DNA of 50,475 bases. It comes from a virus. The translations under genes were made by a program, and so were the position numbers. Positions 1 through 50,475 of the stretch are shown here, piece after piece. Numbering within the stretch: the first letter of the stretch is position 1; each line of letters begins with the position of its first letter. The stretch lies in IMG/VR virus record IMGVR_UViG_3300049791_000009, positions 1 through 50,475 of that record, one strand, 5' to 3'. The notes beneath the pieces were generated by a model, which was given only the letters and a program-made list of their open reading frames with translations, was not told the origin of the DNA and ran no database searches.

Positions 1-127
1 GGGGAGGGGTGAGTATACTTGCATTGTCCCTCTAGAATTTCTACACAGAATGACAAGGGATGGAAAGTTGGTCCGTTGAAGTTCCTCTCGTACATTTTAA
101 GTTATATCTAAGGAAACGTAAGAATGA
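1..127. repeat. Exact terminal direct repeat, left copy (127 bp)
   Basis: Bases 1-127 are identical to 50349-50475, read base by base. The repeat ends inside the start codon region of the first late gene. Its length equals a common maximum k-mer of short-read assemblers, so it is best read as the overlap of a circularly closing contig. A real terminal redundancy of this exact length is possible but less likely. Confidence 0.97.
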
Positions 128-408
128 CACAGTCAACAATTCTAGCTGCCGGTAACACCTCTGCCACTTCCACTGATGTAGTGGTAGCTGCTGGTGCTCA
201 TGTACACATTGGTATCTTCGGAGTAGCAGGCACATACTTACCTGCTGGCTTCGATATGGCAGTTATGATGGACACACCTAATGGTGATTTAGTATATAAC
301 CGGCTAGATGATGGGAGACAACAAATCCATGTCATCGGCCCTGGTACTTGGCGTGTAGTGCGTGCTGCATACACTGGCTCAGCCTTTGGCGTATTCTTGG
401 AGGCTTAA
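124..408 (+). CDS. Small putative tail or virion protein, first gene of the late operon
   Basis: A 94-aa protein starting at an ATG with a good AAGGA ribosome binding site 8-12 nt upstream. It is rich in Ala, Thr and Val in the first 25 residues and looks beta-rich with no membrane segment, signal peptide or catalytic motif. It sits only 6 bp before the first tailspike gene and opens the rightward late operon, so a small virion or tail-fibre accessory role is likely. I do not recognise a family. The long leader upstream (1-123 and the end of the window) is the probable site of the late promoter. Confidence 0.75.
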   Translation: MTQSTILAAGNTSATSTDVVVAAGAHVHIGIFGVAGTYLPAGFDMAVMMDTPNGDLVYNRLDDGRQQIHVIGPGTWRVVRAAYTGSAFGVFLEA

Positions 409-414
409 GTATTT

Positions 415-3123
415 ATGACAGATATAACTTTAGTCCCCATTACTGGCGCAGCTAACCTCTCCGCTATTAATAATAACTTCGCTAAGGTACAAGAGAGCGT
501 CAACAATGATGTCTTAAATCTTGCTGGTGGTAACAACACCATGAACCAAGATATTGACATGAACGGGAATGACCTCCTCAACCTTAATACTGATGTTGAT
601 AACCCTAGCGGGCTAATAACTTTAGGCCAAGCTGATGCTCGTTATTACAATGTAAGTGGCGACACTCTCACTGGCCCTATGAATGCGGCTGGTCAACACG
701 TCACCAACCTCCCTGTGCCTAGCGTTGGCACTGAACCTATGCGTAAGGCTGAGTTCGATGCTCAGGTAGTGGCACAGGATGTAAGGGATGATAGTCAAGA
801 TGCTCTTGCTGCTACCACTAAGAGTCAGGCTGTACGAGCTCCTGATGGGGAGGCCATTCCAGCCCTGCCTATAGCGGCAGGACGTGCTGACAAGCTAATG
901 AGCTTTGATCCCTTTGGCAATCCTGTAGCCATTGCTGCTGCTAACCAAAGTGCCACAGATCTTGAGTTACGCTTGGCAGACCCTACCGACCCGCTCAAAG
1001 GGGTGGGGATGGTGGGGCGGGCAACACGTCAAATCAAGACTGTGGCCGAATTGCGTACAGTGCCGGGGCGTTATGATCAGGACAGAATTGATCTTGTTTC
1101 AGTGCTTGGTGGTTGGGAATCCAATGTCTTGTACCCTTTTCCTTCCGGTAAAGGTAGCTTTGTTTGGAGTTCAACTTCTGTTGCTACAGATGATACTGGG
1201 GTTGTTGTTGCGGTTACAGGGGTTACAACCGGACGATGGATCAGGGAGTTCGATGGCTCTGTAAATGTAACGTGGTTTGGGGCCATCCCTGATGGATTGA
1301 CTCACTGCTCTGCTGCCTTCCAACTAGCCGTGGATAATTATGCGTCGGTGTACATACCGCCTGGGAAATTTGTCCTTAACAACTATACTACGCACCCGCT
1401 TATCTATACCACCGGACTAGTTGACTGCGGAATTAAGATCACTTCTGCACAGAAGTGTGTAGAGTTGTACGGCGCAGGTGAATCCACGCTGCTACTATCT
1501 GAACCTGGGGTTCGCTACAACTCACTGATCAGTATATATAATGTCACTGACAGATTGATCCACTCATTCAATATGGATGGCCTATACGACCGTAGTGGCT
1601 CAGCATTTCTTGCAGGCATCATTGGTATACGTGCGCAGTCGATCCTCCGATGCACTATGCATAGCTTGAAGATCACCAACTTCACCTATCACTGCTTGGC
1701 TATGTACGGCGGCAGTAATGCCGTGACCGAGCCTGCCTGCTCGTGGTGCAAATGCCATGATCTATACCTAGATGGGGGCGGGCAGACGTCGCTGTTGGTA
1801 TACTCGTCCACCTTCACTGGCTTGGTTCTGCCCAACGAGTTCATAGAATTCACCAATATTTTCGCCATGAACTCCCACGTCTATTTCGGCGTAGAGGTGC
1901 GTAAGAGCAAAAACATCACCTTCGCCAACTTAATCGCCAATGGTAATACCAAAGGTGGCGTGAACCTTGAGGAAGGTGCAATAAATTGCAAGTTCGTTAA
2001 CACGGTCGGTAAATTTAATGGTGCCTATGGCCTGCATATGACAGGGAACGGCCTTGAAAATGTGACTGGTAATAGCTTTGTTGACTTTGATTTTTCTGAG
2101 AACACGGCACATAACGTACTAGCCTTCCAAGGTGCTGTTGGTAACTATTTCATCCGGGGTAACTTCAATAGCGCCGTTAACGGTAATGGTTGGAGAAGTG
2201 AGGACACCAGCTCATTTGGTAACTACTTTCGCCAAGTAGAGTGCAAGGATAATCCAGATGAAGGGCTACTATTCCAGAACTACGAATATCTGGACGATGT
2301 AACTATTACAGGTAACGGACTTCGAGGGGTAACAGTCTTCGGTGCATCCCGGCACAGGAACGTAGTTTCTCGCAACAACGGAACAAATATCACTACTGTG
2401 GTTGGAAAGATCCATGACATTTCAGACTGTGATTTTGGGCCTAAGCATGCAATATACACTAAAGATTGTATTAAGGCTGGTCAGTTCATTGAGGTTAACC
2501 GAGCAGGCCGATATGCAAATGGCGGTACAGACATCACAGAAGAGACTGATGCAACTTCCATCTCTACCTTGGTTTGGAAAACATCCGTCCACTTTGGGGC
2601 ACTAATTGCTATCCCTACTGGCGTATTTACAGGTTCTAAATTTACCCACCTGGAAGTAATATTTAGAGTAAAAACTGACGGACCATCCAGACTGCTACGG
2701 GATATCAACGGTGCTACCAACATCACCATCCCAACAAATACTGACTGGATTCCAGTTTCTTATCTAATCCCTATTGCTGGGCTTACTGCCTCGTCAGTGC
2801 TGAACATCCGTTACGAAACGAGTGGCGGGTATGTGATGATGGATGGATATCAGTTGGCTCTACATGATAGCCGTGACATCTCAATCAGCATAACCCCGGC
2901 CTCTGTGGCGGCTGCCACAGCAGTCGAGCAAACCTTCACTGCAACCGGCGTATTGGTTGGCGATGCTATTTCAGTATCGCCGCCAAGTATTACGGCTGGT
3001 GTGGCCCCGATGTGTGCTCGTGTAACCGCCACAGATACAGTCGCTATCACCTTCATGAATGCCACGGCAGGTGCTTTAGTCCCGGCAGCGGGGGCATACC
3101 GACTACAGTTTACGCGTGCTTAA
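415..3123 (+). CDS. Tailspike 1, right-handed beta-helix
   Basis: A 902-aa receptor-binding tailspike, probably a homotrimer that binds or degrades host surface polysaccharide. Residues 1-60 form an anchoring domain whose pattern (MTDI, N-NNF, MNQDIDMNGNDLLN) is shared with the 155-aa protein at 3188. A linker-like stretch follows, then a pectate-lyase-type beta-helix from about residue 285, opening with the typical WFGAIPDG turn and running through many short Asn/Gly-rich coils to about 760. The last 80 residues (ITPASVAAATAVEQTFTATG onward) look like a small C-terminal trimerisation or capping domain. GGAGG lies 11 nt before the ATG. The family is clear from the layout; the sugar substrate cannot be told. 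Confidence 0.9.
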   Translation: MTDITLVPITGAANLSAINNNFAKVQESVNNDVLNLAGGNNTMNQDIDMNGNDLLNLNTDVDNPSGLITLGQADARYYNVSGDTLTGPMNAAGQHVTNLPVPSVGTEPMRKAEFDAQVVAQDVRDDSQDALAATTKSQAVRAPDGEAIPALPIAAGRADKLMSFDPFGNPVAIAAANQSATDLELRLADPTDPLKGVGMVGRATRQIKTVAELRTVPGRYDQDRIDLVSVLGGWESNVLYPFPSGKGSFVWSSTSVATDDTGVVVAVTGVTTGRWIREFDGSVNVTWFGAIPDGLTHCSAAFQLAVDNYASVYIPPGKFVLNNYTTHPLIYTTGLVDCGIKITSAQKCVELYGAGESTLLLSEPGVRYNSLISIYNVTDRLIHSFNMDGLYDRSGSAFLAGIIGIRAQSILRCTMHSLKITNFTYHCLAMYGGSNAVTEPACSWCKCHDLYLDGGGQTSLLVYSSTFTGLVLPNEFIEFTNIFAMNSHVYFGVEVRKSKNITFANLIANGNTKGGVNLEEGAINCKFVNTVGKFNGAYGLHMTGNGLENVTGNSFVDFDFSENTAHNVLAFQGAVGNYFIRGNFNSAVNGNGWRSEDTSSFGNYFRQVECKDNPDEGLLFQNYEYLDDVTITGNGLRGVTVFGASRHRNVVSRNNGTNITTVVGKIHDISDCDFGPKHAIYTKDCIKAGQFIEVNRAGRYANGGTDITEETDATSISTLVWKTSVHFGALIAIPTGVFTGSKFTHLEVIFRVKTDGPSRLLRDINGATNITIPTNTDWIPVSYLIPIAGLTASSVLNIRYETSGGYVMMDGYQLALHDSRDISISITPASVAAATAVEQTFTATGVLVGDAISVSPPSITAGVAPMCARVTATDTVAITFMNATAGALVPAAGAYRLQFTRA

Positions 3124-3187
3124 TGTTACTGAGCAAGTACCACTCTGTAAAAGCTCAAGAGACGCAGTCCCTTAGATGAGATAATTT

Positions 3188-3655
3188 ATGACTGACATAG
3201 CACTAACCCCCATAGCCTCTGGGTATAATCTTTCCAAGATTAACACTAACTTCGGTGTAGTAGAGGAGGCAATTAATAACGGCGTTGTCCATGTAAGTGG
3301 TGGTGGCAACGTTATGAGTCAAGACCTAGATATGAATGGCAATGACTTGCTTAACGTTCATATTGACCCAACCGACCAAACGGGTCTTGTTGTTAGACAG
3401 GAACTTACTGACGAGATCAGTGCCAGGGTTTCTGGGGACGTGTCCCTACAAGATCAGCTCAATGGAACTAACCCACCAATGGGCTCAGCCTTCAGCACTA
3501 TTAGCTGGCATGGGCAGAGAATTACCAATAGCATCACCATCCCTGACAATGTAAATGCTTGGTCCTTTGGCCCCCTAATTACACTTGATCCAGGTGTAGT
3601 AGTTACTATTGGGGCAGGCTCTTTCTGGACTGTTGCCTTCGGAGAAGTAGTTTGA
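3188..3655 (+). CDS. Tail fibre/tailspike anchor protein (adaptor)
   Basis: A 155-aa protein whose first 60 residues are homologous to the N-terminus of tailspike 1 (both start MTDI and share QD-DMNGNDLLN). It lacks a beta-helix. After about residue 65 it has a short coiled region and a beta-rich C-terminus. It overlaps the next tailspike gene by 4 bp (TTGA), so the two are probably co-translated. The natural reading is an adaptor that docks on the tail like spike 1 does and carries spike 2, giving a branched receptor-binding apparatus. Function is inferred from homology within the window and position. Confidence 0.8.
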   Translation: MTDIALTPIASGYNLSKINTNFGVVEEAINNGVVHVSGGGNVMSQDLDMNGNDLLNVHIDPTDQTGLVVRQELTDEISARVSGDVSLQDQLNGTNPPMGSAFSTISWHGQRITNSITIPDNVNAWSFGPLITLDPGVVVTIGAGSFWTVAFGEVV

Positions 3656-5154
3656 GTACGCTAAGAACTGACACCTTACAAACTCCAGATGGGCTTACCT
3701 CTGTTGAAGTAGCCGATCTAGTTGCCATTCCAGCGTTTATTACGACTCTGGCATCTCCAGGGGGGGCTGCTGCTGTGGGGGCTGTTAACCCCGCTGGGGG
3801 CACCACTACTGTACAGGCTGCACTTAATGCCAGCATTGTTAGGGTAGATTCAGTGGCAAGTGCCCGGCTAGTGCCAGCAACTACACTTGGCGTCATAGAG
3901 ACTGCCGGTTACTATGCGGGCTCTGTTAATGGTGGCGGCCGGTATCGGGCAGACTTGTCAGATGTCATTTCTGCTGATGACGGCTTCTTGGTATTGGTAT
4001 CTACAGGCGGAGTCCGCAGAAAGCTCATCTACACTGACAGAGTAACTGTAAAGCAAGCTGGGGCCAAGGGCGACTTTAACCTGACCTCTGATACTGGCAC
4101 AGATGACACAGCCCGCCTACAAGTAGTGCACACTAACACGCCTAGCGGAGTAGAGATCTACTACCCGTTGGGTCTGTACTTAGTGACTACAAAGATTGTG
4201 GCGAGTGGTGGATCTAACATCAAGTTCCAGTCTAGGGCAACCACCATTAACAATGCTCAGTGCGCTCTCGTTGGCTCTCTTACTTTGGATGGCGTCATTG
4301 AGATTCAATCAAATGGCTCAGTCTTTAGTTCTAAAGTAGAGAACATGGTTGTTACTCGGCGTACAGGGACTTTTGCTAGTACTGTCCGAGGGATCATTAC
4401 TAGTGGCACAGACCAAACTACGCTGATCGACTGTGCAGCATTCCGCCATGGTATTGGCCTCCATGCTGCTGGCCAACTAGCCCCATACTACATCCGCCTG
4501 AACACTTGGAGTTGCTCTGGCACACATGTAAAGATCTCCACTTGTGTAGAGCCACGGTTCACCAACTGCCGCTTTGGGCGTAATGGCGGACCTGACTTTG
4601 TTTGTAACTCCTACATCCAAGTGGATGGCTCTGGTGGCATTCAAGTAGACACTGTAGAGTTCTTGGGGTGCCAGTTCAACCAGTCTGGTAACGTCGTCAA
4701 CCAAGTCATTGAGTTTATAAACTACAACAACCCTAATGGCATCTTTGGATTCACTGACTGCCATATGGAAATGTGGGGGACATTTGTAGTTGGTATTGGC
4801 ACAGGAACTACCAGACTCCAGCGGATCAAGTTCAATGGTTGCACTATAACCTCTGGCGGTAGTCAGATTATTGGCGGCCCTATGGCAGGCGTTCTTGAGG
4901 ACTTCCAGGCCAATGGTTGCACTATGGCTGGTATCCTCACCTTTGACCTCGTAACGTCCGCTAGCGTTATTGGAGGCTCTCTGGCTGGCAACCTTGTTAT
5001 CAATGGCGGCAAGACTATCGTTACAGGGCTTGATGTCACAGGTAACGTCACCTTGAGTGGCACCTCAGGCAAGTTGACACTTACTTCTTGCCACATCTCT
5101 GGCATTCTTACTAACACCTACACTGGGACAGCTTCTATTAGCGGGAACATCTAA
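3652..5154 (+). CDS. Tailspike 2, pectate-lyase-like beta-helix
   Basis: A 500-aa second spike. It starts at a TTG that overlaps the stop of the adaptor gene, with GGAG about 8 nt upstream. Residues 1-130 form an N-terminal part with an Ala/Gly-rich hinge. From about residue 134 the motif VKQAGAKGD followed by GTDDTARLQ is typical of the start of pectate-lyase-3 type helices in phage spikes. The rest shows regular short coils, with a Thr/Gly-rich end (VTLSGTSGKLTL). It lacks the anchor domain of spike 1, so it is expected to attach through the 155-aa adaptor. The substrate is unknown. Confidence 0.85.
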   Translation: MSTLRTDTLQTPDGLTSVEVADLVAIPAFITTLASPGGAAAVGAVNPAGGTTTVQAALNASIVRVDSVASARLVPATTLGVIETAGYYAGSVNGGGRYRADLSDVISADDGFLVLVSTGGVRRKLIYTDRVTVKQAGAKGDFNLTSDTGTDDTARLQVVHTNTPSGVEIYYPLGLYLVTTKIVASGGSNIKFQSRATTINNAQCALVGSLTLDGVIEIQSNGSVFSSKVENMVVTRRTGTFASTVRGIITSGTDQTTLIDCAAFRHGIGLHAAGQLAPYYIRLNTWSCSGTHVKISTCVEPRFTNCRFGRNGGPDFVCNSYIQVDGSGGIQVDTVEFLGCQFNQSGNVVNQVIEFINYNNPNGIFGFTDCHMEMWGTFVVGIGTGTTRLQRIKFNGCTITSGGSQIIGGPMAGVLEDFQANGCTMAGILTFDLVTSASVIGGSLAGNLVINGGKTIVTGLDVTGNVTLSGTSGKLTLTSCHISGILTNTYTGTASISGNI

Positions 5155-5156
5155 CC

Positions 5157-5654
5157 ATGATAAACAAAGAAGACCTGCTAGACAGTTGTGGTAGGCCGCT
5201 TACTCAGAGTTTGTTCCTAGAGTTGGGCTACTCTGAGTATTCAGTCTACACCCTTAAGGAGCATGACTACGCTTACAAGGGCAAGAACTACCCGTCTCTG
5301 AAGCGTCTCTACTTGAGAGAAGAGGATGTAACAGAATATGAGTTCGCCACCAAGCACCTGCTTGGCTGGCAGCACTGGAAGCGTCTCTGCGAGAACAAAC
5401 AGATCCGTAAGCACATTGATGATTGGCGGGAGGAGCTGGAGTTGAAGATCCGCTCCCAAGCCATTCGTGATATGCAGGGTCTGTGTGCCTCTGAGAATGG
5501 AAACTTCTCCGCTGCTAAGTTCCTTGCGGATCGTGGTTGGGAGAAGCGTGCTCCAGGACGCCCTAGCAAGATCGACAAAGAGAAAGAGGACCGTCTTGCT
5601 GACCGCCTCTCCGATGAATTCACTGCTGATATTATTCGGCTGAAGACTAAATAA
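5157..5654 (+). CDS. Putative terminase small subunit
   Basis: A 165-aa, highly charged protein directly before the large terminase, with stop and start codons overlapping (AATAATGG). Its position, size and composition fit the DNA-recognition subunit of a T7-like or phiEco32-like packaging motor. The middle part (WREELELKIRSQAIRDMQ) is a predicted amphipathic helix and the C-terminus is basic and acidic in turn. No helix-turn-helix can be assigned with certainty. The call rests mainly on gene order. Confidence 0.7.
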   Translation: MINKEDLLDSCGRPLTQSLFLELGYSEYSVYTLKEHDYAYKGKNYPSLKRLYLREEDVTEYEFATKHLLGWQHWKRLCENKQIRKHIDDWREELELKIRSQAIRDMQGLCASENGNFSAAKFLADRGWEKRAPGRPSKIDKEKEDRLADRLSDEFTADIIRLKTK

Positions 5655-7261
5655 TGGATGAAGATTGGCTTTTAGAGGCTGAGAAGAAGCTCAAGCGTAT
5701 GCCAGCTCAGGCTCGTGAAGTCAGAGAGCGTGCTGAAAGCGACCTCTTCTTCTTTGCCCAGCTAGTTAACCCTGGCTATATGTACGGAGAAGTCCACAGA
5801 GAAATCTTCATGTGGATGCAGGAGTATGATTTGTTTGGGCAAGGCACACAGCTTTGCTCGAACAAACTCATTATGCTCCCACGAGCCCACCTGAAGAGCC
5901 ACATGGTGGCTACATGGTGTGCATGGATAGTGACCCGTCACCCTGAAGTTACAATGCTCTACGTGAGTGCTACAGCCACTCTGGCTGAGACCCAGCTCTA
6001 CGCTGTAAAAAACATTCTTGGCTCTAGCCTGTACATGCGTTACTGGCCTGAGTATATCAACCCACAAGAAGGCAAGCGGGAGAAGTGGTCTTCGACTAAT
6101 ATGTCTGTAGATCACCAGAGACGTCGTAAGGAGGGCATACGAGATGCTACCATATCCACAGCAGGACTCACTACCAACACCACCGGATGGCACGCAGACA
6201 TCGTCGTCGCAGATGACTTGGTCGTACCAGAGAATGCCTACACAGAAGACGGACGGGAGTCAGTTTCCAAAAAGGCTAGCCAGTTCACTTCCATCCGAAA
6301 CGCTGGTGGGTTCACAATGGCTTGTGGCACCCGCTATCACCCAGTAGACATCTACAACACTTGGAAGACTCAGGTGTACGATGAGTACGATGATGAAGGC
6401 ATTAAGATTAATGTCTTGCCAGTCTGGGAAGTAAAAGAGTTTGTTGTAGAGCGGGATAACATCTTCACTTGGCCTCGTACCATTCGTGATGATGGGAAAG
6501 CTTTTGGGTTCGACATACGTGTGCTTAGCCGCATCAGAGCTGAATACTCTGACCGAGTGCAGTTCTATGCACAGTACTACAATGACCCTAACGACCCTGG
6601 CAGTGATCGCATCAACCGTGAGAAGTTTCAATACTGGAACCCACGAGCGCTCAAAAAGGAGGGCAGTAAGTGGTTCTACGCTGATCGTAAGCTTAACGTC
6701 TATGCAGCGGTAGACTTTGCATTCTCCCTCTCCAAGTCTGCTGACTACACAGCAATCGTCGTCATTGGCATTGACTGTGACAACAACGTGTATGTCCTAG
6801 ACATTGACCGGTTCAAGACTGACAAGACGCTAGAGTACTTTGAACACATCAAGGAGCTTCATTCTAAATGGAACTTTAATAAGTTTCGGGCAGAAGTTAC
6901 GGTAGCCCAGAAGGTTATCGTTAACGCAATCAAGGACTACGTGCAGAAGGATGGTTTGAGACTCGCTGTAGAAGAGTATCGCCCCAACCGCACCGAGGGC
7001 TCTAAGGAGGAGCGTATTGCTGCCACCCTCGAACATAAGTATGATAACCTGGAGATGTGGCATTTAGAGGGCGGCTGGACCACCGTGCTTGAAGAAGAGC
7101 TCGTTCTTAGTAGGCCAGCCCACGATGACATCAAGGACGCCTTAGCGAGCGCTGTAGGTATTGCTGTCCCCCCTATGAAAAGCAGGACTTCTAGTATTAA
7201 AGAGTTCTTCTCCACAAACAAGCAGACGTCGCGTTTCGGTGGCGTAGCCTTCAAACACTAA
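5654..7261 (+). CDS. Terminase large subunit (packaging ATPase and nuclease)
   Basis: A 535-aa packaging motor. The ATPase part has a deviant Walker A (LPRAHLKSH, about residues 75-83), the form found in many T7-like terminases, and a Walker B (IVVADDLV, about 182). The RNase H-like nuclease part begins with AAVDFAFS around residue 351, with the first metal-binding Asp, and ends with DDIKDALA near residue 491, the usual last acidic residue. Length is normal for the family. It lies between the small subunit and the portal, separated from the portal by 9 bp. Confidence 0.95.
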   Translation: MDEDWLLEAEKKLKRMPAQAREVRERAESDLFFFAQLVNPGYMYGEVHREIFMWMQEYDLFGQGTQLCSNKLIMLPRAHLKSHMVATWCAWIVTRHPEVTMLYVSATATLAETQLYAVKNILGSSLYMRYWPEYINPQEGKREKWSSTNMSVDHQRRRKEGIRDATISTAGLTTNTTGWHADIVVADDLVVPENAYTEDGRESVSKKASQFTSIRNAGGFTMACGTRYHPVDIYNTWKTQVYDEYDDEGIKINVLPVWEVKEFVVERDNIFTWPRTIRDDGKAFGFDIRVLSRIRAEYSDRVQFYAQYYNDPNDPGSDRINREKFQYWNPRALKKEGSKWFYADRKLNVYAAVDFAFSLSKSADYTAIVVIGIDCDNNVYVLDIDRFKTDKTLEYFEHIKELHSKWNFNKFRAEVTVAQKVIVNAIKDYVQKDGLRLAVEEYRPNRTEGSKEERIAATLEHKYDNLEMWHLEGGWTTVLEEELVLSRPAHDDIKDALASAVGIAVPPMKSRTSSIKEFFSTNKQTSRFGGVAFKH

Positions 7262-7270
7262 GGAAACTAC

Positions 7271-9025
7271 ATGAGCGTGTCCGTTGCTGAGCTAAAGACC
7301 GTACTAGTACAAGACGATTACAGTGGCTGGGTGAGCTGGCTATGGAATGATTACAATAACCAGCGTCGTGGCAAGATTGACGAGTGGAAAGAGTTGCGTA
7401 ACTATGTGTTCGCTACTGATACCTCCACCACCTCTAACTCAACCTTGCCTTGGAAGAACTCCACAACCACTCCTAAGCTGTGCCAGATTCGAGATAACCT
7501 CCACTCTAACTATCTAAGCGCATTGTTCCCTAATGACGACTGGCTGCGTTGGATGGGCTATACCAAGGATGACTCGCTTAAGCAGAAAGCAGCCACCATT
7601 GAAGCGTACATGGCTAACAAGTGTCGGGAGAGCCACTTCCGTACCACTATGTCCCGCCTGATCTATGACTACATCGACTATGGCAATGCATTCAGCACTG
7701 TAGCCTTTGAGGCGAAGTACAAGACGATGCCTGACGAGGCCTTAGTCCCAGACTATATTGGACCCAAGGCCGTCCGTATCAGCCCTATGGACATTGTGTT
7801 CAACCCTCTTGCTGATGACTTCATGAACTCGTTCAAGATTGTCCGCTCAGTCAAGACTGTAGGTGAACTCAAGAAGCTAGCACAAGATGAGCCCGAGCAA
7901 GCATTCTGGACTAAGGGGTTAGAGCGTCGTGAGAGAATTCAACGCATGCTCGGTGGCTACTCTATTGAGGATTTCGATAAAGCTTGTGGTTATAGTGCTG
8001 ATGGTTTTGGTAATATGTACTCCTACTTCATGGGGGACTTTGTAGAGATTCTTGAGTTCTACGGAGACTACCATGACCACAGCACAGGTGAGCTTAGCAC
8101 CAATCGTATGATCACTGTAGTAGACCGTGGCTGCTGTGTACGCGATGAAGCCATCCCAACGTGGATGGGAGGCGCCCCAATCTTCCACGTAGGCTGGAGG
8201 TTCCGTCAAGACAACCTGTGGGCTATGGGCCCTCTGGACAACCTTGTAGGTATGCAATATCGCATTGACCACCTAGAGAACTTGAAAGCGGACGCTATGG
8301 ACTTGGTAGTCCACCCACCTCTTGCTATTCAGGGTGAAGTGGAGGAATTCACTTGGGGACCAGGGGCTGAGATTCACTTCGATGAAGGCGGCTCTGTAGG
8401 TTTGCTATCTCAAGACATGAACAGCCTTATCATGGCCAACAACGAGATTCAAATGTTGGAAGATAAGATGGAGTTGTATGCTGGCGCTCCTCGTGAAGCT
8501 ATGGGTATTCGCACTCCTGGAGAGAAGACCGCCCTGGAGGTTCAGACGCTCTCTAACGCTGCTGGACGCATCTTCCAAGAGAAGGCAACCTCCTTTGAGA
8601 TTGAACTCCTAGAACGCACTCTAAACGCTATGCTAGAGTCTGCTAGACGCAACCTCGATGGTAGTGACACCATCCGTGTGCTCGATGATGACATTGGCGT
8701 ACAACAATTTCTGAGCATCACTCGGGATGACATCACTGCTAATGGTAAGATTAGGCCTATCGGTGCTCGTCACTTCGCTAAGCAAGCTCAGGACCTCCAG
8801 AATATCATTGGTGTATTCGCCTCTCCTATCGGTCAGATGATTGCTCCACACACCTCTGGCAAGGCTATGATGAAGTTTGTAGACGATGTAACTGGCCTCA
8901 AGGGTTATGACATCTTCCGACCTAACGTTGCTGTAGCGGAACAACAGGAGACAGCAGCTCTGGTTAACCAAGCACAAGAAGATAATCAGATGGCTGCTAC
9001 AGCCCCCGTAGAGGGTGGTCTCTAG
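7271..9025 (+). CDS. Portal (head-tail connector) protein
   Basis: A 584-aa protein following the terminase with AAGGA 5 nt before the ATG. The N-terminal WLWNDYNNQR region, the central MQYRIDHLENLKADAMD helix and the end, rich in Gln, Asn and Ala, fit the T7-like podovirus portal family. It would form the 12-subunit ring through which DNA is packaged and ejected and on which the head-tail adaptor sits. Position (TerL, portal, scaffold, capsid) supports this strongly. Confidence 0.92.
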   Translation: MSVSVAELKTVLVQDDYSGWVSWLWNDYNNQRRGKIDEWKELRNYVFATDTSTTSNSTLPWKNSTTTPKLCQIRDNLHSNYLSALFPNDDWLRWMGYTKDDSLKQKAATIEAYMANKCRESHFRTTMSRLIYDYIDYGNAFSTVAFEAKYKTMPDEALVPDYIGPKAVRISPMDIVFNPLADDFMNSFKIVRSVKTVGELKKLAQDEPEQAFWTKGLERRERIQRMLGGYSIEDFDKACGYSADGFGNMYSYFMGDFVEILEFYGDYHDHSTGELSTNRMITVVDRGCCVRDEAIPTWMGGAPIFHVGWRFRQDNLWAMGPLDNLVGMQYRIDHLENLKADAMDLVVHPPLAIQGEVEEFTWGPGAEIHFDEGGSVGLLSQDMNSLIMANNEIQMLEDKMELYAGAPREAMGIRTPGEKTALEVQTLSNAAGRIFQEKATSFEIELLERTLNAMLESARRNLDGSDTIRVLDDDIGVQQFLSITRDDITANGKIRPIGARHFAKQAQDLQNIIGVFASPIGQMIAPHTSGKAMMKFVDDVTGLKGYDIFRPNVAVAEQQETAALVNQAQEDNQMAATAPVEGGL

Positions 9026-9099
9026 CTTACCCCTAGTACTGGTATAACTTTTCTCCTAGGGCCTCCCACAGAGGCTCACAGGAGCTTACAGAGGCATAC

Positions 9100-9348
9100 A
9101 TGAAACAATCCTGGACTAGTGGGCTTAACAAAGAGCTTGCAGTGGACGTAAGGGCGAACTATAAGGAGTCGCTAGTAGTCCGTAGACGCCTAGTGAAGAT
9201 GCTCACAGATAAGATCAACGCATCATCGAAAGAAGGACGCTCTAAACTCCTGTACGACAACCCTAACTGGGCGCTCTTACAAGCTGACCAAAGAGGGTAT
9301 GAAAGAGCCTTCGCAGAAATAATTGATTTAATTGATGAGGGTGTGTAG
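9100..9348 (+). CDS. Conserved small protein between portal and scaffold
   Basis: An 82-aa basic, helical protein of unknown function, starting at an ATG preceded by a weak AGAGG site. It has no Cys, no membrane segment and no recognisable motif. It is followed by a 168-bp AT-rich spacer without genes, so it closes one transcription block before the scaffold and capsid genes. A minor virion or assembly role is only suggested by position. Confidence 0.7.
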   Translation: MKQSWTSGLNKELAVDVRANYKESLVVRRRLVKMLTDKINASSKEGRSKLLYDNPNWALLQADQRGYERAFAEIIDLIDEGV

Positions 9349-9516
9349 TCTTTTCTCTCAAAAAAGAGTATAGTATATACTATATATAAGTATACTCTAG
9401 TACACTACTAACAAACATATATTCTTCTTTCTTTTTAATTATGCTTTTGCTCTTGATCTTCTAAGAGCGTAATAGAAGATTGTTAGGAATACTTATAATA
9501 CTAATAGGAATACACA
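9349..9516. promoter_or_regulatory. AT-rich palindromic spacer before scaffold/capsid genes
   Basis: A 168-bp spacer in a region where genes are otherwise tightly packed. It holds an inverted repeat (AGAGTATA at 9366-9373, TATACTCT at 9392-9399) enclosing the palindrome AGTATATACT, and a perfect TATAAT at 9494-9499, 18 bp before the scaffold start. No -35 box was found at the usual distance. A promoter serving the capsid genes is likely, but its exact form is not shown by the sequence alone. Confidence 0.5.
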
Positions 9517-10266
9517 GTGACAGACCAGTCAGTGTTTAGTGAACAAGATCAGGCTACCAAGCCACCAGTAGTGCAACAACAAGCCGCCCCTAATGCGTAT
9601 GAGGACCTCCTCAAGGGTATTAAGAATGAGCATGGCTTGCCTAAGTACGCTACTCTTGATGATGCGTTGAATGCGCTCAAGCACTCGCAGGAATATATTC
9701 CACAAGTCAAGTCTCAGCTCTCCGAGAAGGATGCTGAGCTTGCTCAGTTGCGAGCACAGCTAGCTCAATCAGCTCAACTAGAAGAAGTAGTGTCACGACT
9801 CACTAAGCCGACTCAATCTAACACCATGGATGACCATCCAAGCGGTAGTGGACTTGATGAGAGTGCAGTGATGAAACTTGTGCAACAACAGTTGGCCAAT
9901 AACCAAGCGCAACAGAACGCTTACCAAAACCAACAACAAGTTGAAACCGCCCTTAAAGCTAAGTATGGCGACAAGACAGTGGACGTTATCAAACAACGTG
10001 CTGCTGAGCTTGGCCTTACTCCTCAAGCTTTGGGTGAACTGTCAAGCAAGAGCCCTCAAGCGGTTCTAGCTCTTTTCAATACCCAAGGACCTTCAGGCCC
10101 TAAACCCACTACTTCTAGCATAAACACTTCCAGCTTCCGTAATGATGTTCCTCCCCTCGAACGGCCTACTAAGTCTCTACTCACAGGCGCCAGTTCACGG
10201 GACCAGACAGCATATCTGTTGAAGATCCGAGAAGAAGTTTATCGCAAGAATGGTATAGATCAATAA
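9517..10266 (+). CDS. Capsid assembly scaffolding protein
   Basis: A 249-aa, Gln-rich, helical protein directly before the major capsid gene (11 bp apart). It starts at a GTG with AGGA 8 nt upstream. Residues 60-95 form a coiled coil (SQLSEKDAELAQLRAQLAQS), followed by more Gln-rich helix to about 160. The C-terminus is short and basic (LLKIREEVYRK), typical of the capsid-binding tail of scaffolding proteins. Composition and place in the head operon make the call secure although the sequence itself is poorly conserved. Confidence 0.88.
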   Translation: MTDQSVFSEQDQATKPPVVQQQAAPNAYEDLLKGIKNEHGLPKYATLDDALNALKHSQEYIPQVKSQLSEKDAELAQLRAQLAQSAQLEEVVSRLTKPTQSNTMDDHPSGSGLDESAVMKLVQQQLANNQAQQNAYQNQQQVETALKAKYGDKTVDVIKQRAAELGLTPQALGELSSKSPQAVLALFNTQGPSGPKPTTSSINTSSFRNDVPPLERPTKSLLTGASSRDQTAYLLKIREEVYRKNGIDQ

Positions 10267-10277
10267 AAGGATAAGAA

Positions 10278-11234
10278 ATGCAACTTACCGATAACACTCG
10301 GGCCTTCATTGAGTCGGAAGAGTATTCTCAGTTTATTCTGATGAACCTGCACGATGGCCTGTTACCAGAAACCTTCTGGCGTAACGTCTCTGACTTCGGC
10401 TCTGGCACCACTCTCCATATTAAAACTATTGGTAGCGTGACCCTGCAAGAAGCTGAAGAAGATGCCCCACTGATCTATAACCCAATTGAATCGGGTGAGA
10501 TCGTGTTCCGCATCAAAGAGTACAAAGGCGATGCTTGGTATGTAACTGATGACCTTCGTGAAGATGGTGCTCAGATTGACCAACTCATGGCAGCTCGTTC
10601 GGCTGAATCTACCCGCGCTATCCAAGAGACATTTGAAACTGACTTCTTGGCAACTGCTGGCGACTACTTTGCAGCTAACCAGAATGCTAACTTGGTCAAC
10701 GGCTTCCCGCACCTGATCTCTTCTGCGGCTACCAACAATGTCATGCAACTGAAGCACTTCCTCCGTATGCGTCTTGCTTTTGATAAAGCTAACGTACCTG
10801 CTGAAGGCCGTGTAGCAATTGTTGACCCAGTTGTTGAAACCACTCTTGCTGGTTATGTAACTCTGACTTCCAATATCACTCCATACGCTTCTGCGATTAT
10901 TGAGAGTGGTCTTGCCCGTGGTCAGCGCTTCATTCACCAGATGTATGGTTGGGATATCATCACCTCGAACCGCCTGCCAATTCGTACTATCAACGATGGC
11001 ACCACTACTGTAACCAACGGTGTTGTTAACCTGTTCATGTCCATCTTGGATGATCAGACTAAGCCTATCATGGGCGCATGGCGCCGTATGCCTAAGTCTG
11101 AAGGTGAGCGTAACAAGGATCGTGCTCGTGATGAGTTCGTTGTTCGTTGCCGCTATGGCTTCGGTATCCAACGTGTTGACTCCCTTGGTGCAGTGGTTAC
11201 TTCGGCATCCAACTTCACCCCTGACTTGACTTAA
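10278..11234 (+). CDS. Major capsid protein
   Basis: A 318-aa HK97-fold-type coat protein by gene order and composition. It follows the scaffold gene with AAGGATAAGAA before the ATG and precedes the decoration protein. Codon use is strongly biased towards a few preferred codons, as expected for the most abundant virion protein. It has no long N-terminal delta domain, which agrees with a separate scaffolding protein. Motifs such as EDAPLIYNPIESGEIVFRI near residues 58-76 resemble coat proteins of related podoviruses. Confidence 0.9.
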   Translation: MQLTDNTRAFIESEEYSQFILMNLHDGLLPETFWRNVSDFGSGTTLHIKTIGSVTLQEAEEDAPLIYNPIESGEIVFRIKEYKGDAWYVTDDLREDGAQIDQLMAARSAESTRAIQETFETDFLATAGDYFAANQNANLVNGFPHLISSAATNNVMQLKHFLRMRLAFDKANVPAEGRVAIVDPVVETTLAGYVTLTSNITPYASAIIESGLARGQRFIHQMYGWDIITSNRLPIRTINDGTTTVTNGVVNLFMSILDDQTKPIMGAWRRMPKSEGERNKDRARDEFVVRCRYGFGIQRVDSLGAVVTSASNFTPDLT

Positions 11235-11245
11235 GGAGAAACACA

Positions 11246-11890
11246 ATGGCTTTTGAAAACTCAGCCGGCCTTAACGTCACTAACCAATATGGTCCTCGGG
11301 TCACTGGTGGTGTACGTGGCGTAATTAAGACCGAAGGCTATCGCAATCAGTTTATGATTGACGGGAACTCGGTTGGCATTCAATACCTCTACCCTCGTGG
11401 TGATGGTATCTGGGTGTATGACATTGACAAGACCTTTGCAGTTGGTACTGTGACCTCCATCAAGATTGGTGGGGTTGAAGTTATCGGTGCAACAGAAGCA
11501 GCTCCAATCCGCCTGTTTAAAGAAAACACTGGCGAGATTGTGATTGTAGGTCTGACCAGCGGTAAAGTAAGTGTTGGGTATAAGAACGTTGCTGGCGACA
11601 AGGATCTTGTTGGCCCTGCGTTCCCACCATACAAAGATCAGGTTGTTACTTCGATCTCTGTTGCTCAAGCATCTGCTACCATTGCTGTTGCTGGCACCTT
11701 CCAGATCAGTGCTTCGGCTCTGCCTACCACTGCTCCACAAGCCTTCACCTACACCTCGGCTGATCCTACCAAGGCTACTGTGAACGCGACTGGTGTTGTA
11801 ACTGGTGTTGCTACTGGCTCCTCGGTCATCACTGTCCGTGCTGCAAGCGATTACACCAAGACCGCAACTGTTACCATTACTGTTTCCTAA
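11246..11890 (+). CDS. Capsid decoration protein with C-terminal Ig-like (Big2) domain
   Basis: A 214-aa protein 11 bp after the coat gene with AAGGAGAAA before the ATG. Residues 1-130 are a beta-rich head-binding part. Residues 132-214 are a bacterial Ig-like group 2 domain: Thr/Ala-rich strands, a TYTSADPTKATVNATGVVTG core and an ending of TVTITVS. Such domains on virion surfaces are thought to bind weakly to glycans or mucus. The gene ends in two stop codons (TAATAA) and is followed by a structured spacer with a terminator. Confidence 0.85.
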   Translation: MAFENSAGLNVTNQYGPRVTGGVRGVIKTEGYRNQFMIDGNSVGIQYLYPRGDGIWVYDIDKTFAVGTVTSIKIGGVEVIGATEAAPIRLFKENTGEIVIVGLTSGKVSVGYKNVAGDKDLVGPAFPPYKDQVVTSISVAQASATIAVAGTFQISASALPTTAPQAFTYTSADPTKATVNATGVVTGVATGSSVITVRAASDYTKTATVTITVS

Positions 11891-12047
11891 TAAGAACTGT
11901 GGTAGCCTGGGGATTCGCGAGCGTAAGCTTCCCCCTCAGGCTGGCCTTGATAACCCAGAAGCTACATCACGGTGGGCAAGGCCATTTAAGCCAGTCATTC
12001 AGCAATGGGTGGCTGGCTTTTTTATTGTTTATAATTTGGAGTTGGAT
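11891..12047 (+). other. Structured spacer after the capsid genes
   Basis: This spacer of about 157 bp carries two inverted-repeat structures: one built on AGCCTG (about 11904) and CAGGCT (about 11937), and the terminator at 11988-12023. The frame of the downstream gene stays open through the whole spacer, but its codons there do not look like protein. No small gene was seen. Confidence 0.5.
11988..12023 (+). terminator. Intrinsic terminator after the capsid/decoration genes
   Basis: Arms AAGCCAG (11988-11994) and CTGGCTT (12013-12019) enclose a second short stem CATT/AATG, and the structure ends in a run of six T (12018-12023). It would reduce transcription beyond the highly expressed coat genes into the less abundant tail genes. 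Confidence 0.75.
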
Positions 12048-12677
12048 ATGGTAGAGCACGTAACAATTGCTGATGCCGACAGGCATGAGGTGAAACACGC
12101 TTCAACAGGGGTGACCAAACAGGCGCTCCTATCTAATGGGGATGGCACGACTCAGTTCGCTTTTGTCTCCTACCCCGACTTGCTTAATAAACCAACCTTC
12201 GTTGGGTATAGGCAAGTGTTGACGGGCTTCTCAATTGCCGCCTCACAAGCCCCATCGGCTTTAGACACAGCCCTCCAAGTAGAGTTTGGTGGTGGTGTAG
12301 CGACAACTGATGCCACACTGGGGGGTACTGGGACATTAACTTTTAACGTCGCGGGGGATTATGCCGTCAATATGATCTTCCGTTTTGGGCGTACAAGTGG
12401 TGCTGGGACTGCGGTATTGCTAAGCAGGTTCCTGATTAATGATGTACAAGGGCTAAACTCTAACGCCCTTAAACTGCCGGATCAAGACGCGATTGTCCCC
12501 TTCTCGACCACCCTTCTTATACAGGCTACGGCTGGGATGACCCTTAAGTTCCAGATGCTGCGGGACTCTTCTGGCATTAACAATGGCGGGATGTATAGAG
12601 TTCTCCCAGTTGCTGCTGGCTGGAACTTGGCGCCTACGGCCACCATCATTGTTAGCAAGTTTGTAGGAGCTGCATAA
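12048..12677 (+). CDS. Putative head fibre / structural beta-sandwich protein
   Basis: A 209-aa protein starting at ATG 12048, with GGAG 6 nt upstream. The open frame extends further upstream but that part is not protein-like and crosses the terminator. Residues 1-45 (DADRHEVKHASTGVTKQAL onward) form a short attachment region often seen in phage head-fibre and tail accessory proteins. From about residue 55 a C1q/TNF-like beta-sandwich is suggested by alternating strands with VAGDYAVNMIFRFGR in the middle. It lies between coat and adaptor genes, so a virion surface protein is likely. The exact role is inferred. Confidence 0.72.
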   Translation: MVEHVTIADADRHEVKHASTGVTKQALLSNGDGTTQFAFVSYPDLLNKPTFVGYRQVLTGFSIAASQAPSALDTALQVEFGGGVATTDATLGGTGTLTFNVAGDYAVNMIFRFGRTSGAGTAVLLSRFLINDVQGLNSNALKLPDQDAIVPFSTTLLIQATAGMTLKFQMLRDSSGINNGGMYRVLPVAAGWNLAPTATIIVSKFVGAA

Positions 12678-13474
12678 TGGCCGCTAAGATGTCGCTGCTT
12701 GAGATGGTCCAGGACATCCTGTCCGACATGGACGGGGATGAATGTAATAGTGTCGATGATACGGTAGAGTCCGGTCAGGTAGCTAGCATCATCAAAGCCA
12801 CCTACCAAGCTATGATGAGCAACCGTAACTGGCCTCACCAGAAGCGCCTCCTCACCCTCACCCCTTCGGGCGATGACACTCTCCCTACGCACGTAACAAT
12901 GCAGGAAGAGATTAAGGAGATGGTTGGGGTTAAGTACAACTGTGCTAAGCAAGGTGACACTAAGCGTAAGTACCAAACCATCCACTGGGTGGAGCCTGAT
13001 GACTTCTTGCGTATTAGTAACGCTCGTAATAGCGATGATCCTAACATTGACATCATCATTAGTGATTACAATGTTGAGCTCCTAATCCGCACAGACCAGC
13101 CCCCACGTTACTACACCAGCTTCAATGATAACGTACTGATCTTTGACGCTTACGACAAAGCGGTGGATGACACCATCCAAGCCTCTAAGCTACAAGCTAC
13201 GGCCTATGTCATGCTCCCTTGGGTGCACATGGATGATGCCATCCCTGACCTCCCAGCAGAGGCTTTCACGGCCCTCCTAGAGGAAGCTAAGAGTCGTTGC
13301 TTCGTTAAGCTTAAGCAGCAGACAGACCCTACCGCTGCTGCTGAAGCTAGGCGTCAACAGGCATGGCTCTCCCGCAAAGCATGGCGCGCTGCTGGCGGAG
13401 TTAAATACCCCTCTTATGGGCGTGGGAAAGTTAAAGACTCCCGAGACCCAACCTTTAGGAAAGATGACCGATGA
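12677..13474 (+). CDS. Head-tail adaptor, T7 gp11-like tail tubular protein A
   Basis: A 265-aa protein whose start overlaps the stop of the previous gene (TAATGG). The N-terminus (MSLLEMVQDILSDMDGDE, then VASIIKATYQAMM) matches the adaptor proteins that dock under the portal in T7-like and phiEco32-like phages. The acidic and Trp-containing middle and the helical C-terminus also fit. It would form the ring linking portal and nozzle. Confidence 0.88.
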   Translation: MAAKMSLLEMVQDILSDMDGDECNSVDDTVESGQVASIIKATYQAMMSNRNWPHQKRLLTLTPSGDDTLPTHVTMQEEIKEMVGVKYNCAKQGDTKRKYQTIHWVEPDDFLRISNARNSDDPNIDIIISDYNVELLIRTDQPPRYYTSFNDNVLIFDAYDKAVDDTIQASKLQATAYVMLPWVHMDDAIPDLPAEAFTALLEEAKSRCFVKLKQQTDPTAAAEARRQQAWLSRKAWRAAGGVKYPSYGRGKVKDSRDPTFRKDDR

Positions 13475-13662
13475 GTGAGTCAGAGTATAACGGATATAAG
13501 ATTGTAGGTGATGGCACCTACGGCTATAAGGAAATTAAGCCTGCTGGTCGTGGCTCCATCCACCTGTCATTACGTGGCAAGTTCACTACGGAGAAAGTGG
13601 CTCGTCAAGCTATCGACCAACACTTATCCTCCAAGGTGAGCAAAGATGACAAGGCAGATTAA
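13471..13662 (+). CDS. Small conserved protein between tail adaptor and nozzle
   Basis: A 63-aa basic protein overlapping both neighbours by a few bases (ATGA at the start). It begins MSESEYNGYKIVGDGTYGYKEI and ends in a charged tail. The tight translational coupling argues that it is a real gene of the tail module. I know no function for it. Confidence 0.75.
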   Translation: MSESEYNGYKIVGDGTYGYKEIKPAGRGSIHLSLRGKFTTEKVARQAIDQHLSSKVSKDDKAD

Positions 13663-15964
13663 TTCAGTTGAGGTAAGTACTTTTGTAGCTGGTCTTATCA
13701 CTGAGGCCAGCCCCCTCACCTTTCCAGCTAATGCCTCCCTTGACGAAGACAACTTTGTCCTCAACAGAGACGGCTCTAGACAACGTAGATTGGGGATGGA
13801 CTTGGAGGAGGGAGCCATTGTAATTGGCACAGGTATCTCCCCTCCTGCTGATGGTAATGTGGCTACTAGCTCTGTTCGCTGGAACAATGCTGGTGGCAAT
13901 CCAGACAAAGACCTCATTGTTCTTCAGATTGGTAATGAACTAAGGTTTTTTGACTCAGACGCAGTCCCTACTTCTGCGGGCTATTTGCACCTCAGAATCT
14001 TTGGCAGCATAGGGCTTACACAACAATTTTCTTATGCCATAGTTGACGGGACTCTTATTGTAGCTACTGGGCAGAAAGAAGTTAGCGTGTTTAAGTACGC
14101 TACTGGTGTTGTCTCAAGTACTGACTCTGTTTTATATATCCGTGACCAGTTCGGCTTAGCCGATGTTGTTGCTGGTGTTAATCTACGGCAAGGTAATGGG
14201 GTTACTATCCGCCCCACAGTAAAGACTGATGCTCATATTTACAATCTCCGCAATCAGACCTTTGCTCAGCCACGTAAGATATTCGGGCCGGAGACTGTCA
14301 AAGACACCATCCAGGAGTTCTTTGACAAAGCCTCTAGTAAGTATCCATCTAACTCAGACACAGTGACTTATGCCCTGTACGCTGATACCAATGATAGTGA
14401 TGACAGGAACTCAGAGCGGTTTAATGCGAAGGATGTAGTGACTAGCCCTGTAGGGACATTCCCTGCACCTAAGGGCTATTTCATCATTGATGCTATGGCT
14501 CGTGGGACAAGTCGGCTAACTGAGTACAACAAGTTGATGGCTCAGTATCCTGAGCTAACTATTGCTATTAGTTCACTGCCCTTGGATACCACTCCTGGTG
14601 GCCCAACTGTTGTTAGTGAGTATGCAGGCAGGGTATTCTACTCTGGCTTCTCTGGAGAGCTTGTGGGGCCTGATGACAACTCCCCCCGTATGTCCTCCTA
14701 TGTTCTGTTCTCTCAGCTCGTAGAAGACCCTACAGACATTACTACGTGTTACCAAGATGGTGACCCCACCTCTAAGGAAACTCCAGACCTACTGGACACT
14801 GATGGCGGATTCATCCGCATTGAAGGGGCGTACAACATCCTCCGCCTAATTAACGTGGGTAATGCTCTTGCAGTGTTAGCGGCTAACGGGGTGTGGCTCA
14901 TTCAGGGCGGGAGTGACTTTGGGTTTAAAGCTACCAATTACATAACCACTAAAGTAACTAACCACGGTTGTGATAGTCCTGGCTCAGTTGTGGTTGTAGA
15001 TAACACTTTCATGTATTGGTCTGATGATGGCATCTATAACGTAGCCCCTAACCAGTTCGCAGAGTACATTGCTGAGAACGTCTCTAAGAAGACTGTTCAG
15101 AAGTTCTATGACAACATCGACGGACTAGATAGGCGAGCCTGTAAGGGCGTCTATGATACTTATGAGAAGAAGATTAGGTGGTTGTATGGCGGCCGTATCA
15201 GCAGCACTGCCAAGGCTCGTGAGCTAATCCTAGACACAACCCTTGGGGCATTCTACCCGTCTACCATAGGTCAGATAAGTGGGGGTAGTAGATTACCCCT
15301 CCCACTAACTGGAGTTATTGTCCCGCCATTCAGGACGCTAGAGATAGATGCCCCTGTGACTGTAAGTACAGTGATGGCAACTGTTGGCGGAAGGCCAGTT
15401 ACAGTGACAGAGAATGTCACCCAAGCTGTGACTAAGGAAGTTATATATGCCGTTTTGACTAGCACTAGTCCTACCCTCGCCTTCACCTTCGGGGCTTATA
15501 GGGATCAGTTCCATAGCGACTGGAGGAGTGTTAACGGTGTAGGCGTAGACGCAGAATCTTTCCTACTGACAGGCTATCAGTCAGCAGGGGATTATCAGCG
15601 ATCTAAACAAGTCCCTTATCTTACCACTCACTTTAGCAAGACTGAGAATGGATTCTTCGCTGATGTTAACGGAGACCTCTCCCCTTTGAATCCGTCCTCT
15701 TGCTTAGTACAAGCTCAGTGGGATTGGGCTAATAACGCTAACTCAGGTAAGTGGAGTAGGGAGTTCCAGACCTATAAGTTCAGACGCCACTACATTCCTC
15801 AGTCAGATGCTGACTTGTTCGATAATGGATATGCGACAGTACAGTCTAGGAATAAGCTAAGAGGACAAGGCAAGGTGTTGTCTCTCCTGTTCAAATCAGA
15901 GCCAGAGAAACACCTGCATCTATTGGGCTGGTCAATGATTATGGGGGTCAATAGTAATGTCTAA
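13646..15964 (+). CDS. Tail nozzle, T7 gp12-like tail tubular protein B
   Basis: A 772-aa protein with the typical nozzle start (INSVEVSTFVAGLITEASPL, then DEDNFVLNRDGSRQRRLG). Proteins of this kind form the six-subunit tail tip of podoviruses to which the spikes attach. Length is close to T7 gp12 (about 790 aa). The gene overlaps the preceding small ORF by 17 bp, and AGGTGAGC before the ATG serves as the ribosome binding site. Confidence 0.92.
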   Translation: MTRQINSVEVSTFVAGLITEASPLTFPANASLDEDNFVLNRDGSRQRRLGMDLEEGAIVIGTGISPPADGNVATSSVRWNNAGGNPDKDLIVLQIGNELRFFDSDAVPTSAGYLHLRIFGSIGLTQQFSYAIVDGTLIVATGQKEVSVFKYATGVVSSTDSVLYIRDQFGLADVVAGVNLRQGNGVTIRPTVKTDAHIYNLRNQTFAQPRKIFGPETVKDTIQEFFDKASSKYPSNSDTVTYALYADTNDSDDRNSERFNAKDVVTSPVGTFPAPKGYFIIDAMARGTSRLTEYNKLMAQYPELTIAISSLPLDTTPGGPTVVSEYAGRVFYSGFSGELVGPDDNSPRMSSYVLFSQLVEDPTDITTCYQDGDPTSKETPDLLDTDGGFIRIEGAYNILRLINVGNALAVLAANGVWLIQGGSDFGFKATNYITTKVTNHGCDSPGSVVVVDNTFMYWSDDGIYNVAPNQFAEYIAENVSKKTVQKFYDNIDGLDRRACKGVYDTYEKKIRWLYGGRISSTAKARELILDTTLGAFYPSTIGQISGGSRLPLPLTGVIVPPFRTLEIDAPVTVSTVMATVGGRPVTVTENVTQAVTKEVIYAVLTSTSPTLAFTFGAYRDQFHSDWRSVNGVGVDAESFLLTGYQSAGDYQRSKQVPYLTTHFSKTENGFFADVNGDLSPLNPSSCLVQAQWDWANNANSGKWSREFQTYKFRRHYIPQSDADLFDNGYATVQSRNKLRGQGKVLSLLFKSEPEKHLHLLGWSMIMGVNSNV

Positions 15965-16265
15965 TTACATCACCGCATATGAAGATGATTGCTACGGGGT
16001 TAAGATCACCCTAGAGCAGGGCCTCCCATTCTTTCACGTAGATGTTAAGAGGGAGCTTGTCAAAGAAGACGTGTACAATGGCAAGGAGATCTTTAGGGAG
16101 GTTAAAAACTCCCTAGCCTCTCTCGGTTATGAGCGTCTGTATGCGTATACACCAAAGATTAAGTTTGCCAAGCTCATAGGGCCTGGCTTTGTACACATAG
16201 AGAATATACCTACTGATGGAGAGGAGTTCGACTTAATTGTCTGGGAACTCTCCAAGGAGAATTAA
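15957..16265 (+). CDS. Small tail-module protein of unknown function
   Basis: A 102-aa protein that overlaps the nozzle gene by 8 bp and ends just before the next start (TAAATGG). It is mixed alpha/beta, acidic, has no Cys pair beyond one Cys near residue 11 and carries no membrane segment. The motif YERLYAYTPKIKFAKLIG is like those of small proteins found at this place in related phages, which are thought to be virion or assembly proteins. Confidence 0.72.
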   Translation: MSNYITAYEDDCYGVKITLEQGLPFFHVDVKRELVKEDVYNGKEIFREVKNSLASLGYERLYAYTPKIKFAKLIGPGFVHIENIPTDGEEFDLIVWELSKEN

Positions 16266-16775
16266 ATGGGAGTTGAAATAGCCATTGCAGTGGTCTCCTT
16301 GGCCGTCACTGCTGCTGCTGCATATGAACAAAGTCAAGCTGCATCGTCAGCAGCTAAAGATAGGAAGAAGGCAGCACAGATTTCACAGGCTGAGCAAGCC
16401 GCCCAAGCTCAACAGAGTCGTAGATCTCAGGTGAGAGAAGAGCGGGTTCGTAGGGCCACTATTCTCCAGAGCTCTCAGAATACAGGTGTTAGCCAAAGCT
16501 CTGGGGAGCTTGGTGCCTCTAGTGCACTGGGCTCTCTTATTAGCGGTAACCTAGCTGGTGCTGCAAGACAGCAGAATAGCTCAACCGGTATTGGTGCAGC
16601 TAACCAGTCAGCAGCTAACGCGGATATACAAGGGGCTCAGTGGGGCGCTATTGGCAACTTTGCTGGTAGTGTATTTGGCATGGCTGCTAGTGCTGCCACT
16701 AAGAGTGGCGGGACAACTCAAGTGCAGCCAACTACTGCTGCTCCTCAGAGCTCAGTGCAGGCGTCTCGCTATTAA
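16266..16775 (+). CDS. Internal virion protein A (small, Ala/Gln-rich)
   Basis: A 169-aa protein with a hydrophobic N-terminal helix (IAIAVVSLAVTAAAAYE), a Gln/Ala/Arg-rich coiled stretch to about residue 70 and a second small-residue hydrophobic segment near 135-150. This layout matches the gp14-like internal core proteins of T7-type podoviruses, which are ejected first and insert in the outer membrane. It is followed by two very large internal proteins, which fits the gp14-gp15-gp16 logic although the order differs. Confidence 0.82.
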   Translation: MGVEIAIAVVSLAVTAAAAYEQSQAASSAAKDRKKAAQISQAEQAAQAQQSRRSQVREERVRRATILQSSQNTGVSQSSGELGASSALGSLISGNLAGAARQQNSSTGIGAANQSAANADIQGAQWGAIGNFAGSVFGMAASAATKSGGTTQVQPTTAAPQSSVQASRY

Positions 16776-16796
16776 TATAACAGCTTAAGGAAGTGT

Positions 16797-19700
16797 ATGG
16801 CTAGTCTAGAAGATTTTAATAGTACATTTACACCGGGGTTAGATGACTTCGTAAGTGAGAAGAGCTCAGTAGCTCCAGTAGTAAGTGGCTCGTCTACTCT
16901 TAACTTGGCTACACACGCTGCTGCCCTGTCTGCTGACCCTACAACTGCTGTAGATAAGTATAGAGAAGTAAGCTCACAACTTACCATGGAAGGTAAGTCT
17001 GAGGCCTCTGACCAACTCCTTGATTACGCTCGACAAGAGCAGTTCAAGAAAGGCCGAGCTTCCCTTATAGATGTGATGGTTGATCCCTCTATCTCTGATG
17101 ATGTGAAGAAGCAAGCTGCTGCTGATGTCTATGACCAAACCAGCGCTATGTATAACACTCGTAACATCCTCTCTCAGCAAGCTCTCGAAGCTGATGCTGG
17201 TAAAGAGTCTGTAGAGCAGGAAGTGGTACGCGTCTCTCTCGCTGACTCTCTGCACGCTATCAACGATTATAAGTTGAGGCAACAGATGATCCTGAATCGT
17301 GAGGTGGCCAAGGCTAGTCCTGATGCTACTAAAGCGTTCTCTGACATCTTTGATATGTTCGTGCCATTCGTAGAGCAGAAGTATGCTGGCACTATTGCGG
17401 CTGATCTCAAAGAGAACAAAGCTGGTGCCTACGGTCAAGCTCTTGTAGCTTTGGGTAACTCCAAGATGAGCCAGAGAGAGATGTTGGTTGGCTTGCCTAT
17501 CGAAAAGCGTGTTGAGATGACTGATCAAGTCTTGGCTGCCGTGAGTGCTAACAGTGCTATTGTCTCACCAGACTCTAATGAGTTCGCCAGAATTCAATAC
17601 TTGCAAAACGTCTTGGTAGATGGGGCCTACGATGAAGTGGACAAGTGGGTTGACAACGTTGTTGGGGTACTAGATCTCACCCTCCTTGGGGGCATTGCTG
17701 GGCGTGGCCTTAAGGCTGCCACTAAGGGTGTTCGTGCTGCTGAGCTCTCTGAGTCTGCCATTCGTGATACAGTACGTCAGTCTGCTCGTTCTCAAGTCCA
17801 GCCAACCACAGTAAGCCAGAACTACAAGGATACTAATCCATCCAAGGCAGCAGGTGCTCATGAGATGGCTGCTGCTGACGAGTCTGGAGAGGCTTCTGAG
17901 GCCCTATATGGCACTAGCCGTGGGGATGCTATTGGCAATGACCTAGCACCCGAGCTAGGGGGTGTAGAGGGGGCTGTACGCAACAAGGTGGGTAACCCTG
18001 AGCGCATCCATGACCAAGAGATTACTCCTAGTGCTGACGTCATTGATTTCGTGGAGAATCGCGGTGATATCTTCTATGATAAGTCTGAGAAGATTGCCAC
18101 TCGTTCTGCTGTAGTCAATGACTTCTATTCAGCTCATGGTCTTGTAGCACGCAAAGAGATGTTCAACATTGATGCCCTTGATGACGGCGTAGGTATCAAA
18201 GCTATTTATGGCCCCCCACAAGGTGGCTTCCAGACTGGCAAAGATGCCATGGACATGGCTGAGTGGGCCCTCCGTGAATATGGCATTCCGCCTGAAGCTA
18301 TCACCCTATTGCGTCGTGAAGGACCCAACTACATCCCTGTGACAAAAGAGGAGATTGACTACCTTACTCAACCTCAAGTGGTATCCAGCCGCCGTGTTGA
18401 GCTTCGGGGCCAAGAGCCATCTACAGTTACAACTACTAAGCCAGCGGCACAAGTCCCCCCTGATAACGGGGTTCTGCCCAGCGCAAAATTCCCTGAATTT
18501 AATGACAATACCTTGGGGGACCGGCTTAAGGAAGCTGCTAAGTTCCCCGGCAGGCCATACACCCTTAAAGATGGCACAAAAGTAGAAGCCAAAATTATGG
18601 ATGTCGAAGGGGATGGCGAGCAATTTGTAATCCAGTTAACTTCCAATGGGAAGGGTGTTGGGTCAATCTTCGCCGCCAAGTCTCCTGGGGAGAGCCCTGC
18701 CATCTCGGTAGAGGCTGCATTCCGGAGGAAGGGGGCTGGTACTTTACTTTATGACCTTGCTACTGAAAACGGGTTGCAGATTGGCCCTAAGAAAAATAAA
18801 CAGGCCGCCAGAACTAAATACGGTGCTGCCATCCGCGCGGTGTATGAGCCTGGGCAATCTAAGGCATACCGAGCTACGCGGCAGCAGGCTGATGAAGTAA
18901 TCACCCAGACGGATATCGGCTCTAAGGTGGTAGTCCGTAAGAAGGTTGATTACTTAATCCAAGTGGATCACAAATACCAGTTCTCTCCTGCCGACGTAAC
19001 TGAATGGGCTAAGTTCGACGTTAACTATAACATCTTTGACCGCATCTTTGCCAGTTACAATGGGCCTTCACTTTCTTCCGCTGGTTTTGGTAGCTTACAA
19101 CGTCATGCACTTGACGCGGCATCTATGTTCCGTCCCGAGATTAGCAAGGGCGCATCTAATGCTGTAGACCGGGGCAATAACTTAGAGAAGAAACTTATTG
19201 AACTCGGGGATGACTTCTCTAAGACAATGGAGAGGCTCCCGGCTGATCGACAGAAAGCACTAGATGTAGTTATCAGGGAGGCCAACGAACAGGGGCTAGA
19301 CTTTAACTACTCTAAGATGGTTGCTGACGGATTCCGGCCCACAGAGATTGAAGCACTTAAGTCTTGGCGTAACTTTTGGGACACTATATGGCACTTAGAA
19401 AATAGGGATTATGCTAAATCTCTTCGCAACGATAAATACAAAGAGTTTATCGACGCGGAGCATGATGCTAAGTTTTTCGCCCGGCCAGTAGCCCGCAACC
19501 AAGCGGGCACTTCAGCTAAGGTATATGACCACACCACTGGTGAGATCAAGCACTTAAATAAGGACGAGATTGCGGAGCTATACGCGAGGGAAGGCGAGCT
19601 TGCTGAACTTAAGCGCCCAATTAGGGTTGGTGACGATATAGCAGAGCTCATTGTCAATATTAACAAGCCAGGTGGTGCCTATATGCGTAGCATCACTGAT

Positions 19701-22016
19701 AGCACCGAAGCACTAGCTTACCGCAAGGGGTATTACTCTGTCAACTACACTGATCCTCATTTCATCATTAAGAGGGAGTTTAATTCCAAGGGAGAGTTGA
19801 TGGGGGAGCGGGCTGTAGCTACCGCTAAGAGTAAGAAGCAAGCTGACATTCTAACTGCTCGGATGGCTGCCACTGATGGGGGGGAATACTATAACCGGCT
19901 TGATATGAAGGGCTCAAAAACATACAGCGACTCTAACTGGGATGTGGCGCAAGCTCGTGGCCGTTCTGCTCAGCGCACTCGTGGTCAACGCCTTGAGGAC
20001 GCTACCAGTAGCATTGACCCTAGCCAAGCTAACATCATGAGCCCTGTGGATGCTCTTGTCCACTCTGCTCGTAGTATTGGCAGACGTGTAGAAATGCGGG
20101 ATATGATTGAGGCTGGCAAGCAACGTATTTTTCACCAGTACAGCGAGTTTTTCCCAGACGGCAAATTCGGCCAGAAAGTTTACCCTGGCAATGTGTCTGA
20201 AATACAATACCGTGGTGGTGGGCCCAAGGATGGCAGAAAAATAGCTGATGCACGTTCAACCTTTGAGTATTTTAAATATCTAGAAGATGGCTATATTAAC
20301 CACATTGATGATCTGTACAAAGTGTCGCTGAAATTCTTAGCTGAAGCCTTGGGCAATAAGCATATGACCAGATCGGAGGCACTTGCTCGCTGGATGGGAG
20401 ACTCTAGAGGCCCCAGTGCCTTGGGGAAGGCGACTGCATTTAACCTCTACCTTGCCCTTAACCCATTACGTCAAGCTCTTATTCAGAGCCATCAATTGGT
20501 TCAACTCTTTGCCATTAACCCAGACTGGTTTATTAGGGGGCGGTTTGTCTCTCAGACTGCGGTGATATCAGCAATGCAACTTGGCATGGGAGTCTCTAAA
20601 GACTTATTGCACGGCAGTGGTTGGACTATTGATATGGCCAAAAAAGTGTTCAAGGACTTTGATGATACAGGTCTTGTAGCCTCCATTGATAAGCAGAACT
20701 TAGTGCGTGGCAGCCTGCTTAATCTTGCTGATCAGACAACTATGGGCAGGATAAGAAAGACCATCACTGCCCCACTTACTTGGTCACGGAAAGTTGGCTT
20801 CGACTCTGGGGAATATGTTAACACTCTGTCTTCTTACTTGTCTCACTATGATCAAGCATTCCGTAAGGGCGCAGACTTGCATAGCCAAGAGGTGTTGCAG
20901 AATGTCTCTGCGGACTCTCGTAACTTCACCTACAACATGAACTCTGCGGGGGACTTGCCGTATAACCAGAACGCCCTTAGCCTGGTGTTCATGTACCAGC
21001 AAGTGCCTCATAAAGCTTTTCTTACCATGACCCTCAATCGCAACCTGACAGTCCAACAGAAGCTCCGGCTTATAGGGTTCAACACTCTTATGTATGGGTT
21101 CCCCCCAGCCCTTACTTATGGCATGTTCAGCCAGATATTGCCAGATGACCCGGCCACAAGAGATGTAGTAGCAGAGGGGCTTGAAGCATCTATCTTCAAT
21201 AAAACACTAAGCTTGGCTACTGGAGAAGAAACTGCTATCGACTTTTCTGGACTGGCCCCCCTGAATATGTATGGCACAATGGACTTCATTCACAGCTTGT
21301 TCTCCACAGATGTAGGGACAGTAGTAGCTGCGTCCCCGGCAGGCGCCCTGCTCTTCGGCAACAACCCACGCATCACTGACTTTGCCAAGACAGCGGCTAA
21401 GTACTTCAATTTGGTAGACGACCATAAAGACCCTACTACCTTTTCTGAAGTGGCCACTCAGTTCGCGAAGATGTCTTCTGGCATGTCTAACATGTTTAAG
21501 GCTGCCTATGCCATGAAGTACCAACAGAAGATCAGTACTATGGGGGGCATTACTGACCCTCATGTTACTTCTGCTGAAGCCTTTGGGCAGGTGTTTGGTT
21601 TCCAAACTGTGGACGAACGTAATCGCTTTTTTGTAAATGACAAGACCTACAAAGACTCTAAGGCTTACGAGGATGATGTTAAGCATTGGTACGGAGAGTA
21701 TAAGAAGCATTTGACTAGGCAGGGCATTACAAATGCTGAGTCGTCTTTTATAAACCGTGTATACACTGAGGCTTGGAGACACTGGGGCAATGACGACTTC
21801 CGTGCTAAGGAGATTGTCAACCAGCTGTTGAGGCAGGACGTCATGAATGGTGACGCTCGTATGTACCAGAGCGTGCTTAGGATGACAGGGATGAAAAGCC
21901 CTGCTGAGGTCAAGGGTTTGATTAAGGCCCTCCCTAACATAGACGAAGAGAAGCGTAAACAACTAATGGATTCTGTTGATTTTATCAACACCTATAAAGA
22001 CCCAGAGGGAGAATAA
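16797..22016 (+). CDS. Giant internal virion protein (1,739 aa) with GNAT-like insert
   Basis: The largest gene. AAGGA lies before the ATG. Residues 1-330 are helical; residues 330-520 look like linker and small alpha/beta domains as in phage polyvalent proteins. About residues 560-690 hold a GNAT-like signature: a strand pair (FVIQLTSNGKGVGSIF) followed by VEAAFRRKGAGTLLYDLA, which resembles the acetyl-CoA binding loop R/Q-x-x-G-x-G/A. The rest, to 1,739, is long-helical with weakly hydrophobic parts (1,190-1,250 and 1,400-1,460), as in ejection proteins. It likely enters the host envelope with the DNA. No lytic transglycosylase motif was seen. The GNAT assignment is by pattern only. Confidence 0.85.
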   Translation: MASLEDFNSTFTPGLDDFVSEKSSVAPVVSGSSTLNLATHAAALSADPTTAVDKYREVSSQLTMEGKSEASDQLLDYARQEQFKKGRASLIDVMVDPSISDDVKKQAAADVYDQTSAMYNTRNILSQQALEADAGKESVEQEVVRVSLADSLHAINDYKLRQQMILNREVAKASPDATKAFSDIFDMFVPFVEQKYAGTIAADLKENKAGAYGQALVALGNSKMSQREMLVGLPIEKRVEMTDQVLAAVSANSAIVSPDSNEFARIQYLQNVLVDGAYDEVDKWVDNVVGVLDLTLLGGIAGRGLKAATKGVRAAELSESAIRDTVRQSARSQVQPTTVSQNYKDTNPSKAAGAHEMAAADESGEASEALYGTSRGDAIGNDLAPELGGVEGAVRNKVGNPERIHDQEITPSADVIDFVENRGDIFYDKSEKIATRSAVVNDFYSAHGLVARKEMFNIDALDDGVGIKAIYGPPQGGFQTGKDAMDMAEWALREYGIPPEAITLLRREGPNYIPVTKEEIDYLTQPQVVSSRRVELRGQEPSTVTTTKPAAQVPPDNGVLPSAKFPEFNDNTLGDRLKEAAKFPGRPYTLKDGTKVEAKIMDVEGDGEQFVIQLTSNGKGVGSIFAAKSPGESPAISVEAAFRRKGAGTLLYDLATENGLQIGPKKNKQAARTKYGAAIRAVYEPGQSKAYRATRQQADEVITQTDIGSKVVVRKKVDYLIQVDHKYQFSPADVTEWAKFDVNYNIFDRIFASYNGPSLSSAGFGSLQRHALDAASMFRPEISKGASNAVDRGNNLEKKLIELGDDFSKTMERLPADRQKALDVVIREANEQGLDFNYSKMVADGFRPTEIEALKSWRNFWDTIWHLENRDYAKSLRNDKYKEFIDAEHDAKFFARPVARNQAGTSAKVYDHTTGEIKHLNKDEIAELYAREGELAELKRPIRVGDDIAELIVNINKPGGAYMRSITDSTEALAYRKGYYSVNYTDPHFIIKREFNSKGELMGERAVATAKSKKQADILTARMAATDGGEYYNRLDMKGSKTYSDSNWDVAQARGRSAQRTRGQRLEDATSSIDPSQANIMSPVDALVHSARSIGRRVEMRDMIEAGKQRIFHQYSEFFPDGKFGQKVYPGNVSEIQYRGGGPKDGRKIADARSTFEYFKYLEDGYINHIDDLYKVSLKFLAEALGNKHMTRSEALARWMGDSRGPSALGKATAFNLYLALNPLRQALIQSHQLVQLFAINPDWFIRGRFVSQTAVISAMQLGMGVSKDLLHGSGWTIDMAKKVFKDFDDTGLVASIDKQNLVRGSLLNLADQTTMGRIRKTITAPLTWSRKVGFDSGEYVNTLSSYLSHYDQAFRKGADLHSQEVLQNVSADSRNFTYNMNSAGDLPYNQNALSLVFMYQQVPHKAFLTMTLNRNLTVQQKLRLIGFNTLMYGFPPALTYGMFSQILPDDPATRDVVAEGLEASIFNKTLSLATGEETAIDFSGLAPLNMYGTMDFIHSLFSTDVGTVVAASPAGALLFGNNPRITDFAKTAAKYFNLVDDHKDPTTFSEVATQFAKMSSGMSNMFKAAYAMKYQQKISTMGGITDPHVTSAEAFGQVFGFQTVDERNRFFVNDKTYKDSKAYEDDVKHWYGEYKKHLTRQGITNAESSFINRVYTEAWRHWGNDDFRAKEIVNQLLRQDVMNGDARMYQSVLRMTGMKSPAEVKGLIKALPNIDEEKRKQLMDSVDFINTYKDPEGE

Positions 22017-22018
22017 CT

Positions 22019-23848
22019 TTGGCCGACTTCAGTACAAATGTGGGTGCTGCTCCTCAACAGAACATCACCCCTGCACAACCAGTCTCTGACCAAAGTTCAC
22101 TGGTGTCATTAAATGCTTTGGGGAACATTGGTTCTAAGATCCTTAGTGCTGGCATGAGTGTTCTACAGAATAAGCAAGCTGTTGATCAGCAGAATAATCT
22201 CAACAATGCTGTGAGCTCCTTCAGCCAGAAGCAACTTAAGCTAGCTGATGCTGTAGAGCAAGGGGCTATGTCTTCTCAAGAAGCTCGTATGCGTATGCGT
22301 AAGAACTACACTGATGAGATTAGTAACAATCCCAGCCTCACTAAGATCTTGGCACAGACTCAAGCAGATATTATCAACACTGCCGGTCTAGGCAAGATTG
22401 TAGCTGAGGGCACTGAGCAAGAGAAGATCAACGTGGCTATGCAGAAGGAGGCTAGCCTAGCTGGCTGGATTAAGCCTACTGCTAGCCCTGATGAACAGCA
22501 AGCTGGTATTGCTGCCTTCTCCGCCTTCAAGCGTCATGAAGCTGACATCAACGCTCAACAGAATGCTCTCCAGCTTGCTAGCTCTAAGGTTGGTTACCAG
22601 CGTGCCCAGATTGGCTTGGCTACAGATAGGATTCAGCAAGTGACTGCGGGCTATTCTCAACAGTCGGCTAAGATCAACTTGGTTGAAGCTAAGCAACAGC
22701 AGCAGTCTCGTATTGCTGTAGGTGGTATGGCTGATAGTTACAACTTCAAGTTTAACCAAGACTTGCAGGAGATTGAGGCTAAGAAAGACCGGGGAGAGAT
22801 TACGCCACAAGAGGCTATTAAACTGGCTGACCAGCAGTTCGCTACTATTAGCCAACTGGTGTCAAGTGTGGGCAAGGATGCTGGCGGGGACTATGTGAAT
22901 AACGTTGTCGCACCTATGAAGATGCGCTATGAGAACTCTGTCAAGTTTCTTAATGGGGATATTGATAAACAAATCTTGGGTAATGAGAATGAGCGTACTG
23001 TAGCGCTTCAGATGAAGAACGCCCTAGGTGACCCTAAGGTTGCTCAGGTAGTGGCCACTAGCCGCCTCCTAGGTAACGCTAACCTAGCCCTCATCCCCGG
23101 AGTTAACCAAGCTGTCATGTCTATCATTGGCAAGAACACTAACCCAGTGACTAAGCCCGCTGACATTCTCCCTGACACTCCAGATGAGAAAGCTGACGTA
23201 GGTAACTACCTCGGTGTTCTCAAGAGTAGTATGGGTAACTACGCTGGCGGCAAGGATGGTGGTAACAAGGAAGAGACTCAGACTCAGCTTAACGCTAACG
23301 TCACCAATATCCTCAAAGGTATTGATGTACATAGTGTAGCAGTTAATAACCCTGCTGAGTATAACCAAGTGGTTGACTTCTTGGCTTCCCCAGAGTTTGG
23401 TAAGTTCACTAGCTCAGGTGGTGGTGTGTATCAAGACGCTGCTCAGAATGCCAGCACTATCTTGCAGAGCCAGTATATTGACCAAGTGTTGCCTTTGCTT
23501 AAGAAGGAGTGGGAGACCACTTACATTCCTAAGCGTACCTCTGGCACATTTGCACCAGCAACAGGTCCAGTAGATGCAAGCAAGCCTTCTTCGGCTACAT
23601 CCACCAGCTCTGTAATTAAACCTTTCTTTTCAGGGGGAGGTGTTGTGTTCCGTGCTGAAGGTCCAGAAGCTAACTCGGCTGAGACTAGGAACAAGGTGAA
23701 AGACCTTAATGCTAAGGTTGGTAGCGTAATGAATAAGCTACTGAGGATGGACGCTCACTTGAGTGGTAACACAGACTACAAGGCAGCGTATGAACGCTAT
23801 GCCCCTTCAATCTTTGGCGAACAGCCAGCTCCTACTAAGGCGGAATGA
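22019..23848 (+). CDS. Internal virion protein C (609 aa)
   Basis: A helical, Gln/Ala-rich protein starting at a TTG 3 bp after the previous stop, with GAGGGAG as ribosome binding site. Residues 20-260 have heptad-like patterns (for example KVGYQRAQIGLATDRIQQV), as in gp15-like core proteins. The C-terminal third is less helical, with a conserved-looking KVKDLNAKVGSVMNKLLRM. With its two upstream neighbours it probably makes the internal ejection core. Confidence 0.8.
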   Translation: MADFSTNVGAAPQQNITPAQPVSDQSSLVSLNALGNIGSKILSAGMSVLQNKQAVDQQNNLNNAVSSFSQKQLKLADAVEQGAMSSQEARMRMRKNYTDEISNNPSLTKILAQTQADIINTAGLGKIVAEGTEQEKINVAMQKEASLAGWIKPTASPDEQQAGIAAFSAFKRHEADINAQQNALQLASSKVGYQRAQIGLATDRIQQVTAGYSQQSAKINLVEAKQQQQSRIAVGGMADSYNFKFNQDLQEIEAKKDRGEITPQEAIKLADQQFATISQLVSSVGKDAGGDYVNNVVAPMKMRYENSVKFLNGDIDKQILGNENERTVALQMKNALGDPKVAQVVATSRLLGNANLALIPGVNQAVMSIIGKNTNPVTKPADILPDTPDEKADVGNYLGVLKSSMGNYAGGKDGGNKEETQTQLNANVTNILKGIDVHSVAVNNPAEYNQVVDFLASPEFGKFTSSGGGVYQDAAQNASTILQSQYIDQVLPLLKKEWETTYIPKRTSGTFAPATGPVDASKPSSATSTSSVIKPFFSGGGVVFRAEGPEANSAETRNKVKDLNAKVGSVMNKLLRMDAHLSGNTDYKAAYERYAPSIFGEQPAPTKAE

Positions 23849-23949
23849 TTATGCCATATGGTGATAAGAAAAAGAAAGCCCCTAAAGGTTTCATACCCTT
23901 CGCTAAGAAAGGTGCTAGGGACAAGGCTAAGACAAAGAAGAAGAAATGA
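23845..23949 (+). CDS. Tiny Lys-rich basic protein before the endolysin
   Basis: A 34-aa ORF (32 aa if the ATG at 23851 is used), beginning MIMPYGDKKKKAPKG and ending in KKKK, with about 15 Lys or Arg residues. It overlaps the end of the preceding gene and its stop overlaps the endolysin start (ATGA), so it lies in a coupled chain. Similar tiny basic proteins are frequent in podovirus genomes and could bind DNA or RNA; the function is not known. Confidence 0.65.
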   Translation: MIMPYGDKKKKAPKGFIPFAKKGARDKAKTKKKK

Positions 23950-24383
23950 TTACACAAAACAAACAAGCCATTAAGAACGCCGAGGGACTCCGTCTCACGG
24001 CCTACCTCGACGGTGGTGGGGTGTGGACCATTGGCTATGGCCACACAGGAGCCGATGTAAGGGCTGGCCTTACCATACCCTTGTCTGAGGCTGAGAGGCT
24101 CCTCACAAGAGACCTCAGGACGGCTGAGGGGCATATTAATGATGCTGTGGAGGTCAAGCTGACACAGGACCAGTTCGACGCTCTAGTAAGCTTTGTTTAC
24201 AATGTGGGGGGAGGTGCATTCCGATCCTCAACTCTTCTCAAGTTGCTGAATGCTGGAGACTACGAGGGGGCTGCTAATCAGCTCTTACGTTGGGATAAAG
24301 ATAACGGCAAGAGAGTTCAGGGGCTAGCTAACCGAAGACAAGAGGAACGCAAGTTGTTCCTGGGAGGTAGTAGTGCCGCTTAA
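23946..24383 (+). CDS. Endolysin, T4-type lysozyme (GH24 muramidase)
   Basis: A 145-aa muramidase that cleaves the glycan of peptidoglycan. The catalytic triad region is clear: Glu in NAEGLRLTAYLDGG, the following Asp and Thr in VWTIGYGHT, within the first 35 residues. The family motif FDALVSFVYNVG is near residue 80. It has no signal peptide or SAR segment, so export depends on the holin. It overlaps the 46-aa gene downstream by 11 bp. Confidence 0.95.
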   Translation: MITQNKQAIKNAEGLRLTAYLDGGGVWTIGYGHTGADVRAGLTIPLSEAERLLTRDLRTAEGHINDAVEVKLTQDQFDALVSFVYNVGGGAFRSSTLLKLLNAGDYEGAANQLLRWDKDNGKRVQGLANRRQEERKLFLGGSSAA

Positions 24384-24513
24384 ATCAGGGTCAAGCAATA
24401 AGACTATTAGCAAGAATATCTCTACTGAGATGCACGCTGGCAAGTCACAGAAACAGGCGATCGCTATAGCCTACTCTAAGGCAAAGAAGTCTAAGAAGAA
24501 AAAGAAGAAGTAA
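24373..24513 (+). CDS. Small basic phage protein overlapping the endolysin
   Basis: A 46-aa protein starting at GTG with GGAGG 6 nt upstream. The first half (PLKSGSSNKTISKNI, then EMHAGKSQKQAIAIAYSKA) matches a widespread small phage protein that begins MPLK-G-S and carries an H-GK-QKQA-AIA core; the end is a run of Lys. Its role is unknown. Conservation of that core makes it a true gene despite its size and its GTG start. Confidence 0.8.
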   Translation: MPLKSGSSNKTISKNISTEMHAGKSQKQAIAIAYSKAKKSKKKKKK

Positions 24514-24525
24514 TTCGGAGGTCAT

Positions 24526-24888
24526 GTGTGGTTTACAGCTCTACTAGGCCCGCTAGGTGGTATTGTAACCACTTGGCTTGAGGGCAAGCAGAAGATACAG
24601 GAAGCTACAATCTCCAAGGAAGTGACTCAGCTAACTAACGAAGCTAACTGGGACAACATACAGGCGGAGGCTAGCAAGTCTAGTTGGAAGGATGAATGGC
24701 TTACCATTCTAATCTCCATCCCGATGATCTTAGCGTTCATCCCAGGCATGAAGGAGACAGTGCAGAGTGGGTTCTCTACGCTCTCAGCGTGTCCTGACTG
24801 GTATCAATACCTCATTGGTGTAGTGTTCGCCGCGTCATTTGGTATTAAGAAAGTTACAGACATCTTCGCTAGTAAGCGGGGTGGTTGA
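24526..24888 (+). CDS. Holin, three-helix type
   Basis: A 120-aa protein starting at GTG with CGGAGG before it. Hydrophobic segments lie at about residues 2-17 (WFTALLGPLGGIVTTW), 60-75 (LTILISIPMILAFIPG) and 93-110 (YQYLIGVVFAASFGI), with a charged cytoplasmic loop between the first two. This fits the 3TM holin family next to lysozyme genes. It would form the membrane lesion that lets the endolysin out. Confidence 0.82.
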   Translation: MWFTALLGPLGGIVTTWLEGKQKIQEATISKEVTQLTNEANWDNIQAEASKSSWKDEWLTILISIPMILAFIPGMKETVQSGFSTLSACPDWYQYLIGVVFAASFGIKKVTDIFASKRGG

Positions 24889-25172
24889 TGAGTGATTTAA
24901 CATCTAGGGTGAGTGGTTGGACTCAGACTCTTGTTGCAGTGGGGAGTTTGGTATTTGGCGTGGGGATGTTGTACGGAGATGTGCAAGACATCAAGAGGGA
25001 TGTTTCTCAGACCAAGGGCTTGAGTGTTCAAACCCAAGTTCTGGAAACTAAACTGGCGAACCAAAAGGAGACGCAAGAAGCGACCCTTAAGGTTCTGGAG
25101 AGGTTGACTGACACTGTGGATAAGTTATCTACTGGTGTAGCCAGATTGGAAGTTCAGATTAACAAGCGTTAA
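24888..25172 (+). CDS. Membrane-anchored coiled-coil protein (spanin- or antiholin-like)
   Basis: A 94-aa protein whose ATG overlaps the holin stop (TGATG). It has one membrane segment (residues 14-30, TLVAVGSLVFGVGMLYG) and a long C-terminal coiled coil (DIKRDVSQTKGLS, then QVLETKLANQKE and further heptads). This N-in, C-out layout is that of an inner-membrane spanin (Rz-like), but no outer-membrane partner lipoprotein was found inside or after it. An antiholin or other lysis accessory is the alternative. Confidence 0.65.
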   Translation: MSDLTSRVSGWTQTLVAVGSLVFGVGMLYGDVQDIKRDVSQTKGLSVQTQVLETKLANQKETQEATLKVLERLTDTVDKLSTGVARLEVQINKR

Positions 25173-25200
25173 AAGTCGAGCCCCTTAATTGGGGCTTTTC
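25171..25200. terminator. Terminator between the convergent operons
   Basis: The stem AGCCCC/GGGGCT (25179-25184 and 25191-25196), enclosing TTAATT, ends in TTTTCTTT on the + strand. On the - strand the same stem is followed by GACTTTT. It ends the late operon right after its last gene and may also stop leftward transcription. Confidence 0.85.
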
Positions 25201-25235
25201 TTTATCTAAAATTAATGCCGTCCTCTGGCATTGGC

Positions 25236-25448
25236 TTACTCCATGTCATACACATCTGACATAAGATTAAACTTGAACTGCTCTATAAGCATGAGGATCT
25301 CTGCCTTGTCCAAGCCTAGAGAGCCCCTTACATCAAGGTAACCTTCAGCGTCGTAGCCTAGAATGAGGACTTGAGCATAATGCCCTATAGCCTCTTTAAG
25401 GACTACATCAGGGTTCTGTGCTGGCACTAGATCAACTACGTCTCCCAC
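25236..25448 (-). CDS. Small conserved protein at the end of the leftward operon
   Basis: A 70-aa acidic protein starting at a GTG that overlaps the stop of the gene upstream (TAGTG). It has the pattern VLILGYDAEGYLDVRGSLGL, followed by a helix with DKAEILMLIEQFKFNL. This resembles small phage proteins of unknown function that lie near nucleotide metabolism genes. No catalytic motif was identified. Confidence 0.7.
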   Translation of the reverse strand: MGDVVDLVPAQNPDVVLKEAIGHYAQVLILGYDAEGYLDVRGSLGLDKAEILMLIEQFKFNLMSDVYDME

Positions 25449-25624
25449 TATAGAACCTCCGCTACTTCAAAGTGTGCTACCTGAGTGATGGGGACATAGC
25501 AGTCCTTATCTACACAAGAGATCTTGAGGAAGTAAGTGTCACCAAGCTGGTAGTCAACAAATGAGGCAAAGTTCTCGTACGTATCGACAAGGCCATTGTA
25601 GTCAGTGATGGTTAGCGTCTTCAT
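25448..25624 (-). CDS. Small acidic protein
   Basis: A 58-aa protein (starts MKTLTITDYNGLVDTYE, ends VAHFEVAEVL) placed between the ribonucleotide reductase gene and the 70-aa gene, coupled to the latter by TAGTG. It contains two Cys (SCVDKDC) and no membrane segment. Function unknown; the clean coupling and codon use support a real gene. Confidence 0.65.
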   Translation of the reverse strand: MKTLTITDYNGLVDTYENFASFVDYQLGDTYFLKISCVDKDCYVPITQVAHFEVAEVL

Positions 25625-25672
25625 TTAGGCAAGCTCCAGAGGTTAATTGGTGGAAAGGTTATGTCAGGCCAG

Positions 25673-27541
25673 TTATAGAAATGTGACTTCACACGCACCT
25701 GAACTACAAGCACTCTCTGCTGCGAGATTGATTTGGCTGCCATCTTGTTCAAACACCTCGTCAATGTTAATAGCCTCTAGGTGGGGGAGCATACTCTCAT
25801 ATACTTCCTTGGTGCAATCCTCGAAGGGCAACTGAGGGTAAGCCTCAGCACCAAAGTAAGGCAAGACGCTAATACCATTGTAGTGCTCCCGGTTAATCCA
25901 CATCCAGTTAGTTAGCTCTTCCCACTCGTTATCCTTAACGCTAATAGTGCAGGATACGTTATGTCGGTTATCCCCCTTATTATGTCCTGTGCCCACCCAC
26001 TCTTGACTAACCTTCTTCACCCGACTTAGTAGGTCAAAGATGCTCTCAGTGCGTACACAAGCCCCGTCAGGAGCTTTCTGAGGGAAGCTGAGTACCACTT
26101 GGTGCGATACCATCACATCCTGCTCTACGAGCGCTGGAGCCACCTTCATCATGTACTGAGCTAGCTCTTCGTCCTTACCCGCTCGCATACGTCTAATATA
26201 ATAGTCATTATGCCAAGCGTGAATACCACTGCTACAGCCAAGGACAAGAGAAGTAGTACCAGCGGGCTTAACAGTAGTGACACGCTCAGCAGGATTAATG
26301 CCAATATCTTTGGCAACATTTCGGTTAGTTTGTACTGCAACTTTAGCCGCCTGTTTCATGTCAAGTTCAGTGACAGTCTTGCTGGCAATGCCAGTCATAC
26401 TCACTCCGAGAAGTGCACCACGCTCACAAGTCTCCCGCCACTTGGGGTTAAGATAGTGGAAGTCTGTGTACCCTGCCTGTAGCGTGCCAATAAATGCAGC
26501 AGCGTGACTTGCCCCATTATAATCGGCCTGACTCCTGATAACGCTAGCGTCAAGCTCCGTGAGATTGCAGGCCTGATAGGGTTCAAGTGCAATTTCACAA
26601 CAAGGGTTAGTACCCCAGTCTCGATTATTGTTCCAGTAGACACCGGGTTCGCCACAACCACTGGCCTCCACACGAGACATGAGCTTAACGAACTGGTCAA
26701 CTGTAACCTCTCCCCGAATCAGCACAGCACTATTGTTAGAGCGGGCTCGGTAGGGATGAGTCTCCCACCAGTTACCAGACTTACAAGTAATCATCTCCTC
26801 ATCGTCAAGGTCGAACAGGCTAATCATTGCAGCTCTACGAATCCCCCCTGCCAACACAGCGTCAGCAATGATACAGGCAGCATCATGCACCTCAATAGGT
26901 CGCAGAGGGCGCCCCACAGCTCCTGTGAAGAGCTCTGTGAGGCTTTCTACACAAAGCTTTAGTGGAGCAGGGCCTGGAGCTTGACCGCCTGTGGTGACAA
27001 GCTCAGACCCTTTCTCGCGGATGTCTCTATAATCAAAAGCAGGTAGTGCTCCTCCACATAGAAATGCCTTAGCAACAACCTTAATGGCATCAGCCCAACC
27101 GACAATGCTGTCTTGTACTTGGAACTTGTGGTAATCACGACTCTTAGGCTCCGTTACTGGCGGGAGTTTGCTTACGTGGTGGCTTTGGACAGAATAGCCC
27201 ATGCCGGTGCCGCCAAGCAAAAGAAACATAAGCTCAGGAAAGAAATGGTAATCTTCTGCTGGCATGTATGCGCAGTTGAAAATGCGATTATGAGCCAATT
27301 CGATAGGACGACCGCCGAATTGAAGGGAGCGCATACTAGGAAGAACGCGCTTAGTATGTACATAATCCTTATACACTTGCTCAATCTGGTCGTGCAATTG
27401 TGGGTACTTCCATTGATGCATTTCCTTATTGCGTGTTACAATCTCATCGTAGTTCTCACGACGCCCCTTTGAGGGGAGGAACTTAGCATATTTCCCAAAA
27501 ACCGTAATCTCACTCAACGCCTTCTTATCTTTCTCGCTCAA
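25673..27541 (-). CDS. Class II (B12-dependent) ribonucleotide reductase
   Basis: A 622-aa monomeric reductase, the size and pattern of adenosylcobalamin-dependent phage enzymes, making deoxynucleotides from ribonucleotides. The start is TTG with AGGGGAAA upstream. Visible motifs: FNCAYM near residue 90 (first redox Cys); NPCCEIALEPYQACNLTE near 312, containing the radical Cys region; and the C-terminal redox pair CSSGAC. There is no small subunit or NrdD activase in the window, which agrees with class II. It lies last in the replication block. Confidence 0.92.
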   Translation of the reverse strand: MSEKDKKALSEITVFGKYAKFLPSKGRRENYDEIVTRNKEMHQWKYPQLHDQIEQVYKDYVHTKRVLPSMRSLQFGGRPIELAHNRIFNCAYMPAEDYHFFPELMFLLLGGTGMGYSVQSHHVSKLPPVTEPKSRDYHKFQVQDSIVGWADAIKVVAKAFLCGGALPAFDYRDIREKGSELVTTGGQAPGPAPLKLCVESLTELFTGAVGRPLRPIEVHDAACIIADAVLAGGIRRAAMISLFDLDDEEMITCKSGNWWETHPYRARSNNSAVLIRGEVTVDQFVKLMSRVEASGCGEPGVYWNNNRDWGTNPCCEIALEPYQACNLTELDASVIRSQADYNGASHAAAFIGTLQAGYTDFHYLNPKWRETCERGALLGVSMTGIASKTVTELDMKQAAKVAVQTNRNVAKDIGINPAERVTTVKPAGTTSLVLGCSSGIHAWHNDYYIRRMRAGKDEELAQYMMKVAPALVEQDVMVSHQVVLSFPQKAPDGACVRTESIFDLLSRVKKVSQEWVGTGHNKGDNRHNVSCTISVKDNEWEELTNWMWINREHYNGISVLPYFGAEAYPQLPFEDCTKEVYESMLPHLEAINIDEVFEQDGSQINLAAESACSSGACEVTFL

Positions 27542-27553
27542 GCAAATTTCCCC

Positions 27554-27703
27554 TTAGTCTTCATTATCTTCTGGTGGCTCATCTGTGGAGATGAACAAAA
27601 TGGGGAGCCAGCCAATCTTAACTAGTCCCATAATGATTAAGCCAGTGAACAGCCCTGTTACTAGGCACTCCATGAGTGCATTTAATGCTATGAGAGCCCC
27701 CAT
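27554..27703 (-). CDS. Small membrane protein between PhoH and RNR
   Basis: A 49-aa protein with one membrane segment (about residues 14-40, VTGLFTGLIIMGLVKIGWLP) and an acidic tail (DEPPEDNED). Its ATG overlaps the PhoH stop (TAATG). Function unknown. Confidence 0.65.
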   Translation of the reverse strand: MGALIALNALMECLVTGLFTGLIIMGLVKIGWLPILFISTDEPPEDNED

Positions 27704-28347
27704 TATTTACGCGCCTCCCACCGCTCGAAAGCGCTAATCATCATCTTACATTGCTCACTACGAAGTACATCATCAACAGTAAAGTGGATGGTATGCACTG
27801 GCAGGTCAAGTTCCTCAACCATCTTAATGAACTCAGCGAGGCCACTCCCCCTGAATAGGGGGCTAGTCTGCGCCACATCACCACACAGGACAAGCTTACT
27901 ATATTTGCCCATCCGAGTGACCAACACCTTAATCTGCTCAAAAGACATGTTCTGGCATTCGTCCACAATCACCAAGGCGTTATCCCAAGTGAGACCCTGG
28001 ATGTGCTCAAGCATGTAGTACTGGATGCGTCGATTCTTCTCCAAATCCTCCTGATGAGCAATGCCTACACCATGAGCAATGAAGTTCTGTTGCAGGGGGC
28101 GAATCCAAGGGAGAAGCTTCTCACGCTCCCCTCCTGGTAGGAAGCCGTTAGTGTTGGCAAAGGAGACGTTAGGGCGGGCTAGGATCACCTGGCTCTTACG
28201 AGCCCCGTCAAGCCACTCTACAGCTCGACCTATAGCACCATATGTCTTGCCAGTCCCGGCGCTCCCATACGCGATTACAGGCATGTTCTTGCGGTCATGG
28301 AGAGCTACTTCATAGAGCTCGTGTTTTTTAGTTGGTTGAAGTTCCAT
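27703..28347 (-). CDS. phoH: PhoH-like ATPase
   Basis: A 214-aa P-loop NTPase of the PhoH family. Walker A is AYGSAGTGKTYG near residues 27-38 and Walker B is LVIVDECQNM near 125-134, followed by the KVLVTRMGKYSKLVLCGD segment typical of the family. PhoH proteins are common in lytic phages and are thought to act on RNA or in phosphate stress; the precise phage role is unknown. It has coupled overlaps on both sides. Confidence 0.92.
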   Translation of the reverse strand: MELQPTKKHELYEVALHDRKNMPVIAYGSAGTGKTYGAIGRAVEWLDGARKSQVILARPNVSFANTNGFLPGGEREKLLPWIRPLQQNFIAHGVGIAHQEDLEKNRRIQYYMLEHIQGLTWDNALVIVDECQNMSFEQIKVLVTRMGKYSKLVLCGDVAQTSPLFRGSGLAEFIKMVEELDLPVHTIHFTVDDVLRSEQCKMMISAFERWEARK

Positions 28348-28470
28348 TTAAGTCACCACATAGGAGAAGAAAAGCACCAACAGAAATGCAGTGTTAATTA
28401 CCAACATGGCAAGGGGAGATTGCCCCGATAACCTTTGCTGGAAAACTATCACCACAAGGTTTGTTAACAT
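28348..28470 (-). CDS. Small membrane protein before PhoH
   Basis: A 40-aa ORF with two hydrophobic stretches (LTNLVVIVF and MLVINTAFLLVLFFSYVV) filling the gap between the phosphoesterase and PhoH genes and ending against the PhoH start. The ribosome binding site is weak, so the start is uncertain. Unknown function. Confidence 0.5.
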   Translation of the reverse strand: MLTNLVVIVFQQRLSGQSPLAMLVINTAFLLVLFFSYVVT

Positions 28471-28493
28471 TAGAGATACTAGTACCAACACCT

Positions 28494-29261
28494 TTAAACA
28501 CCAAGCAACCTCTCTACGCTAACTTGCTCCAAATCATACATGCCATCATGAACATTATGCAGCTTGAAACAACCCCTAAAATGGTTATTGCCTTGAAAGC
28601 CCTTGTACTCCTCGTCGTGGAGGTAACAGCTACCCCCAACGAGAGCGCTAATCTTTCTACCATCGTTGAGGTATTCCTGAGCGTATTTAAACGTCTGCTC
28701 ATGTCCTTGTACGAACGATAGCTTAAGCTTGTTAAGGCGATATTCAGCAGTGCCGCCAATAGGCTTCCCAGACATAGCGTTATATGCATAATGGACAAAG
28801 TGAACTCCCTCAATCTCAACAGGTTTTAGGAAAGGGTGAACTTTGAATCCGTACTCTCCAATAACTTCTGGGAGGTTTATCAAGCCCTTCAGTTCGTTGA
28901 AGCGATCAACACGCTGCTCGTGGTTGCCCATTGTAAAGTGTAGCGCAGGGTTGTACACTTTCTTTTTATTAACCCATTGGCGGTATTGTAGTTCCCATAG
29001 TGGACGCATCAGAAACTCTAAGCCCATCTCTCCTGCATCTACATCTGCCTTCACCTCTGCCCCATCAAACACTTGGCGGTTGTTCTTAGGGAAGTCATAG
29101 TGGCATAGGCTCTTCATATCGAAGTGGTCACCAATATGTACAATGGCATCAGGGCGCCAACTGACAATGAGTTGTCCTACAGCTTCCAGCAGAGGGCGAT
29201 TCAACTCAAGATTGTCAGGGCGGATCTGGCTATCCGGGATTATTAGGATATTCTTACTCAA
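28494..29261 (-). CDS. Calcineurin-like metallophosphoesterase
   Basis: A 255-aa enzyme with the metal-binding motifs of the family in order: IIPDSQ near residue 10 (first motif, Gln in place of His), GDHFD near 43, GNHEQR near 113 and VQGHEQ near 206. The start is a TTG overlapping the stop of the DUF3310 gene. Phage enzymes of this kind may act on DNA or RNA ends or on nucleotides; which substrate is used here is not known. Confidence 0.9.
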   Translation of the reverse strand: MSKNILIIPDSQIRPDNLELNRPLLEAVGQLIVSWRPDAIVHIGDHFDMKSLCHYDFPKNNRQVFDGAEVKADVDAGEMGLEFLMRPLWELQYRQWVNKKKVYNPALHFTMGNHEQRVDRFNELKGLINLPEVIGEYGFKVHPFLKPVEIEGVHFVHYAYNAMSGKPIGGTAEYRLNKLKLSFVQGHEQTFKYAQEYLNDGRKISALVGGSCYLHDEEYKGFQGNNHFRGCFKLHNVHDGMYDLEQVSVERLLGV

Positions 29262-29575
29262 GAGTGGTCACCATACTTGTGGGCTAGCAGTAACTGCGCA
29301 TAATGGATGACTTTCTTCAAGTCTTCAGCCCCCCCTTTAGCCGCGTGACGACAGGCGTACTTCACTATGTTGCCCTCACAGAAGCCCAAGTTGTTCTCTT
29401 GGATGAACTCAATGGGCTGTATCTTCATTGTCTTGTAGTGAGCACCCCCCACTTGCTCATCTAGCGGGTTACTCTCTAGCACCTTCTCTTGTGACATAAC
29501 CTTACGCTCCAAGTGATTGGCTTTACCCCATTCAGGGAACTTACTGTGCATAAAGGCCTCGTGCTCAGGGCTCAT
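29258..29575 (-). CDS. DUF3310 protein (nucleotide kinase-associated family)
   Basis: A 105-aa protein. The core QVGGAHYKTMKIQPIEFI followed by GNIVKYACRHAAKGG and DLKKVIHYAQLLL is the signature of DUF3310, very common in tailed phages and sometimes fused to nucleotide kinase or pyrophosphohydrolase domains. Here it stands alone. The first 27 residues are less conserved, so an internal ATG (MSQEK) may be the true start. Confidence 0.9.
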   Translation of the reverse strand: MSPEHEAFMHSKFPEWGKANHLERKVMSQEKVLESNPLDEQVGGAHYKTMKIQPIEFIQENNLGFCEGNIVKYACRHAAKGGAEDLKKVIHYAQLLLAHKYGDHS

Positions 29576-29814
29576 TGAGTCACTCGCTTGTCCATCTCCC
29601 CGTTAGTCACTTCACAGCGTACAGTGTTGTAACCCTTAAGCGCAATGTAATCAAACATTGCCCTAATCTGCTTCTTAGTAATAGCGTCGAACTGATCTAC
29701 ATAATTCGTAGCAGCTTCCTCCCCTACATCAGCTCGTAGGTTGAACACAATGGCACAACGGTTCCAAGTACGCAGACAAACATTCTGTACGTCATCAAAC
29801 TTAGGGCTATTCAT
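29572..29814 (-). CDS. Small conserved protein downstream of HNH endonuclease
   Basis: An 80-aa protein from ATG 29814, which overlaps the end of the HNH gene (GATGAATAG); the open frame goes further up but the protein-like part starts here (MNSPKFDDVQNVCLRTWNR). It is mixed helical, with two Cys and no known motif. Function unknown. Confidence 0.65.
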   Translation of the reverse strand: MNSPKFDDVQNVCLRTWNRCAIVFNLRADVGEEAATNYVDQFDAITKKQIRAMFDYIALKGYNTVRCEVTNGEMDKRVTQ

Positions 29815-30265
29815 CTTCTTCAATGTCACTTCCTTCATCAAGTTCGAGTTGTTCTTCTTTAGACGTCTCTCGACGTTTCTTAGCAATATCAATTTCTTCA
29901 CGAGACTTCTCTGAGTGGCAAGCTTTACAAAGGAGTTGTAAATTTTCTGGCTCACAAAAGAGCCGCTCTATACAATCATCCCAAGTGGTCCACCCAACGG
30001 CGGGATCAACAACCGGGATAATGTGGTCCACAAAGATCGCTTTCATCCTCTTGCGTTTCTCATCGTCGTAGTAAGTGGGGGCCACCTCAGCCCCACATCC
30101 GTCGCATCGGTATAGCCCACGAGATATGTGGGCCTTCTTCTTACATGCTTGGATAGGCTGCCACTTTCTGGAAGCGCTACGTAGGTTATTCTTAACAAAG
30201 CTTCGGAACTGAGCTTCGGTCCATCGACCTCCACAGCGAGTCAGCTCGCCTCTTGGCCTAGCCAT
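29807..30265 (-). CDS. HNH endonuclease with zinc-binding Cys pairs
   Basis: A 152-aa protein from the ATG of MARPRGELTRCGG (three residues upstream are possible). It has a CDGCGAEV pair near residue 55, the HNH core AIFVDHIIPV near 78, and ENLQLLCKACHSEKS near 110. This is the Cys-containing HNH type of phage proteins such as endonuclease VII-like and packaging-associated nucleases, without a DNA-binding AP2 domain. The C-terminus is highly acidic. It may process DNA in recombination or replication; a homing role is less likely. Confidence 0.85.
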   Translation of the reverse strand: MARPRGELTRCGGRWTEAQFRSFVKNNLRSASRKWQPIQACKKKAHISRGLYRCDGCGAEVAPTYYDDEKRKRMKAIFVDHIIPVVDPAVGWTTWDDCIERLFCEPENLQLLCKACHSEKSREEIDIAKKRRETSKEEQLELDEGSDIEEDE

Positions 30266-30743
30266 GATTGGCAAACTCCCCGTGCAGATTTTCCCTAATC
30301 TTCATTGCGGCTTCAGTGGCTGACTCTATGTCCTTAAAACTCCCATAGTATTTTTTGTCTATGACAACTTTAAAGGTCTTTCTCCCCTTGCCGCTTGAAA
30401 CCCCCTTCACGCCACTTGAGCTATTAGCGTTGCATTTCCTATTCATGCGATTTTGGAAAGGCTCGCACTCCCTCAAGTTTCCCCAAGAGTTGTTCAATCG
30501 ATCTGTGTCCTTGTGGTCCACTAAGTCTTTGGGCCAAACCCCCTTGACGTAGAGAACCGCAAGATGGTGGGCACTGTATAATAGTGTATCGATGCGGATC
30601 AGCAGATACCCTCGGCTATTAACTCCCCCCGCCTTGTCCCCGATCTTGACGCTATTGGTCGTGCTCACGAGCCAAGTAAAGTCCCCGGATTCAGGGTCAT
30701 AGTATAGAAGCTCTTTTAATCTTTCTTGTGTGAGCTTAGCCAA
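30258..30743 (-). CDS. HNH homing-type endonuclease with AP2-like domain
   Basis: A 161-aa protein. The N-terminal third (LKELLYYDPESGDFTWL, then GGVNSRGYLLIRID) is the typical start of HNH_3-type homing enzymes. The core is KDLVDHKDTDRLNNSWGNLR near residues 72-91, with an Asn in the third catalytic position region. The C-terminal part (SSGVKGVS, then KYYGSFKDIESATEAAMKI) is an AP2-like DNA-binding domain. Its layout is the same as that of the endonuclease inside the polymerase gene. It seems inserted between two other genes without breaking them. Confidence 0.9.
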   Translation of the reverse strand: MAKLTQERLKELLYYDPESGDFTWLVSTTNSVKIGDKAGGVNSRGYLLIRIDTLLYSAHHLAVLYVKGVWPKDLVDHKDTDRLNNSWGNLRECEPFQNRMNRKCNANSSSGVKGVSSGKGRKTFKVVIDKKYYGSFKDIESATEAAMKIRENLHGEFANHG

Positions 30744-30887
30744 TCAGCCCACCTCTTGGTCAAACAAGTCTTCAAGCTCTCGTACATGACGACGAGCTTG
30801 CTCTTCTGTTATCCGCATTAGCGCCTCCACAATGAGCACTAACTCATTCTTACTATACTCACTCAACTTTTTACCCTGCCAACGCAT
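30744..30887 (-). CDS. Small helical protein after the exonuclease gene
   Basis: A 47-aa protein from ATG 30887, chosen because GAGGTGAAG lies just upstream and the gene overlaps the exonuclease end (MRWQGKKLSEYSK). It is helical and charged (ITEEQARRHVRELEDLF). Unknown function. Confidence 0.6.
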   Translation of the reverse strand: MRWQGKKLSEYSKNELVLIVEALMRITEEQARRHVRELEDLFDQEVG

Positions 30888-31764
30888 AGTCTTCACCTCG
30901 TTCATCATAGGGGGTGTAGTGCACAGGCTCACCTTTCTCGTCCAACTCTCGGATCATCCAGAGTAGCGCCGCCTGCTCTTTCAACTCAACTCTCCAGTCT
31001 TCGCCATACTTCTTCTCATATAATCCTGCCACGCATTCAAACATTGCTCCTTCTGCCTCAAGCTCAGCAAGGGACTCATGAGCAAGGACCGCACCTGCGC
31101 CCCGTAAACCTGGGATGTTGTCGACGGTATCGCCTGTGATAAGCTGGCTATAAAAGAATTTAATTCCTGTACCTTTAACTGACTTTCTGTCTTTACTGAG
31201 ACTGATCTCACCGATGAAATCCACCCGCTTAGGGCCGAATTGAGGCTGCTTGCCACATTCCCAGCCAAAGTGCATGCCGGGAACCATACGGAGGTCTTTA
31301 TCGCGTGAACAACAAATAACATCCAACTTCTCCCCGCTGCGTACAAGTTCCACACAGATCATATCGTCTGCTTCCATACCTTCAGCGACTACACACTCGT
31401 AGTTAGCGAGCATATACTCTCTGATGTTATTGTAGTGGAACGGCTTCTCTTGCTTACGAGTACCTTTGTACTCTTTCTGTTTAGCCACTTCAAAGCGGAA
31501 GTTAGGCTTGAACTCAACTGGCTCCTTACCTTCGTGTACACGCTTCTTGTTAAGACTCTTAGTGAGCTTCCTGTCACCAGTGAGGTAGAGGACACTAGGC
31601 TCAGTAGCCCAGCATAGTGCCTCAATTTCCCTCACCTTGTCATCAAGGAGGGCTGCTACATAGTCAAACTCTCTGACGACTAACTCACCTGTTACTTCGT
31701 CAATGAACTGGCCGCAGTTAGCAATTTCATACACCAAGATGTCACTGTCGATTAAGCATTGCAT
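30871..31764 (-). CDS. 5'-3' exonuclease (T7 gp6 / FLAP family)
   Basis: A 297-aa nuclease that removes primers and degrades host DNA. The metal ligands show in LIDSDILVY (residues 4-12), EADDMICV near 128, CSRDKDLRM near 148 and GDTVDNIPGLRG near 208, the helix-hairpin-helix region. Length matches T7 gp6 (about 300 aa). Upstream and downstream small genes overlap it. Confidence 0.92.
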   Translation of the reverse strand: MQCLIDSDILVYEIANCGQFIDEVTGELVVREFDYVAALLDDKVREIEALCWATEPSVLYLTGDRKLTKSLNKKRVHEGKEPVEFKPNFRFEVAKQKEYKGTRKQEKPFHYNNIREYMLANYECVVAEGMEADDMICVELVRSGEKLDVICCSRDKDLRMVPGMHFGWECGKQPQFGPKRVDFIGEISLSKDRKSVKGTGIKFFYSQLITGDTVDNIPGLRGAGAVLAHESLAELEAEGAMFECVAGLYEKKYGEDWRVELKEQAALLWMIRELDEKGEPVHYTPYDERGEDYALAG

Positions 31765-31957
31765 TTAGTTGCCCCGAGATCACCAACACTTTAATCCTCA
31801 TTAGCCCTGAAGACAAGGTAAAACTATTGCTCCCCATGAAATTACTCAGCCTTAGCGTTGAACTAATGACTTCATCTTCTAGCTTAGTTCGCTCAGCATT
31901 CCAAGTTTCTGCCTCGAACTTGTCGAACACTTCGTCCAACTCAGGATCATGCGCCAT
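31742..31957 (-). CDS. Small protein before the exonuclease
   Basis: A 71-aa protein from ATG 31957 (MAHDPELDEVFDKFEAE); the acidic first half and a hydrophobic C-terminus (LMRIKVLVISGQL) have no family I recognise. It overlaps the exonuclease start by 23 bp and has GGAGG-like sequence upstream (TGGAGGGGTTAATA). Confidence 0.65.
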   Translation of the reverse strand: MAHDPELDEVFDKFEAETWNAERTKLEDEVISSTLRLSNFMGSNSFTLSSGLMRIKVLVISGQLNAMLNRQ

Positions 31958-31959
31958 TA

Positions 31960-32058
31960 TTAACCCCTCCAAGTCGTGTTACAGATATGACACTTGTGCA
32001 TTAGGCCAAAATTATAGTGTTGGAATGGTGAGGTGCCGCACTTCGGGCACTTACTCAT
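31960..32058 (-). CDS. Tiny zinc-ribbon protein
   Basis: A 32-aa protein with two Cys pairs, CPKC (residues 4-7) and CHIC (23-26), enough for one zinc ribbon, and a basic, aromatic body. Its ATG overlaps the end of the upstream gene. Small zinc ribbons in phages often bind nucleic acid or host proteins; the partner is unknown. Confidence 0.65.
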   Translation of the reverse strand: MSKCPKCGTSPFQHYNFGLMHKCHICNTTWRG

Positions 32059-32353
32059 TTTCACCCCCAAAGTCCTCTTCATACACAGCTTGGAGAGCAG
32101 CTAGCTCTAGCTCAGCCACTTCAATGAAGTTCTTAGCAGTCACCAAGAAGGGCTTCTCATCAGCTTGGATGTGCATATCAACCACCCTAGCTGCTACAAA
32201 AGCCTTGCGATAAAGATAAGGGTCTACCTCACTCTCACGGACAAAGGTGTCCCCCGCAAGATATAGGTAAGTCCCTTCAGGGAGTCCGTTCTCCTCCAAG
32301 TTGTCACTAACAATAGCTACAAACTCACCAGCTTTAAACTCTTTAGCTTCCAC
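32051..32353 (-). CDS. Conserved small acidic protein
   Basis: A 100-aa protein. A GTG at 32353 with TTGAGG 6 nt upstream is the best start, although the frame stays open a little further. The pattern GEFVAIVSDNL followed by GLPEGTYLYLAGD suggests a small beta-barrel, with an acidic helical tail (ELELAALQAVYEEDFGG). No known function; it sits in the replication block after SSB. Confidence 0.65.
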   Translation of the reverse strand: MEAKEFKAGEFVAIVSDNLEENGLPEGTYLYLAGDTFVRESEVDPYLYRKAFVAARVVDMHIQADEKPFLVTAKNFIEVAELELAALQAVYEEDFGGENE

Positions 32354-32432
32354 AGACAACCTCAATATTCTTATACATTAGTAGGACGAAGAGTAGTAGT
32401 ACGCATATCACACACCACCCAGCGTCACTCAT
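32343..32432 (-). CDS. Tiny single-span membrane protein
   Basis: A 29-aa ORF with one membrane helix (WCVICVLLLFVLLMY). It starts in an ATGA overlap with the stop of the gene before and overlaps the next gene, as expected for a translated member of the operon. Unknown function. Confidence 0.5.
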   Translation of the reverse strand: MSDAGWCVICVLLLFVLLMYKNIEVVCGS

Positions 32433-32608
32433 TCTTCACCAAGGGCTTCGCTAATAGCGGTTAGCTCAGGCTCACTGAAAGGCCCCTCCTCGTGAAGGCG
32501 GTCTAGGTCAACCCAGCGACCCCCTGCAACGATAGTTTTATGGGCCATAGTAAACCCATGCATCTCCCAATCGTACAACCAAGCCCCATTAGGGTAGATG
32601 TAGATCAC
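32429..32608 (-). CDS. Small protein after SSB
   Basis: A 59-aa protein starting at a GTG (or the TTG just before it) that overlaps the SSB stop. The sequence IYIYPNGAWLYDWEMHGF is aromatic; the second half is acidic and helical. Function unknown. Confidence 0.6.
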   Translation of the reverse strand: MIYIYPNGAWLYDWEMHGFTMAHKTIVAGGRWVDLDRLHEEGPFSEPELTAISEALGEE

Positions 32609-33312
32609 CAAGGATCATCCTCCCCCTCTACTCCATCTTCCTCAACCTCTACTGCGGCCTCAGGAGCTGCCTTACGATTTGGCTTGGCTATGACTTTCTT
32701 AACTGGAGCCTTGTCATGCAGGGCGTCATCAAGAGCGCTGCCATTAAACTCCAAGCTCTCCTTGATCTTCTCCTGCATCCACTCAGGAAGGGACTTAAAG
32801 ATCTCTAGGTCAGGGTTGTCAATCAATAATACCTTAGGTGGGTTAACCAACTCAGGTGCCTTAGCAGCTTCCTTAGGTCGCATTGGGGCTACAGAACTAA
32901 CTCCATTACGCATCTGACCTTTACTTTCGTATTGGTTGATGGTAACCATGCATGGAGCGCTCACCAACAAGGTGAAGTCGCCACCAAAGTTCTCCTCAGG
33001 ATCAAGGGCTTTGTAGCGCTTAGTAGAGGTGGCAAGGTCTACTTCAAGGCTCAGTAGTGGGAACTGTTCAGACAACCAACGGGGCTTATCGTCTTGGTCT
33101 TCGCCATCTTCATCCTTACAGAACTCGTCCAAGAACTCATAGGTGAGGTATACAGTCTGAGCTGGGGGCTTAGCTACCCCTTTATAGGCTCGCTGCTCCT
33201 GTACACCGAAGTCAATTACTTGTACAACACGAGCTGGATATGTGCCAGCTTCCATTGCTTCCTGTTGTGGGCCTTTGGCCACAGATTTTACTTTGCGGGC
33301 ATTAAGCGCCAT
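32605..33312 (-). CDS. Single-stranded DNA-binding protein
   Basis: A 235-aa protein like the SSB of T7-like and phiEco32-like phages: an N-terminal beta-barrel (GTYPARVVQVIDFGVQEQR near residues 24-42, then QTVYLTYEFLDEF) and an acidic tail ending EEDGVEGEDDPW, which in such proteins recruits polymerase and helicase. It lies between polymerase and exonuclease genes. Confidence 0.85.
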   Translation of the reverse strand: MALNARKVKSVAKGPQQEAMEAGTYPARVVQVIDFGVQEQRAYKGVAKPPAQTVYLTYEFLDEFCKDEDGEDQDDKPRWLSEQFPLLSLEVDLATSTKRYKALDPEENFGGDFTLLVSAPCMVTINQYESKGQMRNGVSSVAPMRPKEAAKAPELVNPPKVLLIDNPDLEIFKSLPEWMQEKIKESLEFNGSALDDALHDKAPVKKVIAKPNRKAAPEAAVEVEEDGVEGEDDPW

Positions 33313-33313
33313 A

Positions 33314-33601
33314 TTATTTCACCACCTTGTATTCAATTCGTTTAACTTCAATTGGCTCAACTTCAATCAATTCCTCTGGGCTGTCATACTCATAATCGGA
33401 GTAATAGGAGCCCGAGCGGGAATCATAGTAAGCATAGTGTTTGCCAGATGCTTTATGTAACAAGACCACCTCTTTAATGTCATAGTCTTTGTATTGGTTC
33501 ACCCAGTCGCTAGCCTCCACAATGACATACTCATCACCATCCTGGGCTTTGCCATAGTTGATGAATTCCTTGAGCTCTTCGTCAATCTTTATACTTGGCA
33601 T
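33314..33601 (-). CDS. Small acidic, Tyr-rich protein after polymerase
   Basis: A 95-aa protein from ATG 33601 (MPSIKIDEELKEF), with AGGGAAAA upstream. The middle is rich in Tyr, Asp and Ser (YAYYDSRSGSYYSDYEYD) and the end is charged. No family recognised; the neighbours place it in the replication block. Confidence 0.65.
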   Translation of the reverse strand: MPSIKIDEELKEFINYGKAQDGDEYVIVEASDWVNQYKDYDIKEVVLLHKASGKHYAYYDSRSGSYYSDYEYDSPEELIEVEPIEVKRIEYKVVK

Positions 33602-33614
33602 CAGTTTGTTTTCC

Positions 33615-34178
33615 CTAGTGTATGTCGCTATACGATTGGCCGAACTGTACTTCACAGTCTAGCTCTCGATCTAATTTAAGTTCATTGTTAGTCTTGTCCA
33701 TAGCCTTGCGGATATGCTCCACTACTCTGCCTCGCATCCCTTCCCTAACTTGCCAAACTCCTTCATCGTGGAAGGTTGCTAGCATAGGTGGGCCTCCTGT
33801 CCTGACGTACTTAATCCAGGTATCGAACGCCCATACACCAGTGCTCTGATTAGCTGTACTAAACCTATCACGATCATGTCTGAGCACATGCCATATACCA
33901 CTGACAGGGTTCAATAGCCACTTGCCGCCAAGACAAGACTTAACTTCCATGTCTTCAGCAACTTTCTTAACAGACCAGTTTAGTTTCCAGTACGCATCTA
34001 GTAATGTTTGTGCCTCCTTTAAGCTAACCTTAGCTGTGCGGGCCAAAGTGGCAGCCCCAGATCCGTAGGTAGCAGCGTAATTAGTTGACTTCGCGTCCCC
34101 CCTTACAGCTTTGATGCGCTTGAATAGCTTGTCTTGCTCCTCAGGCGGTAGGTCTTTCATCTGCTGCAAGCTTAGCAT
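33615..34178 (-). CDS. DNA polymerase, C-terminal part (motifs B and C)
   Basis: The second half of a family A polymerase, 187 aa. Motif B is R26 to G39 (RGDAKSTNYAATYG), with the Lys that contacts the incoming nucleotide. Motif C is F136-HDE (residues 137-139), with the catalytic Asp. The ATG at 34178 lies inside the end of the HNH gene, with GAGAGGG about 10 nt upstream, so separate translation is possible. Residues 2-25 continue logically from the end of the N-terminal part, so no polymerase sequence seems to be missing. The two halves share the same reading frame, but stop codons lie between them. Confidence 0.92.
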   Translation of the reverse strand: MLSLQQMKDLPPEEQDKLFKRIKAVRGDAKSTNYAATYGSGAATLARTAKVSLKEAQTLLDAYWKLNWSVKKVAEDMEVKSCLGGKWLLNPVSGIWHVLRHDRDRFSTANQSTGVWAFDTWIKYVRTGGPPMLATFHDEGVWQVREGMRGRVVEHIRKAMDKTNNELKLDRELDCEVQFGQSYSDIH

Positions 34179-34617
34179 TTATGTAGGCCCTCTCTGCCTC
34201 TTCTGGCGTATCAAACTGGCCTAACCTGACCCCACACAGGTTTGCCGTATATTTGCCAGTGTCTCGTCTCTTAGACACCCCCAAAATACCTAGTAAATTA
34301 TCTGCATGTGGTTTATGCAGGTTAAGGGCGTTCTCCTTTTTGTTACTCACTCGAAGGTTTTCAATCCTATTATCGGCCTTAACCCCATTGATGTGGTCGA
34401 GTAGTGGGGGCAACACTCCGTTGTGCATCAGCCAGATAAGCCTGTGTAGATAGTATCTCTTACCTAAGATAGATAGGGTCATATAGCCACGTACACCTAT
34501 TGTCCCTACCGCAACCCCGGCCTCCCATTGCTTATAAGCCTTACTCCTGAGCAGATTACCATCCGAGTATTGGTAGTTTTGTTTTAAGTAACCTATTAGT
34601 GATTCTTCTGATACCAT
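34141..34617 (-). CDS. HNH homing endonuclease interrupting the DNA polymerase gene
   Basis: A 158-aa homing enzyme with the HNH core PPLLDHINGVKADNRIENLR near residues 71-90 and a C-terminal AP2-like domain (LLGILGVSKRRDTGKY, then GVRLGQFDTPEEAERAY). The ORF overlaps the end of the N-terminal polymerase part by 22 bp and the start of the C-terminal part by 38 bp, in a different frame. It fills the whole insertion, leaving no room for a group I intron core. It is therefore best seen as a free-standing endonuclease gene that has split the polymerase. Confidence 0.93.
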   Translation of the reverse strand: MVSEESLIGYLKQNYQYSDGNLLRSKAYKQWEAGVAVGTIGVRGYMTLSILGKRYYLHRLIWLMHNGVLPPLLDHINGVKADNRIENLRVSNKKENALNLHKPHADNLLGILGVSKRRDTGKYTANLCGVRLGQFDTPEEAERAYINAKLAADERPTA

Positions 34618-35957
34618 TTGTAAAATTCCATCTCGTTCTCTGTGATCATCCCGGCAACTACACCGAGGCTTAGGTGGGGATCGTAGCCCTCCTGGCTCAT
34701 ATCTGCGACATAAGCGGGGTCATACTTATTCATGAAGGAAAGTTTTGTCCTATCCTCCAGACTACTCATATCAGCCCCAACCAACTCGCAACCGTCATCG
34801 CTGACCAAACAACCACGTATATCAGCGCCATGAGGCTTATCAGGACGCGGAAGGTTGACAACCACCCCATGCTTGAACCGTAACGTGTTGGTAAGTCCTG
34901 TAATCTTCGCTTGGACATACCCGTCACCGTCCACGTTAGCCAAGAATCCGTTCAGTACGCCAATACGGTGAGTAAGAACTGAGAGGCCTTCAAGGACTTC
35001 TAGGCCAGGTGCCATAAGGAACAACCTCTTGATGCTTGGGCATACACCAGCCCCATGCTTCAGGTTCACTTGTGGTATTTGCCTAACGTCTCCTGTCTCT
35101 TTGTCCCGTTTGAACTCAAAAGTTTCTGGCACCCAGCCTAAGCTATAGAGCCAGTCTTTGACCTGTGTATGAGAGCCAGGGTTAGGTTCTTTCCACCCCA
35201 CCACCTCCTCCACCACTCCTTCCGTATCTGCTGGTAAGCCGAGCCTCTTCAAAGCGTCGAACCACTTCTTACCACCTACTGACAATTCCTTGTTAAGTTT
35301 ATATGGCTTCTTTGGCTTAGCTACTTTCCCATAGACTGGGACTTCAGGCATAATCAAAGCAAGTTCTTTTACCTTCTCCTCTTGCAGTACGACCAACCTA
35401 TCCCTTGTAGTTGTACACTTAACAGTGTCTAGGAGCCACCGTGAGGCCTCCTGCTCCCTCGCACAGTCCATCTTGAAGGTAAGGTAGTCTATCAACCTCC
35501 ACGCCTTGTCAGCGTCACCATAGAGCTTTAGGAGGTCCTTCCACATTTTGTCCCAGAGCTTCTGGTTAATCTCCACATCTTTAGAACAACGGTGGACGTA
35601 CACTTCAATGGGGAGATTGTCCCAGTCCTCAACCACAGGCTTAGGGACACCAAACTCCTCCCCCCAGTCCGCCAAGCCATGCTTAACACGCTTCGGATAG
35701 AGATACCAAGACAATGCCAGTGTATCCACCAGCCTCGCCTTAATCTTAATACCTAAGATGCGCTCAGTATGAGGTATGTCGAAGCGTATAATGTTATGGC
35801 CGATGAGGACTTCTGCTTTTTCAAAGAACCCCCTCATCCGAGGGTAGTCTAGGAGGTTGTATTCTCTGCCCCCCACCCCTGTTGAAAGACACGCACAGTG
35901 TATCTTGGTCGGGTTAAAGCCATCGCACTCAATATCAAAGACAGCCTCAAGTCCCAT
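34596..35957 (-). CDS. DNA polymerase, N-terminal part (exonuclease and motif A)
   Basis: A 453-aa first half of a T7-like family A polymerase. The 3'-5' exonuclease motifs are FDIECDG (residues 7-13), GHNIIRFD near 53 and the Exo III-like SKDVEIN near 124. The polymerase part begins later and reaches motif A, LVGADMSSLEDR (about 392-403), then ends 50 residues on at KWYQKNH, where a stop comes from the inserted endonuclease gene. With the C-terminal part the total is 640 aa, normal for a phage enzyme of this type. The start overlaps the sigma factor gene. Confidence 0.93.
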   Translation of the reverse strand: MGLEAVFDIECDGFNPTKIHCACLSTGVGGREYNLLDYPRMRGFFEKAEVLIGHNIIRFDIPHTERILGIKIKARLVDTLALSWYLYPKRVKHGLADWGEEFGVPKPVVEDWDNLPIEVYVHRCSKDVEINQKLWDKMWKDLLKLYGDADKAWRLIDYLTFKMDCAREQEASRWLLDTVKCTTTRDRLVVLQEEKVKELALIMPEVPVYGKVAKPKKPYKLNKELSVGGKKWFDALKRLGLPADTEGVVEEVVGWKEPNPGSHTQVKDWLYSLGWVPETFEFKRDKETGDVRQIPQVNLKHGAGVCPSIKRLFLMAPGLEVLEGLSVLTHRIGVLNGFLANVDGDGYVQAKITGLTNTLRFKHGVVVNLPRPDKPHGADIRGCLVSDDGCELVGADMSSLEDRTKLSFMNKYDPAYVADMSQEGYDPHLSLGVVAGMITENEMEFYKWYQKNH

Positions 35958-36429
35958 GACGTTCTATAACCTCAGTCTTAAACCTCCAAATCACTTGCTT
36001 AATGGTCTTCACCTTAGCTGTAGTGATGTTGGCAATGTCCTTCGGACTATAGTGCTTCTCAAAGTAGAGGAGCAATATCTCTTGATGGTCTTCAATCTTC
36101 TCGTCAACAAGCTCATAAATCTTCTTTACTAGCTCGTCCTCCTTAAGTGGCATCTCTTGTGGGTCATAGAGTTCCTCATCAAACTCCTCCCCCATACCAA
36201 ATAACCACTCCTCCCGCTTAAAGTCCCGTAAAGCGTTCTTCATGATGGTGTTGAACCAAGCACCTAGCTCTTTTTGTGCTGGATTAAAAGTAGTTTGATA
36301 TACCAAAGCTCGAACGAAAGCCTCTTGTAACACATCTTCAGCAGCCTCGGGACTGCCCGCCCCATATGACAAACGACGTAGAAGTAAGTCCCTATTCTCT
36401 TTGTAAAACTCTCCCAGGATTTCATTCAC
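35947..36429 (-). CDS. ECF-like sigma factor
   Basis: A 160-aa protein with the two regions of group IV sigma factors. Sigma2 is SPEAAEDVLQEAFVRAL near residues 26-42 and GAWFNTIMKNALRDFKRE near 57-74. Sigma4 is ILLLYFEKHYSPKDIANI and KVKTIKQVIWRFK near 118-152, a helix-turn-helix. It would direct host RNA polymerase to phage promoters, as phiEco32 gp36 does. It overlaps the polymerase gene. A set of two-box elements upstream of leftward genes are its likely targets. Confidence 0.85.
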   Translation of the reverse strand: MNEILGEFYKENRDLLLRRLSYGAGSPEAAEDVLQEAFVRALVYQTTFNPAQKELGAWFNTIMKNALRDFKREEWLFGMGEEFDEELYDPQEMPLKEDELVKKIYELVDEKIEDHQEILLLYFEKHYSPKDIANITTAKVKTIKQVIWRFKTEVIERHGT

Positions 36430-36620
36430 TCTTGACTCCTCAGAATGGACTCTTCAAGCTCAACCAGCTCCATAAGGGCAGATACACCATAGGGGTCTTC
36501 ACAGAATTCACAAACCCCACGATGGTTAAGCTCTCCATATTGCATACACTCGGTACATTTCTCTTCTTTATCAATGGACTTCATGCTTTCTTTGAGTCTG
36601 GCGAACAGTTGCTTGTCCAT
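36426..36620 (-). CDS. Small Cys-pair protein (possible zinc finger)
   Basis: A 64-aa protein from ATG 36620 with GGGAG upstream. It has CTEC and CEFC pairs (about residues 22-25 and 37-40) that could bind zinc, between helical ends. It sits between primase-helicase and the sigma factor and overlaps both. A role in transcription or replication is possible but not shown. Confidence 0.65.
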   Translation of the reverse strand: MDKQLFARLKESMKSIDKEEKCTECMQYGELNHRGVCEFCEDPYGVSALMELVELEESILRSQE

Positions 36621-38338
36621 CACAGCTCCCTCTCTTCAAAGTGTGTCGAATTACGGTTCCACCATAGTGGGAAGTTCCCCACCTCACCGAACTCTCGGTC
36701 CTCTAACAACTCTAATTCACGCATATTACGTACGCCATCTTGTAAGAGGGCATCCTTATTACCCTTGAGTGCAAGCATATAATTACATGAACGCATCATG
36801 GCCCTAGACCCAGCGAATTGATTAGAAGACACATCCCCTCCAAGCTCGTGAGGGCAATTACCAAGGCCAATATATCGACCGTTCTCATACATCTTTAACC
36901 TCGCGTCTTTGCTGATGTTACCTTCGGGAGATTTCAAGTGGACAAAGATGAACACTACAATGTTCAAGTCAAGGGCCATAGCAGCCAATTCTTGTGCAAT
37001 TTCTTGCAGCTTGATATTAGCTAGCCCGCTCTCCATGCCATTTGTGAGGTTAGTAATCGGGTCTATGAAGACAACCTTAGCCCCCCAACCAGCAGCAGCA
37101 TAGATGTCCGCTTTAAGGGACTCCCATCCTAGGTGTTGATACAAGTTAACCATAGCTAACTTGCCTTTCAACACCTCTCCTGCTCTATCATAAGCGGCGA
37201 AGTCAAACTCGCGATCAGGGTCATGGAACACCTTGCCAACAATCTTACCGGCCATGAGCTTGTAAGTCTTCTTGTTAGCCTCCTCAGGCTTAGCCATGAA
37301 CACCTTGACACCATGTTCCTTAATGAAGTGAGCGCCCAACTCGTTCAGGAGTTCGGACTTTCCCATTTTAACACCAGCACCAACATAGATGGTTTCACCA
37401 TAACGTATGCCACGAGTCTTAGTGTTGATGTGCTCCCAAGGCCATGTCAACTCGCCATACTTAGCCACCTCACGAGCTGCTTCATGCAGCTCTTCGCCAA
37501 AGATTAGCTGGGTATTCTTCTTAACTTCATTCTTCCACTTAGCCGCTTGATAAGCGCCCTTGCCCTTCCCTTTGAGTATGCATTCGTTAGCGTCCTTGCA
37601 GGGCAAGCTGATGACAGTGGCTCCGGGGAATATCTTGCAACACTCCTCAGTAGCCTTATGGCCAGGTTCATCATCATCAAAGCAGAAGCTTACTTCCTTG
37701 AAATACTTCTTAATCTCTGGTGATAAGCGTGAAATATCTTTATGAGCAGATGCTGCACCATGAGGCAAGCTACATACAGCCGGAATAGTGTCCTTGTACT
37801 CAGCTTTCTCGTAGGTGTCGAAGATGACTTTGAGTGCAACAGCATCGAACTCACCCTCAGTGATGATAAGACGGCGTGCTCCGCTCGCCTTGGCCTGCTC
37901 CCAGCCAAAGAGGTCAACCTTAGATTGATCCCCCACTGACCAGAACTTCTTCCCCTCAATAAGTTTTACCTTATACGCCTGAAGGTTTCCTTTACTGCTG
38001 TAAGGGAAGTAAATAAACTTAAGTGTCTCACCATCAGCTTGGTCATAGCCAACCTTAATGCCGTAGTAGTCTAGGGCAACAGCCCTTAGGCGCCTATCTG
38101 GCAGGTCAACAACCTCACACTCACCAATCTCAGCTAACTCAGTCTCAATCTCCTCTCGTGACTTACTAAGGCGCTCAGCCTTGGGGATGTCACTCACCTT
38201 TTTATCACCTAGCGGTGATGCCACGTATGTGTTACAGCTAAAACAATAGCCTGTAATACTACCATCATCCTGCTCGTAGCATTGAAGGCCATTACGGGTG
38301 CCGCATGAATGGCCGGTCTTGACAAGGCACTGCCCCAA
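36620..38338 (-). CDS. Primase-helicase (T7 gp4-like)
   Basis: A 572-aa replicative protein starting at TTG with TTGGAGG 6 nt upstream. It has an N-terminal Cys-rich zinc-binding part (CGTRNGLQCYEQ and CFSC, residues 13-35), a TOPRIM domain (LIITEGEFDAVAL near 153), and a RecA-like hexameric helicase with Walker A VGAGVKMGKSE near 318 and Walker B VVFIDPIT near 420. It would unwind DNA and make primers for the phage polymerase. A copy of the two-box promoter element (38358-38391) lies just upstream. Confidence 0.93.
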   Translation of the reverse strand: MGQCLVKTGHSCGTRNGLQCYEQDDGSITGYCFSCNTYVASPLGDKKVSDIPKAERLSKSREEIETELAEIGECEVVDLPDRRLRAVALDYYGIKVGYDQADGETLKFIYFPYSSKGNLQAYKVKLIEGKKFWSVGDQSKVDLFGWEQAKASGARRLIITEGEFDAVALKVIFDTYEKAEYKDTIPAVCSLPHGAASAHKDISRLSPEIKKYFKEVSFCFDDDEPGHKATEECCKIFPGATVISLPCKDANECILKGKGKGAYQAAKWKNEVKKNTQLIFGEELHEAAREVAKYGELTWPWEHINTKTRGIRYGETIYVGAGVKMGKSELLNELGAHFIKEHGVKVFMAKPEEANKKTYKLMAGKIVGKVFHDPDREFDFAAYDRAGEVLKGKLAMVNLYQHLGWESLKADIYAAAGWGAKVVFIDPITNLTNGMESGLANIKLQEIAQELAAMALDLNIVVFIFVHLKSPEGNISKDARLKMYENGRYIGLGNCPHELGGDVSSNQFAGSRAMMRSCNYMLALKGNKDALLQDGVRNMRELELLEDREFGEVGNFPLWWNRNSTHFEEREL

Positions 38339-38357
38339 GGCTAACCTCCAAAATTAA

Positions 38358-38391
38358 TTTCTAGTGATTAATGTCGTCTCTAGCATCGCCC
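38358..38391 (-). promoter_or_regulatory. Two-box promoter-like element, copy P6
   Basis: On the - strand: box A GGGCGATGCTAGAG, 7 nt, then box B TAATCACTAGAAA, ending 20 bp before the primase-helicase start. It is the most diverged of six copies in box A, while box B keeps CACTAGAAA. Confidence 0.7.
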
Positions 38392-38442
38392 TATCAGGGC
38401 CACTTTCCAAACCCGTCCCTGGGCTTACTATACTGGTTAAAC

Positions 38443-39546
38443 TTAGAAAAGGTCTACATGAGCTGGTACAGGAGGTGCCACTCGGCACTGCTTTGGCTTA
38501 CCCAATAGAGCAGCAAGATCAATAGGAGGGGCATCAAGGCCGATGGCAACTGGCATTACTACTTTCTCCTCAGCCCCTACAAACTCTTTAGGGACGTTCT
38601 GAGCAGGGATGACTACATTACCATTGAGGTAGTCCTTAAAACGGCTTAGGTAGCCTTCTAGGGTGCTTCCTGACAGTCCTGGAGCTGTGTTTACCTCTAG
38701 TACGTAAGCTTTCTGCTCTTTATCGTTGAAGATTACGTCCACAGCACCAAATGCTAAGCCCAAAAGATTCACAGCTTTTACTGCTTGGACAATTACATCA
38801 GGAGGCACAACACCATCTTCGTTCCTAGCAAAGATGAAACCATTGTCGTGGTTACGAATCTTCCAGTTGATGTCATCGTCAGCTACATCCTTACGGCGTG
38901 CCTTACGCTGAATGTCAACAGCCTGCCCACCACATACATGGACTCGGTACTCTTGTTTCTTAGGGACATAGCGAACATACAAAGGGCACTTCTGTAGCCC
39001 CTCTTCACTGTCCGGCTCTACAAGACGTATGCCAGCACCACTATGGCCGTTCAAGATGTGGCGTTCTACGACAGTGAACCCCATGCCCAGCCATGCCCCA
39101 GCCCTCATTCTCTCTGTAGTGAACTCAGGAGTGCGGGCATGCCCAGCCTCTTGTGGGGCTGGCTCCTTAATAAGAACTTCCCCATATCGCCCACGATTAA
39201 TGATGCCAACGAAGTCGTCAGCTACTCCCTCAAATATCTCGTGGTCTGCTCGAAGATCATGGTGACCCTTTGCTGCATATACAGCACGAGTGGTGCGCTT
39301 CCCATCATTCAGCCGCCGGAAGGCCAGCAACTTATCGCTAGCTTGCTTAACAGCTTGTGGAAGATTGAGGATGGTGCATTTAGTCACTTCCTCAGGCAGC
39401 TTACTAGCGCCCCAGTTAATCACCAGCCTGTCCTTAGCTCCTTTGAAACGGCTAGCCTTGTGAGCTATGCGCTTCAAGCCAAGCCCCTCAGCCAGCGCCT
39501 TACAGGACTCAGAAGCTGACAGGTAAGGGTAGATAAACGCTTTCAT
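38443..39546 (-). CDS. ATP-grasp ligase of the amidoligase cluster
   Basis: A 367-aa ligase joining a carboxylate to an amine with ATP. The ATP-grasp fold is shown by the KEPAPQEAG region near residue 127, a metal-binding VDVIFNDKEQKAYVLEVNTAPGL stretch read here in two parts (VDVIFND near 270 and LEVNTAPGL near 283), and the loop-rich centre. A Pro-rich C-terminal tail follows. It is next to two amidoligases and two glutamine-handling enzymes, as in phiEco32-like phages, where the set is proposed to build or attach a peptide-like group. The substrate is unknown. Confidence 0.88.
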   Translation of the reverse strand: MKAFIYPYLSASESCKALAEGLGLKRIAHKASRFKGAKDRLVINWGASKLPEEVTKCTILNLPQAVKQASDKLLAFRRLNDGKRTTRAVYAAKGHHDLRADHEIFEGVADDFVGIINRGRYGEVLIKEPAPQEAGHARTPEFTTERMRAGAWLGMGFTVVERHILNGHSGAGIRLVEPDSEEGLQKCPLYVRYVPKKQEYRVHVCGGQAVDIQRKARRKDVADDDINWKIRNHDNGFIFARNEDGVVPPDVIVQAVKAVNLLGLAFGAVDVIFNDKEQKAYVLEVNTAPGLSGSTLEGYLSRFKDYLNGNVVIPAQNVPKEFVGAEEKVVMPVAIGLDAPPIDLAALLGKPKQCRVAPPVPAHVDLF

Positions 39547-40433
39547 TAGTAATCCTCCAGCGGCTCGTCAGGGAATTCTGTACCAATTGGGAACTCAAGT
39601 TCGCCAATGATTTTCTTCTCTACTTCATGGTAGTCAGCCCAGTCAACACAATAGGCCACATCTTGTGCTCGTCGCATGCCATCAATCAGCATGTCCTCCA
39701 AGTTTTCACACATGAATAGCTCAGAGTTCTCCCCAAGGGCGTTAATGAGGAACTCTTTAGCTCCCCCATAACTGAATCCTTCAATGATTTTATCAGGACT
39801 TGCATAAGTCTTAGCCACTTCACGCAGGTTGAGCAGCACCTCAGCCCATTTGTAGATTAGGTCAAGGTCACGAGTACCTCGCATAGCACGGAACTCAAGG
39901 CTACCATACGTCCCCAGAGCCTTCACATTCATCGAAGCATAGCGTAGCTGGTCACTCACTAGGTTGTTGAAGAACCTAGTCTCAGCGGACATTGTAAGCT
40001 GTCTCAGCAGGTAGTCTGCATCGCATGTACGGAGACAGAAGAGATTCCCCTCACGGTAAGGGCCACAGAACTTGACCAACACCTCCTCTAAGGTGATGTA
40101 TAGCACCATAAAGTTATACAACTCAATCATGTTCAATTTCTGGACGTTTATGTGTACGTGAACACCAGCTCGTACACTATCATACACCTCAGACTCATGT
40201 TCCTTGTACTGTGCGTCTAAGTACTTGAGGGCTAGGCGAGCCTCCTTGAGCAGCATTGGCTTGGCCAACACATACTCACGAGTCTCAGGACCACGTAGTG
40301 AGCCATCTTCCTCGTTCTTCCAGAACTTCTCACAATAGGGGAGGCGCTCACCCTCCACCTCAATCTCAATACCCACCTCACCATCAGTCTTGAACTTCTT
40401 AGGCAAGTTGAACCATTGCATCACCGTCTTCAT
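39546..40433 (-). CDS. COOH-NH2 amidoligase (glutamate-cysteine ligase-like), type 1
   Basis: A 295-aa enzyme of the GCS/GS-like amidoligase fold. Metal-binding Glu residues lie in [14 protein letters not shown] (about residues 19-32), followed by EEDGSLRG. A conserved [12 protein letters not shown] is near 108 and [12 protein letters not shown] near 192, the usual Arg for phosphate. It overlaps the ATP-grasp gene by 1 bp. The expected reaction is formation of an amide bond between an amino acid-like acid and an amine; the acceptor is not known. Confidence 0.88.
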
Positions 40434-40975
40434 AGCGACTCCTTCAACGCCTCAGTTAGGTACATATAGCGGCTAGTCAGCACTGGTATGCCGTTCTCAA
40501 CAATCCCTACAGGACGCTCACCACCCTTATGGAGCAGCTGCCCATGGGCGTCTATAGCCCAGTGACGGTGCCATGCTACAGACTTAGTCTTCTTTACAAT
40601 TACAAGAGCATCAGTGAACTTGGGGAACTCGTTCAAGATAGTCTTGCGGAGGGCCTCATAGGGAATACGATCAGCGCTGACTGCACCTTGGGAGATGAAG
40701 TTGCCCCTCCGTAGCCCTTGGCGCCAGTCACGGCGCATTGGAACGCGGGAGATATAACAGGCATGTTTGTTAAAGTTGCAATAGCCCAAAGGGACTGGAT
40801 GCAAGTCCAGCTCATCAGCTTGACAAGTTACAGTCTCCTCATCATCAAGGCGGTGACAGGTTACAACCATGCCACGAGTCACCTTATGAATGTATACAGG
40901 CTCCCCTTTGAGCCGGACAATGGTGTCAACTAAGCGACTATGAGCGTAGTCATAGTCATCACCATACATACTCAT
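40430..40975 (-). CDS. Conserved unknown of the amidoligase cluster
   Basis: A 181-aa protein from ATG 40975 ([15 protein letters not shown]); the frame is open 15 codons further but that overlaps the gene upstream. The N-terminal half ([18 protein letters not shown]) looks like a small beta-barrel. Similar proteins occur in other podoviruses; none known to me has a proven function. Placement inside the cluster, with overlaps on both sides, suggests it works with the ligases, perhaps as substrate, carrier or internal virion partner. Confidence 0.7.
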
Positions 40976-40977
40976 GA

Positions 40978-41847
40978 TTATGCTACCTGTGCAATTGGAC
41001 GGAAGCCTTGATGGCTCCATTGAGTCCTAACAAAACCAGGGGGAGTTTCGACACCATGTATGTCCATAAGCTGCCGGATAGTGCCAAGATTAGGCTTCTT
41101 CTCGGCCATAAGACGCTTCACCAAAGCAACATGCTGGTGGAAGGCAGCCTTGCCCTCAAACAAGTCATTGATGGCCTTAGTGGTGGTACGATATACCCAC
41201 GCCATAAGCTCTTCAGACTGCAACCAAGCGTTGCTTAGAACACGGTACTCAACCCCATAAGGCTTAGGACGAAACGCCCCAGCAGCACCATACATAGTGC
41301 GGCGCTTAGTGTCAGCATCGTACACCAAAGACCCAAGACCAAGATAATAATCCAACTGCTTTGTTGCCATAATACAAGCTTCCATATGGCCGGGGTCATT
41401 AATATCAACATCATTAGTCCAACCAATATGTACATGACCTGCTCCAGTACGGAAGTTAACATCACCATTAGGGCGAGGGTTAGCTTGTCCCCCATTCCAT
41501 GCACAGAAGTCAGGCTCACAGCCCAGCTCCAATGCTTCCTTAGGTTGCTTAGCCATGATGGCCTTAGTGAAGGACGCCACAGGAGTGGCTACCAGCTCAT
41601 AGTTAGGCACCATGCCAGCCATGATCTTCATGACACCAGTGATGTTTTCTACGAACTCACGCTCATTCTTAGCTGGATCAATATTGAATTCAAGGGCCAT
41701 GCCGTCTACTTGGACAGCACCTTGATGAACTTTATGGGGGTTTTTCTTGTCGCCTTGGACAAGACCATGTGCCGATTGAAGTTGTTTCTGACCAATCTTA
41801 CGAACAAAAACCTCAGGATCGGCACCTACGAGAATGTTCAAGCTCAT
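40978..41847 (-). CDS. phiEco32-like COOH-NH2 ligase, type 2
   Basis: A 289-aa amidoligase. The diagnostic motifs are VGADPEVFVRK (residues 7-17), GMALEFNIDPA near 49, GAGHVHIGWTND near 132 and GVEYRVLSNAWL near 198. This is the family named after phage phiEco32. With the type 1 enzyme it makes two distinct amide-forming activities in one operon. It follows the class II amidotransferase by 11 bp, with GAGGTAACATC before the ATG. Confidence 0.9.
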   Translation of the reverse strand: MSLNILVGADPEVFVRKIGQKQLQSAHGLVQGDKKNPHKVHQGAVQVDGMALEFNIDPAKNEREFVENITGVMKIMAGMVPNYELVATPVASFTKAIMAKQPKEALELGCEPDFCAWNGGQANPRPNGDVNFRTGAGHVHIGWTNDVDINDPGHMEACIMATKQLDYYLGLGSLVYDADTKRRTMYGAAGAFRPKPYGVEYRVLSNAWLQSEELMAWVYRTTTKAINDLFEGKAAFHQHVALVKRLMAEKKPNLGTIRQLMDIHGVETPPGFVRTQWSHQGFRPIAQVA

Positions 41848-41858
41848 GATGTTACCTC

Positions 41859-43214
41859 TTAGTGTTTAACTGTGCCAAGGCTAACAGCCTTAACAATAAA
41901 ATCCTTCACAACTGGGAGATCCTTACAGTCTCCACAGATGAAGTTAGCTTTGTCCAACCAGATGAGGTCTTCACTTTCCTCAATGGTTGGGATGGTTTTA
42001 CAGTTGCCACAGCCACAATTCACAAGAGCTTCATAGTCTTCTTCAGAGACAATCTGACCACCAAACACTACAGCCTGCTCTGTGTCATCTTCCTCGCTAA
42101 TATCAATGGTCTTAGTCTCCTCAATACTACGAGGATCTAGTGTGCACCATGTATCGTTCCCTACAGTAGCGAAGCCACGAATTCTGCCCTTAAAGAAGAA
42201 GACAGAGTTCATCATCCATTGAATCACCGCCGGATCAGCAGTGTACAGACGCAGTTCAATGTTGCAGTTATCTTGTGTAGGGCAGCATGACACCCACTGT
42301 TGACCAGTGTTGTCACTAGTCGCGAGGGACGAGACGAAGAACTCGACTTCCCCCTGATTGATGAGGTCTGCTGGGGTAATTTTTTTTTGATTGGTCGAGG
42401 GCTTTCCCACAACACTCTCTCTCGCCTTGTCAAAGACAGAGTTGTTAGCTACAGACTTACCATTCCCACCAGAATTTGTGTGGGTAGGGCTGCCCTGCTT
42501 TACGACAGTTTTCCATTTGTGTAGCTCAAGCTCTCGTACCTTAACTTCTTTGAAAGCTTTAGGGGCATAAGTTAGCTCAATTGGGTAGGAATACAGCTCT
42601 CCAGGCTTAGGCTCATATAAGTCACGGTGCTTGATACCGGCCAGCTTTAATGTAACTTCCAACATCCAAGGCTCAGATGCCCAGAACACTGTGCGCTTAT
42701 CTTCAGACTCAGCCAGCCACAAAGGACGTTCATCATTGCGGATGAAGTTCATTGTCTCTTGTTCAGAGTCATACCATGTAAGGGCAAATGCCCCACAAGT
42801 GTTCTTGATAGTCTCATCTACACCAACCTTAGCAATTGAGTAGAAGATGTTGTCGCTATCAACCTCGAACTCTTTGTGGTCAATCAGCAACTGCTGACTA
42901 CGTAGAGTGCCATTGTGAGCGCCAATGATGTGGTCATGTTCAAATGGGTGAGCGTTACGAGTATTAATCTTACCCTTCGTAGCCCAGCGGTTATGCCCCA
43001 TAAGCACACAAAGGCTTCCGTGCATTACGCTATCAAACGACTTCAGATCGTATAGATTCCAGGGGGTCCCGACAGTCTTTGCAATGTCCGTAAGGCCAGC
43101 TTGGTTCACTGACATAACACCAGTGGAGTGTGGGCCCCTGATGGTATCAATCTCCAACAAACGCTTGAAGACAGCCTCTTCTTTTTGGCTAATATAGCCC
43201 GCACAACCAACCAT
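41859..43214 (-). CDS. Class II glutamine amidotransferase
   Basis: A 451-aa protein with an N-terminal Ntn-type glutaminase domain: RGPHSTGVM near residues 26-34, MGHNRWATKG near 72-81 and GAHNGTL near 98, as in GlmS/PurF. The nucleophile Cys is expected at position 2 after Met; here the N-terminus is MVGCAGYI, so Cys is residue 4 and the start has no alternative codon directly before it. The C-terminal 200 residues are unknown, with CGCGNC and CGDC, probably a zinc site. It could supply ammonia to the ligases. A copy of the two-box element is 42 bp upstream. Confidence 0.88.
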   Translation of the reverse strand: MVGCAGYISQKEEAVFKRLLEIDTIRGPHSTGVMSVNQAGLTDIAKTVGTPWNLYDLKSFDSVMHGSLCVLMGHNRWATKGKINTRNAHPFEHDHIIGAHNGTLRSQQLLIDHKEFEVDSDNIFYSIAKVGVDETIKNTCGAFALTWYDSEQETMNFIRNDERPLWLAESEDKRTVFWASEPWMLEVTLKLAGIKHRDLYEPKPGELYSYPIELTYAPKAFKEVKVRELELHKWKTVVKQGSPTHTNSGGNGKSVANNSVFDKARESVVGKPSTNQKKITPADLINQGEVEFFVSSLATSDNTGQQWVSCCPTQDNCNIELRLYTADPAVIQWMMNSVFFFKGRIRGFATVGNDTWCTLDPRSIEETKTIDISEEDDTEQAVVFGGQIVSEEDYEALVNCGCGNCKTIPTIEESEDLIWLDKANFICGDCKDLPVVKDFIVKAVSLGTVKH

Positions 43215-43255
43215 TCCGCAGATGATGCTACCCTCCAGCCCATTGGCTAAATTAT

Positions 43256-43290
43256 TTTCTAAGGTTTATTCAGAGCTTGAGTATTTGCTT
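43256..43290 (-). promoter_or_regulatory. Two-box promoter-like element, copy P1
   Basis: On the - strand: box A AAGCAAATACTCAAG, 7 nt, box B TAAACCTTAGAAA. It lies in the 91-bp spacer before the class II amidotransferase gene, ending 42 bp from its start. Confidence 0.8.
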
Positions 43291-43305
43291 ACAGCGGCTA
43301 TATGC

Positions 43306-43932
43306 TTACGCACGGAGCCCGTGACAGCGTTCAATCAGCTCGAAGTAGTATTGAAAACACTCGTGCTCAGGGCCAAAAAATTCGGGGTGTGGCTGGTAAC
43401 ACAGAGCTTTAGTGTCCGCATAGTACACTGCCTCAGTGTCAGGTTCCTCGCCGTCAGTATTGGACTTACACTCAAAAGTTTCTCGCCGGCTAGCCTCATT
43501 AGCGTATGCCAGGATTTCCCCAGACCTACTAGCAATCATCATCTGGTGGTGTGTAGAGCTAACAACCACCTCTCGCTCAGTCCGTATGTCATATAGCGTA
43601 TGATTATGTCCTGTAGCGTGCCCATCAACATGCTGGTACATCTTGCCGCCAGACATGACATTAAGGAACTGGCCACCACGACATATGCCAGCCATAGGTA
43701 TGCCCATGCGCTTAGCAGTGGCAAAGTAGCCAGCCTCATATAAGTCACGCTCGAATGAGTTCCCAGTGTATGGGTGTTTCCCCTCACCATATAGAGCCGG
43801 AGTAACGTCCTCACCACCAGTGAATTGAATTAGGTCAGCCTTAAGCGGGCCTTTAGCTAGCTCCCATCCAGCATTAAGGAACATCTGGCCATAGTTCTGA
43901 CCATTACCCCCTACAATATAAACCTTAGGCAT
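43306..43932 (-). CDS. C26-type peptidase / class I amidotransferase-like protein
   Basis: A 208-aa protein with the catalytic triad of gamma-glutamyl hydrolase and class I glutamine amidotransferases: Cys in MAGICRGGQFLN near residue 83, His and Glu in YQPHPEFFG near 188-194. In C26 enzymes this cleaves gamma-glutamyl amide bonds. In this cluster it may edit or release the product of the ligases, or supply ammonia. It overlaps the previous gene by 8 bp and ends before promoter element P1. Confidence 0.87.
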   Translation of the reverse strand: MPKVYIVGGNGQNYGQMFLNAGWELAKGPLKADLIQFTGGEDVTPALYGEGKHPYTGNSFERDLYEAGYFATAKRMGIPMAGICRGGQFLNVMSGGKMYQHVDGHATGHNHTLYDIRTEREVVVSSTHHQMMIASRSGEILAYANEASRRETFECKSNTDGEEPDTEAVYYADTKALCYQPHPEFFGPEHECFQYYFELIERCHGLRA

Positions 43933-44860
43933 AAATCTTCTCCATTAGGTGGTCTTTAGCCCATGTTGCCATCACTTCAATAGCCTTGGCGTAGGTTGTG
44001 CTGCTATCATCATCCACCTTCTTAGCAGCTAAGAATGGATTAAGGCTAGGAGAGGCAGCTTGCTCTTTGTACAAGTGCTTAGGGAAGTTCTCCCTGATGT
44101 AATGGTAAACACTACCCCCAATATGCTCCCCATACATGTAATCGTAGCCAGTGTAGTTACCACCTTCAGAGTAGTTGGAGTTAAGGTTCTTTGGAGTGTG
44201 GTCAAGGAACCTACGTAAGTTCTCCCAACCAAATGCTGCTGGGTTTATAGAACAATGACCAGACTGACAGTTATCCCAAGAGGCGCTGTCATCTGCACTG
44301 GCATTATTCTTAGTGCGCATTAGGTGTCCTAGATAGAAGGCTAAGTCTTCATTAACCCCCTGCCTAGCTAAGTCATAGGCTGCCTGAGCTACAAAGACAT
44401 ACTCCCAAAGGCGCCTGAGAGCCACTAGGCCAGCTCCTACGAGGTTACCTGGATGGTCACCACTGACTACAGTCACACGTCCCGCCAGTGCCTTCTCAGC
44501 GTCCTTCTCGATGAAGATTTGACTATAGGGAGAGCGATTAAGTATGTAGTCAACAAACCATAGCTCAATTTCAGGGCGCAATACACGGCCAGGGTTAGTG
44601 CCATAGGCAGTGCCAATCATAAGCCCGTTGATAATAACCTTCACATTATGACGGCCTCGAAGGCTAGCATGGCATACATGGTTATCCACTCCCCCAACCC
44701 TCCCATCTTTGTCAATGAACAGACAACCAGCGTTCTGTTTCCACCTAACTCCTTCGAGGAAAGCTGCCTTAGCTCTTACTATCACCTCAGAAAAGTCTAC
44801 AACCTTTTCAACCAGTTCTTCAGTCATTTTCTCGGCGGCTAGTCGTTGTGAGAAAGCCAT
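43925..44860 (-). CDS. Conserved unknown of the modification cluster (311 aa)
   Basis: The start at ATG 44860 is chosen because GGAGGTG lies directly upstream and the ATG overlaps the previous stop (TGATGG). The first 40 residues are helical. The middle (KVIINGLMIGTAYGTNPGRVLRPEIE) and the Gly/Tyr-rich GGNYTGYDYMYGEHIGG region near 250 have no family that I recognise. It is translationally coupled to the C26 peptidase gene, so it is likely part of the same pathway. Confidence 0.72.
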   Translation of the reverse strand: MAFSQRLAAEKMTEELVEKVVDFSEVIVRAKAAFLEGVRWKQNAGCLFIDKDGRVGGVDNHVCHASLRGRHNVKVIINGLMIGTAYGTNPGRVLRPEIELWFVDYILNRSPYSQIFIEKDAEKALAGRVTVVSGDHPGNLVGAGLVALRRLWEYVFVAQAAYDLARQGVNEDLAFYLGHLMRTKNNASADDSASWDNCQSGHCSINPAAFGWENLRRFLDHTPKNLNSNYSEGGNYTGYDYMYGEHIGGSVYHYIRENFPKHLYKEQAASPSLNPFLAAKKVDDDSSTTYAKAIEVMATWAKDHLMEKIYA

Positions 44861-45033
44861 CAGAGCACCTCCACTATATGCCCAGTTATCCAAGCCCCAT
44901 TAAAGCCTAGGTTCATAGCGTCAAAGTTAGCCACCCGTACAGCGTTCTCAGCGTCAGTTGCATACACAACAAACGAGCGCTCAACATATGGGGCTATGAA
45001 CTTGACCGTCACCTTGTATTGCCTATGCTTCAT
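44860..45033 (-). CDS. Small conserved protein before the modification cluster
   Basis: A 57-aa protein (starts MKHRQYKVTVKFIAPYVE) with a beta-alpha-beta look, like the small YATDAENAVRVA-type proteins common in phages. Coupled at both ends (ATGA and TGATGG). Unknown function. Confidence 0.7.
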   Translation of the reverse strand: MKHRQYKVTVKFIAPYVERSFVVYATDAENAVRVANFDAMNLGFNGAWITGHIVEVL

Positions 45034-45233
45034 GACAGCTTACTCGCTGGTGACCAATACACGGGGAAGAAAACAGCTAACGACCACACAACATGGCGAT
45101 CCACTAAGCTCCAGTCCCCAAGGTACATTAGGTACGCCAGCACTTTCCCATCCACAGCATCAGTAGTTCCCGGCAAGCGCTCTCTGGAGTCTATAGGACG
45201 GTGTTTAATACGTTTGATGCGGTAGTTGGCCAT
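45030..45233 (-). CDS. Small basic protein, early region
   Basis: A 67-aa protein with a basic N-terminus (MANYRIKRIKHRPIDSRERL) and a hydrophobic C-terminal half (YLGDWSLVDRHVVWSLAVFF). TAGGAGC precedes the ATG. Overlaps the next gene by 4 bp. No family recognised; a single membrane segment is possible. Confidence 0.6.
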   Translation of the reverse strand: MANYRIKRIKHRPIDSRERLPGTTDAVDGKVLAYLMYLGDWSLVDRHVVWSLAVFFPVYWSPASKLS

Positions 45234-45299
45234 ACAATGCTCCTATAAGCTCCTGTGAGCTCGTCTAAGAGGTTTTAGATATACAGGCTAGGCCAGTGC

Positions 45300-45614
45300 C
45301 TAGGTCTGATGAGTTAAGAGCTTAGGCGAGCTTAGAGACGCCATTAGGTCTGTGAAGCCAAACTCGCCGGGGATGTGTTTCTTACGCAAAGCTGACTCAT
45401 TCCAGAGAGCAGGTCCCTTGTGGACGCCATGGGGGATTGGCTCATCAGCCCCTTCTAACCTATATGTGACGTCAGTAACCCTGTACGGGAAACTATCAAC
45501 CACTATATGACCTGGAGGAATCCACACAGCACTCACTGTATACTCGCCATTACGCTCAGGGAGTTCTACGCTTTGAAGAACAACCACTTCACCTACGCTA
45601 AACTTAGGTTGCAT
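45300..45614 (-). CDS. Early protein under promoter element P2
   Basis: A 104-aa protein. The second ATG (45614) is preferred because TGGTGACTCC gives it a ribosome binding site; the first ATG at 45626 is only 6 bp from box B. The first half (KFSVGEVVVLQSVELPERNG) looks like a small SH3-like barrel of the kind used in nucleic acid or protein contacts. No known function. Confidence 0.65.
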   Translation of the reverse strand: MQPKFSVGEVVVLQSVELPERNGEYTVSAVWIPPGHIVVDSFPYRVTDVTYRLEGADEPIPHGVHKGPALWNESALRKKHIPGEFGFTDLMASLSSPKLLTHQT

Positions 45615-45631
45615 TGGAGTCACCAAAAGTT

Positions 45632-45666
45632 TTTCTAATGTTAATCTGAGTGGCTAGTATTTGCTT
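45632..45666 (-). promoter_or_regulatory. Two-box promoter-like element, copy P2
   Basis: On the - strand: box A AAGCAAATACTAGCC, 7 nt, box B TTAACATTAGAAA, ending 18 bp before ATG 45614. One of the two best copies. Confidence 0.85.
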
Positions 45667-45931
45667 ACGCCCCTACATAGACCAGTTCCGTTGGGCCAAA
45701 CAAAAATGGACTTGCCCGTTCCTGCTCTTTCTGGAACTTGTAGAACGCTGTAGGAGTGGACATAAATCCGGCTCTGAACTCCTTACAGTTCCGGTAGACA
45801 GTAGCCTCTAGGGGGCTGTCAATACGCTCAAAGTCCAGATTATCTAACCCTTCACGGCCATACCGCCACTCTCCGTCCACGCTTTCATAACGCACAATGA
45901 ACGGGTAACGCACTCTTTTCATTCTTTTCAT
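45665..45931 (-). CDS. Small basic early protein
   Basis: An 88-aa protein starting MKRMKRVRYPFIVRYESVDG, with AGGTG 8 nt before the ATG (a second ATG three codons on is possible). Basic N-terminus, mixed alpha/beta body, no motif recognised. Its 3' end touches box A of element P2. Confidence 0.65.
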   Translation of the reverse strand: MKRMKRVRYPFIVRYESVDGEWRYGREGLDNLDFERIDSPLEATVYRNCKEFRAGFMSTPTAFYKFQKEQERASPFLFGPTELVYVGA

Positions 45932-46155
45932 CTTATTTACACCTCAGTTGTAGACTTTCCTCTCAGATATAAGTATATACTAGTAAAAACTGTATAGTAC
46001 TAGAGAGTCATAATAGTGAGTGAAACGAACATTATCTTGATTAAGAAACATATAAGAATATAAAGCATATAAGAGTATATAAAAGATTACGCGTTTAGGA
46101 ACTTGTCGTCGAAGACGACGTTTAGCAGTATACTAGAAGTACCTAATGCAAATTG
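45932..46155. promoter_or_regulatory. AT-rich spacer with direct repeats and a hairpin
   Basis: A 224-bp gene-free stretch. It contains two near copies of CATATAAGA-TATA (46048-46086), a hairpin GTCGTC-GAA-GACGAC (46105-46119), and AGTATATACTAG-type motifs that also occur in the 9349-9516 spacer. The AT-rich repeats could serve as a promoter cluster or a DNA-unwinding element of an origin. No ORF of note. Confidence 0.45.
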
Positions 46156-46290
46156 TTAAGCGTACTTACGACGATAGTAGTCAGCCTGTCCTAGCGCTTC
46201 ATTCTTTGTTTCAGCGGTTGATAGGAGCTTCCCATTGCACATAACCCACCAGCATATCCTGGCTGGGCTCCTTACTACTTCAAAGTTCAT
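46156..46290 (-). CDS. Small early protein
   Basis: A 44-aa protein (starts MNFEVVRSPARICWWVMCNG, ends YYRRKYA) with two Cys and a basic end, overlapped by the next gene upstream. It looks like the small beta-beta-alpha proteins seen in many phages, with a TAETKNEALGQAD helix. Unknown function. Confidence 0.6.
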   Translation of the reverse strand: MNFEVVRSPARICWWVMCNGKLLSTAETKNEALGQADYYRRKYA

Positions 46291-46372
46291 AGTCGTCAAA
46301 CCATAGAGAGCAAGTGAGTACAATGGTCACTAACAGGACCACACCGACTAGAAAGAGCTGTAAGTTATTCAT
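46280..46372 (-). CDS. Tiny single-span membrane protein, early region
   Basis: A 30-aa ORF with one membrane helix (LFLVGVVLLVTIVLTCSLW) and an acidic end (FDDYEL). Overlaps both neighbours by a few bases. Unknown function. Confidence 0.5.
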   Translation of the reverse strand: MNNLQLFLVGVVLLVTIVLTCSLWFDDYEL

Positions 46373-46569
46373 TGCGTAAGTTCCTTAGGAGCTTGTTCTA
46401 ACCAGCGTTCCATGAATGTTGGCGTGGTTACCCGTTTGATGGCATGAGTACATACATACTTACCACCTATAGAGCGCTGTATGCTCGTGTAGAGCCCGTG
46501 ACCAGCTAACTGGTACTGGAGGCACACGGCATTGATTACAGAGCTACAAGCGTAGCTAGGCTTACTCAT
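46369..46569 (-). CDS. Small Cys-containing early protein
   Basis: A 66-aa protein from ATG 46569 (MSKPSYACSSVINAVC); the longer frame upstream overlaps the neighbour. Three Cys, helical, basic C-terminal half. No known family. Confidence 0.6.
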   Translation of the reverse strand: MSKPSYACSSVINAVCLQYQLAGHGLYTSIQRSIGGKYVCTHAIKRVTTPTFMERWLEQAPKELTQ

Positions 46570-46780
46570 GTAGCACCTCAACATTATCAGACCACACAAT
46601 ACCAGCTGCCTCAAACTCAAGTAGCAGGTCATTGAGACAATCAATTCGTACAGACAACATAAGGGCCAACTCTGAGCCCTTTGCTTGTTTATTGAGCGCC
46701 AAGTTAGCTATAGCTCGTTGCTGTAGTAGGATGGTATGCACTTGGCATAAGTCACTATGTACCTCAGACATGACGCTCAT
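46562..46780 (-). CDS. Small helical early protein
   Basis: A 72-aa protein with GGAG 8 nt before the ATG. It is all-helical with heptad-like Leu spacing (LALMLSVRIDCLNDLLLEFEAAG). Unknown function. Confidence 0.62.
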   Translation of the reverse strand: MSVMSEVHSDLCQVHTILLQQRAIANLALNKQAKGSELALMLSVRIDCLNDLLLEFEAAGIVWSDNVEVLHE

Positions 46781-46795
46781 GGCAATAACTCCTAG

Positions 46796-46912
46796 TTAGT
46801 TAGTTCCTACCCGTTGACCGTTCCGTTGACGCTGTTCACGACGTTGACGCTCATAACGGTTGCCCTTGCAAGCTTTGCGGTTTGCTTCTTGACGGGCGGC
46901 TTTATGGTTCAT
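46796..46912 (-). CDS. Tiny Arg/Gln-rich basic protein
   Basis: A 38-aa ORF (starts MNHKAARQEANRKACKGN) with about 13 basic residues, GGGAG 8 nt before the ATG and promoter element P3 33 bp upstream, which argues for real expression. Probably a nucleic acid or host protein binder; function unknown. Confidence 0.65.
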   Translation of the reverse strand: MNHKAARQEANRKACKGNRYERQRREQRQRNGQRVGTN

Positions 46913-46944
46913 GGTGTATCTCCCACTTGGTTTATCGAAAATAG

Positions 46945-46979
46945 TTTCTAGTGTTAACGTGAGCGGCTAGCATTTGCTT
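46945..46979 (-). promoter_or_regulatory. Two-box promoter-like element, copy P3
   Basis: On the - strand: box A AAGCAAATGCTAGCC, 7 nt, box B TTAACACTAGAAA. Together with P2 this defines the consensus. It ends 33 bp before the 38-aa gene. Confidence 0.85.
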
Positions 46980-46989
46980 AGCCCTGGCC

Positions 46990-47133
46990 TTACAGGTTCT
47001 TCACGAAGTCAGAAGCTGGATAGCCTGGCACTTCATCAGACCATGTACGGTGATACTCGATAGTCTTAGTTACCTTTGGATTAAATGCACGATACATACC
47101 TTGAACAGCGAACATCAATGCAAAGATAGCCAT
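46990..47133 (-). CDS. Small early protein with hydrophobic start
   Basis: A 47-aa protein (starts MAIFALMFAVQGMYRAFNP) with GGGAGGTG before its ATG, one of the best ribosome binding sites in the region. The first 14 residues are hydrophobic; the rest is polar. Unknown function. Confidence 0.6.
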   Translation of the reverse strand: MAIFALMFAVQGMYRAFNPKVTKTIEYHRTWSDEVPGYPASDFVKNL

Positions 47134-47134
47134 G

Positions 47135-47200
47135 TCACACCTCCCACGCACAATAAGCAAGCACACCAAAGATTACAGCGGACAAGATGATAAAAGTCAT
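47135..47200 (-). CDS. Tiny membrane peptide (21 aa)
   Basis: A 21-aa ORF that is almost entirely one membrane helix (FIILSAVIFGVLAYCAW). It ends 2 bp before the next start and starts inside the end of the gene upstream. Its size makes it uncertain. Confidence 0.35.
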   Translation of the reverse strand: MTFIILSAVIFGVLAYCAWEV

Positions 47201-47430
47201 ATCGTTAACCCCTGATCGAATACACATTTATTGAACATAGCTTCAATTTGTTTAGAGTCTATGCCTGCTATGAGAGCAGCTATAGCGCATTGCTCAGCTA
47301 CAGCATTGTTATAGGCGCCCCACCTACCATCGTGTAGAGGTTGAGGTTGTGTGACGTTAGCGCACCCATGCATACATACAACGAAGAACATAGCGCTCGA
47401 CATATACATAACATTGAATGCAAGTTTCAT
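47197..47430 (-). CDS. Putative secreted or lipoprotein-like early protein
   Basis: A 77-aa protein from ATG 47430, which overlaps the previous stop (TGATG). The N-terminus is a signal-peptide-like segment (MKLAFNVMYMSSAMFFVVCM) followed by HGC, close to but not matching a classical lipobox. The mature part has two more Cys that could form a disulphide. A role at the cell envelope, such as superinfection exclusion, is possible but unproven. Confidence 0.6.
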   Translation of the reverse strand: MKLAFNVMYMSSAMFFVVCMHGCANVTQPQPLHDGRWGAYNNAVAEQCAIAALIAGIDSKQIEAMFNKCVFDQGLTI

Positions 47431-47558
47431 CACACACCACCGTAGTCAATACGACAGTAGGGGCCATGATCACCAAAGCATAGGAAGGGCTCAAAGTCAT
47501 ATGCACGTTCAATGCAAATGAACAACACAAGCCCCTCAGTGTATACGGGAGTGATCAT
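47430..47558 (-). CDS. Small Cys-rich early protein
   Basis: A 42-aa protein (starts MITPVYTEGLVLFICIERAY) with three Cys and acidic character, coupled to the next gene by TGATG. Unknown function. Confidence 0.55.
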   Translation of the reverse strand: MITPVYTEGLVLFICIERAYDFEPFLCFGDHGPYCRIDYGGV

Positions 47559-47568
47559 GGCGTTAGTC

Positions 47569-47766
47569 CTATTTAAAACTAATCTTTACAACCGGCAGTA
47601 GGGTTGATCCATCTTCGCCACGCTCAACCCAGCTTATCTCTACACTGGATAAAATAGAGGCGTCTTGGTGGCGTAGGAAAGTGTCAGCCGTGCTAAGTAA
47701 CAAGGCTAGCTTATCCGTGCTTTTACTTTTAGACGGAGGGAGTACCGCCCCAACATCACTAGACAT
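47569..47766 (-). CDS. Small early protein
   Basis: A 65-aa protein with GAGGATAGG before its ATG. First half Ser/Lys-rich, second half beta-like (ILSSVEISWVERGEDG, ends PVVKISFK). No family recognised. Confidence 0.62.
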   Translation of the reverse strand: MSSDVGAVLPPSKSKSTDKLALLLSTADTFLRHQDASILSSVEISWVERGEDGSTLLPVVKISFK

Positions 47767-47802
47767 AGTCCTATCCTCGGTTGTTGAACTCTACGAGTTC
47801 AC

Positions 47803-48360
47803 TTATGCGGCGTCTGCCACGTCCTCAACAACTTCTTCTTCGCCTATGATAGCGTCGAAGTTACACAGCTTGAGTACAGCACGAATGGTTGCATCGTTCA
47901 CTTCAAACTTAACCTTTGCCTGATCTTCGGCAGTAAGGCCCACCACTTTGTCAGCAATGGCAGCGTGGTCTTTGATAACCTTCTGCAAGGCAGCTTCTAG
48001 GTCAAAGCCTTTGAATGGTGAGGCAGCTTTCAACTCCCACCACATGCCAGCTTTAGCCTTCTCGAAGTTAGTCTCGATGAACTCCTTGCCACTCCAGCCA
48101 ATGAAGCCAGTGTCGTCAACCTTGAGCCCACCATAGAGCTTGAACCACTCAACCAATGCTTTGCCATTGATAGTGTTACCAAGGGCTGTCACAAGCTTGC
48201 CAGCATAGGTCCAGTCACCATGATCGAAGGCATGTTTGATGGTGGCTACAGCTGCCACCTGTACGCTTACACGAGCGCTGTGAATAGACTTAACAGCGGA
48301 CGCATGAATCTTTTCCAAGCCAGCTGCGTCTTTAGCAAATATGTATTTAATGGCTTTCAT
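47803..48360 (-). CDS. Early protein of 185 aa under promoter element P4
   Basis: The largest gene of the early block. TTGGAG lies before the ATG and element P4 ends 21 bp upstream. It is Ala/Lys-rich and helical, with an acidic tail (IGEEEVVEDVADAA). Similar phage early proteins of this type are known only as conserved unknowns. Strong expression is suggested by its good promoter and ribosome binding site and by codon choice. Confidence 0.75.
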   Translation of the reverse strand: MKAIKYIFAKDAAGLEKIHASAVKSIHSARVSVQVAAVATIKHAFDHGDWTYAGKLVTALGNTINGKALVEWFKLYGGLKVDDTGFIGWSGKEFIETNFEKAKAGMWWELKAASPFKGFDLEAALQKVIKDHAAIADKVVGLTAEDQAKVKFEVNDATIRAVLKLCNFDAIIGEEEVVEDVADAA

Positions 48361-48381
48361 GTCGGTAACTCCAAAAGTTAA

Positions 48382-48415
48382 TTTCTAGTGTGAACTAGGT
48401 TGGTCAGCATTGCTT
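48382..48415 (-). promoter_or_regulatory. Two-box promoter-like element, copy P4
   Basis: On the - strand: box A AAGCAATGCTGACC, 7 nt, box B TTCACACTAGAAA, followed by an AT-rich stretch, GGAG and the 185-aa gene. Confidence 0.85.
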
Positions 48416-48491
48416 ATCTTGAGAAGAGCCAGAAGCCATACCAAAAGAGTAGTAAGGCAGCAATACGCTCTATGTACCATAGGCTATCCAT
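48414..48491 (-). CDS. Tiny membrane peptide (25 aa)
   Basis: A 25-aa ORF with one hydrophobic helix (IAALLLFWYGFWLF), starting inside the end of the 73-aa gene upstream and ending at box A of element P4. Real expression is possible but unproven. Confidence 0.4.
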   Translation of the reverse strand: MDSLWYIERIAALLLFWYGFWLFSR

Positions 48492-48705
48492 TAGCTGTGA
48501 TGCCCTTACCAGTTGGCTTATACCACTCTTTCAAGTTAGAACGACCAACACGATACACCTTGTCGTTCATTTTCTTGAGGGCCTTACGTGCCTCTACAGT
48601 GTTCTCTGACTTGAGTGTCAGCACCCGCTGCTCTCGCATTACAAGCCTAGAGGCTTTGGGCCTTGAGTCAGTTAGGTTGATGCGTGGTTTCTTTAGGAAG
48701 CTCAT
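48484..48705 (-). CDS. Small basic early protein
   Basis: A 73-aa protein from ATG 48705 (MSFLKKPRINLTDSRPKAS); about a quarter of residues are Lys or Arg. It may bind nucleic acid. Overlaps its downstream neighbour. Unknown function. Confidence 0.62.
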   Translation of the reverse strand: MSFLKKPRINLTDSRPKASRLVMREQRVLTLKSENTVEARKALKKMNDKVYRVGRSNLKEWYKPTGKGITANG

Positions 48706-48706
48706 G

Positions 48707-48880
48707 TTAGTAGCCCGCCCATTCACGCAGTGCTTGAAAATCAGTGAACGGCACTACTTTGTTTGTTACTACGTTGTTGGTGTCAACATTGATCACATAG
48801 TCAATCACATACACCGTGTTGCCGTTGCTGTGACTGTACCAATCATGAAGGGACGCCCATTTGATTTGTTGGTTGTTCAT
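48707..48880 (-). CDS. Small early protein behind a structured leader
   Basis: A 57-aa protein (starts MNNQQIKWASLHDWYSHSNG) with GGGAG 7 nt before its ATG. The 19-bp stem at 48896-48976 ends 15 nt before the start codon, so its translation may be controlled by RNA structure or by processing of the leader. Function unknown. Confidence 0.68.
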   Translation of the reverse strand: MNNQQIKWASLHDWYSHSNGNTVYVIDYVINVDTNNVVTNKVVPFTDFQALREWAGY

Positions 48881-49345
48881 GTTTGTTCTCCCGTTGGTTT
48901 ACTTAAGCTATCTGCTAGTCACGTTGGCGTAACACTACGCTACTATGAATTGAGCTACAGATAGCTTAAGTAAACCTTTCGGTTTACTCCCAGGACCAAC
49001 ACAACGTGTGTTGACGACTGAGGTCAGTAGCTCTCTAGATCACCAGCTTGTCAGGCTGTCTCACTAGTCGGCATTATGGGCAATGACAGGCCCCGTGCTT
49101 AACTACCCCAAGCAATCGATATGGGGCTACCTTCTTCGCTGGTAGCATAGCGGGCTGGTCTACAATCCATCAGCGCGGACTACTTAGCTTTCTCGGGCTA
49201 GACTACACACATTTAAGGTTCGCCTTGGCCGTACACTTTACTTTGTAGCGCCCCCTAGTGGGACATACAGTTGGCTAGAATCAGCTGAGCCCGTTTGCTC
49301 GTTGTTTGTTTCAGTGAGGCTATTAGAACATGGCTCGGTGTAGCT
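48881..49345 (-). other. Structured leader or non-coding RNA region
   Basis: A stretch of about 460 nt downstream of element P5 with no ORF of note. It contains a series of inverted repeats: a 19-bp stem (48896-48976), a competing 8-bp GAAA hairpin, a 7-bp palindromic hairpin (48997-49013), two adjacent hairpins CCCCA/TGGGG (49106-49126) and GCTACC/GGTAGC (49126-49146), and AAGG-CGAA-CCTT near 49213. The density of stems suggests a structured leader or a stable phage RNA. No match to a tRNA or known riboswitch was seen. Confidence 0.55.
48896..48988 (-). repeat. Perfect 19-bp stem with competing GAAA hairpin
   Basis: Arms 48896-48914 and 48958-48976 are perfectly complementary over 19 bp, with a 43-nt loop that holds a further stem (GCGTA/TACGC, 48927-48940). 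The 8-mer AGTAAACC/GGTTTACT occurs a third time (48981-48988), so in the leftward RNA the segment at 48969-48976 can pair either in the long stem or in a hairpin with a GAAA loop. The two forms exclude each other in part. Confidence 0.85.
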
Positions 49346-49357
49346 TGTCAAACTTAT

Positions 49358-49391
49358 TTTCTACTGTGAACCTGGCTTGCTGGTATTGCAT
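49358..49391 (-). promoter_or_regulatory. Two-box promoter-like element, copy P5
   Basis: On the - strand: box A ATGCAATACCAGCA, 7 nt, box B TTCACAGTAGAAA. It is the only copy without a gene right behind it: it would drive the structured region and the 57-aa gene beyond. Confidence 0.78.
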
Positions 49392-49545
49392 TGCGCTAGA
49401 GCCAGTGCTCCAGCTACGCCGGCAGGAAATCCCTCACTAGGCGAACCTAGATGAAGCCCTTGCTAGCTAAGCCCTCGATCCAAGATCTTGTTAGCTTTAG
49501 TAAGAGCCTTCAATATACCGAAGACGCTTAGTAAAGTCAACAACT
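49392..49545 (-). other. Gene-poor spacer before element P5
   Basis: About 150 bp between the 65-aa gene and P5. It contains a hairpin CTAGG-TTCG-CCTAG (49438-49452 region). A possible 26-aa hydrophobic ORF (TTG at 49543, end 49463) has no ribosome binding site and is not supported. Nothing else was seen. Confidence 0.4.
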
Positions 49546-49743
49546 TTAGTAACCAGCGGCTAGCTTTCCTTCTGGCCCTGCTACACAGATTGGTCCAGCG
49601 TCAAAGGATTGTGTGCCGATCACCGAGCATTCACACTCAGGATAGTCAGCTTGAGCACGCTCAAGCCAGGCTTGTACATCCGCGCCGGTCGGGATGTTAC
49701 GTACAGCTGAGCCCGAGCCCATCTTAATCTCGATAGCTGCCAT
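49546..49743 (-). CDS. First clear leftward early gene (65 aa)
   Basis: A 65-aa protein from ATG 49743 with a perfect GGAGG 6 nt upstream; the frame is open far upstream but that part is not protein-like. It starts MAAIEIKMGSGSAVRNIPTG, with a helix carrying WLERAQADYPE and two Cys in ECECSV. As the first gene of the leftward operon it is expected to be made at once after infection and may act on the host. No family recognised. Confidence 0.7.
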   Translation of the reverse strand: MAAIEIKMGSGSAVRNIPTGADVQAWLERAQADYPECECSVIGTQSFDAGPICVAGPEGKLAAGY

Positions 49744-50348
49744 GATGCACCTCCTTGCTTGTGTGTTTGTTGTTTCAGTAGGCGAACTATAGGTCACCGC
49801 CCCCTGGTTAGCAATGACCATTCGTCGGGTTCTCGGTTGATGTTCAGCCCCCATCACCAGGCACAACAACCTGGCTAACCTTGGCTTGGTGCAATGGTTA
49901 ATGAACCGGGCATGCATGAGCCATATACCTACACGTAGCAATAAGCGTGCCAACAAACGAACTCGTACACAGTAGGATGTCTCATACGCTACGCGTACTC
50001 GTACATCGTACGTTTAGTATACCTATACACACCGACCCCAGGTCGGACGCTCATAAGCAAGGTCAAGGGCAACAACACGAGAGCTCGTGACCGAAGGGAG
50101 TGTATATAGAACATGGGCTAGGCCCTGTAAACAGGGACGTCTAGCCTAGATACACACCTGGGCAACTAGTTAGTTACTCCCTCATGTAATGTGAACAACT
50201 AACGATAGGGTCAATGCAACTAACCAGGCAACTAGCCCCCTCATGTTAGTCCACCTACCTACCACTTGGTAGCCAATGAAGAACGCTCGTTCTCCTTGCT
50301 ATGTTTACATGTATATACAACCAACTAAGGGGCCGGGGCAGGGGGTTA
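49744..50348. promoter_or_regulatory. Divergent control region (early/late promoters, possible origin or packaging site)
   Basis: About 600 bp without a credible gene, continuing after circularisation through 1-123. It holds hairpins CCGACC/GGTCGG (50032-50046), CACGAG/CTCGTG (50077-50090) and a nested pair GGCTAG/CTAGCC around CCCTG-TAAA-CAGGG (50112-50146), a short imperfect direct repeat based on GCAACTAG and CCCTCATGT (about 50162-50250), and a G-rich tract at the end. Host-type early promoters are expected here but no convincing -35/-10 pair was found. Late genes start rightward and early genes leftward from it. Confidence 0.6.
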
Positions 50349-50357
50349 GGGGAGGGG
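50329..50357 (+). other. G-quadruplex motif
   Basis: Five runs of four or five G in 29 bases, separated by CC, CA, TTA and A. This is a strong G-quadruplex-forming pattern on the + strand, located between the divergent operons about 115 bp before the first late gene. It spans the left edge of the 127-bp repeat. It could affect replication initiation, packaging or the late promoter; its role is inferred. Confidence 0.85.
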
Positions 50358-50475
50358 TGAGTATACTTGCATTGTCCCTCTAGAATTTCTACACAGAATG
50401 ACAAGGGATGGAAAGTTGGTCCGTTGAAGTTCCTCTCGTACATTTTAAGTTATATCTAAGGAAACGTAAGAATGA
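50349..50475. repeat. Exact terminal direct repeat, right copy (127 bp)
   Basis: Identical to bases 1-127. Removing one copy gives a 50,348-bp circle in which the non-coding control region runs without a break into the first late gene. Confidence 0.97.

Follow-up and report, generated by a model that had tools for sequence, protein, structure and literature searches.

VpV262, SIO1, CW02, and related phages belong to the T7 supergroup and lack an RNA polymerase, and their transcription control has not been worked out. Zobellviridae are reported to encode no RNA polymerase, and of the VpV262/SIO1/CW02 group it has been said only that its transcription control has to differ (PMC9960094). We met this question in a 50,475-nucleotide stretch of viral DNA (IMG/VR record IMGVR_UViG_3300049791_000009, positions 1 to 50,475; hereafter, the window), which comes from a 50-kb podovirus of the family Zobellviridae with structural genes running rightward and replication genes leftward. 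The closest named relative is Pseudomonas phage GP100 (Zobellviridae), followed by the Paundecimvirus phages O4, PA11, and TC6. A domain search of ten of the window's larger proteins found no RNA polymerase domain. A preliminary description had pointed to six copies of a two-box motif and to one ECF-like sigma factor, and had read the copies as a promoter family for the middle genes. What are these sites, and what could read them?

We recovered all six claimed sites (38358, 43256, 45632, 46945, 48382, and 49358) on the minus strand, each with 7 nt between the boxes. A leave-one-out weight matrix of 48 columns, applied to ∼100,850 positions on both strands, agreed with this set: the held-out site outscored all nonsites in six of six cases. 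With the 48-column matrix, the six sites scored 44–54 bits and the top nonsite on either strand 9.5 bits, and the peak score of column-permuted matrices was 16.9 at most. The consensus of box A is about GGAATGCTAG and that of box B TTAACnCTAGAAA; the conserved block, ∼43 nt in all, exceeds both boxes, and an AT-rich tail, AAATAATTT, extends box B. Pairs of TTGACA and TATAAT hexamers 16–18 nt apart are absent inside the motif and found outside it, in keeping with the claim that the boxes are unlike host −35 and −10 sequences. The window carries a repeated promoter-like motif upstream of phage genes that differs from sigma-70 promoters. Five sites do precede gene starts, although the distance from the end of box B to the start codon is 17–41 nt and not the 18–42 bp first given; downstream of the sixth lies a noncoding stretch.

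The copies begin ∼1.1 kb from the right end of the window, and together they span the early/middle cluster. Copy 1 (49345..49392; all copies are on the minus strand) reads AATGCAATACCAGC-N7-GTTCACAGTAGAAAATAAG; behind it come a host sigma-70-like promoter and a structured RNA. Copy 2 (48369..48416) precedes a 185-aa gene (47803–48360, PHROG 1448), with 56 nt from the 5′ end of box A to the ATG. Copy 3 (46932..46979), the closest to the consensus, stands ahead of a small ORF whose start is near 46912, and copy 4 (45619..45666) ahead of an ORF starting at 45614 (PHROG 20478), 52 nt separating the 5′ end of its box A from the ATG. Downstream of copy 5 (43243..43290) are a glutamine amidotransferase gene (41859–43214) and amidoligase/ATP-grasp genes, and copy 6 (38345..38392) heads the operon of the primase-helicase, a 65-aa protein, and the sigma factor. 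A Shine–Dalgarno (SD) sequence abuts box B in copies 2, 4, and 6 (sites 48382, 45632, and 38358), in copy 6 as a GGAGG immediately 3′ of the motif and ahead of a TTG start at 38338. All copies had been placed in the right 12 kb of the window. The late strand is indeed without a copy, but we found a decayed seventh copy (25190..25237, minus strand, score 14.1) at the convergent junction of the early and late clusters, with an intrinsic terminator (∼25179–25196) directly after it. This remnant is syntenic with strong copies in genome G001 (7129), PA11 (20340), O4 (21958), and TC6 (21671).

The window also encodes a sigma-70 family protein, a 160-aa ECF-like RNA polymerase sigma factor (35947..36429, minus strand), which is the proposed reader of the motif. 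Its gene is located between those of the primase-helicase (36620..38338, minus strand; PHROG 239, 2.4e-139), the first gene of the operon, and the DNA polymerase, and the order is the same in relatives. The identification made in the preliminary description was confirmed by Pfam (Sigma70_r2, 44.7 bits), PHROG 1740 (sigma factor, 1e-22), and Foldseek. In the AlphaFold model, the protein has two helical domains (mean pLDDT 80), and all leading Foldseek matches are ECF sigma factors, covering both domains. The modeled region 4 superposes on region 4 of sigma-E with −35 DNA (2h27, rmsd 1.6), and the modeled region 2 matches that of sigma-E with its −10 (5or5). With regions 2 and 4 only, the protein has the domain content and, at 160 aa, the size (∼160–200 aa) of ECF sigma factors. 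Region 2 is above the Pfam cut-off and region 4 under it (Sigma70_r4_2, 13.9 versus 25.7 bits); as the fold of region 4 nevertheless matches, we label the protein ECF-like and not ECF.

A motif search in related genomes had been suggested as a check, and further instances turned up in GP100, in Paundecimvirus, in the Vibrio and oyster Zobellviridae, and in contigs of IMG/VR. We trained a two-box family matrix on 35 sites from close relatives and scanned 23 genomes or genome parts, of which 17 contained matches, 60 on the early strand versus 0 on the late strand. The matches in close relatives are in-sample; genomes outside the training set gave 21 early-strand versus 0 late-strand matches. Summed over both strands of all genomes, the reversed-sequence control produced 12 positions. 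De novo search, run without a template, again arrived at the motif in the window, GP100, G001, G002, TC6, T2S2, Vibrio 1.253.O, and G017, and on the late strand found nothing clearly exceeding shuffles, save the terminal repeat of Klyazma. The exact window-type pattern, which is too strict, was found in a single short contig of IMG/VR only. The constancy of the 7-nt gap, seen in six of six sites of the window, did not extend to the relatives: strong matches have a gap of 7 (n = 34) or 8 (n = 15), and the scattered very short or long gaps in the match list are one-box matches. An SD immediately 3′ of the motif is also found in GP100, TC6, PA11, G006, and T2S2. In TC6, the early cluster ends in a free-standing unit made up of the copy at 21671, an SD, a 73-aa ORF, and a terminator; in PA11 and O4, the promoter and terminator are present and the gene is missing, and G001 is arranged likewise.

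All complete genomes that contain a clear motif copy also contain the sigma gene. Profile and matrix searches of SIO1 and VpV262 detected no sigma and found no clear motif copy, but as these phages are distant relatives, the absence of the motif there is weak evidence. The sigma is present in CVT22, Klyazma, and CW02, and no clear copy was found in them by the matrix scan, nor in CVT22 and Klyazma by de novo search; at this sensitivity, the match between sigma and motif is thus not one-to-one. The motif that de novo search returned for CVT22 and Klyazma was an SD-like leader, TTGGAGAATAAATAATG, and not the two-box promoter, and with the start region masked, nothing there clearly exceeded shuffles. 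Two candidate sigma-less relatives were discarded: T5S1, where the record ends run through the helicase and polymerase, so that the assembly probably lacks the sigma region, and G028, which lacks a match to the narrow profile but gives a weak sigma match with a wider one. The motif classes are not cleanly split by sigma relatedness, the sigma of G014 being 31% identical and its motif nearly that of the window. Covariation of region 4 and box A is therefore not claimed.

Taken together, the family-wide conservation, the restriction to the early strand, the 7/8 jitter of the gap, the abutting SD, and the promoter–ORF–terminator unit of TC6 indicate that the six sites are quite probably promoters from which host core RNA polymerase, equipped with the phage 160-aa ECF-like sigma, would transcribe early/middle genes. 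The comparison thus supports a promoter family as first proposed, with a scope that is the early/middle cluster and not the middle genes alone. As a sigma gene accompanies every clear copy, its product has a predicted ECF fold, and ten of the window's larger proteins showed no RNA polymerase domain, the phage sigma is the best candidate for the reader of the two-box sites. That the six sites act as promoters, depend on the sigma, and start transcription where and when proposed is inferred. The abutting SD suggests a transcript start at most a few bases beyond box B, since a start more than ∼6 nt past it would lose the SD. The 1-nt jitter between the boxes fits two separately placed sigma domains, as in a −35/−10 pair, and argues against the rigid promoter of a single-subunit polymerase. 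Finally, the copy before the structured RNA adjoins a separate sigma-70-like promoter, which suggests that the motif is not itself a sigma-70 promoter.

The same boxes could be bound by a phage activator, with the host sigma-70 RNA polymerase using the AATAAT of the tail as its −10, as in middle promoters of the T4 MotA or lambda CII type. The boxes resemble direct repeats (AATGCTAG and AACGCTAG, 19 bp apart, with the common core CTAG), and AATAAT resembles TATAAT. The key −10 base, however, coincides with a column of low conservation (0.5 bit) between strongly conserved neighbors, the boxes shift by 1 nt relative to each other, TTGACA/TATAAT-like promoters exist separately right beside the motif, and a conserved phage activator was not identified; we regard this explanation as unlikely. 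We find it very unlikely that the sites are not promoters but operators for a phage or host repressor or activator, or another DNA-binding site overlapping ordinary promoters. Conserved, spaced boxes upstream of genes would be expected in that case, and the copy at 49358 does adjoin a sigma-70-like promoter, but most copies have no such promoter near them, their position is fixed relative to the SD, their orientation is strict (60 versus 0), and TC6 has its promoter–ORF–terminator unit.

The short, near-constant distance to the SD and the start codon would also suit an element acting at the RNA level and transcribed within the mRNA leader, such as a ribosome binding enhancer or an RNase processing site. 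This is hard to reconcile with two islands separated by a free spacer, with copies that run straight into a terminator or a noncoding RNA, and with a motif unlike the clear SD-type leader motif of CVT22 and Klyazma, and we consider it highly improbable.

If the six sites are promoters for the phage sigma, box A would be the −35 element contacted by sigma region 4 and box B the −10 element melted by region 2, with transcription starting in the AT-rich tail just 3′ of box B. Host sigma-70-like promoters near the right end would launch early transcription leftward, eventually reaching the sigma gene, and the new phage-sigma holoenzyme would then fire all six promoters and boost the early/middle genes. 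As the copy at 38358 heads the sigma-containing operon, self-amplification is predicted: by driving the helicase–sigma operon, this copy would close a positive feedback loop. A separate observation concerns the conserved tail past box B, which exceeds the needs of a −10 and counts against the sigma reading.

Phages that encode a sigma factor with promoters of its own are known already (phiEco32, 7-11). The promoters of Salmonella phage 7-11, GTAAtg-(16)-aCTA, are late, read by SaPh711_gp47, and experimentally proven (PMC8948821), and they are the nearest known system. Phage 7-11 is likewise a podovirus and combines host RNA polymerase, whose use is a proposal for the window, with a phage sigma that has region 4, and its bipartite promoter resembles the GGAATG ... 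CTAG of the window motif. Its promoters serve late genes, whereas the window motif is on the early/middle strand only, is longer, with an AT-rich tail, and has a spacing between GGAATG and the box B CTA that is 2–3 nt longer; as no genome contains a late-strand copy, we do not file the set as late promoters of the 7-11 type. Phage phiEco32 adjoins Zobellviridae on the published tree (PMC9960094), and its middle/late promoters, tAATGTAtA, are read by phi32_gp36 (PMC8948821). There, too, a phage sigma redirects host RNA polymerase, as proposed for the window, but the promoters have a single element because the phiEco32 sigma is without region 4, whereas the window combines two elements with a region 4 fold. 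Promoters of the GGAAC/TCTAA type are read by bacterial ECF sigma factors (sigma-E, AlgU, SigW). The two-domain sigma fold is shared with them, and the GGAAT and CTAGAAA of the window recall GGAAC and TCTAA; the window sigma differs in being phage-borne and in having region 4 under the Pfam cut-off, the spacing is longer, and an anti-sigma factor was not identified. The likeness to T7-type single-subunit promoters is that of repeated promoters in a T7-supergroup podovirus, but the cognate polymerase gene and rigid spacing of such systems are not seen here, as ten of the window's larger proteins showed no RNA polymerase domain and the box spacing varies across the family.

The sixth site had been said to precede a structured region, and the copy at 49358 indeed heads a conserved, covarying noncoding RNA region of ∼420 nt (48877..49304, minus strand). 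The RNA terminates in a 19-bp hairpin (48896–48976) with a covarying stem, and among four sequences, 30 of 88 predicted pairs have double-sided, compensatory changes. Covariation gives this predicted structure stronger support than minimum free energy folding of the single sequence, which was mildly better than shuffles (z −1.6). The region is also present in G001, G002, and GP100, and a covariance model finds it in O4, PA11, and TC6 (E about 4e-9). No Rfam family matched, and distant blastn against phage records gave nothing, where profile and covariance models find GP100, O4, PA11, and TC6. Every relative that has the RNA has it behind a copy of the promoter or behind a weaker remnant of one. 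Just downstream of copy 1 is the host sigma-70-like promoter TTGACA-18-TCTAAT (49322..49351, minus strand), and a second, TTGACT-17-TATATT, is at 49512..49540 on the same strand. The sigma-70-like promoter beside the RNA-heading copy is less clear in the window than in O4, PA11, TC6, GP100, and G002, where cleaner counterparts consist of TTGACA and a −10-like hexamer 16–17 nt on. The gene after the RNA varies between phages, which argues against a gene-specific riboswitch; action in trans is one possibility. A wider proposal, which we hold tentatively and consider rather doubtful, is that a new class of trans-acting structured RNA, ∼420 nt long and present in at least two Zobellviridae lineages, is transcribed from the first promoter of the sigma regulon, next to the host sigma-70-like one, and that a Vibrio lineage reads the same two-box promoter with a sigma split into region-2 and region-4 proteins.

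The papers on TC6 and Klyazma do not mention promoters, and a literature search, with subscription papers such as the CW02 description outside its reach, found no promoter set for Zobellviridae. The set in the window differs from known phage-sigma sets in serving the early/middle strand and not the late strand, and the copy at 49358 heading a conserved, covarying RNA absent from Rfam is new. Now that there is a defined consensus, together with a candidate for its reader and a prediction of where transcripts start, transcription control in these polymerase-less phages becomes a question testable with existing Pseudomonas phages (O4, PA11, and TC6); the regulon also gives leads to a structured RNA not yet described and to a sigma factor that occurs naturally in two pieces.

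A structured noncoding RNA of about 420 nt, conserved and covarying, lies downstream of promoter copy 49358 at 48877–49304 on the − strand. The RNA is also present in the related phage genomes G001, G002, GP100, O4, PA11, and TC6. Its core in close relatives is GGCGAACCTTRAATGTGTGTAGTC, and the gene that follows it varies from phage to phage; an Rfam search with the RNA returned no match. Within 48896–48990 (− strand), a GTAAACC-GAAA-GGTTTAC hairpin overlaps the 19-bp hairpin ending CAGATAGCTTAAGTAAACC, leaving either neighbor available as a pairing partner for GGTTTAC; the overlapping hairpins may form a structural switch.

The sigma factor of three Vibrio phages is encoded by two ORFs, of 85 aa (region 2) and 101 aa (region 4), which overlap by ATGA. 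The split locus (521E56-1, L055 25734–26293; 1.264.O, L084 2385–2944; PS32B-4, L085 469–1028) is kept in all three genomes with synonymous changes between them, and 521E56-1 and PS32B-4 retain a strong copy of the two-box promoter. In the window, an HNH-type endonuclease ORF (34141–34617) appears to interrupt the DNA polymerase gene (33615–35957, − strand).

Many early-strand genes of CVT22 (L056) and Klyazma (L057) share an extended leader around the start codon, TTGGAGAATAAATAATG, which scores far above shuffles and is possibly a dedicated translation signal. On the late-direction strand (+), a second conserved element, TGTAGnCTTTTCTCTCAAAAAAGAGTATAGTATATACTA, precedes the scaffold gene in the window (about 9342–9382) and in close relatives, with a further copy within the early region (about 45946–45985, + strand); the element is a candidate late promoter or other signal.
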